DNA of 64,000 nucleotides from Argyresthia goedartella (Eukaryota > Arthropoda > Insecta > Lepidoptera > Argyresthiidae), in NCBI GenBank assembly GCA_949825045.1, contig OX463836.1:16468329-16532328 (forward strand). The letters run 5' to 3'. The notes beneath the pieces are model-generated. The model was not told the DNA's origin. It saw only the letters and a list, made by a program, of their open reading frames with translations, and ran no database searches. This document shows, one piece after another, positions 1 to 64,000 of the stretch. A program made the position numbers and the translations under genes. How positions within the stretch are numbered: position 1 is the first letter of the stretch; the number at the start of each line of letters is the position of its first letter.

Positions 1-41
1 ATTGTTCGAATGAGTGTTATAATGACGAGTCATACTTATAG
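1..41 (+). CDS. C-terminal end of small zinc-ribbon-like accessory protein of the ISL2EU-like element (partial)
   Basis: The first 41 bases are the last codons, with a TAG stop at 39-41, of the small protein fully seen at 39417-40016. Only the end of the second zinc pair (CxxC-type, C..SNEC) is inside the window. Function unknown; a DNA-binding accessory role is only a guess from the paired cysteines. Confidence 0.4.
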   Translation, partial: CSNECYNDESYL

Positions 42-247
42 GCATATATTTATGAATTTGGTTTGAGGTGCAATACACACAAACAGAATAAAAAGATTTT
101 AGTTACGTATGATAAAAGATATTAATTGTTTGTTTATTTTTAGTTAGAATTTCATGGGTGTCATAAAAATGTCATAACAATAATTTTTTACTGTACTTTT
201 TCAAGCAACCAGTAAACACACTACAATATACTTTTACTCAATCTTTA

Positions 248-1813
248 CTACTCAAAAGAAAATAAGGGCCACTTACATATTTCTGTTTTTGAGTAAATTT
301 TTAGATGTAAACTAATTAATAAGTGACTAATTAATGATGTCCGGCCTCCTTCAGTATCCAACCTCTTTAATGCTGGTGTTTAAGTCTTACAGCTGGCCAG
401 AAATTGAAGCAAATAAAAAAAACGTGTTTCAGGTCAAATTCCTTTCAGATGGAATCACAATTTTATTCTGTTAAAAAACTATTTCTGTCCATCTTTTGCT
501 TCTTTTAACATCCTTTGTTAATAATGCCACGTCAACGAAGGCATATGGATACCATTACTGCCACCAGAGCCGTTACATTGATTGCTGAAGGTCATTCACA
601 GCGGTCTGTAGCTTTTTCGTTGGGTTTCTCTCGCCGAGCCATCCACAATGTGTGGGATCGGTTCCAAGAGACTGGCAGTGTTGCAAGAAGGCCTGGATCG
701 GGCAGGGTGCGAGCGACTACGGCACAAGAGGATCGCTACATCCGATTGAGTGCCCGTCGAGAGCGCTCTGTGACGGCACGTAAGTTACAAATCGCCTACG
801 GTTGACAACGGGGACTCGTGTTAGTGACCAAACGATACGTAATCGACTGCATGAAGACCAGCAAAGGTCCAGACGCCGAGTAGTACGAATTCCTTTATCT
901 AGGGTTCAACGTGGAAATCGTTTAAGTTTTTGCCGCGAACATTCAGATTGGAGCATGAATCAATGGGGTATGGTGCTCTTCACAGATGAGTGTAAAGTGA
1001 AGCTTTGTAGTGATGATCGGCGGATTAGAGTATGGAGACGACAGGGTGAGAGATTTTCCGATGTCTGCATCAAGGAAATTGACCGCTTTGGAACACTAGG
1101 ACCTAGTGTGATGGTTTGGGCTGGGATTAGCTTACAAGGCAAAACTGAGCTGGTTTTCTTAAATCAAGGCACAGTAACTGCACAACGGTACATCGATGAA
1201 GTCATCAGGCCTCATGTGATTCCATTCTCACAGAGAGTGGGGCCAGGGTTCTGGTTAATGCATGACAATGCCCGCCCACACACAGCTCGGGCCACTCAGA
1301 CTGTACTGGATGACTCCCATATTCGTGTCCTACCATGGCCAGCGTATAGTCCGGATTTAAATCCAATAGAGCATATGTGGGACCAATTAAAACGAAGGGT
1401 TAAGGAGCATGAGCAAGAGGTTCACAACCAGCAACAGCTTATGGATGCTCTGAAACGTGCGTGGGAAGAGATACCTGATGAAAACATCAGAAACTTAATC
1501 GAGAGTATGCATTCAAGGCTCCAGGAGTGTGAAAACAGGAGAGGAGGACACACCCGTTACTAAACCATTAAAAAAAACAGCTTGTGTCAGTTTTTGTTTT
1601 GTTTTGCAAAGAGTTTCTGTTTAGTTTTTGCTGTTGACAATCGACTAATTTCATGTTAATTGAAATAAGTGAAACAATTGACTACACAATTAAATGGTTA
1701 TTAGCATAAGTTAAAACAAAAGCCATGTTACATGTTATTTTAATAAATATACATTACTATATTTTTCACGTAGCAATCAAAATACTTAGTGGCCCCTATT
1801 TTCTTTTGAGTAG
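248..1813 (+). mobile_element. Tc1-like DNA transposon (1566 bp)
   Basis: Terminal inverted repeats of 25 bp begin CTACTCAAAAGAAAATA and match with one mismatch; TA dinucleotides flank both ends (246-247 and 1814-1815), as expected for Tc1/mariner insertion. The empty site is visible at 40219-40221 in the second ISL2EU-like copy, where the sequence runs uninterrupted. Element length and a single intronless transposase frame are typical of Tc1. The transposase carries one frameshift, so this copy cannot move itself. It is the youngest layer at this place because it interrupts an already duplicated element. Confidence 0.92.
524..1563 (+). pseudogene. Tc1-like transposase, DD34E, one frameshift
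   Basis: Cut-and-paste transposase. The first ATG is at 524 (upstream in-frame codons are non-ATG). Residues 1-93 hold the N-terminal paired-like helix-turn-helix DNA-binding region (motif SQRSVAFSLGFSRRAIHNVW). After a one-base loss near 800 the frame changes, and the second frame (802-1563) carries the second HTH half and the catalytic core: D in LFTDECKV, D in MHDNARPH and E in NPIEHMW, with exactly 34 residues between the last two. All three acidic residues are present, so the frameshift is the only obvious lesion. Stop TAA at 1561-1563. Confidence 0.93.
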
Positions 1814-2315
1814 TATACGTAGAAAATATATATAATGTAATAAATATTTATGGTACATACAATATGAACAATGACAGATTTTTTGCGTAGATGCACCCAA
1901 CCCAATGAAACAATTTTTGGTGTGTTGAAAGATATTTGTTTGTTTGTTTTGAATTATAATTTTCATGGGTTTCAAGGAACCTGTCAAAAATAAATGTCAA
2001 AAAATAAATGTGTTTTTTTTTTTCTGGAATTTTTCAACCAACTCTTTTGTAAATAATACATTAGAGTATAATTTAACTCAATGTACATAGATACTAGTTG
2101 GTGTCAATATTCTGGCTACAATAGCTTAGGAGAAATTAGACTTTGACATAACCTCTGCAGATTTGACGTTTTTGCCAAAATCTCGGAAAGTATTCATAGT
2201 AGCCAGGTGTAAATTGGAGCGCAGCCTAGTTAAATGGTAACGAACAAAAGTGTAAAAACAAAATCAGAAAATATCACAGTGGCCACTGCTCCTTCCTTAG
2301 CCTGCCAGACCCTTT

Positions 2316-5300
2316 GCGACGTTTACTACAGAAACTTTGAAAAAATGTAAGACAGTGTTTGAATATCGCCAAAACAAACCGAGCGTCAGTACGTGCTTTT
2401 GCACGTACGACGTATGACAATCTGAAACTTCCCGATGATGCATCGGGAGATGCAGCATACCATGCGCAATGCTACAAGTGGTTTACAGCGATCAAAATCC
2501 CGGCAGATTTTTCTAAAAACATTAAACAGCTTTGCGCTGTAGAGTCAAACATTGATCCGGAAATTCCTGCCTCGGTGGATTGCGCAGCTGATATTCCTAC
2601 AACTTCAACCGACGCTGCCGACACATCTGTTGACGAGTAAGAACTTTTGTTGTTAACATTTTGTCGCAATAATTGTACCATTTTTTCTTATATGAACTCT
2701 ATAGTTTTGATTTAAAATTATACCTGGGTTCTCCTGATACGATCAATAGACATATACAGCCTTTTTACGAAGCAGCTGCTACCTGCCCCAGTCCTTATTC
2801 TCACACGGTCATCCCTTCAACCCATACACTAACCGTTCAAAATATATATTTCGTGTCGAATTTTTTTCTTAACGTTTCAAAGCTGATATTTTTTTTTATT
2901 GAATTTACCGGAGATAGCAAAAATATAAAATAACTATTTTGGAAAACCACTTCTTTTTTTTTCTTATTGTAATATATTATTATTTAATTATTAATTAATT
3001 AACAACAATAATAAAAATAATAAATAAATTTATTAATTTATTGAAGAAATTGTCTATATTCGTTCGGAAATATATTTTTTTTCAAACTGATATAAAAAAT
3101 CGGCCAATTAAATTGATTGTTGTATGGGAAAACATTATTTTCAGGCTTGAGGTGGCCAACCCATGGGAGGAAGGTTGTCGTGACGAAGTTCAACAAAACG
3201 AACCGAACAATGAGGATCTGCGACTGGCACAATGTTTTATATGCGAAAGACAACGGAAACGATTTCATGGACGCGAGGTTCCGCTGGCCGTAAGCAAATC
3301 TGGCACTGTCGAACAAATAAAAAGCGCGGCCACGGAATTTTTTGACCTAAAAATGTTGGAAAAAATCAGTTCCTTTGCTAACGAATCCGATATTCGTTAT
3401 CATGAGTGCTGTAAAGATCAGTACTTGCGCGACATTTCAAGGAACGAGGACCGAGCATTTTTCATTAAAAGGAAGGCATCAAACACTGCCTGCACGATTT
3501 TGTGCCAAACGTTGGAGCAACGCATAATAAAAGAAAAATAATGCTTGTTTTTTAACACTGTGAAGAAAGAGTATGACGAGTTACTAATAGAAGAAACGAA
3601 ATCGCTATATCACATTCTATCAAGACCACATCTCTCCGATCGTCACTTGGAAAACAAACTGATGGAAACTTTCCATCGCAGGATTAAGATTATTTATGCC
3701 GAAAAGAAAAAAATTCTTGCTCCGTTTGACGTCGACATTGTAACCTACCAGGATTTATTCAAAAGTATGTCGATGAAAGAAAATATTCGGTCCATTGCAA
3801 GAGACATAAGAGGGGAAATTGTGAACTACACCACGACAAAATTACCCCATGACCTTTCTGCAGAAGATTTACTGAAAGGAGAATGCAATTCCGTACCAGA
3901 GCTCACGATTTTTTCTCTCGGACAAGATCTGATGTACGCTACGTACAGTCGCAGAGTTTTAACATCGAAACACGTTTCATGGGGTTGGCAGTGAAGAGCA
4001 TGTGCAACAGCAAAAAAAATTGTCGAGTCACTATCCAAGTTTGGGCATTGCTGCTCTTATACGACACTCGAAATATTGGAGACTGAATTGACATATTCAA
4101 CGATAAATTCGACATACGCATGTCCGGAGGATATTGCACGCCGCCCTGATTTGAATACTGGAGTCGCGTTTGATAACTTTGATCGCTTTGTTGACACACT
4201 CGATGGTAAAGACACACTGCACGACACGGTGGGGATCATTTTTCAAGATATCATTCCTAATGAAGAGGCAATCATATCACCAGCTGTTTTCCGTGAAGAA
4301 AATTCCGCTGAGTTCTGTACGCAGGAGGAAAAAACGCAGGACGTTCGAAGAGGTCATATTTGAGTTACGACCATTTACAAAAAAAATGAAGATTTCTTGA
4401 TGTTTCACAACTTAATTACCACCTGATAATTTGACGAAATCTATCCAACTGGATACTGCGTGGATGCTGTTACACAAGCTCAACGTTGACGATGTTCCCA
4501 TGTGGGTCGGCTATCAAAGCATGATTACGATTGACATTTCACCAGTCCAGAAAGTCTCGTATCTCCCACTGACTGATTTCCAGAGTTTTCAATCTCCAAG
4601 TAATCATTCGACAGTATTGAAAACTCTGGAAGTCAGTCAAGAAATTGCAGCTGAATGCGAAGCCAAAATCAAATCACGTATGATTTGGCCATCGCTCGAA
4701 CGAGTTATTGTATCCTAGCTCAAGAATCCCCCCCAATTCAACAACATTTTTATTCATTTGGGGGCTTTCCATATTGAGATGGCTTTCTTCAAACCGCTTG
4801 GGGTCTTCATTGAAGAGAGTGGATTGGCTAATATAATGGTTGAGACTAATCTGATTGCGAGTGGAGTCCGTCGGTGGGTTCATTTCCGGGAAAAATTACA
4901 ATAGGTGTAAACGATTACATCCAATTATGGCTTTGGCGTTGGAGCAATTACATTTCGAGTCATTCCTTGATCGCAAACATTCGACGATTTCAAAATCGGT
5001 GATAGATTATCTCGCTGAGTTCATGCAACACAAAGGTGTCTCTCCGCAACTCGACCACGCCGAAACTCAACAGTTGATCCAATGGTACGAAGAATATACA
5101 GCAGAATCTCTTCAAGGTAAACACGGAAAAACGTGCCAATTTTACGCGATGTCAGCGATTTTGTCAATCTCTATCACTTCTTCGTTCGCAGTGTTAGAAC
5201 AGGAGATTTTAATTTGATCATTTACGCTCTTGGAAGAATCGTAATTTTATTCTTTCATTATAATCAATAAAACTATAGTCGATGGCTGAGATACTACACA

Positions 5301-6833
5301 AATCAACTGCTGCACGTCGATCCAAGCACATCCAGGCCTCCGATCTGAATTGGCTTGGGGATCTTTTGGGATTCGAAGGACTCCGAAAGCTTTCTCTCGA
5401 ATTCCGGTTGACCTAACGCTGGAACAAACCATCAATGGAGACGCAGCACGCCGACTTACCGGAAAAACAAATCTGACAAATTCAATTGGTGCTAGACAGC
5501 GCTGGGCGAAAAATCACGGAGCTCGAACGCGAATAATATCGCACGTACTAACTCAAGCAGGACTGAACAAGAACCAAGATATCTCCGCTGAGCAAAATCC
5601 ACAGCGTATGGAGAAAGATAAGAAGCAACTTCAAGATTTTGTGGAAGGTATTCGTCAGACAATAAATCCATTTTCTTTCTCAATCGATGCTGATAAATTG
5701 TTTAACATCTCGACTGGACAAGCTGCAACTCCTGAAGTAGCGAATAGCTTGTTGAACGCAGTATCAAAGGGAACGGAGTTACGAGACAAATTTATTGCTG
5801 AATGCAATGACAACTCTGAGAGATTTTACGCAAGAATACCAAAAAATGCAGTACTGACTTTCGCGAGCATGAAGAAGAAGAAAATTCAGATCGGCCGAAA
5901 AGTACTTGAAGTTCGTCTCCAGAGTGACTTATTTGGCCGATTGTTGTCTTTATCTTTGGACGTGCAAATTGATCTTGAAAAGATGCTCCGTTTTCCAATA
6001 ACGCCAATTCCACTGTCTTTGTGTCACATAGATGGTTCTGTAAACAAAACAGTTAAATCGGTGCTGGTGAAAGTGTTGGAACACCAAAGTGAAGACATGG
6101 AACAACCGCCCTCTAACGTGGACATGGTAATCATCGATGGCTTCTTCTTGTTAAATACCATGACAGACATGCCTAGAACGTTTGGAGATGTATCAAAAAA
6201 ACTCTTGGCAGTTTAAGTACAAAAACAAAGGAAATGAAATTGCCATAGTTTTTGATCGGTACTTTACACCTTCCACTAAAGACTATGAGCATACTCTCCG
6301 CAACAGTATGAATGACGATAAGGACTATCACATCAGCGGTCCTCAGCAAATCCGCTTAGTAGACTTTGCGAAGGACTTGAAAAATATCAAGTTCAAAGAA
6401 GCTCTAGTCAAGTTTTTCATTGATCATTGGAATAGTCAAGAGATGGCCGTTATTATTCGCAACAAAACAATCTATTTGAACCACGACTTGTGCTACGTCT
6501 TCAAAGTCGTCGATCGAATAGTGCAGAGAACAATCGATGATAAGCTCTCATGCTCAAGTCACGAAGAAGCCGACACGAAGACAGTTTTCCTTGCCTGTCA
6601 ATCGCCACAAGGTTCTACAACAATCATTCGAGCATCAGGCACAGATATTCTGGTCATTATGTTGGCCAATGTGGAGCATTTGAACGAATCGGTTAGAGTG
6701 TGGATGGACCTCGGAGTCGGTAATGCACGTCGCAATATATATGTTTCGGCACTGTCAGTTTAGTTAGGCTCAATGCTTTCACGCGCACTTCCTGCTTTCC
6801 ACGCTTTAACAGGATGCGATATTAAGCCAGCAT
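2316..6833 (+). pseudogene. Academ-like transposase/XPG-nuclease gene, copy A, main part
   Basis: Frames in sequence: 2359-2636 (end of first zinc module, YHAQCYKWF), intron, 3145-3541 (second zinc module CFICERQ ... RYHECCKD), 3545-3994, 4090-4360, 4431-4718 (PMWVGYQSM), 4745-5217 (GAFHIEMAFFKALG), 5350-6211 (DLTLEQTINGDAA), 6200-6763 (IVFDRYFTPS, HEEADTK, TDILVIML), then HALTGCD at about 6799-6820. The last three motifs match the metal-binding signatures of XPG/FEN1-type nucleases. In this copy the DTD motif is GTD. Lesions include a stop at 3539-3541, frameshifts near 3985, 4700, 5340 and in an A7 tract near 6190. The frame is cut at 6833 by the viral insertion and resumes at 9951. Confidence 0.65.
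2637..3144 (+). other. Intron of the Academ-like gene (copy A)
   Basis: Donor GA|GTAAGA at 2637 and acceptor TTTTCAG at 3138-3144. Joining the exons keeps the frame across both zinc modules (..VDE then LEVANPWEE). The 508-bp intron is AT-rich and holds nothing else recognisable. The same intron is seen in copies B (about 41020-41529) and C (about 49689-50191). Confidence 0.65.
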
Positions 6834-6905
6834 TACAGTTTGGCACACAGACGTCTTGAAGTTTATTTAATTGTTTATTCTTAAACCCGGAACTCAACAA
6901 CTGCC

Positions 6906-7621
6906 AATGGGAGCTATTGTTCACCTCTTGATTTTAGCATGGGGCTTGGCTGGGACTCTGGCCTGTCCCATTGTGACCTTTTCAAAAGGAGTCATGAGTA
7001 GTGTTGGGTCCACTAGATCCTGCTCTTTTAGGTTGAATGGTGAGGAACCGAGGACATGGTTAAGCGGAGGTTCTATGGGTATGCTTTGATGAACTGCCTA
7101 GACTGCACACTTGGGATGGTGAGTGTCTTCAATGGCTGCGATGACTGCATTTGGTGCGTGCACAATGAGGGAGTTAGCCATTGTAAGTCTTGGGCTCTGC
7201 TAATACTCATTTCAGCTGCACTCACCCTGGTATCATGCATGATGGTCGTTATTATTCTAATGAAGTATGATTCTTGCAAGAGATTGGATAACTGGGCACA
7301 ATCCAAGGCGGTTGAACTGAGGGATGCGAGGGTCAAGAGAGCAAGGAGGACAGCTATGAGGCTAAAAAGATTCATAGATGAAGAATCTGTGTCAGCAAAC
7401 CCCTCTGTTCTGTCCGCATCCATGTCTGAAGAAGACAGGATTGACAGTGATTCTGATTCCCCAGTCCTTGCTGCCACCCCTCATATGGGGAACCCCCCTA
7501 AGCCAGCACACAGGCAGAAAGGATCTTTCAGCAAAGTTTCTGCAGCAGTGGGACTTGCTGCCTTAATGAGTGCTGGCTTGACTAAGGCTTGTGATGTCAC
7601 ATCCTACGTTTCTTCAAACAA
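6906..7621 (+). pseudogene. Bunyavirus glycoprotein precursor, N-terminal part (Gn-like stub, tail, second signal), copy A
   Basis: First ATG at 6906 opens a signal peptide (ILAWGLAG core). A short cysteine-containing ectodomain of about 85 residues, a transmembrane segment (about 7195-7255, LLILISAALTLV), a basic and acidic cytosolic tail and a second hydrophobic segment before ACDVTSY follow. That order matches the Gn membrane anchor, Gn tail and Gc signal of a phenuivirus-type precursor. A 13-bp deletion near 7043 relative to copy B breaks the frame. The ectodomain is far shorter than the roughly 400-500 residues usual for Gn. Frame is lost again at the insertion at 7622. Confidence 0.58.
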
Positions 7622-8493
7622 CAATGATATTGTTCCCAGGACGATATTGTGATTGAAGCGCTAATTCTCCGAATTTTCTGTATTCTATCTGCACGGCGAC
7701 CACGTGAGTTGGCTTTTTGAACAGATTACCTAACAAACAACCAACTTGCGTGAGATTTACGTAAAGATAGTCTACAACGTCGTTCCCACCAGGAAACTGG
7801 CTGACGTCGACGAGCAACGGCCTTTATTAAGGCCTGTCCGCGGTTTGCGAATCCGGACAATCATCCACACAGTCATTGTGTGTACGATCTTAGTTTTAGT
7901 TTTAGCTATCTTGATAATAGTTGTTAAGATTTTTAATTTTACTCGGCCATCACCGTAGTGTTTGTGCCCTAGTTAGTTTAGTTAAGTTCACGGTACAGTT
8001 GAGCATACTCCTGCCGATTTCTTTGTTCTATTTTAAGCATTAATAAAGGTTGAGGTATTCTCCCACTAACTGTATTTCTAAAGTGTGTACATTGTATTAT
8101 AAACCATTGCATGATGAGCAGCTCATCGTCAGATTTTGAAATCATGTCTGACGCCTCCGATACGTCTGCAGGCACGCAGCATACCATTCAGCTGCGCAGT
8201 CGACCCGTGCCCACCCACCAAGACGCATCGGCTAGCAATTCTGGCAACGACTCAACCTCGTCTGACGGCCCGAGCACCACCAGGCTCTACCCCGTTAACA
8301 TCGAGAGGCAAGTGCAGCAGTCGATGCCCGAGATCATTAGGCGTTTAGACGACCTGAATGTCAGTGCGGAACAATCCCATCAGATGATCGGGCAGGTGAT
8401 GCCTGCAATACAGCAAATGGCTGAACGTTCGGATATTCCGAACATGACACAGCAACAGTTCAACGACACGCTGCAATTTAAAAAAAAAAAAAA
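7622..8493 (+). mobile_element. 872-bp retroposed insert with A14 tail, origin unknown
   Basis: Comparison with copy B (45925-45935) shows extra sequence from 7622 to 8493, ending in fourteen A residues, with six target bases (TCAGAT) missing. The 3' A-run and the target deletion point to LINE-mediated retroposition with internal priming or a truncated tail. Inside are a frame ending at 7958 with one strong transmembrane stretch (IIHTVIVCTILVLVLAILII), an AATAAA with a possible LTR R/U5-like stretch at 8030-8100, and a serine-rich ORF at 8111. The mixture resembles pieces of an LTR retroelement, but no family is recognised. Confidence 0.6.
8111..8491 (+). CDS. Ser/Asp-rich ORF in the retroposed insert, possibly retroelement gag N-terminus
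   Basis: ATG at 8111 starts a frame of about 124 residues before the A-run, where it reads into lysines and then into the viral sequence by chance. Composition is rich in Ser, Asp, Thr and Gln, with a helical stretch (PEIIRRLDDLNVSAEQ). This looks like the disordered start and first helices of an LTR retrotransposon Gag, but there is no zinc knuckle or other diagnostic motif. Function not recognised. Confidence 0.3.
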
Positions 8494-9881
8494 CTACTCT
8501 GACGAGAGTTATTCCACTAAATACACTGGCCTATACCACATGAGTGCTAGCCAGACTTTGTGCTTAAGGTATGATAATGGAGAAACTGACAAGGTGATCA
8601 TACAGAAAACACAGACTGTTGATGTGTACTCCCCAATGTATAGGACATCCAATTACAGCTTAGAAGTCTTGAACGCACCTTGGAGATGCTATTCAGCGGG
8701 GGAATGTGGTTATGATATGTGTCTGGAGGGCTCTGTGTATAAGGATTGGGAAGGGGAACTTGCAGAACCAGGGTCAATCACTGGGTACGGCTGCAAACAA
8801 GGCAATGACTATTGTAAGTTTTGCTCATACTATGGTCAGTGCAAGTGGTATAAGTACACCCTCAAACCTCTTGGGTCACTGTTCACTGTTCACTGTTCAC
8901 AAAAAGGTGAAGAACGACTGGATGATAAAGGCAACTTATGTTAGCCATGGGGGCCTTATAACTAGCATGGTTTTTAGTTCAGGAATGATTTATACTGACC
9001 TGCCATCCGGAACCAGGGTTTCCTTGCTTGCCCCTTCAAGACCGACCTATTATTCAAATAAATACCTAGTGGAATCACCCGAAGGCCTCGTATGGTCTGT
9101 TCATGCTAATCCACTGGGAGATCTCTCTTCAAGCATGATTGGAGACTTGCAGATGGGGCTGCTTGATTCAGAACAAATCGCATTCCAGGTGAATGAGATA
9201 TCATGCTGGTCCAATAACTGCAAGGTGTCGTGTAAGGCCCCTGAATCAGGCTTGTCTAGAGGTTTGAAGCAGTATCGCAATTATTCAGTGGAGGTTGAAT
9301 CCATGGGGAGAGATAGGGTTGTCAAAAAACCAGAATACATGACTTTCGGAATGTTTGTCACCACCAAGAAGCAAGCCTCTATTGTGTCTATTACCGCACA
9401 ATGCTCATTTGAAGTGATCATGTCTTATGGGTGTCTAGCTTGCAGCAAGAAGACTTATGTGGTTATACAAGCAGTTGACATAAAGTCAATGGGCCTGGTT
9501 GAAGTGAGCAGCAATTGTTCAATAGATAGGAAGAGGCTAGCATGTCAAGAAAGTCCCCAGTTGATCTTGGTGGATTATCATGATTCCACATGTGCTTTAA
9601 ATATTGTTAGAACTAATCAGAGCCTGTATTTCAATCTGGACTATATATTTGAAGGAGCTGTACTTGGTGTCAGTGACGTTATATCTGTCAACAAATACAC
9701 AAGTAATTCAGACATGGCTCTTCAATTTATCACAAGTGACACTTTCATTAAGTCACTGGGTAATATGATGAGCACCACTTTCCTTCTTGGAATCAGTTTA
9801 CTTTCCATCAGGTCACTCCTCAAATTCCTTGCCATGAGACAAGGATTCAAGGAGGCCAGGGATGTAAAAGACATGAGTTAG
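8494..9881 (+). pseudogene. Bunyavirus Gc-like fusion glycoprotein, copy A, frameshifted
   Basis: Continues the precursor after the insert. Cysteine-rich ectodomain (pairs such as CKFCSYYGQC and CWSNNCKVSC), N-glycosylation sequons (NYS, NCS, NQS) and a C-terminal hydrophobic anchor (TTFLLGISLLSI) with a short basic tail; length of about 460 residues fits a class II Gc of the phenuivirus type. The role in the virus would be membrane fusion. A 7-bp tandem duplication (TGTTCAC) near 8889 shifts the frame, so the reading is 8494-8890 in one frame and 8900-9881 in another. The second frame is otherwise uninterrupted to the stop at 9879. Family assignment is by architecture, not by alignment. Confidence 0.58.
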
Positions 9882-9950
9882 TCTGTTCCAAGCTGGAGGT
9901 CTTTAGTCATAATTGTATATATCCATTAGGTTAAGATTAGGTTAAGCATT

Positions 9951-10630
9951 GTATAAACGAGGCAAAAAGAGACCTTTTGATATTTTGAGAAAATCTGAGA
10001 TATTTCAAAAAGCGCTCGCTGATGTAGGGCGCGATCGTTGTGATATCCAAACAATTTTCCCCACGCTTCAATCTTTTATATGTCACATGTACGGACTGAA
10101 GAAACTCGCTGATGTCAACGAAGCTCGATTCGACATTTTTAATAAAACATACAAGGTGCACGACACAACGAAGCCGTTCTCGTTGGACGTACGCAACTAC
10201 GACGCTTGCAATTTACCCCCATGGCAGTCAGAGCTATACCAACATTGCCTCAGAACTCGGTACATCGCCAATTTGTTGAGGAATGCTTAAAAATCCGACA
10301 TCACTGACCTTGCACCAACCGATCATGGGTGGAATGAAAATAATAATAAATTCGAGTTCACGTGGTTTATCGGGAATCAATTGCCCGATGCGTATGAAAA
10401 TGTTGTTGTATCGCCGGATATTCTGGGCAACGAGAATGACACTGAGGACAGCAATGACGAGACGCTTGATTCAGGTATTTTTTTGTATTTCTATAATATA
10501 CTCTCAACAAAATTACTGAATAGAAATAATTGTTACGCATGTTGCAGGCACTCAGCAGGAAAGAATTGTGGATGATGATGAGCCACAATATGAAAGTTCC
10601 AGTGAAGAAGAAGAAGATGAATTGTATTGA
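9951..10630 (+). pseudogene. Academ-like gene, copy A, C-terminal part
   Basis: Resumes directly after the viral insert with LYKRGKKRPFDIL, the GKK helix-turn-helix-like stretch that follows HALTGCD in XPG-type nucleases. The frame continues to about 10287, shifts by one, and ends ..NETLDSG before a 73-bp intron (10475-10547; donor GTATTT, acceptor TTGCAG). The last exon encodes an acidic tail (YESSSEEEEDELY) with stop TGA at 10628-10630. Copies C and D show the same structure. Confidence 0.6.
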
Positions 10631-11388
10631 GCAAAAATGTAAAGGTCAGACATAACAATACAATACCATTATAATACAATTTTTATATCATTTCATTTTT
10701 TTATACAATAAATAATACAATTCGTACTACATTTCATCTACATTTACGTTGGTTGTATCTATCGCTTTATTGTCATTCTTAAATTCCCCGTTTTATCAAG
10801 GAGAAAGAAAGGAAAAAAAAGAAACCAAAAAACCTTTTTCGGTCAGATTAAGAGAACCCACCAACATTTTTGTCAGATTAAGAAAATATGCTTTCAGGAT
10901 ACCGAGATAAACCTCCCCCCTATGAATGAATATGTATCTGACGCGCTCGAGTATTACAAAAAATTTTTTTTTTTTTTGCATTTTCATAAATTCATCGTAA
11001 CTTATAGTCACGCCGAAATCGTCAGTTTTTTTAAAGGGAGCTTCCTTGGGGCCTACTTAACACCCCTTCCAAAAATCTGACGCGCTCGAGTAAATTTTTT
11101 TTTTGCATTTTTGACTACTTTATATGCCTACCCCCACCACGCAAACCGGCAGATTAGTATACCGTTGTTATCAGTTGGGGCATACGTAGTATGAATATCT
11201 GACGCGCTCGTGAATGCCAAGTACTTGTTTTTTTTTTAACATTTTTGAAAAACCGTACACGCCAAACCCACCGCTAAAATGGTTTTTACCATACGAGATT
11301 TTCTTTTCGAAATTATTTTCTTTCGATTTTGATAGGTCTCGACGGCGCCGTTGAATTACGCCATTTAGCTACCTCGCCTCCCTAACTA
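10631..11388 (+). repeat. Right subterminal region and terminal inverted repeat of Academ-like element, copy A
   Basis: No gene. Holds three direct copies of a 15-mer TCTGACGCGCTCGAG at 10937, 11076 and 11198 (the last with one change), spaced 139 and 122 bp, plus shorter GTCAGATTAAG copies near 10843 and 10873. The same 15-mer occurs inverted near the left end at 33756-33770. Such subterminal repeats are usual transposase-binding sites. The region ends in the inverted repeat at 11374-11388. Confidence 0.55.
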
Positions 11389-11662
11389 CAATTTAGATGT
11401 GATAAACATGTCACGAGACAATGGAGTTTCCGTAGTTTGCCTTTCGCCGCATTTAACCAATAAGATGCAACCATTAGATGTGAGTTTCATGTTCCCATTA
11501 AAAACCTATTACGCTCAAAAAATTGTAAATTGGCTAGACAACCATCCTGGTCGTGCTGTCACACACTTCCAAGTTGGTAGTGTTTTGGGCAAGGCTTATT
11601 TGAGAGCAGCATTGCCTTCCACAGCTATCAATGGCTTTCGAAAGACTGGAATACTGCCATAT
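11389..11662 (+). pseudogene. pogo/Tigger-like transposase, C-terminal catalytic part, copy A (segment 1)
   Basis: Starts outside the Academ-like element (CAA at 11389-11391) in the middle of the DDE_1 domain. Visible motifs: NKMQPLDVSFMFPLKTYY and NGFRKTGILPY, the standard end of CENP-B/pogo-type transposases. The frame stops being pogo at 11662, where a LINE is inserted with target duplication CCATAT (11657-11662 and 16695-16700). The first catalytic part belongs upstream but is absent from this unit within the window. Confidence 0.85.
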
Positions 11663-11693
<31 letters not shown>

Positions 11694-11695
11694 AA
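11663..11695 (+). repeat. (AGAA)n microsatellite, 3' terminus of the LINE
   Basis: About eight AGAA units on the plus strand; on the element's own strand it is the TTCT-type tail next to AATAAATGTTTC. It abuts the CCATAT target duplication. Confidence 0.9.
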
Positions 11696-12081
11696 CATTT
11701 ATTCACAAACACACAGGACACGCATATTAAACAAAAAATAAACAAAACAAAAAAAACATATAACAAGTGTGTCTCTGCGGCAGTGAACCGGACACTGGCT
11801 CAGCATTATGCTGAGATGTCAGACACCTACAGCGCTGATTTTCAGCCAGCACCGTCGGTGACTCATGGAAACGTCATACCAAAAGAATATATATCTATAA
11901 ACTACCTAGATTTTTGGGACAGGCGAAAGAGAAATAAACATAAATACAAAGTGAGATAATAATGTAAATACTACCTAGATGCAGCTTCATTAATATAATA
12001 TTTACAGTAAGAATTACAAACAAAACTAGATAAAAAAAAGAAATGCAATTGGCATATTTATTGCTGTCACAGTGCTGGGGA

Positions 12082-14919
12082 TTAGGATGTTTTCTGGAGC
12101 GTCAACAAATAGCCTTTAAGCATACGCTTAAAGGTGTATCTGCTAAGCGCCCCTTGGATAGGAGGAGGGATATCATTCCAGCACTTAGACGCCGCAAACT
12201 TGAAACTACCTCTGAAAGCAGCGGTTCGGTGCATAGGTATAATGGCCATTGCCTTGAACCTGCGCACACTTTTGGACCAAACCAGTTTATTAAAAAGGTA
12301 GGTGGGGGTTTTGTGTCTTACCACCCCGAACAGCAAAGTGGCCAAGTGCAGGCGCCGGCGTGCAGGCATGTTAAGCAAGTTAGCGGCGTTCAAGTAGGGA
12401 GTGATGTGGGACCGGGGAGGGACTCTGAAACAAAAACGAGCACATGCGTTCTGCACTCGTTGTATGAGCCTCTTGGAACGACCACTAATGCACCCATTAT
12501 ACACGACATCACAATAGTTTAATCTAGATAATATAAGTGATTCACATAGGTCAACACGCAAATCGACACTAAGGTAATCTCGTATATTATATAGAACTTT
12601 GAGGCGATAGAAGCAGTTACTCACAACATTTAGTATGTGGTTCTCAAAGCGCAAATTCCCGTCCATTAAAAGGCCGAGGTTGGTTGCTTCTACCACCCGT
12701 TCGATTGGTTCGCCCATGACGGCGACATTCCCGGAAGTCAGAGCTTCAAGGGTATTACGGATTTGATGTTTTGACCCAAAAACGACATATTTCGACTTGC
12801 CAGGATTAAGAACTAAACAGCTCTTGTCCGACCAAGAGGAAATACGTTCTAGGTCAGCATTTATCTTGTTTATGGCAGCAGATGTGTCTGACGGCACGCT
12901 AGAAAAGTAAAGTTGCACGTCGTCCGCGTACAGGTGATACTTGCAGCTCTCCATACTGTTAGTGATATCAGCGCTATACAGTATGAAGAGCAGAGGCCCG
13001 AGTATCGAACCCTGCGGTACTCCTCTTGTCACAGGACAAACAGAGGACCGCAGAGCACTACCATCCACCCTACGCAATGCAACTGCCTGCGCACGGCCAG
13101 ACAAATAGCTACTGAACCATTTTGTAGCAGTGACATCAAACCCGTAATAAGACATCTTGGATAATAGTAGGGGTATGCTAATACAGTCGAAGGCCCTGGA
13201 GAAATCTAAAAGCACTAAAAAAGTACTTTTACCAGCATCACGAGCTTGTAAGATGTTATCGACTACATCGAGCAGCGCAGTAGCTGTCGATCGACCTTTG
13301 CGAAAACCTGACTGCAGTTCAGGGAGTATGCTGTTTTTCTCCAGGTAATCGGACAGCTGTTCGCAAACTACCCGTTCTATTATCTTCGATGCACAAGGAA
13401 GAATACTTATAGGTCGCAGTTGAGACATTTCAGTGGGATTCGGTTTTTTTGGTAACGGGGTCACCTGAGCGATTTTCCAGTCAGCTGGGAAAGTCATTGT
13501 CAGAATGCTCATATTAATAATGTAAGTCAGTACGTCTGTAGTTCTCGGTAATGTCAGAAGTATCATGTCAATATCTATTGAGTCGAGTCCTTTTGCTGTG
13601 GTTTTTATTGACGTAATGAGTTTTGTGACGGCAGTAGCAGTAGTAGGAGAAAGCGTGAAAGTTTTGTCATTATGTCTATTAAATTCAAAAAAAGTTAAGT
13701 CAGATAAAGTAACTTCCTGTTTCCCAGGAATATTAAGGAAATGACGGTTTATCAAGTCAGGGTCATCAAATTGTGCCGGGAGGTCAGTCTGCGTCTGTGA
13801 ATCTGGAAGAACAGTGCGCTTTAAGGTTTTCCAGAGAGTCTTCGAGTCGGTAATGTCATTAATATGATGCGTGAAGAAGGCACGTTTCTCGTTATAAATG
13901 GCTTCTATCACAAGGTGCTTCAGGTCGAGGTAATACCGCTTGTGAACATCGCTTCCGGTTCGTTTGTAACGAGTGTGAGCCTCGTTTCTGAGCCGCATCA
14001 TGAGCCGAACGTTGCTCGTGAGCCATGGTTTAAGTACCTCCTTCACCACTATCATCTTCTCCGGCGCATGTCTGTCGAAGAGTCCTAGTAGCAGTAAGTT
14101 AAATAGTCTAACCATGTCATTTATGTCGTTAAGTAAATAAATTTGTTCCCAGTTTATGGCGTCAAGGTCATTGTTAAATATAGTTAGGTTAATATCTTTC
14201 AGTGGTCTATAAGTAATACGTCTAGGTGTCGGTTTCCGTTTTTTAATGTCAAACTCGGCTGTGATGAATGCATGCCTCCCTAAGTCCGGGATATGCTGCA
14301 CGTCCACAGACACAACACGAGCGTCGGAGCAAATAAGGTCTATAGTTGTCTGGCTGTGTTCCGTAAAGTGAGTCGGGTCGCTTACATGTTGTGTCAAGCC
14401 AATCGTTGTCAGAAATTGTGTCAAACATCTAAGTTTTCTGTCGTTCTTGTCCATGTAATTAATATTAAAGTCACCCAGTAAAATCAGTCGGTCGTATTTA
14501 ATAAAAGAAGTTATTGAGTCAGTAATGGCATCAAAAAAAGTGTCAACATCGAGCCGCGGTGGCCGATATGCGGTCCCAATGATTAAATGTTTGCTGTTAA
14601 TTATTGTTTTCAACCACATTTGTTCTACGAGCGCAGCGGGAGGATGTGTAAGTGTGCGCGCGTGGAGGCCCCGGCGCAGGAAGAAACCAACGCCCCCACC
14701 CCGTCCTCCACATATTTCGACCGGCCGGGGAACGTGCCGTAATCGGTAATTAGGCACGGCGGGAGCACGTCCATCCTCTCCAGCCCGAAGCCAAGACTCG
14801 TTTATGGCAATAATGTCTGCGTTCGTATCTGTTAAAGTCGCAATCAGCTCATCATGTCCCGTACCAAGGGAACCAGCATTAAATAATCCAACTTTTAAGT
14901 TATTAAACCGCGACATCAT
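12082..14919 (-). CDS. LINE ORF2: apurinic-type endonuclease and reverse transcriptase
   Basis: 945 residues from the ATG pair at 14919. N-terminal endonuclease of the APE type (LKVGLFNAGSL, NESWL, LLGDFNINY, and the late SDARVVSVDVQHIPDLGRHA region). Reverse transcriptase from about residue 440: PISILPCASKIIER, SGFRKGRSTATALLD, LLDFSRAFD, GVPQGSILGPLLF and the catalytic YADDVQLYF. A C-terminal tail with cysteines follows. It nicks target DNA and copies the element mRNA at the break. No stop or frameshift is visible over the full length, and the RT motif pattern is that of the CR1 group. Confidence 0.93.
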   Translation of the reverse strand: MMSRFNNLKVGLFNAGSLGTGHDELIATLTDTNADIIAINESWLRAGEDGRAPAVPNYRLRHVPRPVEICGGRGGGVGFFLRRGLHARTLTHPPAALVEQMWLKTIINSKHLIIGTAYRPPRLDVDTFFDAITDSITSFIKYDRLILLGDFNINYMDKNDRKLRCLTQFLTTIGLTQHVSDPTHFTEHSQTTIDLICSDARVVSVDVQHIPDLGRHAFITAEFDIKKRKPTPRRITYRPLKDINLTIFNNDLDAINWEQIYLLNDINDMVRLFNLLLLGLFDRHAPEKMIVVKEVLKPWLTSNVRLMMRLRNEAHTRYKRTGSDVHKRYYLDLKHLVIEAIYNEKRAFFTHHINDITDSKTLWKTLKRTVLPDSQTQTDLPAQFDDPDLINRHFLNIPGKQEVTLSDLTFFEFNRHNDKTFTLSPTTATAVTKLITSIKTTAKGLDSIDIDMILLTLPRTTDVLTYIINMSILTMTFPADWKIAQVTPLPKKPNPTEMSQLRPISILPCASKIIERVVCEQLSDYLEKNSILPELQSGFRKGRSTATALLDVVDNILQARDAGKSTFLVLLDFSRAFDCISIPLLLSKMSYYGFDVTATKWFSSYLSGRAQAVALRRVDGSALRSSVCPVTRGVPQGSILGPLLFILYSADITNSMESCKYHLYADDVQLYFSSVPSDTSAAINKINADLERISSWSDKSCLVLNPGKSKYVVFGSKHQIRNTLEALTSGNVAVMGEPIERVVEATNLGLLMDGNLRFENHILNVVSNCFYRLKVLYNIRDYLSVDLRVDLCESLILSRLNYCDVVYNGCISGRSKRLIQRVQNACARFCFRVPPRSHITPYLNAANLLNMPARRRLHLATLLFGVVRHKTPTYLFNKLVWSKSVRRFKAMAIIPMHRTAAFRGSFKFAASKCWNDIPPPIQGALSRYTFKRMLKGYLLTLQKTS

Positions 14920-15329
14920 GAAAACGAGCAAAAAAGTTAAAAGAACAATAGCAAATGAATGAATGCATACAGGTAAGTGACTCAGTCCACGAAGATAAAA
15001 GTAAATAGCAAGTGCAGCACAAAGTGATAAATAAAGAGTGATAGTGTAGACCTATAACATATATATACATACATAAGTTATATACGGATAAATTTATATA
15101 AAATGATTGCTTCCAGGCTGAATCACGCGACGGTACGAGGCATATTTGTCGGTCCACTCCCGCGACAAGACATAGCAATGACGAAATAAGCATATAGGCC
15201 ACAACAAAACGGTAAAAACGGTATTTTTTTACAATTATACAATTTATCTGAAACGAGTTACAAACAAACAACAACAACGAAACATTTAATTGCAGGACTT
15301 TACTACAAAACAAACAAAAACAATAACAA

Positions 15330-16451
15330 TTAAGGAATTCTTTGGACTTCGGCTGGCAAAAAAATGTGCAGATCGGATAACCGACGCACGTGATGAGCCG
15401 GCTGACCCTCAGACCTGCGGGCGAGGATTCTGCCGTCGCGGGTCCACACGAAGCGCCAGGCGGCGGTGCGCGCGGCCTCGCGCGCCCGCTGGAACAGCTG
15501 TCGGTTGGCGCTAGTCAGCCGCTCGTTCACATAGAACCGCTGCGGCGCGCCGGCCAGGCCCATCCCTTCGGTGGTGGCGCCGCGGCGTGTGCGCGCGCCC
15601 TGCAGCAGCTCGTCCTTGACGGCGCGGCGCGCCAGGCGCAGCACGATGGGCCGCGGCCGGGCCGCCTCGCGCGTCCGCCCGGCACGATAAACCGACACCA
15701 CGTCACGCACGTCCAGCTCCACGCCCAGTTTTGCGCAGATCCGCGTGGCTAGGCCGGCGGCACTCTCACCGGGGTCCTCCGGGACGTTCGTCACCTGGAT
15801 GTCGTTCGACAAAAGCTCTTGGTCGCGGTCGTTCAGCTCCATTTGAAGATTCGCAACGGCTTCTTCGAGCACTCGGGTAGCAGCTGACGCCGCCCCATCT
15901 ATGACCTGCCTTTCAATAGCGTCGACGCGGCCCTCCAAACGATCCATCCTTTCGCCAAACACGGACAGGTGCGCTCTCAAGTCCTGAAACTCGTCGCGAA
16001 ACTCCTTCAGCTCCTGTCGGATGGTGTGGAATTCCACTCCGATGAACCGTTTCAGCTCAATAAGCGCACTGGCCATGTCCTCCCCGTCGAAGGATGCAGG
16101 AGAGCAGGGCATGGCCGTGTCCGCGCTTAGCGAGTCCGAAGAGGAGGCAAGCAGTGCGGTGGCGGTCTGAGCAGAGGCGGGCCGAGCGGCAGCAGCGGGC
16201 CGGTCGGTGGCGAACGGAGCGACGGCTGGCGGAGCCGAAGAGGAGGATTGACCCAGCAGGCCTTTAACGGGCGTGTCAGCGCGGTTGTCTCTCGGTTTTA
16301 ATCTCTGGCAATCAGGGCAGTCCCAGTCCTTGGGGATAACTGCTCCGGCTGAGACACCCACACAAGCACCGTGGTACTGGCCGCCGCATTTTGGACACGA
16401 TACGATGCCAGTGCGCCCAATAAACTTAGCACAAGCCCCACACTTTTTCAT
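15330..16451 (-). CDS. LINE ORF1: PHD-finger, coiled coil and RRM-like RNA-binding protein
   Basis: 373 residues from ATG at 16451. N-terminal PHD-like zinc finger (CGACAKFIG..CPKCGGQYHGACV..CPDCQ), a Ser/Ala-rich linker, a coiled coil at roughly residues 140-215 (LKEFRDEFQDLRAHL..ERMDRLEGR) and an L1-ORF1p-like RNA-binding part (LSNDIQVTNVPEDPGE..). The protein should bind the element RNA and assemble into particles for retroposition. GC-rich and uninterrupted. It ends 410 bp before the ORF2 ATG. Confidence 0.88.
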   Translation of the reverse strand: MKKCGACAKFIGRTGIVSCPKCGGQYHGACVGVSAGAVIPKDWDCPDCQRLKPRDNRADTPVKGLLGQSSSSAPPAVAPFATDRPAAAARPASAQTATALLASSSDSLSADTAMPCSPASFDGEDMASALIELKRFIGVEFHTIRQELKEFRDEFQDLRAHLSVFGERMDRLEGRVDAIERQVIDGAASAATRVLEEAVANLQMELNDRDQELLSNDIQVTNVPEDPGESAAGLATRICAKLGVELDVRDVVSVYRAGRTREAARPRPIVLRLARRAVKDELLQGARTRRGATTEGMGLAGAPQRFYVNERLTSANRQLFQRAREAARTAAWRFVWTRDGRILARRSEGQPAHHVRRLSDLHIFLPAEVQRIP

Positions 16452-16694
16452 TGTTTTGTGATGTTTTTTTTTTTTAAGACTGTGGGTAGATGTCACAGCA
16501 CACGACAGTATGTAACTATTATGGTCACTTTTTGGCCTAATCACTGAACCTTTAATTACGCAAATAATAATTGTCAATATTTACACTAATGCGCATTAAA
16601 TAAATGTATTTGCATAGCAAAAACAACACTAGTTTTATTTTATATGGACGGCGGCGATAGTAGGCGCATACGTCGTATGGCGTCCGTGAGTCAC

Positions 16695-17088
16695 CCATAT
16701 GATGATAACATCTTTACTGATGCTGATTTTAATGATAATCAGGACACCCCACCACCAGAACAGCCTTCTCCAGCAGCAATGCCATCCAATGTAGCTTCAG
16801 TGCAACAGCCAGAGCAAAATTAATTCATATTGCCTGCTGTGATACATCCTGTTACACAGGTAATCCCAAGTGTATCGCCTAGAGCATGGTCGGCAGTTTT
16901 AGTCACTGGTTCTCCACATAAAAATAAAATCATAGAAGCTGAGGAAAAAAATAAAGAAAAAAACGAGAAAATAGCTCGGAAGAGGACAAAGGGCGTTGGA
17001 GAGGAGGCAAATAATAATAAGAAAGCTTGTGGGGACCAAAAATAAAAGACAAAACCAAAAAAAATGCACTTCTGTGCCAGAAAAACAA
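16695..17088 (+). pseudogene. pogo-like transposase, extreme C-terminus, copy A (segment 2)
   Basis: After the LINE the frame resumes DDNIFTDADFND and a Pro/Gln-rich stretch (PPPEQPSPAAMPSN), reaches a TAA at about 16820, and continues in the same sense as a basic Lys/Glu-rich tail (KNKEKNEKIARKRTKG). In other pogo transposases a basic tail before the end is usual. The internal stop is shared by copies C and D, so this tail was already interrupted before the units multiplied. Confidence 0.6.
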
Positions 17089-17915
17089 TTTTGAATAGGT
17101 ACACAGGTACACACTTAGAAGGTTAAATATTTTTGTCTTGCGTGATTAGTTTGAGAAAGGAAAACGAAAAGCTCATAATTAGATCCTAACCTAGCCTACG
17201 AGGGCGGTGATCTGGTAAGTTGATTTCCTTATGGTGTACAAATTGTCAAATTAAGTGATAGTGAAGATGATGAGGAATACGATGCCGAATGCGAGTGAAG
17301 ATGATGAGGAATACGATGCCGTCCCCATGGACGATATTAGGAACGAAAAATTACTGGCTGATTTTGTCTTTTTTTTTTAAATGTTTGTTTTTTCTGTTGA
17401 TTATTATTTCGGATTTAAATTCTAATAAAAATATAACCTATCCAATACATAACAAGAGTTTTATTTAGTTTTTACCAATAACATGGATTTCATAGGTAAA
17501 AATAAAAAGTGGGACGATATTTGGCGACTCTATCTTACCAGTCAACATGTCATCGTAATCGACCTTCTGATCTGACAACATAAATAATTTATTATGCCAA
17601 AGAAGACCAACAAATTTTTCAACGAGAACAAACTTTGCCAACGATAAATCAACAATTTTGTAAAGGAAAACTAGTTTTTCCTTTAAGAAAACAACTATTT
17701 TGCCAACGAATATCAACCATTACGCCAATGAAAACCAACTGATTTGCCGACGAAAACTACAATTAAAGAAAACAGGTTGGGCTATGTCGCAAGTCATCCC
17801 TCATTGCAAAAAGGACTGATATACTGATAAAGACAATACCTACTGATCACTCGACATACAGGTTCTCGTCTATACCCGAATCTTGGGAGAGAGTTAATGC
17901 AGCAACCATTCTATC
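17089..17915 (+). other. pogo 3' flank and spacer, no gene
   Basis: Positions 17089-17254 are extra compared with copies C and D. A duplicated 24-bp unit GAAGATGATGAGGAATACGA.. follows at about 17262-17325, then an AT-rich stretch with AATAAA-type signals near 17425. From 17555 the sequence is the spacer shared with 47974-48394 and 60465-60905, which precedes the piggyBac-like right end in each unit. No coding potential seen. Confidence 0.5.
17595..17757 (+). repeat. Degenerate ~22-bp tandem repeat, copy A
   Basis: About eight units of 17-24 bp with consensus close to GCCAACGAAAACCAACTATT, starting at GCCAAAG. The same array is present at about 48012-48174 and 60507-60669. Read on the minus strand it gives a repetitive hydrophobic frame, which is a by-product of the repeat. 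Role unknown. Confidence 0.55.
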
Positions 17916-18463
17916 TGTTTAATATTTATGCTTCGGAACGCACCTCTTTTTGTTGCGCGACTCGGACCGCGAGTGATCGGAAACGGAACTAGCAGCTGTC
18001 ACTTGTATAGAAACGAGATGACGAGTTAGAGGTTACTTTTTTTGACATGAGAAAAATGTCGGCACATGGCGTTCGGGCCTTGGCTGTATTTTAATTGTAA
18101 TAATTGTCTAACACAGGTGTCGGGCCTGGTCGGAATGTTAATTATAATAAGCACGTACTAAATCGTCGGGCAATAAGTAGATTCACGTCAGCGGAGTGAG
18201 TGCTTCGTGTTGTGAAGCTTGAAGTGGTTTGGTCCCCAATTCGTCGCGTTCGGCAGCGACGGCGTCAGCATCGGGCTACGACGAGAGTAAGATTCGACTC
18301 CTCTCCCCCCACCCCTTGTGCTCCTTATCCCGATTCCTGCCTCGAATTGAGCTTTCGAATTCCGGTCCACGGCGTCAAAGGTCAGTACCACTTGTGATAC
18401 TCCTGGTGAAAACCAACCCTATCAAGATTCCACGCCCGTTCGGTTGAGGCGTGGAATTTAACA
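17916..18463 (+). repeat. 5' LTR of BEL/Pao element
   Basis: 548 bp, TG...CA ends, followed by 3 bases and the primer-binding site at 18467. Contains the promoter and leader; no clear TATA box is evident, but an arthropod-type start is possible in the middle of the LTR. Confidence 0.92.
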
Positions 18464-18815
18464 TTTTGGTAGCAGGCGCGGTTTCCTAGTAGGAAATCGA
18501 TTCACGGACGGTTGTAGGGTTGTTTTTTTGCCACATTGTAGTTGGGAGAAAAGGGTATCTCGGATTGGTCGGCAATCAGTTTGTGAGTGAGTCGAGTGGT
18601 CGTTATACCACAATTTAGGCTCATTTTCGGTTAGTGAACGTATAATTGACGATTTAGTTAACAATTATTATAAATTTGTAGTCGGAAACTACTCGGTGTG
18701 CATAAGAAACAGTCATTCGGTCGGACTATAGTATTGCAGTCGGGTTCCATAGCATTGCAGTGTTATTTCGGATTACAGAGCAGGGTCAGGCTATTTAAGG
18801 GGTATTAAGCTGATT
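18464..18815 (+). other. BEL/Pao leader with primer-binding site
   Basis: TGGTAGCAGGCGCGG at 18467 is the tRNA primer site. The rest is untranslated leader leading directly into protease remnants, so the gag gene is deleted. Nothing else is seen. Confidence 0.7.
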
Positions 18816-19240
18816 TTGCTGACCTCAGTAGAAGTGTTAGTGCCAGGTGTCCACGTGTTGCAGGCGACTGGTCTGGTTTCGGTCAACACCAGACTGGGCC
18901 ATGCGGTAATAGGTCCGGTCATGCCGGCTGCCCTACGCCTAGCGACTCGTAGTCCCTTATTCGGTTCTGTACTCTCGGAGGTGATACAGAAGTTTTGGGA
19001 GGTGGAGGAACCACCTACGGTCCGCCGGTTGGACCCGGTTGAAGAAGAGTGTGAACAGTTTTATCGGCACAATACTGGTCGCCTTCGGTCAGGTCGATTT
19101 CTCACACGTCTTCCATTCCGGAGTGATCGCCCACCGCTGGGCAGTTCACACCATGCAGCCGAGACGCGGCTTCTGTCGATGGAACGACGCATAAAGCGTG
19201 ACGGGATTTTCGGCAGAAGTACGTCGACTTCTCGGGGGAG
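18816..19240 (+). pseudogene. BEL/Pao protease end and reverse transcriptase start, truncated
   Basis: The frame carries the end of a retropepsin-like region (RLGHAVIGPV) and the start of the Pao reverse transcriptase (FWEVEEPPT.., EECEQFYRHNTGR..GRFLTRLPF). The RT palm with its catalytic aspartates is absent: the sequence jumps to the RNase H region at about 19240. So this is the left side of an internal deletion and not a working enzyme. Confidence 0.75.
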
Positions 19241-19246
19241 GTTGAT

Positions 19247-21205
19247 GTGCGGTTGGTCATGGCCAAGAGCAAGGTTGCGCCGTTGCGCACTCGCCTGACC
19301 ATTCCCAAATTAGAGCTTTCGGGAGCGGCTCTCCTGACTCGTCTGCTCAACCACACGATGACGGTTCTTCGTGGGTCAATAGCGTTAGAAGATACGGTCT
19401 ACGCTTGGACGGACAGCCAGATCGTGTTATGCTGGCTGAAGGCTTCAGTTCACAAGCTGGAGATTTTTGTGGCGAATCGGGTTTCGCAGATTTTGAATTC
19501 GGAGGTTCCCTTAATCTGGAGACATGTTCCAGGGGAAATGAACCCAGCAGACTGTGCGTCTCGTGGGTGTCACGCTCCGGAGTTGGTTGGACATCCCTTG
19601 TGGTGGGGTCCAAAATGGTTGACTCAAGCCGAATCGGATTGGCCAATGAGTCCACGCGTTACCTCGGCGAACAGCGCCTTGACAGTCGGTGTCTGTACGA
19701 CGCAACCAGAGCCGGAAGAGGAGTTCAGCCTGCTGGAACGGTACAGCTCGCTCGACAAGCTGGTCAATGTGACCGCCTGGATCTTCCGATTTGCGCGGAA
19801 TTGTCGCAATTCTGAGGCGCAACGGGTGCGGACACAGGTCCTGACACCACGGGAACGGAACCATGCGTTGTTCGCATTGGTACGGAACGTGCAGACGGTG
19901 CACTTTAAGTCCGAACTGGACATTCTGAGACGCGGACGCGTCCAACTGAAGGGAGCTGTGGCTCGGCTCAACCCGTTTATTGACCCTCAAGGATTGCTGA
20001 GGGTAGGAGGTCGGCTGCGGAATGCCAACCTGCCTTATGCGGTTCGCCACCCGTTGTTACTCCCTAGGAAAGGGAAGTTGGTCGAAATGTTGATACAGGA
20101 TCGACACATTCGGAATGGGCATATCGGATGCCACGCCTTGATGGCGTTTCTCCAGCGCGAGTTCTGGATTTTATCGGGAAGACGCTTAGTGCGTAGCGTC
20201 GTATTTCGGTGCCTGCCTTGTTATCGGGCTAAGGCGGCTACGATGCAGCCCCAGATGGGCGATTTGCCCTCGGATAGGGTTAACGAAATCCAGCCCTTTG
20301 CGGGTGTCGCAACGGATTTCGCGGGACCATTCATGGTCAAGTCTTCACAGCTACGGAACGCCAGATTAGTGAAGACATACCTGTGCGTCTTCGTGTGCTT
20401 GGCCATGAAGGCAGTCCACTTGGAGGTGGTCAGTGACCTCACTACGGAGGCATTTATCGCATGTCTGGATCGGTTCGTCTCACGAAGGGGCCTCCCGACA
20501 TTAATCCGTTCGGACAACGGCACAAATTTTGTCGGAGCCAGGCGATATCTGCAGGAGGTCACTCAATTCCTGAACGGTAACCAGGACGCCATCGGTACGG
20601 CTTGCTCCCGACGAGGGATTGAATGGGTTTTTAGTCCGCCGGGATGTCCTCATTGGGGAGGAATTTTTGAGGCTGCGTTTAAATCGGCTAAGTCGCACCT
20701 GACGAGGATCATCGGTGAGACCTCTCTACGCTTTGAAGAGCTTGCGACGCTGTTCTGTAAAATTGAGATGACACTGAACTCGCGTCCGTTGTGCCCGCTC
20801 AGTTCGGATCCAAATGATTTGGAAGCGTTGTCGCCGGGTCACTTCCTGATAGGTCAGCCCCTTAACGCCCTGCCAGAATACCCATTCGGTGATGTTAAGT
20901 TAAGTCGGTTAACTAGGTGGCAGATGTTGCAGCAGATGGCTCAAGATTTTTGGAAACGGTGGTCCCTTGAGTACTTGCACATCTTGCAGCAGCGCCTTAA
21001 GTGGACTGACCGGACGAGCCCCCCTCAAGTCGGTGATTTGGTGCTGATTAAGGATGCGAACCTGCCATCATTGAGATGGAGACGAGGACGGATCGTCAAA
21101 TTGTACACGGGTCGGGATGGCACGCCTCGATCAGCAGAAGTCAAGGTGGGGGACTCGGTCCTCAAGAGAGCGGTCGCAACACTTTCTCGCCTTCCTATTG
21201 ATTAG
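19247..21205 (+). CDS. BEL/Pao RNase H, integrase and DUF5641 region (partial pol)
   Basis: 652-residue open frame without ATG evidence of its own. Order: RNase H (AWTDSQIVLCWL, NPADCASRG), integrase zinc domain (HIGCHALMAFLQREFW, CLPCYRAKA), integrase core with D (ATDFAGPF), D (IRSDNGTNFVGA) and E (GGIFEAAFKSA), and the DUF5641 chromatin-type C-terminus (VGDLVLIKDANLPSLRWRRGRI). All three integrase acids are present. Ends 31 bp before the 3' LTR. Confidence 0.9.
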   Translation: MRLVMAKSKVAPLRTRLTIPKLELSGAALLTRLLNHTMTVLRGSIALEDTVYAWTDSQIVLCWLKASVHKLEIFVANRVSQILNSEVPLIWRHVPGEMNPADCASRGCHAPELVGHPLWWGPKWLTQAESDWPMSPRVTSANSALTVGVCTTQPEPEEEFSLLERYSSLDKLVNVTAWIFRFARNCRNSEAQRVRTQVLTPRERNHALFALVRNVQTVHFKSELDILRRGRVQLKGAVARLNPFIDPQGLLRVGGRLRNANLPYAVRHPLLLPRKGKLVEMLIQDRHIRNGHIGCHALMAFLQREFWILSGRRLVRSVVFRCLPCYRAKAATMQPQMGDLPSDRVNEIQPFAGVATDFAGPFMVKSSQLRNARLVKTYLCVFVCLAMKAVHLEVVSDLTTEAFIACLDRFVSRRGLPTLIRSDNGTNFVGARRYLQEVTQFLNGNQDAIGTACSRRGIEWVFSPPGCPHWGGIFEAAFKSAKSHLTRIIGETSLRFEELATLFCKIEMTLNSRPLCPLSSDPNDLEALSPGHFLIGQPLNALPEYPFGDVKLSRLTRWQMLQQMAQDFWKRWSLEYLHILQQRLKWTDRTSPPQVGDLVLIKDANLPSLRWRRGRIVKLYTGRDGTPRSAEVKVGDSVLKRAVATLSRLPID

Positions 21206-21236
21206 GGACAGGTTCGGGCCTGTCCGGGCGGGTGAC

Positions 21237-21784
21237 TGTTTAATATTTATGCTTCGGAACGCACCTCTTTTTGTTGCGCGACTCGGACCGCGAGTGATCG
21301 GAAACGGAACTAGCAGCTGTCACTTGTATAGAAACGAGATGACGAGTTAGAGGTTACTTTTTTGACATGAGAAAAATGTCGGCACATGGCGTTCGGGCCT
21401 AGGCTGTATTTTAATTGTAATAATTGTCTAACACAGGTGTCGGGCCTGGTCGGAATGTTAATTATAACAAGCACGTACCAAATCGTCGGGAAATAAGTAG
21501 ATTCACGTCAGCGGAGTGAGTGCTTCGTGTTGTGAAGCTTGAAGTGGTTTGGTCCCCAATTCGTCGCGTTCGGCAGCGACGGCGACAGCATCGGGCTACG
21601 ACGAGAGTAAGATTCGACTCGTCTCCCCCCACCCCTTGTGCTCCTTATCCCGTATTCCTGCCTCGAATTGAGCTTTCGAATTCCGGTCCACGGCGTCAAA
21701 GGTCAGTACCACTTGTGATACTACTGGTGAAAACCAACCCCATCAAGATTCCACGCCCGTTCGGTTGAGGCGTGGAATTTAACA
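21237..21784 (+). repeat. 3' LTR of BEL/Pao element
   Basis: 548 bp and nearly identical to 17916-18463, which points to recent insertion. Ends AACA at 21784, followed by the mutated target repeat CTATA. Confidence 0.92.
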
Positions 21785-21863
21785 CTATATCTCTCATACA
21801 AAAAGGCGGATGAGAGAGCGCTATATCAACCGTCTCAACCTAGTTTTGTATTTAAATGAATTT

Positions 21864-22502
21864 AACTTTAAATTTTGCCCAGCCTATAGCCCTCACTTCA
21901 ACGGAATGGCTGAGAGTTCCGTGAAATCAGTAAAACACCACTTAAAAAGAGTAGTTTCTCAGACGAATCTCACTTATGAAGAAATGAACACAGTTCTCAT
22001 AGAAATCGAAGGAATTTTAAACTCTCGCCCTATCACACCCAGTTCTTCAGATCCACGCGATCTCTCCGCCTTAACGCCATCTCATTTTCTGATTGGACGA
22101 ACAATAACAGTACTGCCTTCTCCTCAGATTCAGGATGTTGCCAGAATGACAACTATGTCCAGATACCTAAGAATACAGCAACTGAAAGCTCACTTCTGGA
22201 GCAGATTTTATGCAGAATATATTTCAGAACTTCAAAAAAGGCATAAGTGGCGCAAGGACGGACAGGACTTGCACCAAGGCGACATGGTGCTAATAAAGAA
22301 CGAACGCCTCCCCCCCAATCGCTGGCTGCTTGGGCGTGTGTCCCGCCTTTACCCAGGCACCGACGGCATTTCACGTGTGGCCGACGTCACGACGACTTCG
22401 GTAACGCTGCGCCGCTCCTACAACCGACTCTGCCCGCTTCCCGTTCTGGACCAGGACCAGCAGGACGTCTCTCTTCTGGCCCAGGAACATGTTAACGCCT
22501 AG
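21864..22502 (+). pseudogene. BEL/Pao integrase C-terminus (first copy)
   Basis: FCPAYSPHFNGMAESSVKSVK is the end of the integrase core with its glutamate; then NSRPITP, FLIGRT and the DUF5641 part (DMVLIKNERLPPNRWLLGRV). The frame ends in TAG at 22500-22502, overlapping the start of the LTR (22490), as is common when pol runs into the 3' LTR. The N-terminal part of pol is missing. Confidence 0.85.
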
Positions 22503-22702
22503 CATCTGTGTACCCACACATACGCTTACCAGCGTGTGACGTAGCTATTCACATTCACTCTTTTACCTCATTGGTGTGCGGATGGTTTTCTTTTTGTCAA
22601 ATATTGTTTTGGTCAATATATTCATAAATTACTAAAATTCAAGTCTCGTCTGCTTTGTTACTGCTCAAGCTATCACAGGATCCTAATATTAGCCATAGTT
22701 TT
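22490..22702 (+). repeat. LTR fragment of the second BEL/Pao family
   Basis: TGTTAACGCC start, overlapping the pol stop. The reverse complement is at 25379-25591, so the two form an inverted repeat of about 213 bp around 2.7 kb of sequence. The rest up to 22756 has no gene. Confidence 0.6.
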
Positions 22703-22756
22703 GAGATTCTTAAAAAATAATTCAAATTACATTGGTTCCCACGCTTCAGAATTACA

Positions 22757-23408
22757 AATAAACTTTAAATTTTGCCCAGCCTATAGCCCTCACTTCAACG
22801 GAATGGCTGAGAGTTCCGTGAAATCAGTAAAACACCACTTAAAAAGAGTAGTTTCTCAGACGAATCTCACTTATGAAGAAATGAACACAGTTCTCATAGA
22901 AATCGAAGGAATTTTAAACTCTCGCCCTATCACACCCAGTTCTTCAGATCCACGCGATCTCTCCGCCTTAACGCCATCTCATTTTCTGATTGGACGAACA
23001 ATAACAGTACTGCCTTCTCCTCAGATTCAGGATGTTGCCAGAATTACAACTATGTCCAGATACCTAAGAATACAGCAACTGAAAGCTCACTTCTGGAGCA
23101 GATTTTATACAGAATATATTTCAGAACTTCAAAAAAGGCATAAGTGGCGCAAGGACGGACAGGACTTGCACCAAGGCGACATGGTGCTAATAAAGGACGA
23201 ACGCCTCCCCCCCAATCGCTGGCTGCTTGGGCGTGTGTCCCGCCTTTACGCAGGCACCGACGGCATCTCACGTGTGGCCGACGTCACGAAGACTTCGGGA
23301 ACGCTGCGCCGCTCCTACAACCGACTCTGCCCGCTTCCCATTCTGGACCCGGTCAACAGCTCCCGGGCAGCGGCAAGTGCAGCGAAGTACTCGCCCTCGA
23401 AATTCTGA
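22757..23408 (+). pseudogene. BEL/Pao integrase C-terminus (second, duplicated copy)
   Basis: Direct duplicate of 21864-22456 with a few substitutions. After LCPLPILD the frame leaves the family sequence and ends at 23408 (stop TGA). It sits directly before gag remnants, showing a deletion junction at about 23350. Confidence 0.8.
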
Positions 23409-23479
23409 CGCTCCTTATACTGCTGCTCTGGAATATCGGGTTCGAGTCTGACGACCGCGCCAGCAGCAACAGCGTGGCC

Positions 23480-24330
23480 GGAGGGACAGTAGCAGGTTCA
23501 CCTGTCTGCTGCGCTAAAAAGGGTAGACCTTCAATCAAATTACCTACAATCCACCTACCTACCTTTTCGGGACAGTATCAAGACTGGTTAGGATTTCATG
23601 ACACGTATACCTCACTTATACACTCTGATGATTCTATACCAAAGATCAATAAATTCCATTACCTTCGCGCTGCTTTGAAGGACTCTGCTGCAATCGTGAT
23701 TCAGTCGCTCGACTTTTCAGCCGAAAATTATGACATTGCGTGGTCTCTTCTTTGTGATCGGTATCACAACAACCGATTATTGATAAATAATCATATTCAA
23801 TCAATCTTTGATATCGAAACCTTAACAAGGGAGAACTCCAAAGCATTGCGAAACATAATCGACACAATCAACAAGAACCTCAGAGCTCTTAAAACACTTA
23901 AATTACCCACTGAGCATTGGGATATTTTGATAATACACATAATATGCAAAAAACTGGATTACAATACAAACCGCAAATGGGAAACACACCGTAATGCATT
24001 AACAGAGTTACCCACGTTGCATGAATTCATTGCCTTTCTCAAAAACCGATCCACTATTTTGGAAACTGTAGATGAATCGCAAACAAAACGCAGATATAGT
24101 GATGCGACCCCAAACGGACCAAAAACATTCATCGCTAATACATTATCATCATCCACAAACACATACACATGTCCCTTATGCAAGAACAAGCATGCTATCT
24201 ATCAGTGCTATAGATTCAAATCACTTCCTGTCAAAGCTCGCATACAAAAGGCAACTGAATTAAATCTTTGCCTAAACTGTCTGCGTAAGGGTCATAATGA
24301 ACAAGTATGCAGAAGTGACCAGGCAATTGA
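23480..24330 (+). pseudogene. BEL/Pao Gag (DUF1759-type) with zinc knuckle, fused at both ends
   Basis: Frame 23144-24358 holds Gag from about 23525: IKLPTIHLPTFSGQYQDWL, the DUF1759 helices (FHYLRAAL.., YDIAWSLLCDRYHN) and the retroviral-type knuckles CPLCKNKHAIYQC and CLNCLRKGHNEQVC. The N-terminus is replaced by integrase-derived sequence. Right after the last knuckle (about 24322) the sequence changes to the envelope-like gene, so protease and pol have been skipped. Confidence 0.85.
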
Positions 24331-25280
24331 CAGAACTTTATACCTTGCGAAACAGTGATCTTCTAGTTATGAGGAACATAACTCTGGTATCTACATCAAT
24401 TAGTGGACAGATGACCGATATGGTTTCAGAGATAAGCTCCATTATAACTGCTTTACAGGATGATAATACAATGCATATCAGGTGTTCACAAGTTCTTGAA
24501 TCATACATTTCGTCGCTGGGACTTTCGCTTATTCTTCTAATGCAAGGTAAGTTAACACCGTCATTACTTTCTCTAGCCGGTCAGCGCTCATGGATTGAGG
24601 AGCGAATGCCCGGACCCCTACTTAATCATGTTGGATCCATATCGCCTCATCTCAGGTTGAAAGTTAAAGCCATCGATACAGAGTCAAACCAGATCATAAT
24701 CCTTATTGAGGTTCCGGATATCGAAAATAGGTTCCAGATTCTAAACTACATCAAATGGGAACCCAATGTTATGATCAACGGCAAATGTTTGACGTCACCA
24801 CGAAAATATTTCTATTTAGCATACCCTATTCAGGATACAAGAGCTCTAATAACTAATCCTATCTTAATTGATCCTGACTCTTGTCTAGATGAGGGATTCA
24901 TTATGTGTGAATCTGACTCAATTATTGAAAAGATTCCAACCCTCAATGAAGATTTAATATGTAAAAACAAACCTGTTCACAACAGATTAGTCAAGCGAGA
25001 TGCATTCGACTCACTTAGGCAGCCTCCCTACTACGACTTAACAGCCATAATAAAGAGCTCCTTAAAGGACACAAAAAAGGTAAGTGAAGTTAAGTCAAAT
25101 CTCGAGGACCTTAGAAATACACTTGACAATCTGATAATTGAAAACAAAAAATTAGCAAACGACTCCAAGACACTACTAGCAGATGCGGAACGAGAATATT
25201 CTAAAACAAGAATTATCATTGTTACAGTAACAATCTCCACTATTGCGGCAGCTCTCTCATTGTACATTACGATAAACTGA
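24310..25280 (+). pseudogene. Envelope-like glycoprotein, N-terminally truncated (in BEL/Pao mosaic)
   Basis: About 320 residues in an open frame, starting in another region's reading (LTELYTLRNSDLLVMRN) and ending in a C-terminal transmembrane segment (IIIVTVTISTIAAALSLYI). It has a few cysteines (GKC, DSCLDEGFIMCESD), a possible furin-type site NRLVKR and a helical stretch before the membrane anchor (LEDLRNTLDNLIIENKKL). It is clearly related to 27369-28548 in the Gypsy element (shared RQL.EL..LR, QGKL, FQILNY.KWEP, CESDSI). The family is not recognised; an envelope role is inferred from the layout. Confidence 0.5.
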
Positions 25281-25378
25281 AAAAGAACTCGAGAATTAGG
25301 CACAAACTCGGACTACCTCCTCTTTCAATTCAAGAGTCAGTAAATGTCAACTCCAATAACGATCTAATTCAAAAAAAA

Positions 25379-25591
25379 AAAACTATGGCTAATATTAGGA
25401 TCCTGTGATAGCTTGAGCAGTAATAAAGCAGACGAGACTTGAATTTTAGTAATTTATGAATATATTGACCAAAACAATATTTGACAAAAAGAAAACGATC
25501 CGCACACCAATGAGGTAAAAGAATGAATGTGAATAGCTACGTCACACGCTGGTAAGCGTATGTGTGGGTACACAGATGCTAGGCGTTAACA
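25379..25591 (-). repeat. Inverted LTR fragment of the second BEL/Pao family
   Basis: Reverse complement of 22490-22702, ending ..GGCGTTAACA at 25591, where the interrupted spacer resumes. Positions 25281-25378 hold no gene. Confidence 0.6.
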
Positions 25592-26234
25592 GGGAGAGTA
25601 GTATTGCTGTAAGATCTGTCCCGCGAATAGAATATAGCTGGACTGCATTTAATCTTACGTCAAGGATCTTTTAACAAATAACTCACCAAGTTAAAAACTT
25701 AACAAAACCTACTTCAAGTTCAAGCCCTATTTCATCCTCCCCATTCTAGATGCGAATGAAGTCTGTATATATAAATCCTCATCAAAATTTTTGCTGCACG
25801 TAACTACAATACCAAAACATCATCTGTGTATATATTTTTTGTATTTTTTATTTTTCAAAAAGCGATGAATCAATTTCATCATTCAATCAAGAGAGGAAAA
25901 CATGTGCTGTTTGTAAGAACAAAACGGACAAAATGTGCCAAATGTAAAGTAAACCTCCATGATAAATGTTTCTCAATGTATCACGATTAAAATTAGTAAT
26001 AAAATTTCATTTTTTTCCACTTTTGGCCGTATTTCAGTTCATAATTGTTTTCTTACAAAATCAACTTAATAGGTCAGTGTATATGCCCAAAGGGACGTTA
26101 GCGACCCACTGAAAAAAAAATCTTCCAGACCTGAAAACTGTCACTATACTTGATGTAAGTGGTCAATAGATACTAACATATCCAAAAATTATTAAAATCG
26201 GACACCAAAAATGTTCTGGGCATATATGGGTTAA
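25592..26234 (+). mobile_element. piggyBac-like element, right-end remnant, copy A
   Basis: Contains the cysteine-rich end of a piggyBac-type transposase (about 25890-25990: TCAVC, then CxxC, LHDKCFSMYH, stop) with a 2-bp loss relative to copy B that shifts the frame. About 240 bp later the sequence ends CATATATGGG followed by TTAA at 26231-26234, the piggyBac target. The catalytic part and the left end are not recognisable. The pogo transposase sequence begins directly after TTAA. Confidence 0.6.
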
Positions 26235-26765
26235 GAGAATGGCGTTTCAATTGGCTATTCGAAACAACATTCTCGCTGGCCAAAAAAAGGCGGCACCAAA
26301 GTGGCTTAAGTTGTTTCTAAAACGACACCCAAACCTTTCATTTAGGAAACCTCAAGCTTTATCTAAAAGCCGAGCACAAGGGTTTACAAGAGAAAATGTT
26401 AAGTTATTTTTTAACATTTTGAAACCAGAGCTTCAAAAAGTTAATTTTGACCCATCAAAAGTATTTAACGTAGACGAGACTGGCATCACGACCGTGCAAC
26501 ATAAGATGGACAAGATTCTGACTGTGAAAGGTAAAAAAGAGGTGCACAAGCTGTCTTCTGCAGAGCGAGGATCTTTAGTTACTGTGGTGACGTGCATGTC
26601 GGTAGTGGGACAATTCGTCCCTCCGTTAATGGTGTTCCCGATGAAAAACAAAAAAGATGAGCTTTTGGACGGGACCCCCCCTGGAACCATTGGTGCCTTC
26701 CATCCATCTGGGTGGATCCAGAGCGAAATATTTACTCAGTGGCTAAAAAATTTCATTGTTCATGT
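26235..26765 (+). pseudogene. pogo/Tigger-like transposase, N-terminal half of unit B
   Basis: Frame from 26239. CENP-B-type HTH end (APKWLKLFLKRHPNLSFRKP, SRAQGF) and start of the DDE_1 domain with the first catalytic aspartate in VFNVDETGITTV. The first DNA-binding helix set is missing, cut off by the piggyBac-like end. At 26765 the Gypsy element is inserted (target duplication ATGT 26762-26765 and 33516-33519); the gene continues at 33520-33582 and then beyond the Academ-like element. Confidence 0.88.
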
Positions 26766-27350
26766 TGTGGCTACTTACACACATTCTGCTTACCACAACA
26801 ACCTTACAGAACCTTACCGTACCAGCAAGCAACACCAGCAAGCAACACCTTACCATTACCAGCAAGCAACACCTTACCATTACCAATAACATCAGTAAAC
26901 AACAGCAAGTATTTCGCAATGTTTTATTGAACACATCGGTTGCAAGAAACAAAGATGGAGTTCTGAAAAGAACTGTTCGCAATGTTATAAGAAACACATC
27001 GGTTGCAAGTTGGAGTTCTGAAAAGAACAGCTGAACAGCGAGCTGAAGCAAGCGGCTGGCGGCAGCAGCGACGACCACGCGGCACGGCGATAGCGGAGAT
27101 GCAGCTCGCTCGACGTCCGGGCGCAGAAAAGGAACGAGGCCCCGCGCCACGAGTATTTAACTTGCGACCGCGCGTCAGAGGCGCGGGGGGCGCCCCCCCC
27201 GCGGATCGCGTGATGTGGTTCCCCGCGCGCCCCGCGGACTCCCCGATCAGTACCTCTTTCTGTATATAAGTAGGCGTATTTTCTGTAAATAAATCATCTT
27301 ATTCTGTCCACTCCGAGTAATGTCTTTACTTACTACACCATATCTCCAAA
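26766..27350 (+). repeat. 5' LTR of Gypsy element
   Basis: Starts TGTGGCTAC and ends CTCCAAA. Contains TATATAAG at about 27264 (TATA box), an AATAAA at about 27288 and a GC-rich stretch (27160-27235). The TATA-to-AATAAA distance is short, as usual for insect LTRs. Confidence 0.95.
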
Positions 27351-27368
27351 GTGGTGACCCCGACGTGA

Positions 27369-28597
27369 TCAAAGACGTAATCTCCAGATTGGACCAAAGA
27401 GCGATGGGCCCCACCCTCGCTAACTCCCTCCTCAAAACTTTGGGAAGTATCGAACTTCATTACCAGGAGCAGTTCCTTAGTACTCTGTCTTTATATCAAG
27501 AACTGATCGCCACTCCCTATCCGATCTCCGAAGAAGAGGGGAATGGAAAGATCCTGGATTTAACCAATCTCCGAAGGGTCAAGAGAAATCCGCTACAAAT
27601 CATCATGGCTTTTATCCGTATGATCCGACCGGCAGTAGGTACAGCAGGAAAGCTCACTAAGTACGGAAAGTTCATGAAGACGATGAAATACGCAGGGTAT
27701 GCCGCGACAGCAGGAGTCTTTGCCTATGAATTAGCTGATATATTTGGGGCCATCCCAGACGCCAAATACGAAGAACTCACCCGACAGTTAAATGAACTTC
27801 ACGCTCTGAGGACAGACGATTTGAAAATTATGAGAAACATCACTCTTATGTCGATCAGCGCAAATGAGAATATCCAGGACCTGACCAAAGAAATTAACAA
27901 TGTCTTGATAGAGTCTAACGACAGGTTTGAGATCATGATCAGGACATCCCAGGTGTTTGGTTCTTATATCAATCAATTATCGTCGGGATTGGCATTGCTC
28001 ATGCAGGGCAAACTCCCGTCGACCCTCGTACCTCTAGAAAAACAAAGAGCCTGGTTGGAAGCCAAGTTGCCCTCCCCCCTTCTTGCTGACATTGGCTCCA
28101 TAACCCCTCACTTGAAACTACAACTCAAGGCTGTGGATGAGGAGAACGGCCAGCTGGTTTTAACAGTAGACGTACCTAGAACGGGGGCCCGGTTTCAGAT
28201 TCTCAATTACCTCAAGTGGGAACCTAAAGTTATTGTTAATGAGACTTGCTATACGTCCCCGAGAAACGATCTTTACCTAGCATACCCCCCTTCGAGTTCG
28301 TATGAAATGAGGCAACCGTTGCTCATAGATCCCAGCTCATGTATGACAGAAGGATACATTCTATGTGAATCAGACTCGATATTAGACCAGATCCCAGGAT
28401 TGGGACTGAATCGAATATGTACGAAATCAATTCAGACGAACTTGAGAGTTAAAAGGGAAATAGATGATCTGTTTATGGAGGCTCGGGAACCCACGTATGA
28501 CATAAGTAAAATCGTGCGCAACTCATTCAGAACAGTCGACGCGGTAAGTGACAATAGACGTCAATTTAAAGTTTGTTATTACGCTTTGAGTTATTGA
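27369..28597 (+). pseudogene. Envelope-like glycoprotein fragment in the Gypsy leader
   Basis: Open frame following the primer-binding site. It has a possible furin-type site LRRVKR at about 27570, followed by a hydrophobic stretch (IIMAFIRMIRPAVG; later YAGYAATAGVFAYELADIFG) that could act as a fusion peptide or anchor, then the region shared with 24310-25280, and a second RVKR site. It leaves the shared sequence at about 28548 (V-S encoded by GTAAGT) and lacks the coiled coil and C-terminal anchor present in the BEL copy. Family unknown. The leader position means it could be translated before gag, but its first ATG lies in the LTR. Confidence 0.5.
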
Positions 28598-28608
28598 AAG
28601 AAAGCTGA

Positions 28609-28815
28609 ATGTCTCCCATCTCTCTTGCCATCCTGACCTCGATCCTGATAGGGATCGGGGATACACGGAATATGAGACCCCACCAAGAAACCGACCCCAA
28701 TCACCTGACAATATCTGGAATTGTTCTAAAGGGAGCTCTCGTTGACGATTATAATCAACAAGTTATGATACTCAAAATTAAGTCCCCCTCCGACGAGGAA
28801 GAAAGCAGCTTCTGA
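28609..28815 (+). CDS. Small ORF with signal peptide, possible N-terminus of the envelope-like gene
   Basis: 68 residues from ATG at 28609: a hydrophobic signal-like start (SPISLAILTSILIGIG), then ISGIVLKGALVDDYNQQVMI. It ends 19 bp before the gag ATG. It may be the displaced start of the envelope-like gene, whose remaining part lies upstream, giving a permuted order. That is inference; no second copy is available to test it. Confidence 0.35.
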   Translation: MSPISLAILTSILIGIGDTRNMRPHQETDPNHLTISGIVLKGALVDDYNQQVMILKIKSPSDEEESSF

Positions 28816-28833
28816 AACACTTCAAGCCTCAAG

Positions 28834-29799
28834 ATGTCAAGCGCCGACGAAAAATCTGCCCCTGCACCTGCAACTCAGCAAGATGCCTCAGCTCCATCTC
28901 GCCTCGGAAATCATGAAGACGTCTCTGCAATATCCCTCAGCATGCGGATTCCACCCGTCTGGCATCAACGACTTCGCCTCTGGTTCGCTCAGTTTGAAGC
29001 CATCATGAAGCCGCTCAGACAAGGCGACCAAGCAATGTTCGACATCGTCATCCGGCAACTCGACAAGCAAGACCTGGACATCGTGGACCACCTCATCCTC
29101 AAGCCACCGGAAACCAACAAGTACGAAGCGCTCAAGACGAAACTCCTAGCATTCTATGAAGACTCAGACGAACGCCGCCTCGACCGCCTGCTCGCAGAAA
29201 CTGAACTCGGCGACTTGAAGCCGTCACAGCTCCTTCGCCGAATGCAGCACCTCGCCGGCGACGGGATGACCGACCACACCGTGCGCAACCTGTGGATGCG
29301 ACACCTGCCACCGTCCGTTCGAGCAGTCCTCGCCGTCACCTCTACAATCGCTACAACGGCGGACATCGACGAGCTCGCTAAAATGGCCGACAAGATTATG
29401 GAGAGCACACAAATGTCGCACAACTCCGCCGCCGTCGGGACGTCAATCGCTGCCGTCGACGCACACAAATCAGCACCAGCAAGTTCAAACCAAGACATCA
29501 ACGAGAAACTTGAATTTCTAATGCGCGAAATCGCCGAACTGAAGACTCAAAAATGGCAGAACTCGCAACAACACTACAACAACTGGTCACGTGATCGCGA
29601 GCCGCAACACACACGACAGCGCTCGCGTTCCCGCCCCCGCATACCCCGCCCGCAACCCGCCGCCGCCGCCTCCGACGACTCACGCGCGCCCGTAACCGGA
29701 AGTTTAAACAGCGGAATATGTTACTACCACCGTCGCTTCGGGAGCAAAGCAATTAAATGCACGCGCCCCTGCAATTTCGACCAGAAGCCGGAAAACTAG
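28834..29799 (+). CDS. gag: Gypsy Gag
   Basis: 321 residues, ATG at 28834. Capsid-type region with [20 protein letters not shown] and an [11 protein letters not shown] segment; C-terminal zinc motif of the CHCC kind typical of CsRn1-like elements ([18 protein letters not shown]). A basic, Arg/Gln/Ser-rich region ([15 protein letters not shown]) precedes the zinc motif. Forms the particle and binds element RNA. Pol overlaps its end in the -1 frame, implying ribosomal frameshifting. Confidence 0.92.
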
Positions 29800-32700
29800 A
29801 GCCAGCGTTGTGTGAGGCGGCAAGCAACGCTATGAAGTCCCACCGCCTGTTCATTCAAGACAAGAAGTCCAAATTAACATTCCTCATCGACACAGGCGCC
29901 AACATCTCTGTTATACCTAAACCAAAAAACGCAAAATGCTCGCCTACGAAGTTCTCGCTCTACGCCGCCAACAACACGCTGATACCTACCTACGGGGAAA
30001 AAACCTTGGAACTAGACTTCGGGCTGAGAAGACCATTCATGTGGAAATTCATTATCGCGGCAGTCGGTAAGCCAATCATAGGCGCCGACTTGCTCGAACA
30101 TCATCAACTCATCATCGACATAGCAGGAAGAAGCATCATTGACAAGAAAACGAAATTATCCGTCAAAGTTCCGATCTGCAACTCTACTGAACCCACCATT
30201 CGCACTATCGACGTCGAACAGAGATATCACGACATCTTGGCCGAATTCCCGAACGTCACTCGACTCTCATCAATGAAGGAATGTCCCAAGCACAACGTGG
30301 AGCATTACATCGAAACCACTGGCCCGCCCATACACTCCAAGGCGCGGCCCATCCCTCCGCATCGATACGCAGCTGTGAAAAAAGAATTTGAAGACATGAT
30401 GGCGCAAGGCCTGTGCCGCCCCAGCAAAAGTCCATGGTCAAGTCCCCTACACGTCGTACCTAAAAAGAACGGTGACCTTCGAGTGTGTGGCGACTACAGA
30501 CGACTGAACGCAGTTACGAAGCCCGACCGATACCCAATACCGCGACTCCGAGACTTCACCTACCAGCTGAGCGGGAAAAATATCTTCTCCGTCATCGATT
30601 TGAACCGGGCATATGCACAACTACCTATATATGATGCCGATATCGACAAGACCGCCATCACTACACCGTACGGCTTGTTCGAATTCCCGCGAATGTGCCC
30701 GGGTCTCAAGAACGCCGGTCAAACGTTCCAGCGATTCATACATCAAGTACTACAAGGACTAGACTACGTATTTCCATTCATCGACGATGTGATCCTAGCG
30801 TCTGCAAGCGAAGATCAGCACGTTCAAGACCTGCGAACTGTTTTACAAAGACTCGACGAATACGGAATAACACTTAACCCCTCAAAGTGCGACCTCGGCA
30901 AAGAAGAAGTCAAATTTCTCGGCTACACTGTATCGAAGCACGGTATTAAACCGCCTGAAGATAAGATCGCCGCAATCAATAACTTCCCCAAGCCTGAGAC
31001 CATCGAAGAGCTCAGGCGTTTTCTCGGCATGATCAACTTTTACCGTGAAAGCATTCCTCACGCCGCAACACTACAAGCTCCATTGAACGCATACCTACAT
31101 AACTCAAAGAAGAAAGACAAGTCGAAAATTCAATGGAACGACGAAGCTACGGCCGCATTCGAAGCATGCAAAGTTAGCATACAAAACGCCGCTTTGCTTG
31201 CTCACCCCATCCCCTCCGCTCCCCTCGCCCTCATGTGCGACGCATCTGACAAGAGTGCCGGCGCTGTCCTTCAACAAAGAGTACGAGGAGTCTGGCAACC
31301 TCTCGGCTACTTCTCGAAGAAATTCAGTGAGACTCAGCAGCGGTACAGCACCTTCGACCGTGAACTATTATCGATCTACATGGCAGTAAAACACTTCAGA
31401 AAAATGTTCGAGGGCAACGAGCTAACAATCTACACAGATCACAAGCCTCTCACATTCGCAATCAACAAACCGCCGTCCGACAACGACACGCCGCGACGAG
31501 TGCGACAACTGCTATTCATCAGCGAATTCACTACAAATCTACAACACATCAGTGGAAAAGAGAACATCGTCGCAGACACGCTCTCAAGAATCGAAGCTGT
31601 ATCCTGCCCATCACCGATCGATTATCAAGAACTTTCCTGCGCGCAAGAGCGAGATAGCTACATACCTAAACTGCTTCAACAACCTAGCTTAAAAATCAAG
31701 AAAGTAGTGATTCCGCTCTCAACACACAGCCTATACTGCGAAGTGTCTACTGAAAACGCCCGCCCATACCTACCTGAAGACTACCGACGCACCGCCTTCA
31801 ACACCGTGCACAATGTCAGCCATCCAGGGATACGAACGACGCGCAGGCTAATGCAGCAGCGATATTTCTGGCCGTCCATGAATAAGGATGTCGGAAATTG
31901 GGCAAAGGCATGCGAGTCGTGTCAAAGGGCGAAGGTTCAACGACACACTTCAAGTGGCATCGCTACACTACCTACGAGCGAGCGCTTCGAACACATTCAC
32001 GTAGACATCGTCGGACCGCTACCTACTTCATCGAGCGGACATAAATACCTACTCACTGCAATCGACAGATGTACCCGTTGGCCGGAAGCATTCCCGATGC
32101 AAGACATCACTGCAGAAATCGTTGCGAAGACCCTGTACGAAGGCTGGTTCTCTCGGCACGGCTGTCCTGCTACCCTGACCACGGACCAAGGCCGGCAGTA
32201 CGAGAGCTACCTATTCTCCGCACTCACCAAACTACTTGGGATAGAGAGAATACGGACCACCGCCTACCACCCGCAGAGCAATGGCATGGTCGAGCGCTGG
32301 CATCGCTCACTAAAAGCAGCGCTAATGGCAAGACTGGAGAACACCAACAAGTGGATGGAAGACCTACCGACCGTGCTACTAGGACTCCGAGCCGCGACGC
32401 GCGCCGATACCTACACTAGCCCGGCCGAACTAACCTACGGTCGCGCACTCCGCCTGCCGGGACAATTCTTCACTTCTGCACCGAGGCAAACGGCGATGAA
32501 CTACGACTTCGTGGAGCAGCTGTCCGACGCGATCGAGCGTTGTCGACCTGTCACGAAACCTCACCACGCCAAGCCACACATCTTCATTCATCAAGATCTT
32601 CACACATGCAGTCACGTGTTTCTACGAGTCGACGCGGTACGCAAGCCTCTACAGCCACCTTACACAGGACCCTATCGTGTCGTCGAACGAAACCACAAGA

Positions 32701-32918
32701 TATTCAAGATACAATTACCTGGCCGTCAAGCAAATGTCTCAATCGACCGACTGAAGCCCGCATACGTAATTAGCAGCGAAAATGAAGCCGCAACTACAAT
32801 GCCAGTCCAGCAAATACCTACGAGTCGGCAATCTCCAAGCGCCGCGACATCGGCACCGCCCGCAATCAAACAAACACGCACGGGCAGAATAATCAAGCCT
32901 CCTGTACTCTTCGCTTGA
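29757..32918 (+). CDS. pol: Gypsy Pol: protease, reverse transcriptase, RNase H, integrase
   Basis: 1053 residues, uninterrupted. Protease [15 protein letters not shown] with [28 protein letters not shown] and catalytic FIDDVILAS; RNase H with [22 protein letters not shown] and TDHKPL; integrase zinc domain ([11 protein letters not shown].., CESCQRAK), then D (HVDIVGPLP), D ([10 protein letters not shown]) and E ([12 protein letters not shown]). A GPYRVV-type C-terminal domain is present. All catalytic residues seen are intact, so the enzyme could be functional. Confidence 0.96.
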
Positions 32919-32929
32919 GGGGGGAATAC

Positions 32930-33515
32930 TGTGGCTACTTACACACATTCTGCTTACCACAACAACCTTACAGAACCTTACCGTACCAGCAAGCAACACC
33001 AGCAAGCAACACCTTACCATTACCAGCAAGCAACACCTTACCATTACCAATAACATCAGTAAACAACAGCAAGTATTTCGCAATGTTTTATTGAACACAT
33101 CGGTTGCAAGAAACAAAGATGGAGTTCTGAAAAGAACTGTTCGCAATGTTATAAGAAACACATCGGTTGCAAGTTGGAGTTCTGAAAAGAACAGCTGAAC
33201 AGCGAGCTGAAGCAAGCGGCTGGCGGCAGCAGCGACGACCACGCGGCACGGCGATAGCGGAGATGCAGCTCGCTCGACGTCCGGGCGCAGAAAAGGAACG
33301 AGGCCCCGCGCCACGAGTATTTAACTTGCGACCGCGCGTCAGCGGCGCGGGGGGCGCCCCCCCCCGCGGATCGCGTGATGTGGTTCCCCGCGCGCCCCGC
33401 GGACTCCCCGATCAGTACCTCTTTCTGTATATAAGTAGGCGTATTTTCTGTAAATAAATCATCTTATTCTGTCCACTCCGAGTAATGTCTTTACTTACTA
33501 CACCATATCTCCAAA
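32930..33515 (+). repeat. 3' LTR of Gypsy element
   Basis: 586 bp, essentially identical to the 5' LTR apart from a C-run length and single bases in the GC-rich part (33345-33365). Followed by the target repeat ATGT at 33516-33519. Confidence 0.95.
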
Positions 33516-33519
33516 ATGT

Positions 33520-33582
33520 AAAACCATCAAAAACAGATCCTGTGGTTTTAGTTCTTGATGGTCATTACAGCCACGCTCGCAA
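33520..33582 (+). pseudogene. pogo-like transposase, middle piece of unit B (second catalytic Asp)
   Basis: Short stretch between the Gypsy 3' flank and the Academ-like element, encoding DPVVLVLDGHYSHAR, the second catalytic aspartate of DDE_1. The frame is cut at 33582 (CAA) by the Academ-like inverted repeat; its continuation in the other units is at 11389, 56205 and 59103. Together with 26239-26765 it shows that one pogo gene was the target of two different insertions. Confidence 0.85.
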
Positions 33583-34230
33583 TAGTTAGAGAGGCGAATA
33601 GGGGAATTTTCGGTAATACTCGAACGTGGCAGTTTACGATATGAGAGATACCTTAGACCTAATAGAACAACCTTGTAAAGTATTTAGCTCTATATTTAGT
33701 GACGCGCGCCTAGGATAGACGATCAGATTATTAAAAAAATCGATAGTCTGAAATACTCGAGCGCGTCAGATTAAGATATTGGGGGTTGATTTTAGTGTTT
33801 TAAGACTAAATTTAACTAATCTGACGATAAGTCCTTGACGCCGCTTTTTTTTTGTAAAATGTATCGTTTGCGACTTATATGCCGCAACCTATGTGCCCTC
33901 AGTATGACGCCGATTGAAGAGAGAGAAAAGACCCGACGGTATATTTCTCGAATGTGCTGGAAACTTTCTCCCCTGTAGCCCCGCCCCGCACTCGCTGTAT
34001 CTGTGCATTCCACAGTCAGCAGTCCTCGGCCATTCCTCAGTCAGCCGTCATCCGGCACACGTGTACTTATACTGTAATTTAATAATGTAGATAATAAAGT
34101 TAATGTATTTAAATTGCTTTTTTTGACACACATACACTTGCGTATTTCGATCTCACAGTTTATTCATTATGTTTTTGTAGTTTATCGACTTTTGTGATAA
34201 GATTTTCGTGATGAGTAATAAGTAATCAAA
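33583..34230 (+). promoter_or_regulatory. Left end and 5' region of Academ-like element, copy B
   Basis: No gene. Contains the terminal inverted repeat, one inverted TCTGACGCGCTCGAG motif (33756-33770), an AATCTGACG variant near 33820, and two direct repeats CATTCC(A/T)CAGTCAGC at about 34007 and 34031 with TCAGT initiator-like steps. It probably carries the gene's promoter; no TATA box is evident at a usual distance. Confidence 0.4.
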
Positions 34231-34265
34231 GGAAGTGTGTGTTTTGTTCGGAACTATTGACTGCT
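34231..34265 (+). pseudogene. First zinc-module fragment of the Academ-like gene, copy B
   Basis: Encodes KCVFCSELLTAK, a CxxC pair that would combine with the YHAQC region after 40699. The ISL2EU-like element is inserted right after it, and the frame on the other side (40699 onward) is compatible. No ATG in this frame closely upstream (a TGA is nearest), so an upstream exon or decay is likely. Confidence 0.5.
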
Positions 34266-34831
34266 AAAGGGTCTGGCAGGCTAAGGAAGGAGCAGTGGCC
34301 ACTGTGACATTTTCTGTTTTTTTTTACACGTTTGTTCGATACCATTTAACTAGGCTGCGCTCCAATTTACAGCCGGCTACCATGAATACTTTCCGAGATT
34401 TTGACGAAAACGTCAAATCTGCAGAGGTTATTTCAAAGTCTAATTTCTCCTGAGCTATTGTAGCCAGAATATTGAAACCAACTAGTATCTATGTACATTG
34501 AGTTAAATCATACTCTAATGTATTAGTTAAATAGAGTTGGTTGATAAATTCCAGAAAAAAAAACACATTTATTTTTTGACATTTATTTTTGACAGGTTCC
34601 TTGAAAGGCACACCCATGAAAATTATAATTCAAAACAAACAAACAAATATCTTTCAACACACCAAAAATTGTTTCATTCGGTTGGGTGCATCTACGCTAA
34701 AAATCGATCATTGTTCATATTGTAACATAAACATTTATTATAATATCCATGCGATGCTCATATACGTTCTTTTTCTAACTGTTGCTGATATCAAAATAGG
34801 TTTGTTTACTTACTATCAAGGAGAACAACAA

Positions 34832-36576
34832 ATGTCATTTTCTGACATATGTATGAAGTTTGATTTTCTTATAAACAAATCGACACTTCAAGCTAAGCTT
34901 TTGATGAAAAAGATGTCTTCTGACAAATGCAAATGTTGTTCTACGGTTCTCCGTAAAAAAACAGGAAAAAAGAAATTCATTCGTAATTCTAAAGAAGCAT
35001 TGTTTTTTTCCGGTGCTCTCAATAAAATAGTTATAGAAAATGATATTTTGTGCGAGCCATGTCGAGTGAAAGCATACAAAACTCACACGCTGATGTTAGC
35101 TGAATCTGATGTCATTATGGAACAATCAAGCAGTACCAGCAGCTTAGCAGAAGCAAGTGGCAGTCGTTAAAACACAGATGATGAAGATGATTCTTGGCAG
35201 CCTCCTGCTACTGCTGATGAACGTTTTGAAATCAGAATGCAGCGAGTAGTTTTCTCACATCGATATTGTTTCATTTGCAACTCTGTCTCGGACCTCCAAA
35301 GAGTGCCTTTAGATACACGGTGCAGTGTTTATACGAGAAGTAATATATACATTCCGGAAGGAAACAGATGTTGCCGAAGTCATTTGATAGGTAATTATTT
35401 GTTTGAAGAAGATTTATCACGACTGCGCGTAATTTCGTCATCAAGTAACGTTACTAATAACGAACTTAGCACATTTCTCAGAGCCCTCTCAGGTCAAAGA
35501 AATACATCTTTATTTGATAATATAGGAAATTCTAGACTAAGTGATAAGGAGCTATATATATTTACCGGGTTATCATGGGATTAACGACTAAACTGTTTTG
35601 TTATCGTCTATGAGAAATACTACTACTCGAAGTATTCAACAAGCTTTAGTGATATTTCTCTTTAAACTCAGAACTGGTAATTCTAATGCTTTGGTTGCTG
35701 GTTTATTTGGAGTAAAGAACAAACAACAAACATCGAATATGTGGATGGATATATTACGCAGCTTCGAGAATGACATTTCATTTGGGTATACTTCAACTAC
35801 TCGGGAAGAACTCATTGCTAATACAACGACTACAGCCCGCAGATTGCTAGGTCTGCGTGATGACCAATTGGCGTTAATTTTTGATGGGACTTATGTTCGT
35901 CACGAAAAAAGCCAAAAATATGAATATCAGAGAAAATCTTATTCAGGTCAAAAAAAAGTACCGCTTTGCAAACCTTTTACGATTTGCACAACAAACGGGT
36001 TTCTTGTCAACTTTGCGGGACCCTATTATGGTACACAGAATGATGCATCTATTATGAAATTGGTGATGGAAGATAGTGATTTTCAATCTCTACTACGACC
36101 TGGTGATGTTTTCATTGTTGATCGTGGTTTCCGTGATGTGATTTCATATCTGAAAGAAAAGGGCTTTATTGTCCAAATGCCTGGTCTGCTAGGAAAAAGA
36201 TCGCAACTTCCTACAATCGAAGCTAATGAGTCTAGGCTAGTTACCAAAATACGTTGGGTGGTAGAAGCCGTTCATGGGGCTATTTTTCAGAAACACAAAT
36301 TATTACATCATAGTCTCGATAACAAAATTCTACCCAAGGTAAAATCTCTTTGTAAAGTTGTTGGGTTTTTGCATAATAGATATGGAAAAAGGCTAAACGG
36401 CCATACAGTCATCGAAGATGAAGTAATTGATATTATGGAAAAAAGAATGAATATACCAAATACTTTAAGCGTCGAAGTAGAAACCAGGAAATGGAATCGG
36501 CGTAAAACCGCATTGAGAACATTGTTGGCATCAGAAGTCCTAGATTTCCCGCGATTTACTGAGAACCAGATTTAGG
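34832..36576 (+). pseudogene. ISL2EU-like transposase, N-terminal and catalytic part
   Basis: ATG at 34832. Zinc pairs CKCC and CEPC (34925-35065), then after an in-frame TAA at 35168 the same frame continues (35237-35584) with a second zinc set (CFIC .. CCRSH). A frameshift near 35582 leads to 35598-36575: DDE_4 core with D in LIFDGTYV, D in FIVDRGFRD and E in RWVVEAVHG, plus YSGQKKVPLCKPF. The catalytic part is intact but detached from its start. The frame ends at 36575, where a LINE is inserted; the C-terminus resumes at 38783. Confidence 0.8.
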
Positions 36577-38344
36577 AAAGCGGGGAATTTTAATGTGACC
36601 CTGGCAACCGGATATTTGATAGTTGACAGTTGTGCACTGTAGCCAACTTAACACGGCCTTGCCTTGACATCAGCCTTGAAACGGCAACCAAACAGAACAA
36701 GAATCTCCTTACTGCAAGAGCTCCGGGAAAAAAATGTAGGTTTACAGTCAGACCTCCAAGATGTCGGAGAGAAATCCAGCATATACGTGACCTCCTGGCA
36801 AATATACTAAAATGTTATGTCAAAGCACAGAGTGAGTTAGCCGAACTCAGAGCCGCGACGTCTGAGTTAGTTCAGCTAAAACGCCAGAACTTGGAATTGG
36901 TGGGCTTTCTAATTGAGGACAAGGAGAATGAGACCAGGAAGGAGGACGAGCCCACGTCACAAACTCTGGTCTTGACCCCCCTCATCGTGAGTTTTGAAGC
37001 GTCCGCCGCTGTCCCGACCAAGAAACAGCGTCGCCCTCGTCTACGAGGAGACACCTCGCAGCTCAACAGCGCGAGCGCCACGTCGCTCGCTGTCGCGCGT
37101 GTCACGCTGCCTGCTAAGGCGTGTCATGATGCACGCTGCCCCGAGGGCCGCGACGCCCGCCGTCACGCGCGTTGCGACGTTCCCTGCCGCGCTACCCGCC
37201 GGCACGTGCATCGTAACGCACACGAACACGTGTGTCCTGCCACTCACCTTCCGTCGTATACCGCCAACTACCAAAAAAAAGTGCTCAGAGAAAAACTCTA
37301 TTGTTCTCCGACAAATTAGGTGCAGGATTTGGACCTTTAATACATTACCGGCTTAACCAAAAAGTAACAAACATTTGCTGTCCAAATAGTTAATTTGTAG
37401 ATCTTGTGAAGATAATTATTCGTGGTATCTATGATGAGTACAGTACTATTGTAACAATGGTGGGAAATCATTCATACATTAGTCGGAATGATTTGAATAA
37501 ACGTTTTGAAACACTTCTAGACTTACATAGTTGGATGAAATGCACTATGCAATTTTCCATACGCTTGTAGTTTGACAGAACTACAGAACAAATCTGTGCA
37601 TAGAATGAATATTCATTTATTTAATTTAACGCGTCATCACAGCGATGCTACTTTATATTTCTACATGAATAATTGTATTCATAACTTTACTCTGACTCAG
37701 GATACGTTGTACCTGTCCAAAAAATATAGAACATTAACAGCTACATAGTTAGCTTATAATAAATGCGACGCAGCTCTACGTGGTTTAACCAAGTTATGGT
37801 TTTGACTGAAAATCAGCGCTGCAGCCCTGTTGTAGCATTATGCTGAGTTGGAGCCAATTCACTGGGGAAGCATGCGTACATCATCCTTCTCTTTTATTTA
37901 GAAAATATGTGTTTTCTTCTATAATCTAATGTCGATTTCCTGTCTGTAAAGTTTTCCTATTGATGTACCATATTTATTCCAGTGAATAAATAAATGTCTA
38001 TGTCTATGTCTAATTCAACTTGACATCAGCTGTTTTCTTTGAACAGACTAATCAAAAACCTGCTTATGTTAAGAGTAATATGACATGCACCCTTATTGGG
38101 AATTCACCGGTTAATCATACTTTGCATGCAACATTGGAATCTGTTCCAAGTAATTTCAATTAGTTCATAAGACAATAGAGGAAATCTCTAGCATACAAGA
38201 GCCACTAAATATGTCAAAGGGTAAGCACCACTTAAATATTACCCATCAAAACATCCAGGGGCTACCTGGCAAAGAACTTGTATAAGAATGATTTCTAAAA
38301 AATTCTGACATCGATGTTTTTTGTTTTACATAACACTGGTTAAA
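36577..38344 (+). mobile_element. LINE remnants inside the ISL2EU-like transposase
   Basis: The frame 36630-37319 shows a coiled-coil stretch (AQSELAELRAATSELVQLKRQN) as in some LINE ORF1 proteins. At 38230-38340 there is an endonuclease start (NITHQNIQGLPGKEL, DIDVFCFT). Between about 37620 and 38018 lies a separate 5'-truncated 3' end with AATAAATGTCTATGTC repeats, and GAAAATCAGCGCTG..GCATTATGCTGAG resembling the 3' part of the LINE at 11663. Boundaries are approximate. Everything is decayed; no enzyme is complete. Confidence 0.5.
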
Positions 38345-38780
38345 GGAAAATATTATTATTATTTATTATTATTATTAATCGTTTATTTTCAAGCATCTAG
38401 GCCCATAAATAGAATAACATAACATTACACATTAAATTAAAATATACATTAAATTACACATTAATTAGGTTATTATATAAAATTAATTATAAAAATATCT
38501 ATTTGTTTCTCGAGGTAAGTATGACCGTCCATTGTTGGAACATTGGACAGTCAAACCTCCCCGAGATCGCCCTGCGAATAGGGTTAGTACTGCCCCAGGC
38601 TCTGTCAACAATGGATGCAGTGCGCTTCCGCATTATTGCATAGAAGTCGTCTGTGCGCGCTTCTGCAAACATTGTTGATGCACTATCAGCAGGACCGGGG
38701 CAGCCCCATGAACATTCTGAAAATGTTATTATACTGCACACGCAGGGCATTGTAAGTCCTCAGCTATAAAGTTATTATTT
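38345..38780 (-). mobile_element. 5'-truncated LINE 3' end (minus strand)
   Basis: Minus-strand frame 38750-38499 reads SASTMFAEARTDDFYAIMRKR..DCPMFQQW, a typical end of LINE reverse-transcriptase proteins with cysteine pair, then a 3' tail of about 120 bp ending in ATT/AATAAT repeats at 38345-38380. Only the last part of the element is present. The ISL2EU-like coding sequence resumes at its right side. Confidence 0.55.
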
Positions 38781-38782
38781 AC

Positions 38783-39170
38783 TGGTACTTATCAGCTATC
38801 ACAAGCAATCTCATACTTAGCTGAATTGATCGATGATGGCAATAAAGTGAGCATTCAATACATAAAGGAAACGCCAAATATAATAAAATGTAATGTTAGA
38901 TCTCGTCATCGAAATTCCAAATCATACCGAGTATATGTAGAGTACACATCAAACAGTACAGAAATTGAAGGGATGCGTCGATATTGCTGCGATTGTCCGA
39001 ATGGGCTCAGGACTATAGGGTGTTGTTCGCATGTAGCAAGTGTTATTTATTATTTAAGCCATGGCAGATTTCTTGCTAAAATATTGCGCCCTTCTCAAAT
39101 ATTGACAAAAATATTTTCTAATGATGAAACAGTGAGGATGACTAATAATTCTTTCATGTTTTTATTTTAA
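38783..39170 (+). pseudogene. ISL2EU-like transposase, C-terminal SWIM-type zinc part
   Basis: Frame encodes YQLSQAISYLAELIDD, a NVRSRHRNSKSYRVYVEY strand region and the zinc motif RYCCDCPNGLRTIGCCSHVA, i.e. CxCx(n)CxH of the SWIM type, which binds nucleic acid. It is the continuation of the transposase after the LINE insertions. Stop TAA at 39168. Region 39171-39416 holds no gene. Confidence 0.7.
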
Positions 39171-39416
39171 GTAAAATAGTAGTACATATAAGAAACTATG
39201 TTATAACAAAAGTTATGAATACAATATTTTATCTAACCTCATTGTTATTATGTAATTTTGAGAAGCGAACTTTATTGTATGAGATGAGATAAACCTTTTT
39301 ATAAACTTTAAGCTGTCATAAGTCTGACGCTCACAGCCTTCTGTTACCGATTCTTTTGTTTTTCTATTGTTGATTGTTTACCAATTAAAAATAATATTAT
39401 TATCAATAAATCAATA

Positions 39417-40016
39417 ATGTCTTCCTATAAGCTGATAAAACAGCCTTTAACATTGTATAACTATGCATTTAATAAAATAAGTAATTCATTGAGCGAACAT
39501 ATAATACATTTTATAGAAAAGGACTACGATTCTACAATAGTAGCAAAAGTAAGTGGTGTGTAATTGAGTTTGCAGTTTTAGCTGACTGACACCCGTCGAT
39601 TTCATTGTAACTGATGATCTGATGAATATTAAATAAGTTAAGATGACGATTTTATTCTACCTGCATATACTTATGAAACTACTGATTGAATACAATCACT
39701 AATAAAGTGATGATATAATTATTGTAAATATGCTTTAACCTAAGTGTATAATTATTTCAGATGAAGATAATAAAAACTAAAATTTTCGAGCTTCCCATAC
39801 CAACACAAATAGCCCAGCAATTATTTCTAAGCTCAATACCAAACATTGAAATTAACCTTGCAGATGAAAACATTAGCTTAAAAACGGGGCTGTGATAATT
39901 GTAGGACTGAGTATTGGCCGACTTGGGAGGATGAGCAATGGAGTTGGGATAATCTTCGTAATTTGTATTGCCCCGATTGTTCGAATGAGTGTTATAATGA
40001 CGAGTCATACTTATAG
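39417..40016 (+). pseudogene. Two-exon accessory gene of ISL2EU-like element, C2C2 zinc ribbon, frameshifted
   Basis: Exon 1 is 39417-39548 (44 codons from ATG, MSSYKLIKQPLTLYNYAF), donor GTAAGT at 39549. Intron of 212 bp; acceptor TTTCAG ends at 39760. Exon 2 continues MKIIKTKIFELPIP.., then a run of four G near 39889 shifts the frame by one. In the shifted frame CDNCRTEYWPTW..LYCPDCSNEC follows with stop TAG at 40014-40016. Two CxxC pairs suggest a small zinc ribbon. Its end is identical to the first 41 bases of the window. Function unknown. Confidence 0.45.
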
Positions 40017-40698
40017 GCATATATTTATGAATTTGGTTTGAGGTGCAATACACACAAACAGAATAAAAAGATTTTGGTTACGTATGATAAAAGATATTAA
40101 TTGTTTGTTTATTTTTAGTTAGAATTTCATGGGTGTCATAAAAATGTCATAACAATAATTTTTTTACTGTACTTTTTCAAGCAACTAGTAAACACACTAC
40201 AATATACTTTTACTCAATCTACGTAGAAAATATATATAATGTAATAAATATTTATGGTACATACAATATGAACAATGACAGATTTTTTGCGTAGATGCAC
40301 CCAACCCAATGAAACAATTTTTGGTGTGTTGAAAGATATTTGTTTGTTTGTTTTGAATTATAATTTTCATGGAACCTGTCAAAAATAAATGTCAAAAAAT
40401 AAATGTTTTTTTTTCTGGAATTTTTCAACCAACTCTTTTGTAAATAATACATTAGAGTATAATTTAACTCAATGTACATAGATACTAGTTGGTTTCAATA
40501 TTCTGGCTACAATAGCTACGGAGCTTTGAAATAACCTCTGCAGATTTGACGTTTTTGTCAAAGTCTCGGAAAGTATTCATAGTAGCCGGCTGTAAATTGG
40601 AGCGCAGCCTAGTTAAATGGTAACGAAAAAAAGTGTAAAAAAAAAAACAGAAAATATCACAGTGGCCACTGCTCCTTCCTTAGCCTGCCAGACCCTTT
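40017..40698 (+). repeat. Right end and long inverted repeat of ISL2EU-like element, copy B
   Basis: Non-coding. From about 40225 to 40698 the sequence is the reverse complement of 34266-34750, with small indels. It represents the uninterrupted version of the site that the Tc1-like element entered in copy A. Confidence 0.75.
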
Positions 40699-43600
40699 GC
40701 GACGTTTACTACAGAAACTTTGAAAAAATGTAAGACAGTGTTTGAATATCGCCAAAACAAACCGAGAGTCAGTACGTGCTTTTGCACGTACGACGTATGA
40801 CAATCTGAAACTTCCCGATGATGCATCGGGAGATGCAGCATACCATGCGCAATGCTACAAGTGGTTTACAGCGATCAAAATCCCGGCAGATTTTTCTAAC
40901 AACACTGAACAGCTTTGCGCTGTAGAGTCAAACATTGATCCGGAAATTCCTGCCTCGGTGGATTGCGCAGCTGATATTCCTACAACTTCAACCGACTCTG
41001 CCGACACATCTGTTGACGAGTAAGAACTTTTGTTGTTAACATTTTGTCGCAATAATTATACCATTTTTTCTTATATGAACTCTATAGTTTTGATTTAAAA
41101 TTATACCTGGGTTCTCTCCTGATACGATCAATAGACATATACAGCCTTTTTACGAAGCAGCTGCTACCTGCCCCAGTCCTTATTCTCACACGGTCATCCC
41201 TTCAACCCATACACTAACCGTTCAAAATATATATTTCGTGTCGAATTTTTTTTCTTAACGTTTCAAAGCTGTTTTTTTTTTATTGAATTTACCGGAGATA
41301 GCAAAAATATAAAATAACTATTTTGGAAAACCACTTCTTTTTTTTTTCCTATTGTAATATATTATTATTTAATTATTAATTAATTAACAACAATAATAAA
41401 AATAATAAATAAATTTATTAATTTATTGAAGAAATTGTCTATATTCGTTCGGAAATATATATTTTTTCAAACTGATGTAAAAAATCGGCCAATTAAATTG
41501 ATTGTTGTATGGGAAAACATTATTTTCAGGCTTGAGGTGGCCAACCCATGGGAGGAAGGTTGTCGTGACGAAGTTCAACAAAACGAACCGAACAATGAGG
41601 ATCTGCGACTGGCACAATGTTTTATATGCGAAAGACAACGGAAACGTTTTCATGGACGCGAGGTTCCGCTGGCCGTAAGCAAATCTGGCACTGTCGAACA
41701 AATAAAAAGCGCGGCCACGGAATTTTTTGACCTAAAAATGTTGGAAAAAATCAGTTCCTTTGCTAACGAATCCGATATTCGTTATCATAAGTGCTGTAAA
41801 GATCAGTACTTGCGCGACATTTCAAGGAACGAGGACCGAGCATTTTTCATTAAAAGGAAGGCATCAAACACTGCCTACACGATTTTGTGCCAAACGTTGG
41901 AGCAACGCATAATAAAGAAAAAAATAATGCATGTTTTTTAACACTGTGAAGAAAGAGTATGACGAGTTACTAATAGAAGAAACGAAATCGCTATATAACA
42001 TTCTATCAAGACCACAGCACTCTCCGATCGTCACTTGGAAAACAAACTGATGGAAACTTTCCATCGCAGGATTAAGATTATTTATGCCGAAAAGAGAAAA
42101 ATTCTTGCTCCGTTTGACGTCGACATTGTAACCTACCAGGATTTATTCAAAAGTATTTCGATGAAAGAAAATATTCGGTCCATTGCAAAAGACATAAGAG
42201 AGGAAATTGTGAACTACACCACGACAAAATTACCCCATGACCTTTCTGCAGAAGATTTACTGAAAGGAGAATGCAATTCCGTACCAGAGCTCACGATTTT
42301 TTCTCTCGGACAAGATCTGATGTACGCTACGTACAGAGTTTTAACATCGAAACACGTTTCATGGGGTTGGCAGTGAAGAGCATGTGCAACAGCAAAAAAA
42401 ATTGTCGAGTTACTATCCAAGTTTGGGCATTGCTGCTCTTATACGACACTCGAAATATTGGAGATTGAATTGACATATTCAACGATAAATTCGAAATACG
42501 CATGTCCGGAGGATATTGCACGCCGCCCTGATTTGAATACTGGAGTCGCGTTTGATAACTTTGATCGCTTTGTTGACACACTCGATGGTAGACACACTGC
42601 ACGACACGGTGGGGATCATTTTTCAAGATATCATTCCTAATGAAGAGGCAATCATATCACCAGCTGTTTTCCGTGAAGACAATTCCGCTGAGTTCTGTAC
42701 GCAGGAGCAAAAGACGCAGGACGTTCGAAGAGGTCATATTTGAGTTACGACCATTTACAAAAAAAATGAAGATTTCTTGATGTTTCACAACTTAATTACC
42801 ACCTGATAGTTTGACGAAATCTATCCAACTGGATACTGCGTGGATGCTGTTACACAAGCTCAACGTTGACGATGTTCCCATGTGGGTCGGCTATCAAAGC
42901 ATGATTACGATTGACATTTCACCAGTCCAGAAAGTCTCGTATCTCCCACTGACTGATTTCCAGAGTTTTCAATCTCCAACTAATCATTCGACAGTATTGA
43001 AAACTCTGGAAGTCAGTCAAGAAATTGCAGCTGAATGCGAAGCCAAAATCAAATCACGTATGATTTGGCCATCGCTCGAACAAGTTATTGTATCCTAGCT
43101 CAAGAATCCCCCCCAATTCAACAACATTTTTATTCATTTGGGGGCTTTCCATATTGAGATGGCTTTCTTCAAAGCGCTTGGGGTCTTCATTGAAGAGAGT
43201 GGATTGACTAATATAATGGTTGAGACTAATCTGATTGCGAGTGGATCTGTCGGTGGGTTCATTTCCGGGAAAAATTACAAAAGGTGTAAACGATTACATC
43301 CAATTATGGATTTGGCGTTGGAGCAATTACATTTCGAGTCATTCCTTGATCGCAAACATTCGACGATTTCAAAATCGGTGATAGATTATCTCGCTGAGTT
43401 CATGCAACACAAAGGTGTCTCTCCGCAACTCGACCACGCCGAAACTCAACAGTTGATCCAATGGTACGAAGAATATACAGCAGAATCTCTTCAAGGTAAA
43501 CACGGAAAAACGTGCCAATTTTACGCGATGTCAGCGATTTTGTCAATCTCTATCACTTCTTCGTTCGCAGTGTTAGAACAGGAGATTTTAATTTGATCAT

Positions 43601-45130
43601 TTACGCTCTTGGAAGAATCGTAATTTTATTCTTTCATTATAATCAACAAAACTATAGTCGATGGCTGAGATACTACATAAATCAACTGCTGCACGTCGAT
43701 CCAAGCACATCCAGGCCTCCGATCTGAATTGGCTCGGGGATCTTTTGGGATTCGAAGGACTCCGAAAGCTTTCTCTCGAATTCCGGTTGACCTAACGCTG
43801 GAACAAACCATCAATGGAGACGCAGCACGCTGACTTACCGGAAAAACAAATCTGACAAATTCAATTGGTGCTAGACAGCGCTGGGCGAAAAATCACGGAG
43901 CACGAACGCGAATAATATCGCACGTACTAACTCAAGCAGGACTGAACAAGAACCAAGATATCTCCGCTGAGCAAAATCCACAGCGTATGGAGAAAGATAA
44001 GAAGCAACTTCAAGGTTTTGTGGAAGGTATTCGTCAGACAATAAATCCATTTTCTTTCTCAATCGATGCTGATAAATTGTTTAACATCTCGACTGGACAA
44101 GCTGCAACTCCTGAAGTAGCGAATAGCTTGTTGAACGCAGTATCAAAGGGAACGGAGTTACGAGACAAATTTATTGCTGAATGCAATGACAACTCTGAGA
44201 GATTTTACGCAAGAATACCAAAAAATGCAGTTCTGACTTTCGCGAGCATGAAGAAGAAGAAAATTCAGATCGGCCGAAAAGTACTTGAAGTTCGTCTCCA
44301 GCGTGACTTATTTGGCCGATTGTTGTCTTTATCTTTGGACGTGCAAATTGATCTTGAAAAGATGCTCCGTTTTCCAATAACGCCAATTCCACTGTCTTTG
44401 TGTCACATAGATGGTTCTGTAAACAAAACAGTTAAATCGGTGCTGGTGAAAGTGTTGGAACACCAAAGTGAAGACATGGAACAACCGCCCTCTAACGTGG
44501 ACATGGTAATCATCGATGGCTTCTTCTTGTTAAATACCATGACAGACATGCCTAGAACGTTTGGAGATGTATCAAAAAAACTCTTGGCAGTTTAAGTACA
44601 AAAACAAAGGAAATGAAATTGCCATAGTTTTTGATCGGTACTTTACACCTTCCACTAAAGACTATGAGCATACTCTCCGCAACAGTATGAATGACGATAA
44701 GGACTATCACATCAGCGGTCCTCAGCAAATCCGCTTAGTAGACTTTGCGAAGGACTTGAAAAATATCAAGTTCAAAGAAGCTCTAGTCAAGTTTTTCATT
44801 GATCATTGGAATAGTCAAGAGATGGCCGTTATTATTCGCAACAAAACAATCTATTTGAACCACGACTTGTGCTACGTCTTCAAAGTCGTCGATCGAATAG
44901 TGCAGAGAACAATCGATGATAAGCTCTCATGCTCAAGTCACGAAGAAGCCGACACGAAGACAGTTTTCCTTGCCTGTTAACGAATCGGTTAGAGTGTGGA
45001 TGGATCTCGGAGTCGGTAATGCACGTCGCAATATAGATGTTTCGGCACTGTCAGTTTAGTTAGGCTCAATGCTTTCACGCGCACTGCCTGCTTTCCACGC
45101 TTTAACAGGATGCGATATTAAGCCAGCATT
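40699..45130 (+). pseudogene. Academ-like gene, copy B
   Basis: Same organisation as copy A: zinc module, intron of about 510 bp (GTAAGA at about 41021 to CAG before 41530), 41530-41940, 42035-42376, 42811-43098, 43130-43590, 43640-44590 and 44561-44980. It shares the frameshifts near the AVKSM region and in the A7 tract near 44572. A deletion of about 105 bp at 44978 removes the DTDILVIML metal-binding motif, so this copy could not encode a working nuclease. HALTGCD (about 45095-45115) is followed by the viral insert at 45131. Confidence 0.62.
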
Positions 45131-46185
45131 ACAGTTTGGCACACAGACGTCTTGAAGTTTGTTTAATTGTTTATTCTTAAACCCGGAACTCAACAACTGC
45201 CAATGGGAGCTATTGTTCACCTCTTGATTTTAGCATGGGGCTTGGCTGGGACTCTGGCCTGTCCCATTGTGACCTTTTCAAAAGGAGTCATGAGTAGTGT
45301 TGGGTCCACTAGATCCTGCTCTTTTAGGTTGAATGGTGAGGAGAACACCATTGGAACCGAGGACATGGTTAAGCGGAGGTTCTATGGGTATGCTTTGATG
45401 AACTGCCCAGACTGCACACTTGGGATGGTGAGTGTCTTCAATGGCTGCGATGACTACATTTGGTGCGTGCACAATGAGGGAGTTAGCCATTGTAAGTCTT
45501 GGGCTCTGCTAATACTCATTTCAGCTGCACTCACCCTGGTATCAAGCATGATGGTCGTTATTATTCTAATGAAGTATGATTCTTGCAAGAGATTGGATAA
45601 CTGGGCACAATCCAAGGCGGTTGAACTGAGGGATGCGAGGGTCAAGAGAGCAAGGAGGACAGCTATGAGGCTAAAAAGATTCATAGATGAAGAATCTGTG
45701 TCAGCAAACCCCTCTGTTCTGTCCGCATCCATGTCTGAAGAAGACAGGATTGACAGTGATTCTGATTCCCCAGTCCTTGCTGCCACCCCTCATATGGGGA
45801 ACCCCCCTAAGCCAGCACACAGGCAGAAAGGATCTTTCAGCAATGTTTCTGCAGCAGTGGGACTTGCTGCCTTAATGAGTGCTGGCTTGACTAAGGCTTG
45901 TGATGTCACATCCTACGTTTCTTCAAACAATCAGATCTACTCTGACGAGAGTTATTCCACTAAATACACTGGCCTATACCACATGAGTGCTAGCCAGACT
46001 TTGTGCTTAAGGTATGATAATGGAGAAACTGACAAGGTGATCATACAGAAAACACAGACTGTTGATGTGTACTCCCCAATGTATAGGACATCCAATTACA
46101 GCTTAGAAGTCTTGAACGCACCTTGGAGATGCTATTCAGCGGGGGAATGTGGTTATGATATGTGTCTGGAGGGCTCTGTGTATAA
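45131..46185 (+). pseudogene. Bunyavirus glycoprotein precursor, copy B, N-terminal part (frame open)
   Basis: Begins with the same ten-base leader and ACACAGACG as copy A. ATG at 45203; signal peptide, short ectodomain, transmembrane anchor (about 45490-45570), tail, second signal (VGLAALMSAGL) and the start of Gc (ACDVTSY..). The frame is open for 327 residues to 46185, where a Harbinger derivative enters; beyond that it is read-through to 46270. Unlike copy A there is no 13-bp deletion and no retroposed insert. Envelope role in the source virus; no sign of a host function. Confidence 0.58.
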
Positions 46186-46441
46186 GTGCTCATTCGCACT
46201 GGCGGTTACCCGCCGCGCGGTTAACCGCGCGGCCTGCCGCATTCTTCATTTAATATGGAACCGCCTATGATCGTACGCACTTGACCGCCTCTAAATTTCA
46301 ACCGCCGCGGTTGAAAGGATGGCCGCGGCCCGCCTCGCGGTCAGCCGCCGTCTTGTCTATACGCACTGGCGGTTCATTCAGTTTGCGGCGAGACGCCGAT
46401 GAGTTTGCACGTGCGCAAGAGGACAGTTTCCGAGTGCAGCT

Positions 46442-47113
46442 ATGAGCTTCGACACCGAAAAATTCATAGTTGAAATTCAACAACGTGAAGCTATTTGGAA
46501 CTCTGAAGCAGGAATATATAGCAAAAGAGATATAAAACGTAAACAATGGGAAGAATTGGTAGATATTTTGATATGGAAGAATATTAGGGACAATTATGTG
46601 AAAACTCTAAGAGACAGTGTTATTAGGAGTGGATCAGCGGCTAAGAAAAAGACTAAATACATATTTTACGATACTTTGATGTTTTTAAAGGATACAGTAT
46701 CTATCAACGAAACTGATTCAAACGTGCAAAGACAAGAAAATGAGAGTAATGAAAATAACAGTGGCACATTTGTTCCCCCAGTGCCAAAGCGAAACAAGAA
46801 GAAAAGCAAAGAGGATGACATAGGACCTGCATTGATTAACGTCCTAAATAGGAATATAGACGCAAAAAAGGAGGAAGAAGATGAAGATAGACATTTCTTT
46901 TTATTGTTGGTTAGTGAAATAAAAAAGGTTCCAGAACATCAACGCCTACGTACAAAAGGTAAAATAATACAAGTCCTGTCTGAAGCCCAAATATCTGGAC
47001 AATATTCTAACGCTAGTTGGGATTACGTGGGGCCAAACTACAACCAAGGGCCATCTCAAGGATATCAGACACCATCATTTGTTAGAAATAATAATCCTCC
47101 AGCACCACCTTAA
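46442..47113 (+). CDS. Harbinger accessory DNA-binding protein with MADF and BESS motifs
   Basis: 223 residues from ATG. MADF (Myb/SANT-like) domain at about residues 8-95 (FIVEIQQREAIWNS.., KRKQWEELVDIL, KTKYIFYDTLMFL), a Ser/Asn linker, a basic stretch (PKRNKKKSKEDD), and a BESS-like helix (RHFFLLLVSEIKKVP) near residue 150. Harbinger elements carry such a protein to bind element ends and bring the transposase to the nucleus. Frame is intact; stop TAA at 47111. Confidence 0.82.
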   Translation: MSFDTEKFIVEIQQREAIWNSEAGIYSKRDIKRKQWEELVDILIWKNIRDNYVKTLRDSVIRSGSAAKKKTKYIFYDTLMFLKDTVSINETDSNVQRQENESNENNSGTFVPPVPKRNKKKSKEDDIGPALINVLNRNIDAKKEEEDEDRHFFLLLVSEIKKVPEHQRLRTKGKIIQVLSEAQISGQYSNASWDYVGPNYNQGPSQGYQTPSFVRNNNPPAPP

Positions 47114-47307
47114 GTTCAACCAACTTACCGTAGCGAACATTCAACATGGAATCAAGAATCTGTATCCTCTCCTGAATCAACACATTCACAAAATACACAG
47201 ATATCTACTAGTTTAGAATATGTCGAACTTTTTAATGATTCTCAATAATTTAATACGTATTTTTATTATTGACCTACATTATAATTAAAATGCACAAGAA
47301 GTTTTAT

Positions 47308-47523
47308 TTATTTAACATACCTTAGTGCAATTACTAATTTCTCCTCAGGTGGGATACAATCACGAAATTGAGTATCTTGTCCTTTGATGGTGTCATGTAA
47401 AACGTTGAGTAATTCTTCAAATGACGCAACACTCATTCTAACATAACCAAAAAATTTATCTGCGTACTTCTTTAGTTCTGGAAAAGAACTTGCGAACTGG
47501 CCAGATTCTTTACGTGTTTCCAT
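47308..47523 (-). pseudogene. Harbinger transposase, first exon only
   Basis: Minus-strand ATG at 47523. FGYVRMSVASFEELLNVL and CIPPEEKLVIALRYV are the N-terminal helices of Harbinger transposases. The frame ends in K at a GTATGT splice donor (about 47308), and no later exon exists in the element: the DDE core has been deleted. Poly-T run at 47546-47562 lies upstream. Regions 47114-47300 and 47524-47785 hold only 3' untranslated and subterminal repeat sequence. Confidence 0.8.
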
Positions 47524-47788
47524 TAGAGGGTGAATCCAGTATCATTTTTTTTTTTTTTTTTCGTAATTTTCGTTGTTGGGAGTAATAATAGAGAACACAA
47601 GCTATCTCGACTACGTCCATTTTGTTTCTGGCACCGACCAACAGCCATGGCGGTTCAACCGCCTGTCGCGGTTGATTGAACCGCCTGTCGCGGTTGGGGT
47701 AGCGGTTGAACCATGGCGGTGCAACCGCTACCCCAACCGCCTCCCAACCGCGACAGGCGGTTCAACCGCCAGTGCGAATGAGCTCTAA

Positions 47789-47973
47789 GGATTGGGAAGG
47801 GGAACTTGCAGAACCAGGGTCAATCACTGGGTACGGTTGCAAACAAGGCAATGACTATTGTAAGTTTTGCTCATACTATGGTCAGTGCAAGTGGTATAAG
47901 TACACACTCAAACCTCTTGGGTCACTGTTCACCGTTCACAAAAAGGTGAAGAGCGACTGGATGATAAAGGCAA
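47789..47973 (+). pseudogene. Bunyavirus Gc-like piece, copy B, truncated
   Basis: Continues the Gc frame for about 60 residues (GYGCKQGNDYCKFC) after the Harbinger insertion, then breaks at 47973 into spacer sequence. It lacks the 7-bp duplication seen in copy A. Most of the Gc ectodomain and the membrane anchor are absent. Confidence 0.6.
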
Positions 47974-49056
47974 ATCGACCTTCTGATCTGACAACATAAA
48001 TAATTTATTATGCCAAAGAAGACTAACAAATTTTTCAACGAGAACAAACTTTGCCAACGATAAATCAACAATTTTGTAAAGGAAAACTAGTTTTTCCTTT
48101 AAGAAAACAACTATTTTGCCAACGAATATCAACCATTTCGCCAATGAAAACCAACTGATTTGCCGACGAAAACTACAATTAAAGAAAACAGGTTGGGCTA
48201 TGACGCAAGTCATCCCTCATTGCAAAAAGGACTGATATACTGATAAAGACAATACCTACTGATCACTCGACATACAGGTTCTCGTCTATACCCGAATCTT
48301 GGGAGAGAGTTAATGCAGCAACCATTCTATCTCTCTCATATAAATACAAAACGGCGGATGAGAGAGCGCTATATCAACCGTCTCAACCTAGTTTTGTATT
48401 TAAATGAATGGGAGAGTAGTATTGCTGTTAGATCTGTCCCGCGAATAGAATATAGCTCGTCTGCATTTAATCTTACGTCAAGGATCTTTTAACAAATAAC
48501 TCACCAAGTTAAAAACTTAACAAAACCTACTTCAAGTTCAAGCCCTATTTCTTCCTCCCCATTCTAGATGCGAATGAAGTCTGTATATATGAATCCTCAT
48601 CAAAACTTTTGCTGCACGGAACAACAATACCAAAACATCATCTGTGTATATATTTTTTGTATTTTTTTATTTTTCAAAAAGCGATGAATCAATTTCATCA
48701 TTCAATCAAGAGAGGAAAACATGTGCTGTTTGTAAGAACAAAACGAACAAAATGTGCCGCAAATGTAAAGTAAACCTCCATGATAAATGTTTCTCAATGT
48801 ATCACGATTAAAATTAGTGATAAAATTTCATTTTTTTCCACTTTTGGCCGCATTCCAGTTCATAATTGTTTTCTTACAAAATCAACTTAATAGGTCAGTG
48901 TATATGCCCAAAGGGACGTTAGCGAACCACTGAAAAAAAAAAACTTCCAGACCTGAAAACTGTCACTATACTTGATGTAAGTGGTCAATAGATACTAACA
49001 TATCCAAAAATTATTAAAATCCGAGACCAAAAATGTTCTGGGCATATATGGGTTAA
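47974..49056 (+). mobile_element. Spacer with 22-bp repeats and piggyBac-like right end, copy B
   Basis: 47974-48394 repeats the spacer of unit A (17555-17915 plus 21790-21861) without the BEL insertions, including the degenerate tandem array at 48012-48174. 48395-49052 is the piggyBac-like right end; the terminal zinc region (about 48712-48811: TCAVC, MCRKC, LHDKCFSMYH, stop TAA) is in frame here. Ends GGG then TTAA at 49053-49056. Confidence 0.6.
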
Positions 49057-49402
49057 GAGAAATGGTGGGTGTCGCTGAGTCACAAGTGTCAAAAAAAAAA
49101 GTTTGAAATATTTGACATCAAAAATGACCAAGTTAATGTTGACCTAGAGACGTCTTGTTTTTTGCGAATTTATTCCCCTTCAAGCCATTAAAAACATACG
49201 TTAATCAGAAAAGAAACGGACCAGTAGTTTTCAAGATATTTAGAAAAGTATTAAAAACTTTCAAGTGACATTTCAGGGAAACTGTCAATAATTATGACAT
49301 AAAACTTGGCAGATGAGAGAACCAGCATTATTACCAATACATAGGCTGTATTTATTGGCTAATAACGTCAGGGGCATATTTGGTTCCCTTACACGGTTAT
49401 AG
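49057..49402 (+). other. Unrecognised 346-bp stretch
   Basis: Lies between the piggyBac-like TTAA and the Academ-like gene of unit C. No coding frame of note, no repeat end recognised. It takes the place of the pogo N-terminus and Academ left end found in unit B. Confidence 0.4.
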
Positions 49403-52400
49403 CCTTTGCGACGTTTACTACAGAAACTTTGAAAAAATTTAAGACAGTGTTTGAATATCGCCAAAACAAACCGAGCGTCAGTACGTGCTTTTGCACGTAC
49501 GACGTATGACAATCTGAAAACCATGCGCAATGGTTTACAGCGATCAAAATCCCGGCAGATTTTTCTAAAAACACTGAACAGCTTTGCGCTGTCGAGTCAA
49601 ACATTGATCCGGAAATTCCTGCCTCGGTGGATTGCGCAGCTGATATTCCTACAAATTCAACCGACGCTGCCGACACATCTGTTGACGAGTAAGAACTTTT
49701 GTTGTTAACATTTTGTCGCAATAATTGTACAATTTTTTCTTATATGAACTCTATAGCTTTGATTTAAAATTATACCTGGGTTCTCATGATACGATCAATA
49801 GACATATACAGCCTTTTTACGAAGCAGCTGCTACCTGCCCCAGTCCTTATTCTCACACGGTCATCCCTTCAACCCATACACTAACCGTTCAAAATATATA
49901 TTTTGTGTCGAATTTTTTTCTTAACGTTTCAAAGCTGTTTTTTTTTTATTGAATTTACCGGAGATAGCAAAAATATAAAATAACTATTTTGGAAAACCAC
50001 TATTTTTTTTATAATAATATAATAATTTTTTAATTATTAATTAATTAACAACAATAATAAAAATAATAAATAAATTTATTAATTTATTGAAGCAATTGCC
50101 TATATTCGTTCGGAAATAAAAAAAAAATTCAAACTGATGTAAAAAATCGGCCAATGAAATTGATTGTTGTATGGGAGAACATTATTTTCAGGCTTGAGGT
50201 GGCCAACCCATGGGAGGACGGTTGTCGTGACGAAGTTCAACAAAACGAACCGAAAAATGAGGATCTGCGACTGGCACAATGTTTTATATGCGAAAGACCA
50301 CGGAAACGTTTTCATGGACGCGAGGTTCCGCTGGCCGTAAGCAAATCTGGCACTGTCGAACAAATAAAAAGCGCGGCCACGGAATTTTTTGATCTAAAAA
50401 TGTTGGAAAAAATCAGTTCCTTTGCTAACGAATCCGATATTCGTTATCATAAGTGCTGTAAAGATCAGTACTTGCGCGACATTTCAAGGAACGAGGACCG
50501 AGCATTTTTCATTAAAAGGAAGGCATCAAACACTGCCTACACGATTTTGTGCCAAACGTTGGAGCAACGCATAATAAAAGAAAAAGAATGCTTGTTTTTT
50601 AACACTGTGAAGAAAGAGTATGATGAGTTACTAATAGAAGAAACGAAATCGCTATTACATTCTATCAAGACCACAGCACTCTCCGATCTTCACTTGGAAA
50701 ACAAACTGATGGAAACTTTCCATCGCAGGTTTAAGATTATTTATGCCGAAAGGAAAAAAAATCTTGCTCCGTTTGACGTCGACATTGTAACCTACCAGGA
50801 TTTATTCAAAAGTATGTCGATGAAAGAAAATATTCGGTCCATTGCAAAAGACATAAGAGAGGAAATTGTGAACTACACCACGACAAAATTACCCCATGAC
50901 CTTTCTGCAGAAGATTTACTGAAAGGAGAATGCAATTCCGTACCAGAGCTCACGATTTTTTCTCTCGGATAAGATCTGATGTACGCTACGTACAGTCGCA
51001 GAGTTTTAACATCGAAACACGTTTCATGGGGTTGGCAGTGAAGAGCATGTAAAACAACAAAAAAAATGTCGAGTTACCATCCAAGTTTGGGCATTGCTGC
51101 TCTTATACGACACTCGAAACATTGGAGACTGAATTGTCATATTCAACGATAAATTCGACATACGCATGTCCGGAGGATATTGCACGCCGTCCTGATTTGA
51201 ATACTGGAGTCGCGTTTGATAATTTTGATCGCTTTGTTGACACACTCGATGGTAAAGACACACTGCACGACACGGTGGGGATCATTTTTCAAGATATCAT
51301 TCCTAATGAAGAGGCAATCATATCAACAGCTGTTTTCCGTGAAGACAATTCCAACACCAATGAATCTGCTCACGCAAGTACTGCAGAAACATCGCTGAGT
51401 TCTGTACGCAGGAGGAAAAGACGCAGGACGTTCGAAGAGGTCATATTTGAGTTACGACCATTTATAAAAAAATGAAGATTTCTTGATGTTTCACAACTTA
51501 ATTACCCAGCTGATAATTTGACGAAATCTATCCAACTGGATACTGCGTGGATGCTGTTACACAAGCTCAACGTTGACGATGTTCCCATGTGGGTCGGCTA
51601 TCAAAGCATGATTACGATTGACATTTCAAGTCTCGTATCTCCCACTGACTGATTTCCAGAGTTTTCAATCTCCAACTAATCATTCGATAGTATTGAAAAC
51701 TCTGGAAATCAGTCAAGAAATTGCAGCTGAATGCGAAGCCAAATTCAAATCACGTATGATTTGGCCATCGCTCGAACGAGTTATTGTATCCTAGCTCAAG
51801 AATCCCCCCAATTCGACAACATTTTTATTCATTTGGGGGCTTTCCATATTGAGATGGCTTTCTTCAAAGCGCTTGGGGTCTTCATTGAAGAGAGTGGATT
51901 GACTAATATAATGGTTGAGACTAATCTGATTGCGAGTGGATCTGTCGGTGGGTTCATTTCCGGGAAAAATTACAATAGGTGTAAACGATTACATCCAATT
52001 ATGGCTTTGGCGTTGGAGCAATTACATTTCGAGTCATTCCTTGATCGCAAACATTCGACGATTTCAAAATCGGTGATAGATTATCTCGCTGAGTTCATGC
52101 AACACAAAGGTGTCTCTCCGCAACTCGACCACGCCGAAACTCAACAGTTGATCCAATGGTACGAAGAATATTCAGCAGAATCTCTTCAAGGTAAACACGG
52201 AAAAACGTGCCAATTTTACGAGATGTAAAATGAGATAATTAATTAGTCTTAAGTACATTACCGGACATTCTAACGGTGATGGTAAACACCGCGAGGAAAC
52301 CTTCATTACTCCATAGCTGCGGCGATGAGCTGGCCCCCTATCACGCAAAATGGAGAATTGCATAAATGGCTGAACGTGGGCACAATTGTGCCTCTGCCAC

Positions 52401-54353
52401 CCCGTATGGGAAAAGGCGTGACGCTATGTTTGTATGTATGTAATAAGCCATTTTTTCAACCCTGTTTTTAGACAATTATTCCATACGGGAACGCGGAGAG
52501 AGACAGTGCATCCAGGTTATGATATTTATATACTAATCCGCGCTAATTCCGCGTCATGGTCACTATCGGACGAATTTCCATCAAATACAAGGTGACATTT
52601 AATTAGCTGTCCATGTTTTGGGCAATTGCACTTTGTCAATTTTTGCGATTTTGTCAATCTCTATCACTTCTTCGTTCGCAGTGTTAGAACAGGAGATTTG
52701 AATTTGATCTTTTACGCTCTTGGAAGAATCGTAATTTTATTATTTCATTATAATCAACAAAACTATAGTCGATGGCTGACATACTACATAAATCAACTGC
52801 TGCACGTCGATCCAAACACATCCAGGCCTCCGATCTGAATTGGCTCGGGGATCTTTTGGGATTCGAAGGACTCCGAAAGCTTTCTCTCGAATTCCGGTTG
52901 ACCTAACGCTGGAACAAACCATCAATGGAGACGCAGCACGCCGACTTACCGGAATAACAAATCTGACAAATTCAATTGGTGCTAGACAGCGCTGGGCGAA
53001 AAATCACGGAGCTCGAACGCGAATAATATCGCACGTACTAACTCAAGCAGGACTGAACAAGAACCAAGATATCTCCGCTGAGCAAAATCCACAGCGTATG
53101 GAGAAAGATAAGAAGCAACTTCAAGGTTTTGTGGAAGGTATTCGTCAGACAATAAATCCATTTTCTTTCTCAATCGATGCTGATAAATTGTTTAACATCT
53201 CGACTGGACAAGCTGCAACTCCTGAAGTAGCGAATAGCTTGTTGAACGCAGTATCAAAGGGAACGGAGTTACGAGACAAATTTATTGCTGAATGCAATGA
53301 CAACTCTGAGAGATTTCACGCAAGAATACCAAAAAATGCAGTACTGACTTTCGCGAGCATGAAGAAGAAGAAAATTCAGATCGGCCGAAAAGTACTTGAA
53401 GTTCGTCTCCAGCGTGACTTATTTGGCCGATTGTTGTCTTTATCTTGGGACGTGCAAATTGATCTTGAAAAGATGCTCCGTTTTCCAATAACGCCAATTC
53501 CACTGTCTTTGTGTCACATAGATGGTTCTGTAAACAAAACAGTTAAATCAGTGCTGGTGAAAGTGTTGGAACACCAAAGTGAAGACATGGAACAACCGCC
53601 CTCTAACGTGGACATGGTAATCACCGATGGCTTCTTCTTGTTAAATACCATGACAGACATGCCTCGAACGTTTGGAGATGTATCAAAAAAACTCTTGGCA
53701 GTTTAAGTACAAAAACAAAGGAAATGAAATTGCCATAGTTTTTGATCGGTACTTTACACCTTCCACTAAAGACTATGAGCATACTCTCCGCAACAGTATG
53801 AATGACGATAAGGACTATCACATCAGCGGTCCTCAGCAAATCCGCTTAGTAGACTGCGAAGGACTTGAAAAATATCAAGTTTAAAGAAGCTCTAGTCAAG
53901 TTTTTCATTGATCATTGGAATAGTCAAGAGATGGCCGTTATTATTCGCAACAAAACAATCTATTTGAACCACGACTTGTGCTACGTCTTCAAAGTCGTCG
54001 ATCGAATAGTGCAGAGAACAATCGATGATAAGCTCTCATGCTCAAGTCACGAAGAAGCCGACACGAAGACAGTTTTCCTTGCCTGTCAATTGCCACAAGG
54101 TTCTACAACAATCATTCGAGCATCAGACACAGATATTCTGGTCATTATGTTGGCCAATGTGGAGCATTTGAACGAATCGGTTAGAGTGTGGATGGATCTC
54201 GGAGTCGGTAATGCACGTCGCAATATAGATGTTTCGGCACTGTCAGTTTAGTTAGGCTCAATGCTTTCACGCGCACTGCCTGCTTTCCACGCTTTAACAG
54301 GATGCGATATTAAGCCAGCATTGTATAAACGAGGCAAAAAGAGACCTTTTGAT
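49403..54353 (+). pseudogene. Academ-like gene, copy C, main part
   Basis: Best-preserved copy in several places: the frame 50154-50972 is open through second zinc module (CFICERPRKRF, RYHKCCKDQ) where copy A has a stop, and 51731-52228 keeps ITYDLAIARTSYCILAQ in frame. 52840-53706 is open with DLTLEQTINGDAA. The nuclease motifs HEEADTK, ASDTDILVIML and HALTGCD are all present (54040-54310). Still broken by the shared frameshifts, a deletion near 49515, and a 418-bp insert at 52227. No viral insertion: CCAGCATTGTATAAACG is uninterrupted at 54316-54332. Confidence 0.66.
52227..52644 (+). mobile_element. Insert with RTE/SINE-like sequence in copy C
   Basis: Extra relative to copies A and B (site at 5151 and 43530). 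Contains GGTAAACACCGCGAGGAAACC and GCCTCTGCCACCCCGTATGGG followed by GTATGTATGT at about 52430, a combination common in RTE-derived repeats of moths. The second half (52450-52644) is not recognised. No gene. Confidence 0.5.
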
Positions 54354-54359
54354 ATATTG

Positions 54360-54814
54360 GTGGGTATGGTTGGCCTGTATACTCTAGAGCTTAGAAGAAA
54401 GCTGGCCCTATTTGTCCACTATATCAGTACATTGCGAAACATGGTAAATAATCCAAGCGTTTTGCACAACATCTCTATAATAGTCCCCAAATTGCGATCT
54501 GGTATGCTTCGGCGGCGGCCACCACTATTGGCTTCGGCCCATCATTTTCGCAGCCTGCGCGGTGAAAACGCGCCTACCCCAAGAGCTATAGCTCTCATAA
54601 ATGAACTGGTCAGGGTGGGTCAGCTGGTTGACATATTCTCTGATACAATCCCAAAGTTAACAAACGATCTGACTCTACTATTTAGTTTCTACAGATAAAT
54701 GATAAGTGTTGCTTTTTGTTACTAATTATCTAGCAATAAGTGCAATTTGGTAAATAATTACTGTAAGCCTTATTGTAAACTATTGAATAAATAATAAATA
54801 ATAAATAATAAATA
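54360..54814 (+). mobile_element. 5'-truncated LINE 3' end (455 bp)
   Basis: Flanked by ATATTG at 54354-54359 and 54815-54820; the empty site is at 57705 in copy D. It encodes about 110 residues of a LINE protein end (LFVHYISTLRNMV, VPKLRSG..) with stop at 54696-54698, then a short 3' region ending in AATAAATAAT repeats. Structure and target duplication indicate target-primed retroposition with truncation. Confidence 0.85.
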
Positions 54815-54820
54815 ATATTG

Positions 54821-55455
54821 AGAAAATCTGAGATCTTTCAAAATGCGCTCGCTGATCTAAGGTCCGATCGTTGTGATAACCAAACAATTTTCCCCACGCT
54901 TCAATCTTTTATGTCACATGTACGGACTGAAGAAACTCGCTGATGTCAACGAAGCTCGATTCGACATTTTTAATAAAACATACAAGGTGCACGAAACATC
55001 GAAGCCGTTCTCGTTGGACGTACGCAACTACGACGCTTGCAATTTACCCCCATGGCAGTCAGAGCTATACCAACATTGCCTCAGAACTCGGTACATCGCC
55101 AATTTGTGGAGGAATGCTTAAAAATCCGACATCACTGACCTTGCACCAACCGATCATGGGTGGAATGAAAATAATAATAAATTCGAGTTCACGTGGTTTA
55201 TCGGGAATCAATTGCCCGATGCGTATGAAAATGTTGTTGTATCGCCGGATATTCTGGGCAACGAGAATGTCACTGAGGACAGCAATGACGAGACGCTTGA
55301 TTCAGGTAATTTTTTGTACTTCTATAATATTCTCTCAACAAAATTACTGAATAGAAATAATTGTTACGCATGTTGCAGGCACTCAGCAGGAAAGAATTGT
55401 GGATGATGAGCCACAATATGAAAGTTCCAGTGAAGAAGAAGATGAATTGTATTGA
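54821..55455 (+). pseudogene. Academ-like gene, copy C, C-terminal part
   Basis: RKSEIFQNALADL, then FPTLQSF and MYGLKKLADVNEARFDIFNKTYK in shifted frames, FEFTWFIGNQLPDAYENVVVSPD, intron 55306-55378 (73 bp), acidic tail with stop TGA at 55453-55455. Same organisation as copies A and D; an extra loss near 54910 separates the frames. Confidence 0.6.
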
Positions 55456-56204
55456 GCAAAAATGTAAAGGTCAGGCATAACAATACAAACCATTATAATA
55501 AAAAAATTATATCATTTCAATTTTTTTTTACAATAAATAATACAATTCGTACTACATTTCATCTACATTTACGTTGGTTGTATCTATCGCTTTATTGTCA
55601 TTCTTAAATTCCCCGTTTTATCAAGGAGAAAGAAAAGAAAAAAAAGAAACCAAAAAACCTTTTTCGGTCAGATTAAGAGAACCCACCAACATTTTTGTCA
55701 GATTAAGAAAATATGCTTTCAGGATACCGAGATAAACCTCCCCCCTATGAATGAATATGAATCTGACGCGCTCGAGTATTTCAAAAAAATTTTTGCATTT
55801 TCAAAAATTCATCGTAACTTATCGTCACGCCGAAATCGTCAGTTTTTTTAAAGGGAGCTTCCTTGGGGCCTACTTAACACCCCTTCCGAAAATCTGACGC
55901 GCTCGAGTAAATTTTTTTTTTGCATTTTTGACTACTTTATATGCCTACCCCCACCACGCAAACCAGCAGATTAGTATACCGTTGTTATCAGTTGGGGCAT
56001 ACGTAGTATGAATATCTGACGCGCTCGAGAATGCCAAGTAACTGTTTTTTTTTTACATTTTTGAAAAACCGTACACGCCAAACCCACCGCTAAAATGGTT
56101 TTTACCATACGAGATTTTCTTTTCGAAATTATTTTCTTTCGATTTTGATAGGTCTCGACGGCGCCGTTGAATTACGCCATTTAGCTACCTCGCCTCCCTA
56201 ACTA
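55456..56204 (+). repeat. Right subterminal region and inverted repeat of Academ-like element, copy C
   Basis: No gene. Three TCTGACGCGCTCGAG copies at 55762, 55893 and 56015, all intact here. The terminal repeat ends CTAACTA at 56204, followed by CAA and the pogo frame. Confidence 0.6.
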
Positions 56205-56987
56205 CAATTTAGATGTGATAAACATGTCACGAGACAATGGAGTTTCCGTAGTTTGCCTTTCGCCGCATTCAACCAATAAGATGCAACCATTAGATGTGAG
56301 TTTCATGTTCCCATTAAAAACCTATTACGTTCAAAAAATTGAAAATTGGCTAGACAACCATCCTGGTCGTGCTGCCACACACTTCCAAGTTGGTAGTGTT
56401 TTGAGAAAGGCTTATTTGAGAGCAGCATTGCCTTCCACAGCTATCAATGGCTTTCGAAAGACTGGAATACTGCCATATGATGATAACATCTTTACTGATG
56501 CCGATTTTAATGATAAGCAGGACACCCCACCACCAGAACAGCCTTCTCCAGCAGCAATGCCATCCAATGTAGCTTCAGTGCAACAGCCAGAGCAAAATTA
56601 ATTCATATTGCCTGCTGTAATACATCCTGTTACACGGGTAATCCCAAGTGTATGGCCTAGAGCATGGTCGGCAGTTTTAGTCACTGGTTCTCCACATAAA
56701 AATAAAATCATAGAAGCTGAGGAAAAAAAGAAAGAAAAAAACGAGAAAATAGCTCGGAAGAGGACAAAGGGCGTTGGAGAGGAGGCAAATAATAATAAGA
56801 AAGCTTGTAGGGACCAAAAATAAAAGACAAAACCAAAAAAAATGCACTTCTGTGCCAGAAAAACAAAAGTGATAGTGAAGATGATGAGGAATACGATGCC
56901 GAATGCGAGTGAAGATGATGAGGAATACGATGCCGTCCCCATGGACGATATTAGGAACGAAAAATTACTGGCTGATTTTGTCTTTTT
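56205..56987 (+). pseudogene. pogo-like transposase C-terminus, copy C
   Basis: Uninterrupted version of 11389-11662 plus 16695-17088: NKMQPLDVSFMFPLKTYYV, NGFRKTGILPYDDN.., TAA at 56599-56601, then the basic tail region and the duplicated GAAGATGATGAGGAATACGA unit near 56876-56935. This copy proves the LINE and its target duplication in copy A. Lacks everything before the Academ-like insertion. Confidence 0.85.
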
Positions 56988-57373
56988 AGGGTTCCGTACC
57001 CGAAGGGTTCCAAACGGGACCCTATTACTAAGACTTCGCTGTCCGTCCGTCCGTCTGTCACCAGGCTGTATCTCAAGAACCTAGCTAGCTAGAGAGTTGA
57101 AATTTTCACAGATTATGTATTTCTGTTGCCGCTATAACAACAAATACTAAAAAACAGGATAAAAGAAATATTTAAGGGGGCTCCCATACAACAATTCTTT
57201 CAATACCACATACAAACTTATGGATGCACCTGGTTACGTACATGGAGTGTGAAAGTAATACCAATAACTTTGTAAACAATATATTGCTGTGTAAAATCCA
57301 AACTATTCACTCCACACCATCGCTTCCATTGAACGGTGGTACCCTTCGTGCGCGAGTTAGACTCGCACTTGAC
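56988..57373 (+). repeat. Lepidopteran-type interspersed repeat, copy C
   Basis: Starts AGGGTTCCGTACCCGAAGG, contains GTCCGTCCGTCCGTCTGTC and GTTGCCGCTATAACAACAAA, ends GTGCGCGAGTTAGACTCGCA. This kind of repeat, known to me as abundant in moth genomes, lacks coding capacity. Inserted in the pogo 3' flank after CTGATTTTGTCTTTTT, where copy A is uninterrupted. Confidence 0.6.
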
Positions 57374-57612
57374 AGTTTTTTTTTTTGTATTTTTTATTAC
57401 GGGATTACTCCGTCAATTATGAGCCCGATTTTGAAGATTTTTACTTTGATTGGTTGTTTATAATTCAGAAGTTCAATCATTCATTCATTTTATCAAAATT
57501 GATTCATCGCTTTTTGAAAAATAAAAAAATACAAAAAATATATACACAGATGATGTTTTGGTATTGTTGTTCCGTGCAGCAAAAGTTTTGATGAGGATTC
57601 ATATATACAGAC
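57374..57612 (-). other. Inverted fragment of the piggyBac-like spacer
   Basis: Reverse complement of about 61072-61301. Its outer part (57525-57612) is the reverse complement of the piggyBac-like region at 48590-48680. Joined at 57613 to the Academ-like gene of copy D. No gene. Confidence 0.6.
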
Positions 57613-58347
57613 AATGCTTTCACGCGCACTGCCTGCTTTCCACGCTTTAACAGGATGCGATATTAAGCCAGCATTGTATAAACGAGGCAAAAAGAGACCT
57701 TTTGATATATTGAGAAAATCTGAGATCTTTCAAAATGCGCTCGCTGATCTAAGGTCCGATCGTTGTGATAACCAAACAATTTTCCCCACGCTTCAATCTT
57801 TTATGTCACATGTACGGACTGAAGAAACTCGCTGATGTCAACGAAGCTCGATTCGACATTTTTAATAAAACATACAAGGTGCACGAAACATCGAAGCCGT
57901 TCTCGTTGGACGTACGCAACTACGACGCTTGCAATTTACCCCCATGGCAGTCAGAGCTATACCAACATTGCCTCAGAACTCGGTACATCGCCAATTTGTG
58001 GAGGAATGCTTAAAAATCCGACATCACTGACCTTGCACCAACCGATCATGGGTGGAATGAAAATAATAATAAATTCGAGTTCACGTGGTTTATCGGGAAT
58101 CAATTGCCCGATGCGTATGAAAATGTTGTTGTATCGCCGGATATTCTGGGCAACGAGAATGTCACTGAGGACAGCAATGACGAGACGCTTGATTCAGGTA
58201 ATTTTTTGTACTTCTATAATATTCTCTCAACAAAATTACTGAATAGAAATAATTGTTACGCATGTTGCAGGCACTCAGCAGGAAAGAATTGTGGATGATG
58301 AGCCACAATATGAAAGTTCCAGTGAAGAAGAAGATGAATTGTATTGA
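57613..58347 (+). pseudogene. Academ-like gene, copy D, C-terminal third only
   Basis: Begins within MLSRALPAFHALTGCDIKPALYKRGKK and runs through the C-terminus, with intron 58198-58270 and stop at about 58345-58347. Almost identical to copy C from 54821 on, but without the LINE insert at the ATATTG site and without the viral insert. The N-terminal two thirds are missing. Confidence 0.6.
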
Positions 58348-59102
58348 GCAAAAATGTAAAGGTCAGGCATAACAATACAAACCATTATAATAAAAAAATT
58401 ATATCATTTCAATTTTTTTTTACAATAAATAATACAATTCGTACTACATTTCATCTACATTTACGTTGGTTGTATCTATCGCTTTATTGTCATTCTTAAA
58501 TTCCCCGTTTTATCAAGGAGAAAGAAAAGAAAAAAAAGAAACCAAAAAACCTTTTTCGGTCAGATTAAGAGAACCCACCAACATTTTTGTCAGATTAAGA
58601 AAATATGCTTTCAGGATACCGAGATAAACCTCCCCCCTATGAATGAATATGAATCTGACGCGCTCGAGTATTTCAAAAAAACTTTTTTTTTTGCATTTTC
58701 AAAAATTCATCGTAACTTATCGTCACGCCGAAATCGTCAGTTTTTTTAAAGGGAGCTTCCTTGGGGCCTACTTAACACCCCTTCCGAAAATCTGACGCGC
58801 TCGAGTAAATTTTTTTTTTGCATTTTTGACTACTTTATATGCCTACCCCCACCACGCAAACCAGCAGATTAGTATACCGTTGTTATCAGTTGGGGCATAC
58901 GTAGTATGAATATCTGACGCGCTCGAGAATGCCAAGTAACTGTTTTTTTTTTACATTTTTGAAAAACCGTACACGCCAAACCCACCGCTAAAATGGTTTT
59001 TACCATACGAGATTTTCTTTTCGAAATTATTTTCTTTCGATTTTGATAGGTCTCGACGGCGCCGTTGAATTACGCCATTTAGCTACCTCGCCTCCCTAAC
59101 TA
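58348..59102 (+). repeat. Right subterminal region and inverted repeat of Academ-like element, copy D
   Basis: Repeats 55456-56204 with a longer T-run near 58682. Three TCTGACGCGCTCGAG motifs are present. Ends CTAACTA at 59102 and CAA at 59103-59105. Confidence 0.6.
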
Positions 59103-59885
59103 CAATTTAGATGTGATAAACATGTCACGAGACAATGGAGTTTCCGTAGTTTGCCTTTCGCCGCATTCAACCAATAAGATGCAACCATTAGATGTGAGTT
59201 TCATGTTCCCATTAAAAACCTATTACGTTCAAAAAATTGAAAATTGGCTAGACAACCATCCTGGTCGTGCTGCCACACACTTCCAAGTTGGTAGTGTTTT
59301 GAGAAAGGCTTATTTGAGAGCAGCATTGCCTTCCACAGCTATCAATGGCTTTCGAAAGACTGGAATACTGCCATATGATGATAACATCTTTACTGATGCC
59401 GATTTTAATGATAAGCAGGACACCCCACCACCAGAACAGCCTTCTCCAGCAGCAATGCCATCCAATGTAGCTTCAGTGCAACAGCCAGAGCAAAATTAAT
59501 TCATATTGCCTGCTGTAATACATCCTGTTACACGGGTAATCCCAAGTGTATGGCCTAGAGCATGGTCGGCAGTTTTAGTCACTGGTTCTCCACATAAAAA
59601 TAAAATCATAGAAGCTGAGGAAAAAAAGAAAGAAAAAAACGAGAAAATAGCTCGGAAGAGGACAAAGGGCGTTGGAGAGGAGGCAAATAATAATAAGAAA
59701 GCTTGTAGGGACCAAAAATAAAAGACAAAACCAAAAAAAATGCACTTCTGTGTCAGAAAAACAAAAGCGATAGTGAAGATGATGAGGAATACGATGCCGA
59801 ATGCGAGTGAAGATGATGAGGAATACGATGCCGTCCCCATGGACGATATTAGGAACGAAAAATTACTGGCTGATTTTGTTTTTTT
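59103..59885 (+). pseudogene. pogo-like transposase C-terminus, copy D
   Basis: Nearly identical to copy C (59113-59499 open, then stop and basic tail). Differences are single bases. It carries no information on the catalytic N-terminal part. Confidence 0.85.
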
Positions 59886-60280
59886 AGGGTTCCGTACCCG
59901 AAGGGTTCCAAACGGGACCCTATTACTAAGACTTCGCTGTCCGTCCGTCCGTCTGTCACCAGGCTGTATCTCAAGAACCTAGCTAGCTAGAGAGTTGAAA
60001 TGTTCACAGATTATGTATTTCTGTTGCCGCTATAACAACAAATACTAAAAAACAGGATAAAAGAAATATTTAAGGGGGCTTCCATACAACAATTCTTTCA
60101 ATACCACAAACAAACTTATGGATGCACCTGGTTACGTACATGGAGTGTGAAAGTAATACCAATAACTTTGTAAACAATATTTTGCTGTGTAAAATCCAAA
60201 CTATTCACTCCACACCATCGCTTCCATTGAACGGTGGTACGGAATCCTTCGTGCGCGATTTAGACTCGCACTTGACCGCT
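59886..60280 (+). repeat. Lepidopteran-type interspersed repeat, copy D
   Basis: Same repeat at the same site as 56988-57373, so it was inserted before the C/D duplication. It ends GATTTAGACTCGCACTTGACC and is followed by the normal pogo 3' flank (TTTTTCTGTTGATTATT). Confidence 0.6.
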
Positions 60281-61071
60281 TTTTATTTTTTAAATTTTTG
60301 TTTTTTCTGTTGATTATTATTTCGGATTTAAATTCTAATAAAAATATAACCTATCCAATACATAACATGAGTTTTATTTAGTTTTTACCAATAACATGGA
60401 TTTCATTGGTAAAAATAAAAAGGGGGACGATATTTGGCGACTATCTTACCAGTCAACATGTCATCGCAATCGACCTTCTGATCTGACAACATAAATAATT
60501 TATTATGCCAAAGAAGACCAACAAATTTTCCAACGAGAACAAACTTTGCCAAAGATAAATCAACAATTTTGTAAAGGAAAACTAGATTTTCCTTTAAGAA
60601 AACAACTATTTTGCCAACGAATATCAACCATTTCGCCAATGAAAACCTACTGATTTGCCGACGAAAACTACAATTAAAGAAAACAGGTTGGGCTATGACG
60701 CAAGTCATCCCTCATTGCAAAAAGGACTGATATACTGTTAAAGACAATACCTACTGATCACTCGACATACAGGTTCTCGTCTACACCCGAATCTTGGGAG
60801 AGAGTTAATGCAGCAACCATTCTATCTCTCTCATATAAATACAAAACGGCGGATGAGAGAGCGCTATATCAACCGTCTCAACCTAGTTTTGTATTTAAAT
60901 GAATGGGAGAGTAGTATTGCTGTTAGATCTGTCCCGCGAATAGAATATAGCTCGACTGCATTTAATCTTACGTCAAGGATCTTTTAACAAATAACTCACC
61001 AAGTTAAAAACTTAACAAAACCTACTTCAAGTTCAAGCCCTATTTGTTCCTCCCCATTCTAGATGCGAATA
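60281..61071 (+). other. Spacer with 22-bp repeats and piggyBac-like part, copy D
   Basis: Corresponds to 17380-17915 and 48395-48590, without the BEL insertions. The degenerate tandem array is at 60507-60669. The spacer runs on to about 61190 before switching at GAATCAATTTTGATAAAATG to sequence inverted relative to 57374-57480. No gene. Confidence 0.6.
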
Positions 61072-61301
61072 AAGTCTGTATATATGAATCCTCATCAAAA
61101 CTTTTGCTGCACGGAACAACAATACCAAAACATCATCTGTGTATATATTCTTTGTATTTTTTTATTTTTCAAAAAGCGATGAATCAATTTTGATAAAATG
61201 AATGAATGATTGAACTTCTGAATTATAAACAACCAATCAAAGTAAGAATCTTCAAAATCGGGCTCATAATTGACGGAGTAATCCCGTAATAAAAAATACA
61301 A
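61072..61301 (+). other. Inverted-duplication arm (partner of 57374-57612)
   Basis: Reverse complement of 57374-57612 with few changes; together with the next entry it forms an arm of about 630 bp that mirrors 56988-57612 and brackets unit D. No gene. Confidence 0.65.
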
Positions 61302-61701
61302 AAAAAAAAACTGTCAAGTGCGAGTCTAACTCGCGCACGAAGGGTACCACCGTACAATGGTAGGGATGGTGTGGAGTAAATAGTTTAGATTTTACATAGC
61401 AAAATGTTGTTTACAATGTTATTGGTGCGGCTACTTTCACACACCATGTACGTAACCAGGTGCATTCATAAGATTCTATGTGGTATTTAAAGAATTGTTG
61501 TATGGGAGCCCCCTTAAATATTAATTTTATTCTGTATTTAAGTATTTGTTGTTATAGCGGCAACAGAAAGTCATCATTTGTGAAAATTTAATCTGGCTAC
61601 CACGGTTCATGAGATACAGCCTGGTGATAGACGGACGGATGGATGGACTGCGGAGGCTTAGTAATAGGTCCCGTTTGGCACCCTTGGGGTACGGAACCCT
61701 A
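61302..61701 (-). repeat. Lepidopteran-type interspersed repeat, inverted copy
   Basis: Reverse orientation of 56988-57373, more diverged (GGACGGATGGATGGAC, GTTATAGCGGCAACAG). Ends GGTACGGAACCCT at 61700. Divergence from the other copies suggests that it is an older insertion or that the arm is older than units C and D. Confidence 0.6.
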
Positions 61702-62155
61702 CAAACAGGCAAATTGATAACCTCCTCATTTTCAGTCAGTTGAAAATCTCTATCCTCGATTACTAATATCATTTGGGGAAATATAGTACCAATCACAATG
61801 AACAACATTTCCTACAGATCTTATGGTCACAAATAAAATAAAAAAAATTACCCAATCATTCACTTCAAATGCGACCATAGGTTTCTTAGGGAAAGTTGTC
61901 CATAATGATGGGCACTATCGTCCCCTAAATATGGTCAAGTAATTAAAAGTCACATCTTCCCGTCCATCTAGTTATAGTTGAAATCTCTCTTCACAGAGAA
62001 TGCCCTTTATAGTTCTCAATTATCCTTCTAGGATAGTTTTGAAAATATGTATAGATTTGTCCAAAACAATATGAAATAACTCCCTCAGAGAACTAGTTTC
62101 CATTGCGACAGCTTTGCTCTATTCTTGAGTTCTCGGACCAGTTATATTATATTAG
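61702..62155 (+). other. No recognisable feature
   Basis: AT-rich sequence without convincing frames or repeat ends. Confidence 0.4.
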
Positions 62156-62157
62156 GA

Positions 62158-62262
62158 CAAATTTTTGCCCCCACCAGTACCCGAACCCGGGACCCTAAGC
62201 TTTGTAGGCAGTGTCACTGCCGACTCGGCCATTCGGGTCGTCTTGTGACATTGTGAAATTGT
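62158..62262 (-). mobile_element. tRNA-like SINE head or tRNA-derived repeat
   Basis: On the minus strand an A-box-like TGGCCGAGTCGG (62231-62220) and a B-box-like GGGTTCGGGTAC (62190-62178) lie about 30 bp apart, the internal promoter layout of RNA polymerase III genes. The cloverleaf is imperfect (the sequence before the A box does not pair with the 3' part), so a SINE head is more likely than a functional tRNA. Sequence to about 62430 is unassigned. Confidence 0.5.
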
Positions 62263-62433
62263 GACATCAATCATCAATTGTGAATATTCTTCCAACAATT
62301 CAACAATTTCTTGGCCAGCATTTACATTATATTTATTCTGTTTCCTGTAACAAGTTTCCCGAAGAACCAATAGCTTTGATTCTCTCCATTCAGGGAGCTT
62401 TGATTCACTTGGGTGTGTGATCATAGCGGTTAT

Positions 62434-62602
62434 GAGATTGTCTCAAACCGTTTTGCATTTTTCTTTGTTCTTGTGTTTTGTTGGTTAGTCTGTAGCTGCT
62501 ATGCTGTGGTTTAAGATGAGAATGTCTCAAACAGTTTTGCATTTCTCTTTGTTCTTGTGTTTTGTCGGTTAGTCTGTATCTTCTATGCTGTGGTTTAAGA
62601 GA
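62434..62602 (+). repeat. Direct tandem duplication, 84 bp x 2
   Basis: Units 62434-62517 and 62518-62602 both begin GAGA(A/T)TGTCTCAAAC.GTTTTGC and end ATGCTGTGGTTTAAGA; they differ at a handful of bases. No coding potential. 62603-62870 shows nothing recognisable. Confidence 0.85.
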
Positions 62603-62869
62603 TTCCGTAACATCTATTTATGTGATTTCTTCTTTAACTCCCGGTTTCGTTGAAATTCCTCTGGAGGCCAGTAGAGTAGCCCTGAAATGAGGAAAATGTA
62701 TGCAATCAGAAGGTTATTAATTGATGATCTCGCAGGAGTTCCTAAAGTAAAGATAAATATTTATAAGTACTTATAGAATATGGTCACAACTTTTGGAAAG
62801 TCTAATTATAAAATATTTATTGCACTATTCAAAAGATGATATTACTATTGTTACTAGTAATGGACATGT

Positions 62870-63290
62870 GCATTCTTCCCATCCCTACCTACGGAGCTCA
62901 GACTTGGTCTTTGACTGGCATCCAAAAGTCTAGGCTCGTTTGCTAACGAAATATGGGGTGCAGTATCCTGGGGGTCCGATTGGTGGTCCGAGTCAGGAAT
63001 ACTGAGATACGCTCCGGAACTAAAATAAAGGAAGTAGCGGAAAAGGCAGCTGAATTGAAGTGGAACTGGGCAGGCCACGTCGCCCTTATGCGACTAGACC
63101 GATGGGCCAAACTAACAACTCTCTGGATCCAAAACACGAAAAGGGGATGTGGTCGACCCAGGAAGCGCTGGAGTGACGAATTGAGCTACCACAACAACAA
63201 CTGGTGGGAGGTAGCCCAGGGGTGTGAAGAGTGGAGGAGGGGAAGAGAGGCCTTTGCCCAGCAAATGAGCAGTGGGATGATGTAGGCTAA
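62870..63290 (+). mobile_element. RTE-type LINE, C-terminal remnant
   Basis: Frame at 62880-62945 reads PTYGAQTWSLTGIQKSRL, then a stop, and 62953-63285 continues SILGVRLVVRVRNTEIRSGTKIKEVAEKAAELKWNWAGHVA.. and CGRPRKRWSDEL, the very typical end of RTE-clade reverse transcriptases in insects (TYGAQTW, LKWxWAGH, GRPxxRW). Ends QQMSSGMM with stop TAG, then an AATAATAACAG tail. 5'-truncated and inactive. Confidence 0.85.
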
Positions 63291-63477
63291 TAATAACAGT
63301 AATAAATAACTAGTAATGGTGTACTATTCATTATGGGTAGTATTTAACATCACAAAAAGGTCAAAACTAACCAATCAACAAGATGATAAGTTCAAAAACT
63401 AAAACCCGTCTACAAAAACATTGCGCTCTAAGGAGTACGAAAACAATCACCACCAGGAGGTCAATAGACTTCCACGA

Positions 63478-63615
63478 CCTTACTAATAAAAGAATTTATT
63501 CACTGTGTAACTTATACAGTCTTTTGTCCTACTTTGAGGTTTGACAATTACTCGACACATGAAAAGGGCAAAACACTGTATAAGTTAAACAGTGAATAAC
63601 TTTTTTTTATTAGTA
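63478..63615. mobile_element. Short palindromic MITE-like element
   Basis: ACCTTACTAATAAAAGAATT at the left is matched in inverse by the right end (..TTTTATTAGTAGGG), with arms of about 50 bp and some mismatches around a core of about 35 bp. No gene. Superfamily unknown. Confidence 0.55.
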
Positions 63616-64000
63616 GGGCCGCTAATGATTTGACTAAATGCAAGCAAAGCATGGAATTTTATTTGCAATCAGATATGCGCAAAATATGCCAGTGAAAATA
63701 AAAGATATGAAGTGTAAAGATATAAAGTATATGAAGTGTATCTTTTCTGTCAGTGAACTACTAATCATGTAGTTTAGTAGTTAATTTAGTCCACCTTATC
63801 AGAAGGAGCTAATGAGAGATATAGATATTGCAGAAGTATGAGAGATTTAGCTCAGTAGTTAATTTTGACCAACATATCAGAACGTGTCAATGAGAAAGGG
63901 ATGGAAAAACGCTTCAACGAAACTTTACAAAATAGTGAAACTAAAAATATGATTTTGGTGAATGTCGCAACTTCTAAATATCATTGGCGTATGCCATGCC
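63616..64000 (+). other. No gene; weak direct repeat
   Basis: AT-rich. Two loosely similar stretches (63770-63830 and 63850-63905, both with TAGTTAATTTxGxCCAxCxTATCAGAA) suggest an old duplication. Confidence 0.35.

Follow-up and report, generated by a model that had tools for sequence, protein, structure and literature searches.

Insert, target site, and repeat copies

The window is the whole stretch of DNA analysed, 64,000 nt from Argyresthia goedartella (contig OX463836.1). It contains four copies of a host repeat (A, B, C, and D), and a viral sequence has been inserted into this repeat in copies A (6835-9944) and B (from 45131). The features are listed below by window position.

6829-6834, no strand: left-hand AGCATT of the 6-bp target duplication in copy A, occurring once in copies C and D
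6835-6844, + strand: ten bases ACAGTTTGGC, candidate snatched leader, missing from empty sites C and D
6845-6906, + strand: 62 nt comprising what is presumed to be the viral 5' end (ACACAGACG...) and the 5' untranslated region
6907-7621, + strand: first part of the glycoprotein gene (signal peptide, Gn, transmembrane segment (TM), tail, internal signal, start of Gc), its reading frame disrupted in copy A
7622-8493, + strand: later nested insertion in copy A, 872 nt, with a gag-like ORF (8111-8476) and A14 (8480-8493); copy B lacks it
8494-9881, + strand: Gc part of the gene with C-terminal TM, closed by the stop TAG (9879-9881); one length change breaks the frame in copy A
9882-9944, + strand: 63-nt 3' untranslated tail, lacking poly(A) and any complement to the viral 5' end
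9925-9946, + strand: exact 11-nt tandem ATTAGGTTAAG (two units) at the 3' junction, last AG common to the target duplication
9945-9950, no strand: right copy of the target duplication AGCATT, copy A
45131-46186, + strand: first part of the viral insert in copy B, with the leader of copy A and an open frame from ATG 45203
46187-47785, + strand: transposable element with a MADF/BESS ORF, nested in copy B
47786-47973, + strand: viral insert in copy B resumes, its 3' part missing past about 47973
54317-54322, no strand: empty site in copy C, one AGCATT, uninterrupted
57670-57675, no strand: empty site in copy D, one AGCATT, uninterrupted

Because the sites in copies C and D are uninterrupted and carry AGCATT once, the 6-bp duplication and the exact ends of the insert are directly visible, and the target duplication claimed by the original prediction flanks the insert on both sides in copy A. 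As expected of a non-retroviral endogenous viral element (nrEVE), a viral gene lies flush in host DNA, and copies C and D provide the sites without the insert. Copies A and B diverge by 0.7-1.3% and are nearest to each other among the repeat copies (left-flank differences of 12/1597 and 34/2662 bases for A-B, and of 22/1678 and 71/2650 for A-C). As closest relatives, they record a single young insertion that was duplicated afterwards. One base differs between them in the first 120 nt of the insert, and the leader is identical. The gag-like ORF of the nested insertion in copy A had no Pfam match.

Glycoprotein frame and virus family

The glycoprotein-precursor frame amounts to about 704 aa, with a hydrophobic layout of a signal at 1-26, a TM at 99-123, and a second stretch at 215-232 that is moderate (mean 1.42, under the 1.6 cut applied). 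The precursor of Diaphorina citri bunyavirus 2 (Orthophasmavirus) is described as 709 aa long with segments at 1-17, 96-118, and 227-249 (PMC12303969). Compared by description with this one virus, the fossil thus shares a precursor of about 700 aa, a signal peptide, a TM near 100, and a segment near 230, that is, the inner hydrophobic spacing; 846 nt precede the M-segment frame in the virus, whereas 62 do so in the fossil (PMC12303969). By gene length and hydrophobic segments, the source virus was probably orthophasmavirus-like rather than a phenuivirus.

The sole viral Pfam match was to Phlebovirus_G2 in the piece 8492-8893 (E=0.015, 14.7 bits, under the 22.9-bit cut-off). It followed the order of the profile (18-127 on 35-150 of 324), unrelated matches of like size stood beside it (DUF1968, E=0.014; UTP15_C, E=0.018), and taken by itself it is at chance level. 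Pieces of copy B, one overlapping the same region, matched no Pfam family, and Phlebovirus_G1 was not matched by pieces of either copy. Scans of viral contigs gave no match, and of the PDB sequence searches one gave none and another two unrelated matches (E 0.27). Two predicted structures were of low confidence (mean pLDDT 33.7 and 35.7). Searches of Rfam, for tRNAs, and for plasmid matches (the last with window 6838-7645) each returned 0 matches.

The original prediction had named a phenuivirus M-segment mRNA as the source. This origin would suit the ACACA start and the weak Phlebovirus_G2 match in profile order, but described phenuivirus precursors are 912-922 and 1074 aa long, and the shorter frame of the fossil would require a large in-frame loss of Gn common to copies A and B. 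Such a Gn deletion was considered under the assumption of Phenuiviridae and dropped, since the orthophasmavirus precursor length fits the frame. The terminus ACACAAAG, given as invariable for phenuivirus L segments (PMC10496375), is also unmatched, the fossil reading ACACAGAC against this L-segment consensus, and the domain evidence fell short with G2 below its cut-off and G1 absent. The family assignment is therefore probably wrong, and a phenuivirus source is regarded as unlikely. The AGUAGUG-type termini described for Feravirus and Jonvirus are likewise unmatched in the fossil. A more distant alternative is that the gene was the envelope of an LTR retroelement that had captured a bunyavirus-type glycoprotein, rather than a viral mRNA. 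Captures of this kind exist, e.g., the hookworm Atlas virus (PMC9094657), but both ends of the insert are flush with host sequence, and this origin, set aside because no LTR pair, integrase, or polymerase was seen between the duplications (the later nested insertion excepted), is highly improbable.

Ends of the insert and the RNA template

The insert opens with ACAGTTTGGC directly followed by ACACAGACG, with 62 nt up to the ATG. The ten bases that had been claimed ahead of ACACAGACG are indeed present in copy A and recur at 45131-45140 in copy B, the only other place in the window where ACAGTTTGGC matches exactly; the leader there derives from the same insertion event and is no independent instance. 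Apart from A and B, nowhere in the window did AGCATT plus leader (16 nt) match with at most three mismatches, and a leader copied from nearby DNA was rejected on this basis; three places in the window matched with 4 mismatches. In 200,000 first-order Markov sequences, the chance of ACACA starting after 7-18 bases was P ~0.014, and that of ACACA with GAC within the next 0-3 nt was ~0.0009, the motif having been picked in both cases after viewing the sequence. The ten bases, from a single insertion event, are plausibly a candidate cap-snatched leader from a host mRNA. Leaders of tospo- and emaraviruses are described as 12-18 nt, longer than the ten bases here. No known segment end matched ACACAGACG, and a literature search on ACACAGAC in bunyaviruses turned up a single, unrelated paper. 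Among the papers listed on cap-snatching together with endogenous elements, none reports a snatched leader in such an element in its title or opening.

At the 3' end, the absence of poly(A) held up, the sole poly(A) being the one that closes the nested insertion. None of the tail windows (starts 9795-9930) was complementary to at least 10 of the first 15 viral bases. A tail that has neither poly(A) nor a complement to the viral 5' end agrees with a bunyavirus mRNA but disagrees with a full antigenome, which was rejected as template for want of that complement. Stopping before the segment end and free of poly(A), the tail is what a cap-snatched mRNA would leave: bunyavirus mRNAs are described as capped and usually non-polyadenylated (PMC9836281), and those of phleboviruses likewise as usually without poly(A) (PMC5533932). 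The 11-nt tandem at the junction has a chance probability of 4e-5 (50,000 simulations) and suggests target-primed copying of an RNA ending there. Of the marks looked for in a LINE-mediated insertion, the 6-bp duplication is present and poly(A) absent; the junction carries the 11-nt tandem.

Two other accounts of the ten bases accept the insertion itself. Extra bases at upstream junctions are known from LINE insertions, and the ten bases could be integration filler, added at the upstream junction by template switch or end-joining, the copied RNA being either an mRNA or a 3'-truncated antigenome extending to the viral terminus. With a single event at hand, leader variation cannot be seen, which leaves room for filler. 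Ten bases are long for such filler, though, the window holds no template for the duplication plus leader at three or fewer mismatches outside A/B, and the viral-looking sequence begins exactly at the AC-repeat end; filler is considered unlikely. Alternatively, the ten bases could be viral, the segment ending with ACAGTTTGGC... or further upstream, without a leader. In support, ACACAGAC differs from ACACAAAG, the sole ACACA-type end found in the literature examined. Against it, ACAGTT lacks a terminal two- or three-base repeat permitting bunyavirus prime-and-realign as described in PMC9836281, whereas ACACA has one, and a viral origin of the ten bases appears doubtful.

Proposed course of events and related systems

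The best explanation as a whole, with a probability of about 45%, is a phasmavirus-like glycoprotein mRNA with a snatched leader, inserted by target priming and later duplicated. The positive-sense glycoprotein-segment RNA of a most likely phasmavirus-like bunyavirus of arthropods would have been reverse transcribed, and the DNA copy would have entered one copy of the host repeat at a 6-bp staggered cut at AGCATT. The template was probably a capped, non-polyadenylated viral mRNA, in which host-derived ACAGTTTGGC would have been followed by ACACAGACG as the viral 5' end, the entire glycoprotein frame, and the 63-nt tail. Copying was probably primed by the cut target DNA pairing with the RNA 3' end (AG), and one slippage during copying probably produced the 11-nt tandem. 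Repeat and insert were then duplicated to give A and B, with separate damage following in each copy. The insertion with its exact ends and target duplication, the empty sites, the succession of events, and the lack of poly(A) can be read directly from the sequence, whereas the bunyavirus identity, the phasmavirus family, the mRNA template, the snatched leader, and target priming are inferred from it. It is a tentative but real prospect that the insert is a complete cap-snatched mRNA fossil, with leader, transcription start, whole glycoprotein frame, true RNA 3' end, and an empty site adjoining.

The original prediction had thus correctly seen the duplication, the lack of poly(A), and the ten extra bases, and had missed the nested insertion, the second copy of the insert, and the junction tandem. 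Its interpretation that a bunyavirus-like glycoprotein gene was inserted as a single RNA copy, with a 6-bp duplication and no poly(A), is well supported; the family it named is probably wrong.

A single Bactrocera oleae contig is described as containing three Phasmaviridae glycoprotein nrEVEs (PMC10689555), which resemble the present case in comprising a gene of a negative-strand insect virus in neighbouring paralogous copies; in contrast to that description, both ends, an exact target duplication, empty paralogous sites, and a possible mRNA leader are visible here. The LINE-mediated insertions of viral mRNA in mammals share the full gene copy and the target duplication (Katzourakis and Gifford 2010, PMC2987831), whereas the fossil here is without poly(A). 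As given in that 2010 survey, target duplications or poly(A) were found in no insect endogenous viral element, clear boundaries notwithstanding (PMC2987831). A young element that keeps both of its ends, with empty paralogous sites for comparison, testifies directly to the viral RNA that was copied and to the manner of copying. Should the ten bases be a snatched leader, genomes carry a searchable record of bunyavirus transcription. If the mRNA fossil is complete, such fossils would document which leaders past viruses used and where their mRNAs ended, and the target-primed route could insert a non-polyadenylated viral mRNA in an arthropod.

For the host repeat, the DNA transposon named by the original prediction is no more than a candidate identity. 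Homology between A and B extends to window base 1, so the left end of the repeat is out of view. Searches with the repeat scored 20.7 and 21.3 bits against the DDE_1 profile, just under the cut-off of 22, and one of its frames had a single 35% match (residues 42-92) among genome contigs, in a MAG.

Viral insert, empty sites and order of events

Further copies of the host repeat were found within the window, so that four (A-D) were compared; A and B carry the viral insert, and C and D represent the empty site.

6835-9944: viral insert of copy A, between AGCATT 6829-6834 and AGCATT 9945-9950
about 39976-49061: copy B of the host repeat, carrying the same viral insert, beginning at 45131
54317-54322: empty site of copy C, uninterrupted, one AGCATT
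57670-57675: empty site of copy D, uninterrupted, one AGCATT
7622-8493: nested retro-insertion in copy A, with a gag-like ORF (8111-8476) and A14
46187-47785: transposable element nested in the viral gene of copy B, with a MADF/BESS ORF (46442-47113) and inverted GCTCATTCGCACTGGCGG-type ends
245-1815: Tc1/mariner-like insertion, transposase domains on 802-1560

The ten candidate-leader bases and the start of the insert are identical in A and B. Since C and D are uninterrupted with a single AGCATT, the insert ends are exact and the duplication is exactly 6 bp without any joining of flanks; the clean AGCATT duplication of the original prediction is borne out by both flanks in A and the single motif in C and D. 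The copy C site lies within an open frame (54261-54698) reading, by eye, ...TGCDIKPALYKRGKKRP. Approximately 455 bp of copy C immediately right of the site (54360-54814) are missing from A and D. C and D are near-identical over 54815-57386 and 57707-60289 (99.1% overall), which points to a duplication of very recent date or to an artefact of the assembly. The host repeat, a possible DNA transposon, gave a DDE_1 match slightly under the Pfam cut-off.

Differences between copies were counted without gapped columns. Left of the site they were 12/1597 (A-B), 22/1678 (A-C), and 16/1595 (B-C), and farther left 34/2662, 71/2650, and 67/2644, respectively; right of the site, they were 37/1660 (A-C), 38/1666 (A-D), and 0/1661 (C-D). 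At 24 sites left of the insertion one copy deviates from the other two (C at 12, A at 8, and B at 4). Within the viral sequence, A and B disagree at 5/787, 0/250, and 4/184 positions (9/1221 in total). The simplest order is a single insertion in the A/B ancestor with duplication afterwards, only one event being visible. Each copy is damaged in its own way. In A, two length changes break the frame, and there is the nested insertion, which takes the place of 6 nt present in B and lacks a target duplication; damage private to B comprises the MADF/BESS element and loss of the 3' part past about 47973. By chance, the reading frame of the nested insertion passes without interruption into that of the viral Gc, giving ORF 8111-8944. 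Disregarding the Tc1/mariner-like insertion, A-B homology reaches window base 1, and segmental duplication therefore accounts for the copying as well as transposition does.

3' end and mode of insertion

The insert terminates 63 nt past the stop codon. It has no poly(A), as had been claimed, and because the A14 of the nested insertion is still visible in the same copy, a viral poly(A), if once present, probably would be too. An exact tandem of ATTAGGTTAAG (two units, 9925-9946) closes the insert, and its last AG doubles as the first two bases of the right AGCATT; a junction match as good arose in 2 of 50,000 simulations. Target-primed insertion of a non-polyadenylated RNA by a LINE-type enzyme agrees with the 6-bp duplication, the full-length plus-sense copy, and the repeated tail where the insert meets host DNA at its 3' end. 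In the preferred reading, the viral RNA would have ended ...ATTAGGTTAAG-3', its AG would have annealed to the CT with which the nicked target strand ends, and a single slip during copying would have left the tandem. Joining of a free cDNA at a staggered break is the alternative. A complete antigenome was ruled out as template since no 15-base window starting at 9795-9930 was complementary to the first 15 viral bases at 10 or more positions; at 9882, away from the insert end, an 11/15 complement of the ten candidate-leader bases with the next five viral ones was taken as chance. Complete viral genes in mammals are typically accompanied by duplications and poly(A), whereas a 2010 survey recorded neither in any insect element (PMC2987831). 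Paralogous phasmavirus glycoprotein elements are reported in one contig of the olive fly (PMC10689555).

Glycoprotein gene, virus family and candidate leader

The copy B frame runs from ATG 45203 to 46186 (328 aa, without a stop); adding the 1,135 nt that A supplies for the rest of the gene, minus one 7-nt expansion, gives, by count, a full precursor of ~704 aa. The predicted layout opens with a hydrophobic N-terminus (1-26) and continues with a TM (99-123) and charged tail. A second hydrophobic stretch (215-232) is weaker and has a cysteine after it; beyond this lie an ectodomain that contains cysteines and, at the C-terminus, another hydrophobic segment. This may be read as signal, Gn, TM, tail, internal signal, Gc, and TM, the layout of bunyavirus precursors. 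Seven pieces (three viral, one nested, and three host) were scanned against Pfam. The sole match of the first Gc piece was Phlebovirus_G2 (E=0.015; 14.7 bits, under the cut-off of 22.9), and unrelated matches of like size, DUF1968 for the second Gc piece (0.014) and UTP15_C for a host piece (0.018), indicate that such E-values arise by chance here. A second scan of four pieces (three from copy B and one repeated from A), one overlapping the Phlebovirus_G2 region, gave no viral family at E up to 10. Sequence alone would thus identify the protein only weakly. Two structure models were of unusable quality (mean pLDDT 33.7 and 35.7).

The original prediction named a phenuivirus. The ACACA start agrees with this, but the gene is shorter, the end is not ACACAAAG, and Phlebovirus_G2 stayed under its cut-off. 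In the cited passages, phenuivirus ACACA starts are known as ACACAAAG, stated to be invariable for L segments (PMC10496375), and not as ACACAGAC; phenuivirus precursors there are longer than the fossil, that of oriental wenrivirus having 912-922 aa (PMC8652140) and that of Mukawa virus a frame of 3,222 bp (PMC6001614), and the M segment of Gouleako virus measures 3.2 kb (PMC10496375). A leishbuvirus, with M segments of 1.1-2.9 kb (PMC10496375), is a further possibility. The precursor described for an orthophasmavirus of Diaphorina citri (709 aa, signal 1-17, TMs 96-118 and 227-249; PMC12303969) is very near the fossil in length and segment positions. The ACACA start counts against Phasmaviridae; AGUAGUG-type ends are reported in two phasmavirus genera, Feravirus and Jonvirus, and a literature search turned up no terminal sequences for Orthophasmavirus segments. 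Overall, the virus is placed in Phasmaviridae with a probability of about 0.7.

ACACA starts following ten bases of insert. In 200,000 first-order Markov sequences generated from 6835-7634, with motifs picked after the sequence was seen, ACACA followed 7-18 bases in 1.4%; the share fell to 0.09% when GAC was also required within 0-3 nt. Leaders are described as 12-18 nt on Orthotospovirus and emaravirus mRNAs and heterogeneous on tenuivirus mRNAs (PMC8148189), cleavage after base 11 as possible in rice stripe virus (PMC5735111), and dinucleotides as added through realignment in phenui- and arenaviruses (PMC9836281). Elsewhere in the window, the ten bases occur exactly only in copy B; one further site, 62531, has a single mismatch. 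They may be filler made at the junction or part of a longer viral end; as a candidate fossil snatched leader they make a good, unproven case, and the insert itself is a well-dissected endogenous viral element.

Neighbouring mobile elements

Elements of the BEL/Pao and gypsy types and LINEs bearing a PHD finger are present in the window, a set that suggests an arthropod host.

12082-16577, minus strand: long LINE inside the copy A span, with a PHD finger and Baculo_FP frame and a 949-aa endonuclease and reverse transcriptase frame
29757-32918: long pol frame of an LTR element (1053 aa), with reverse transcriptase, RNase H, and integrase

The direct repeat of 586 bp around the pol frame (26766-27350 and 32930-33515, 99.7% identical) probably represents the LTRs of this element.
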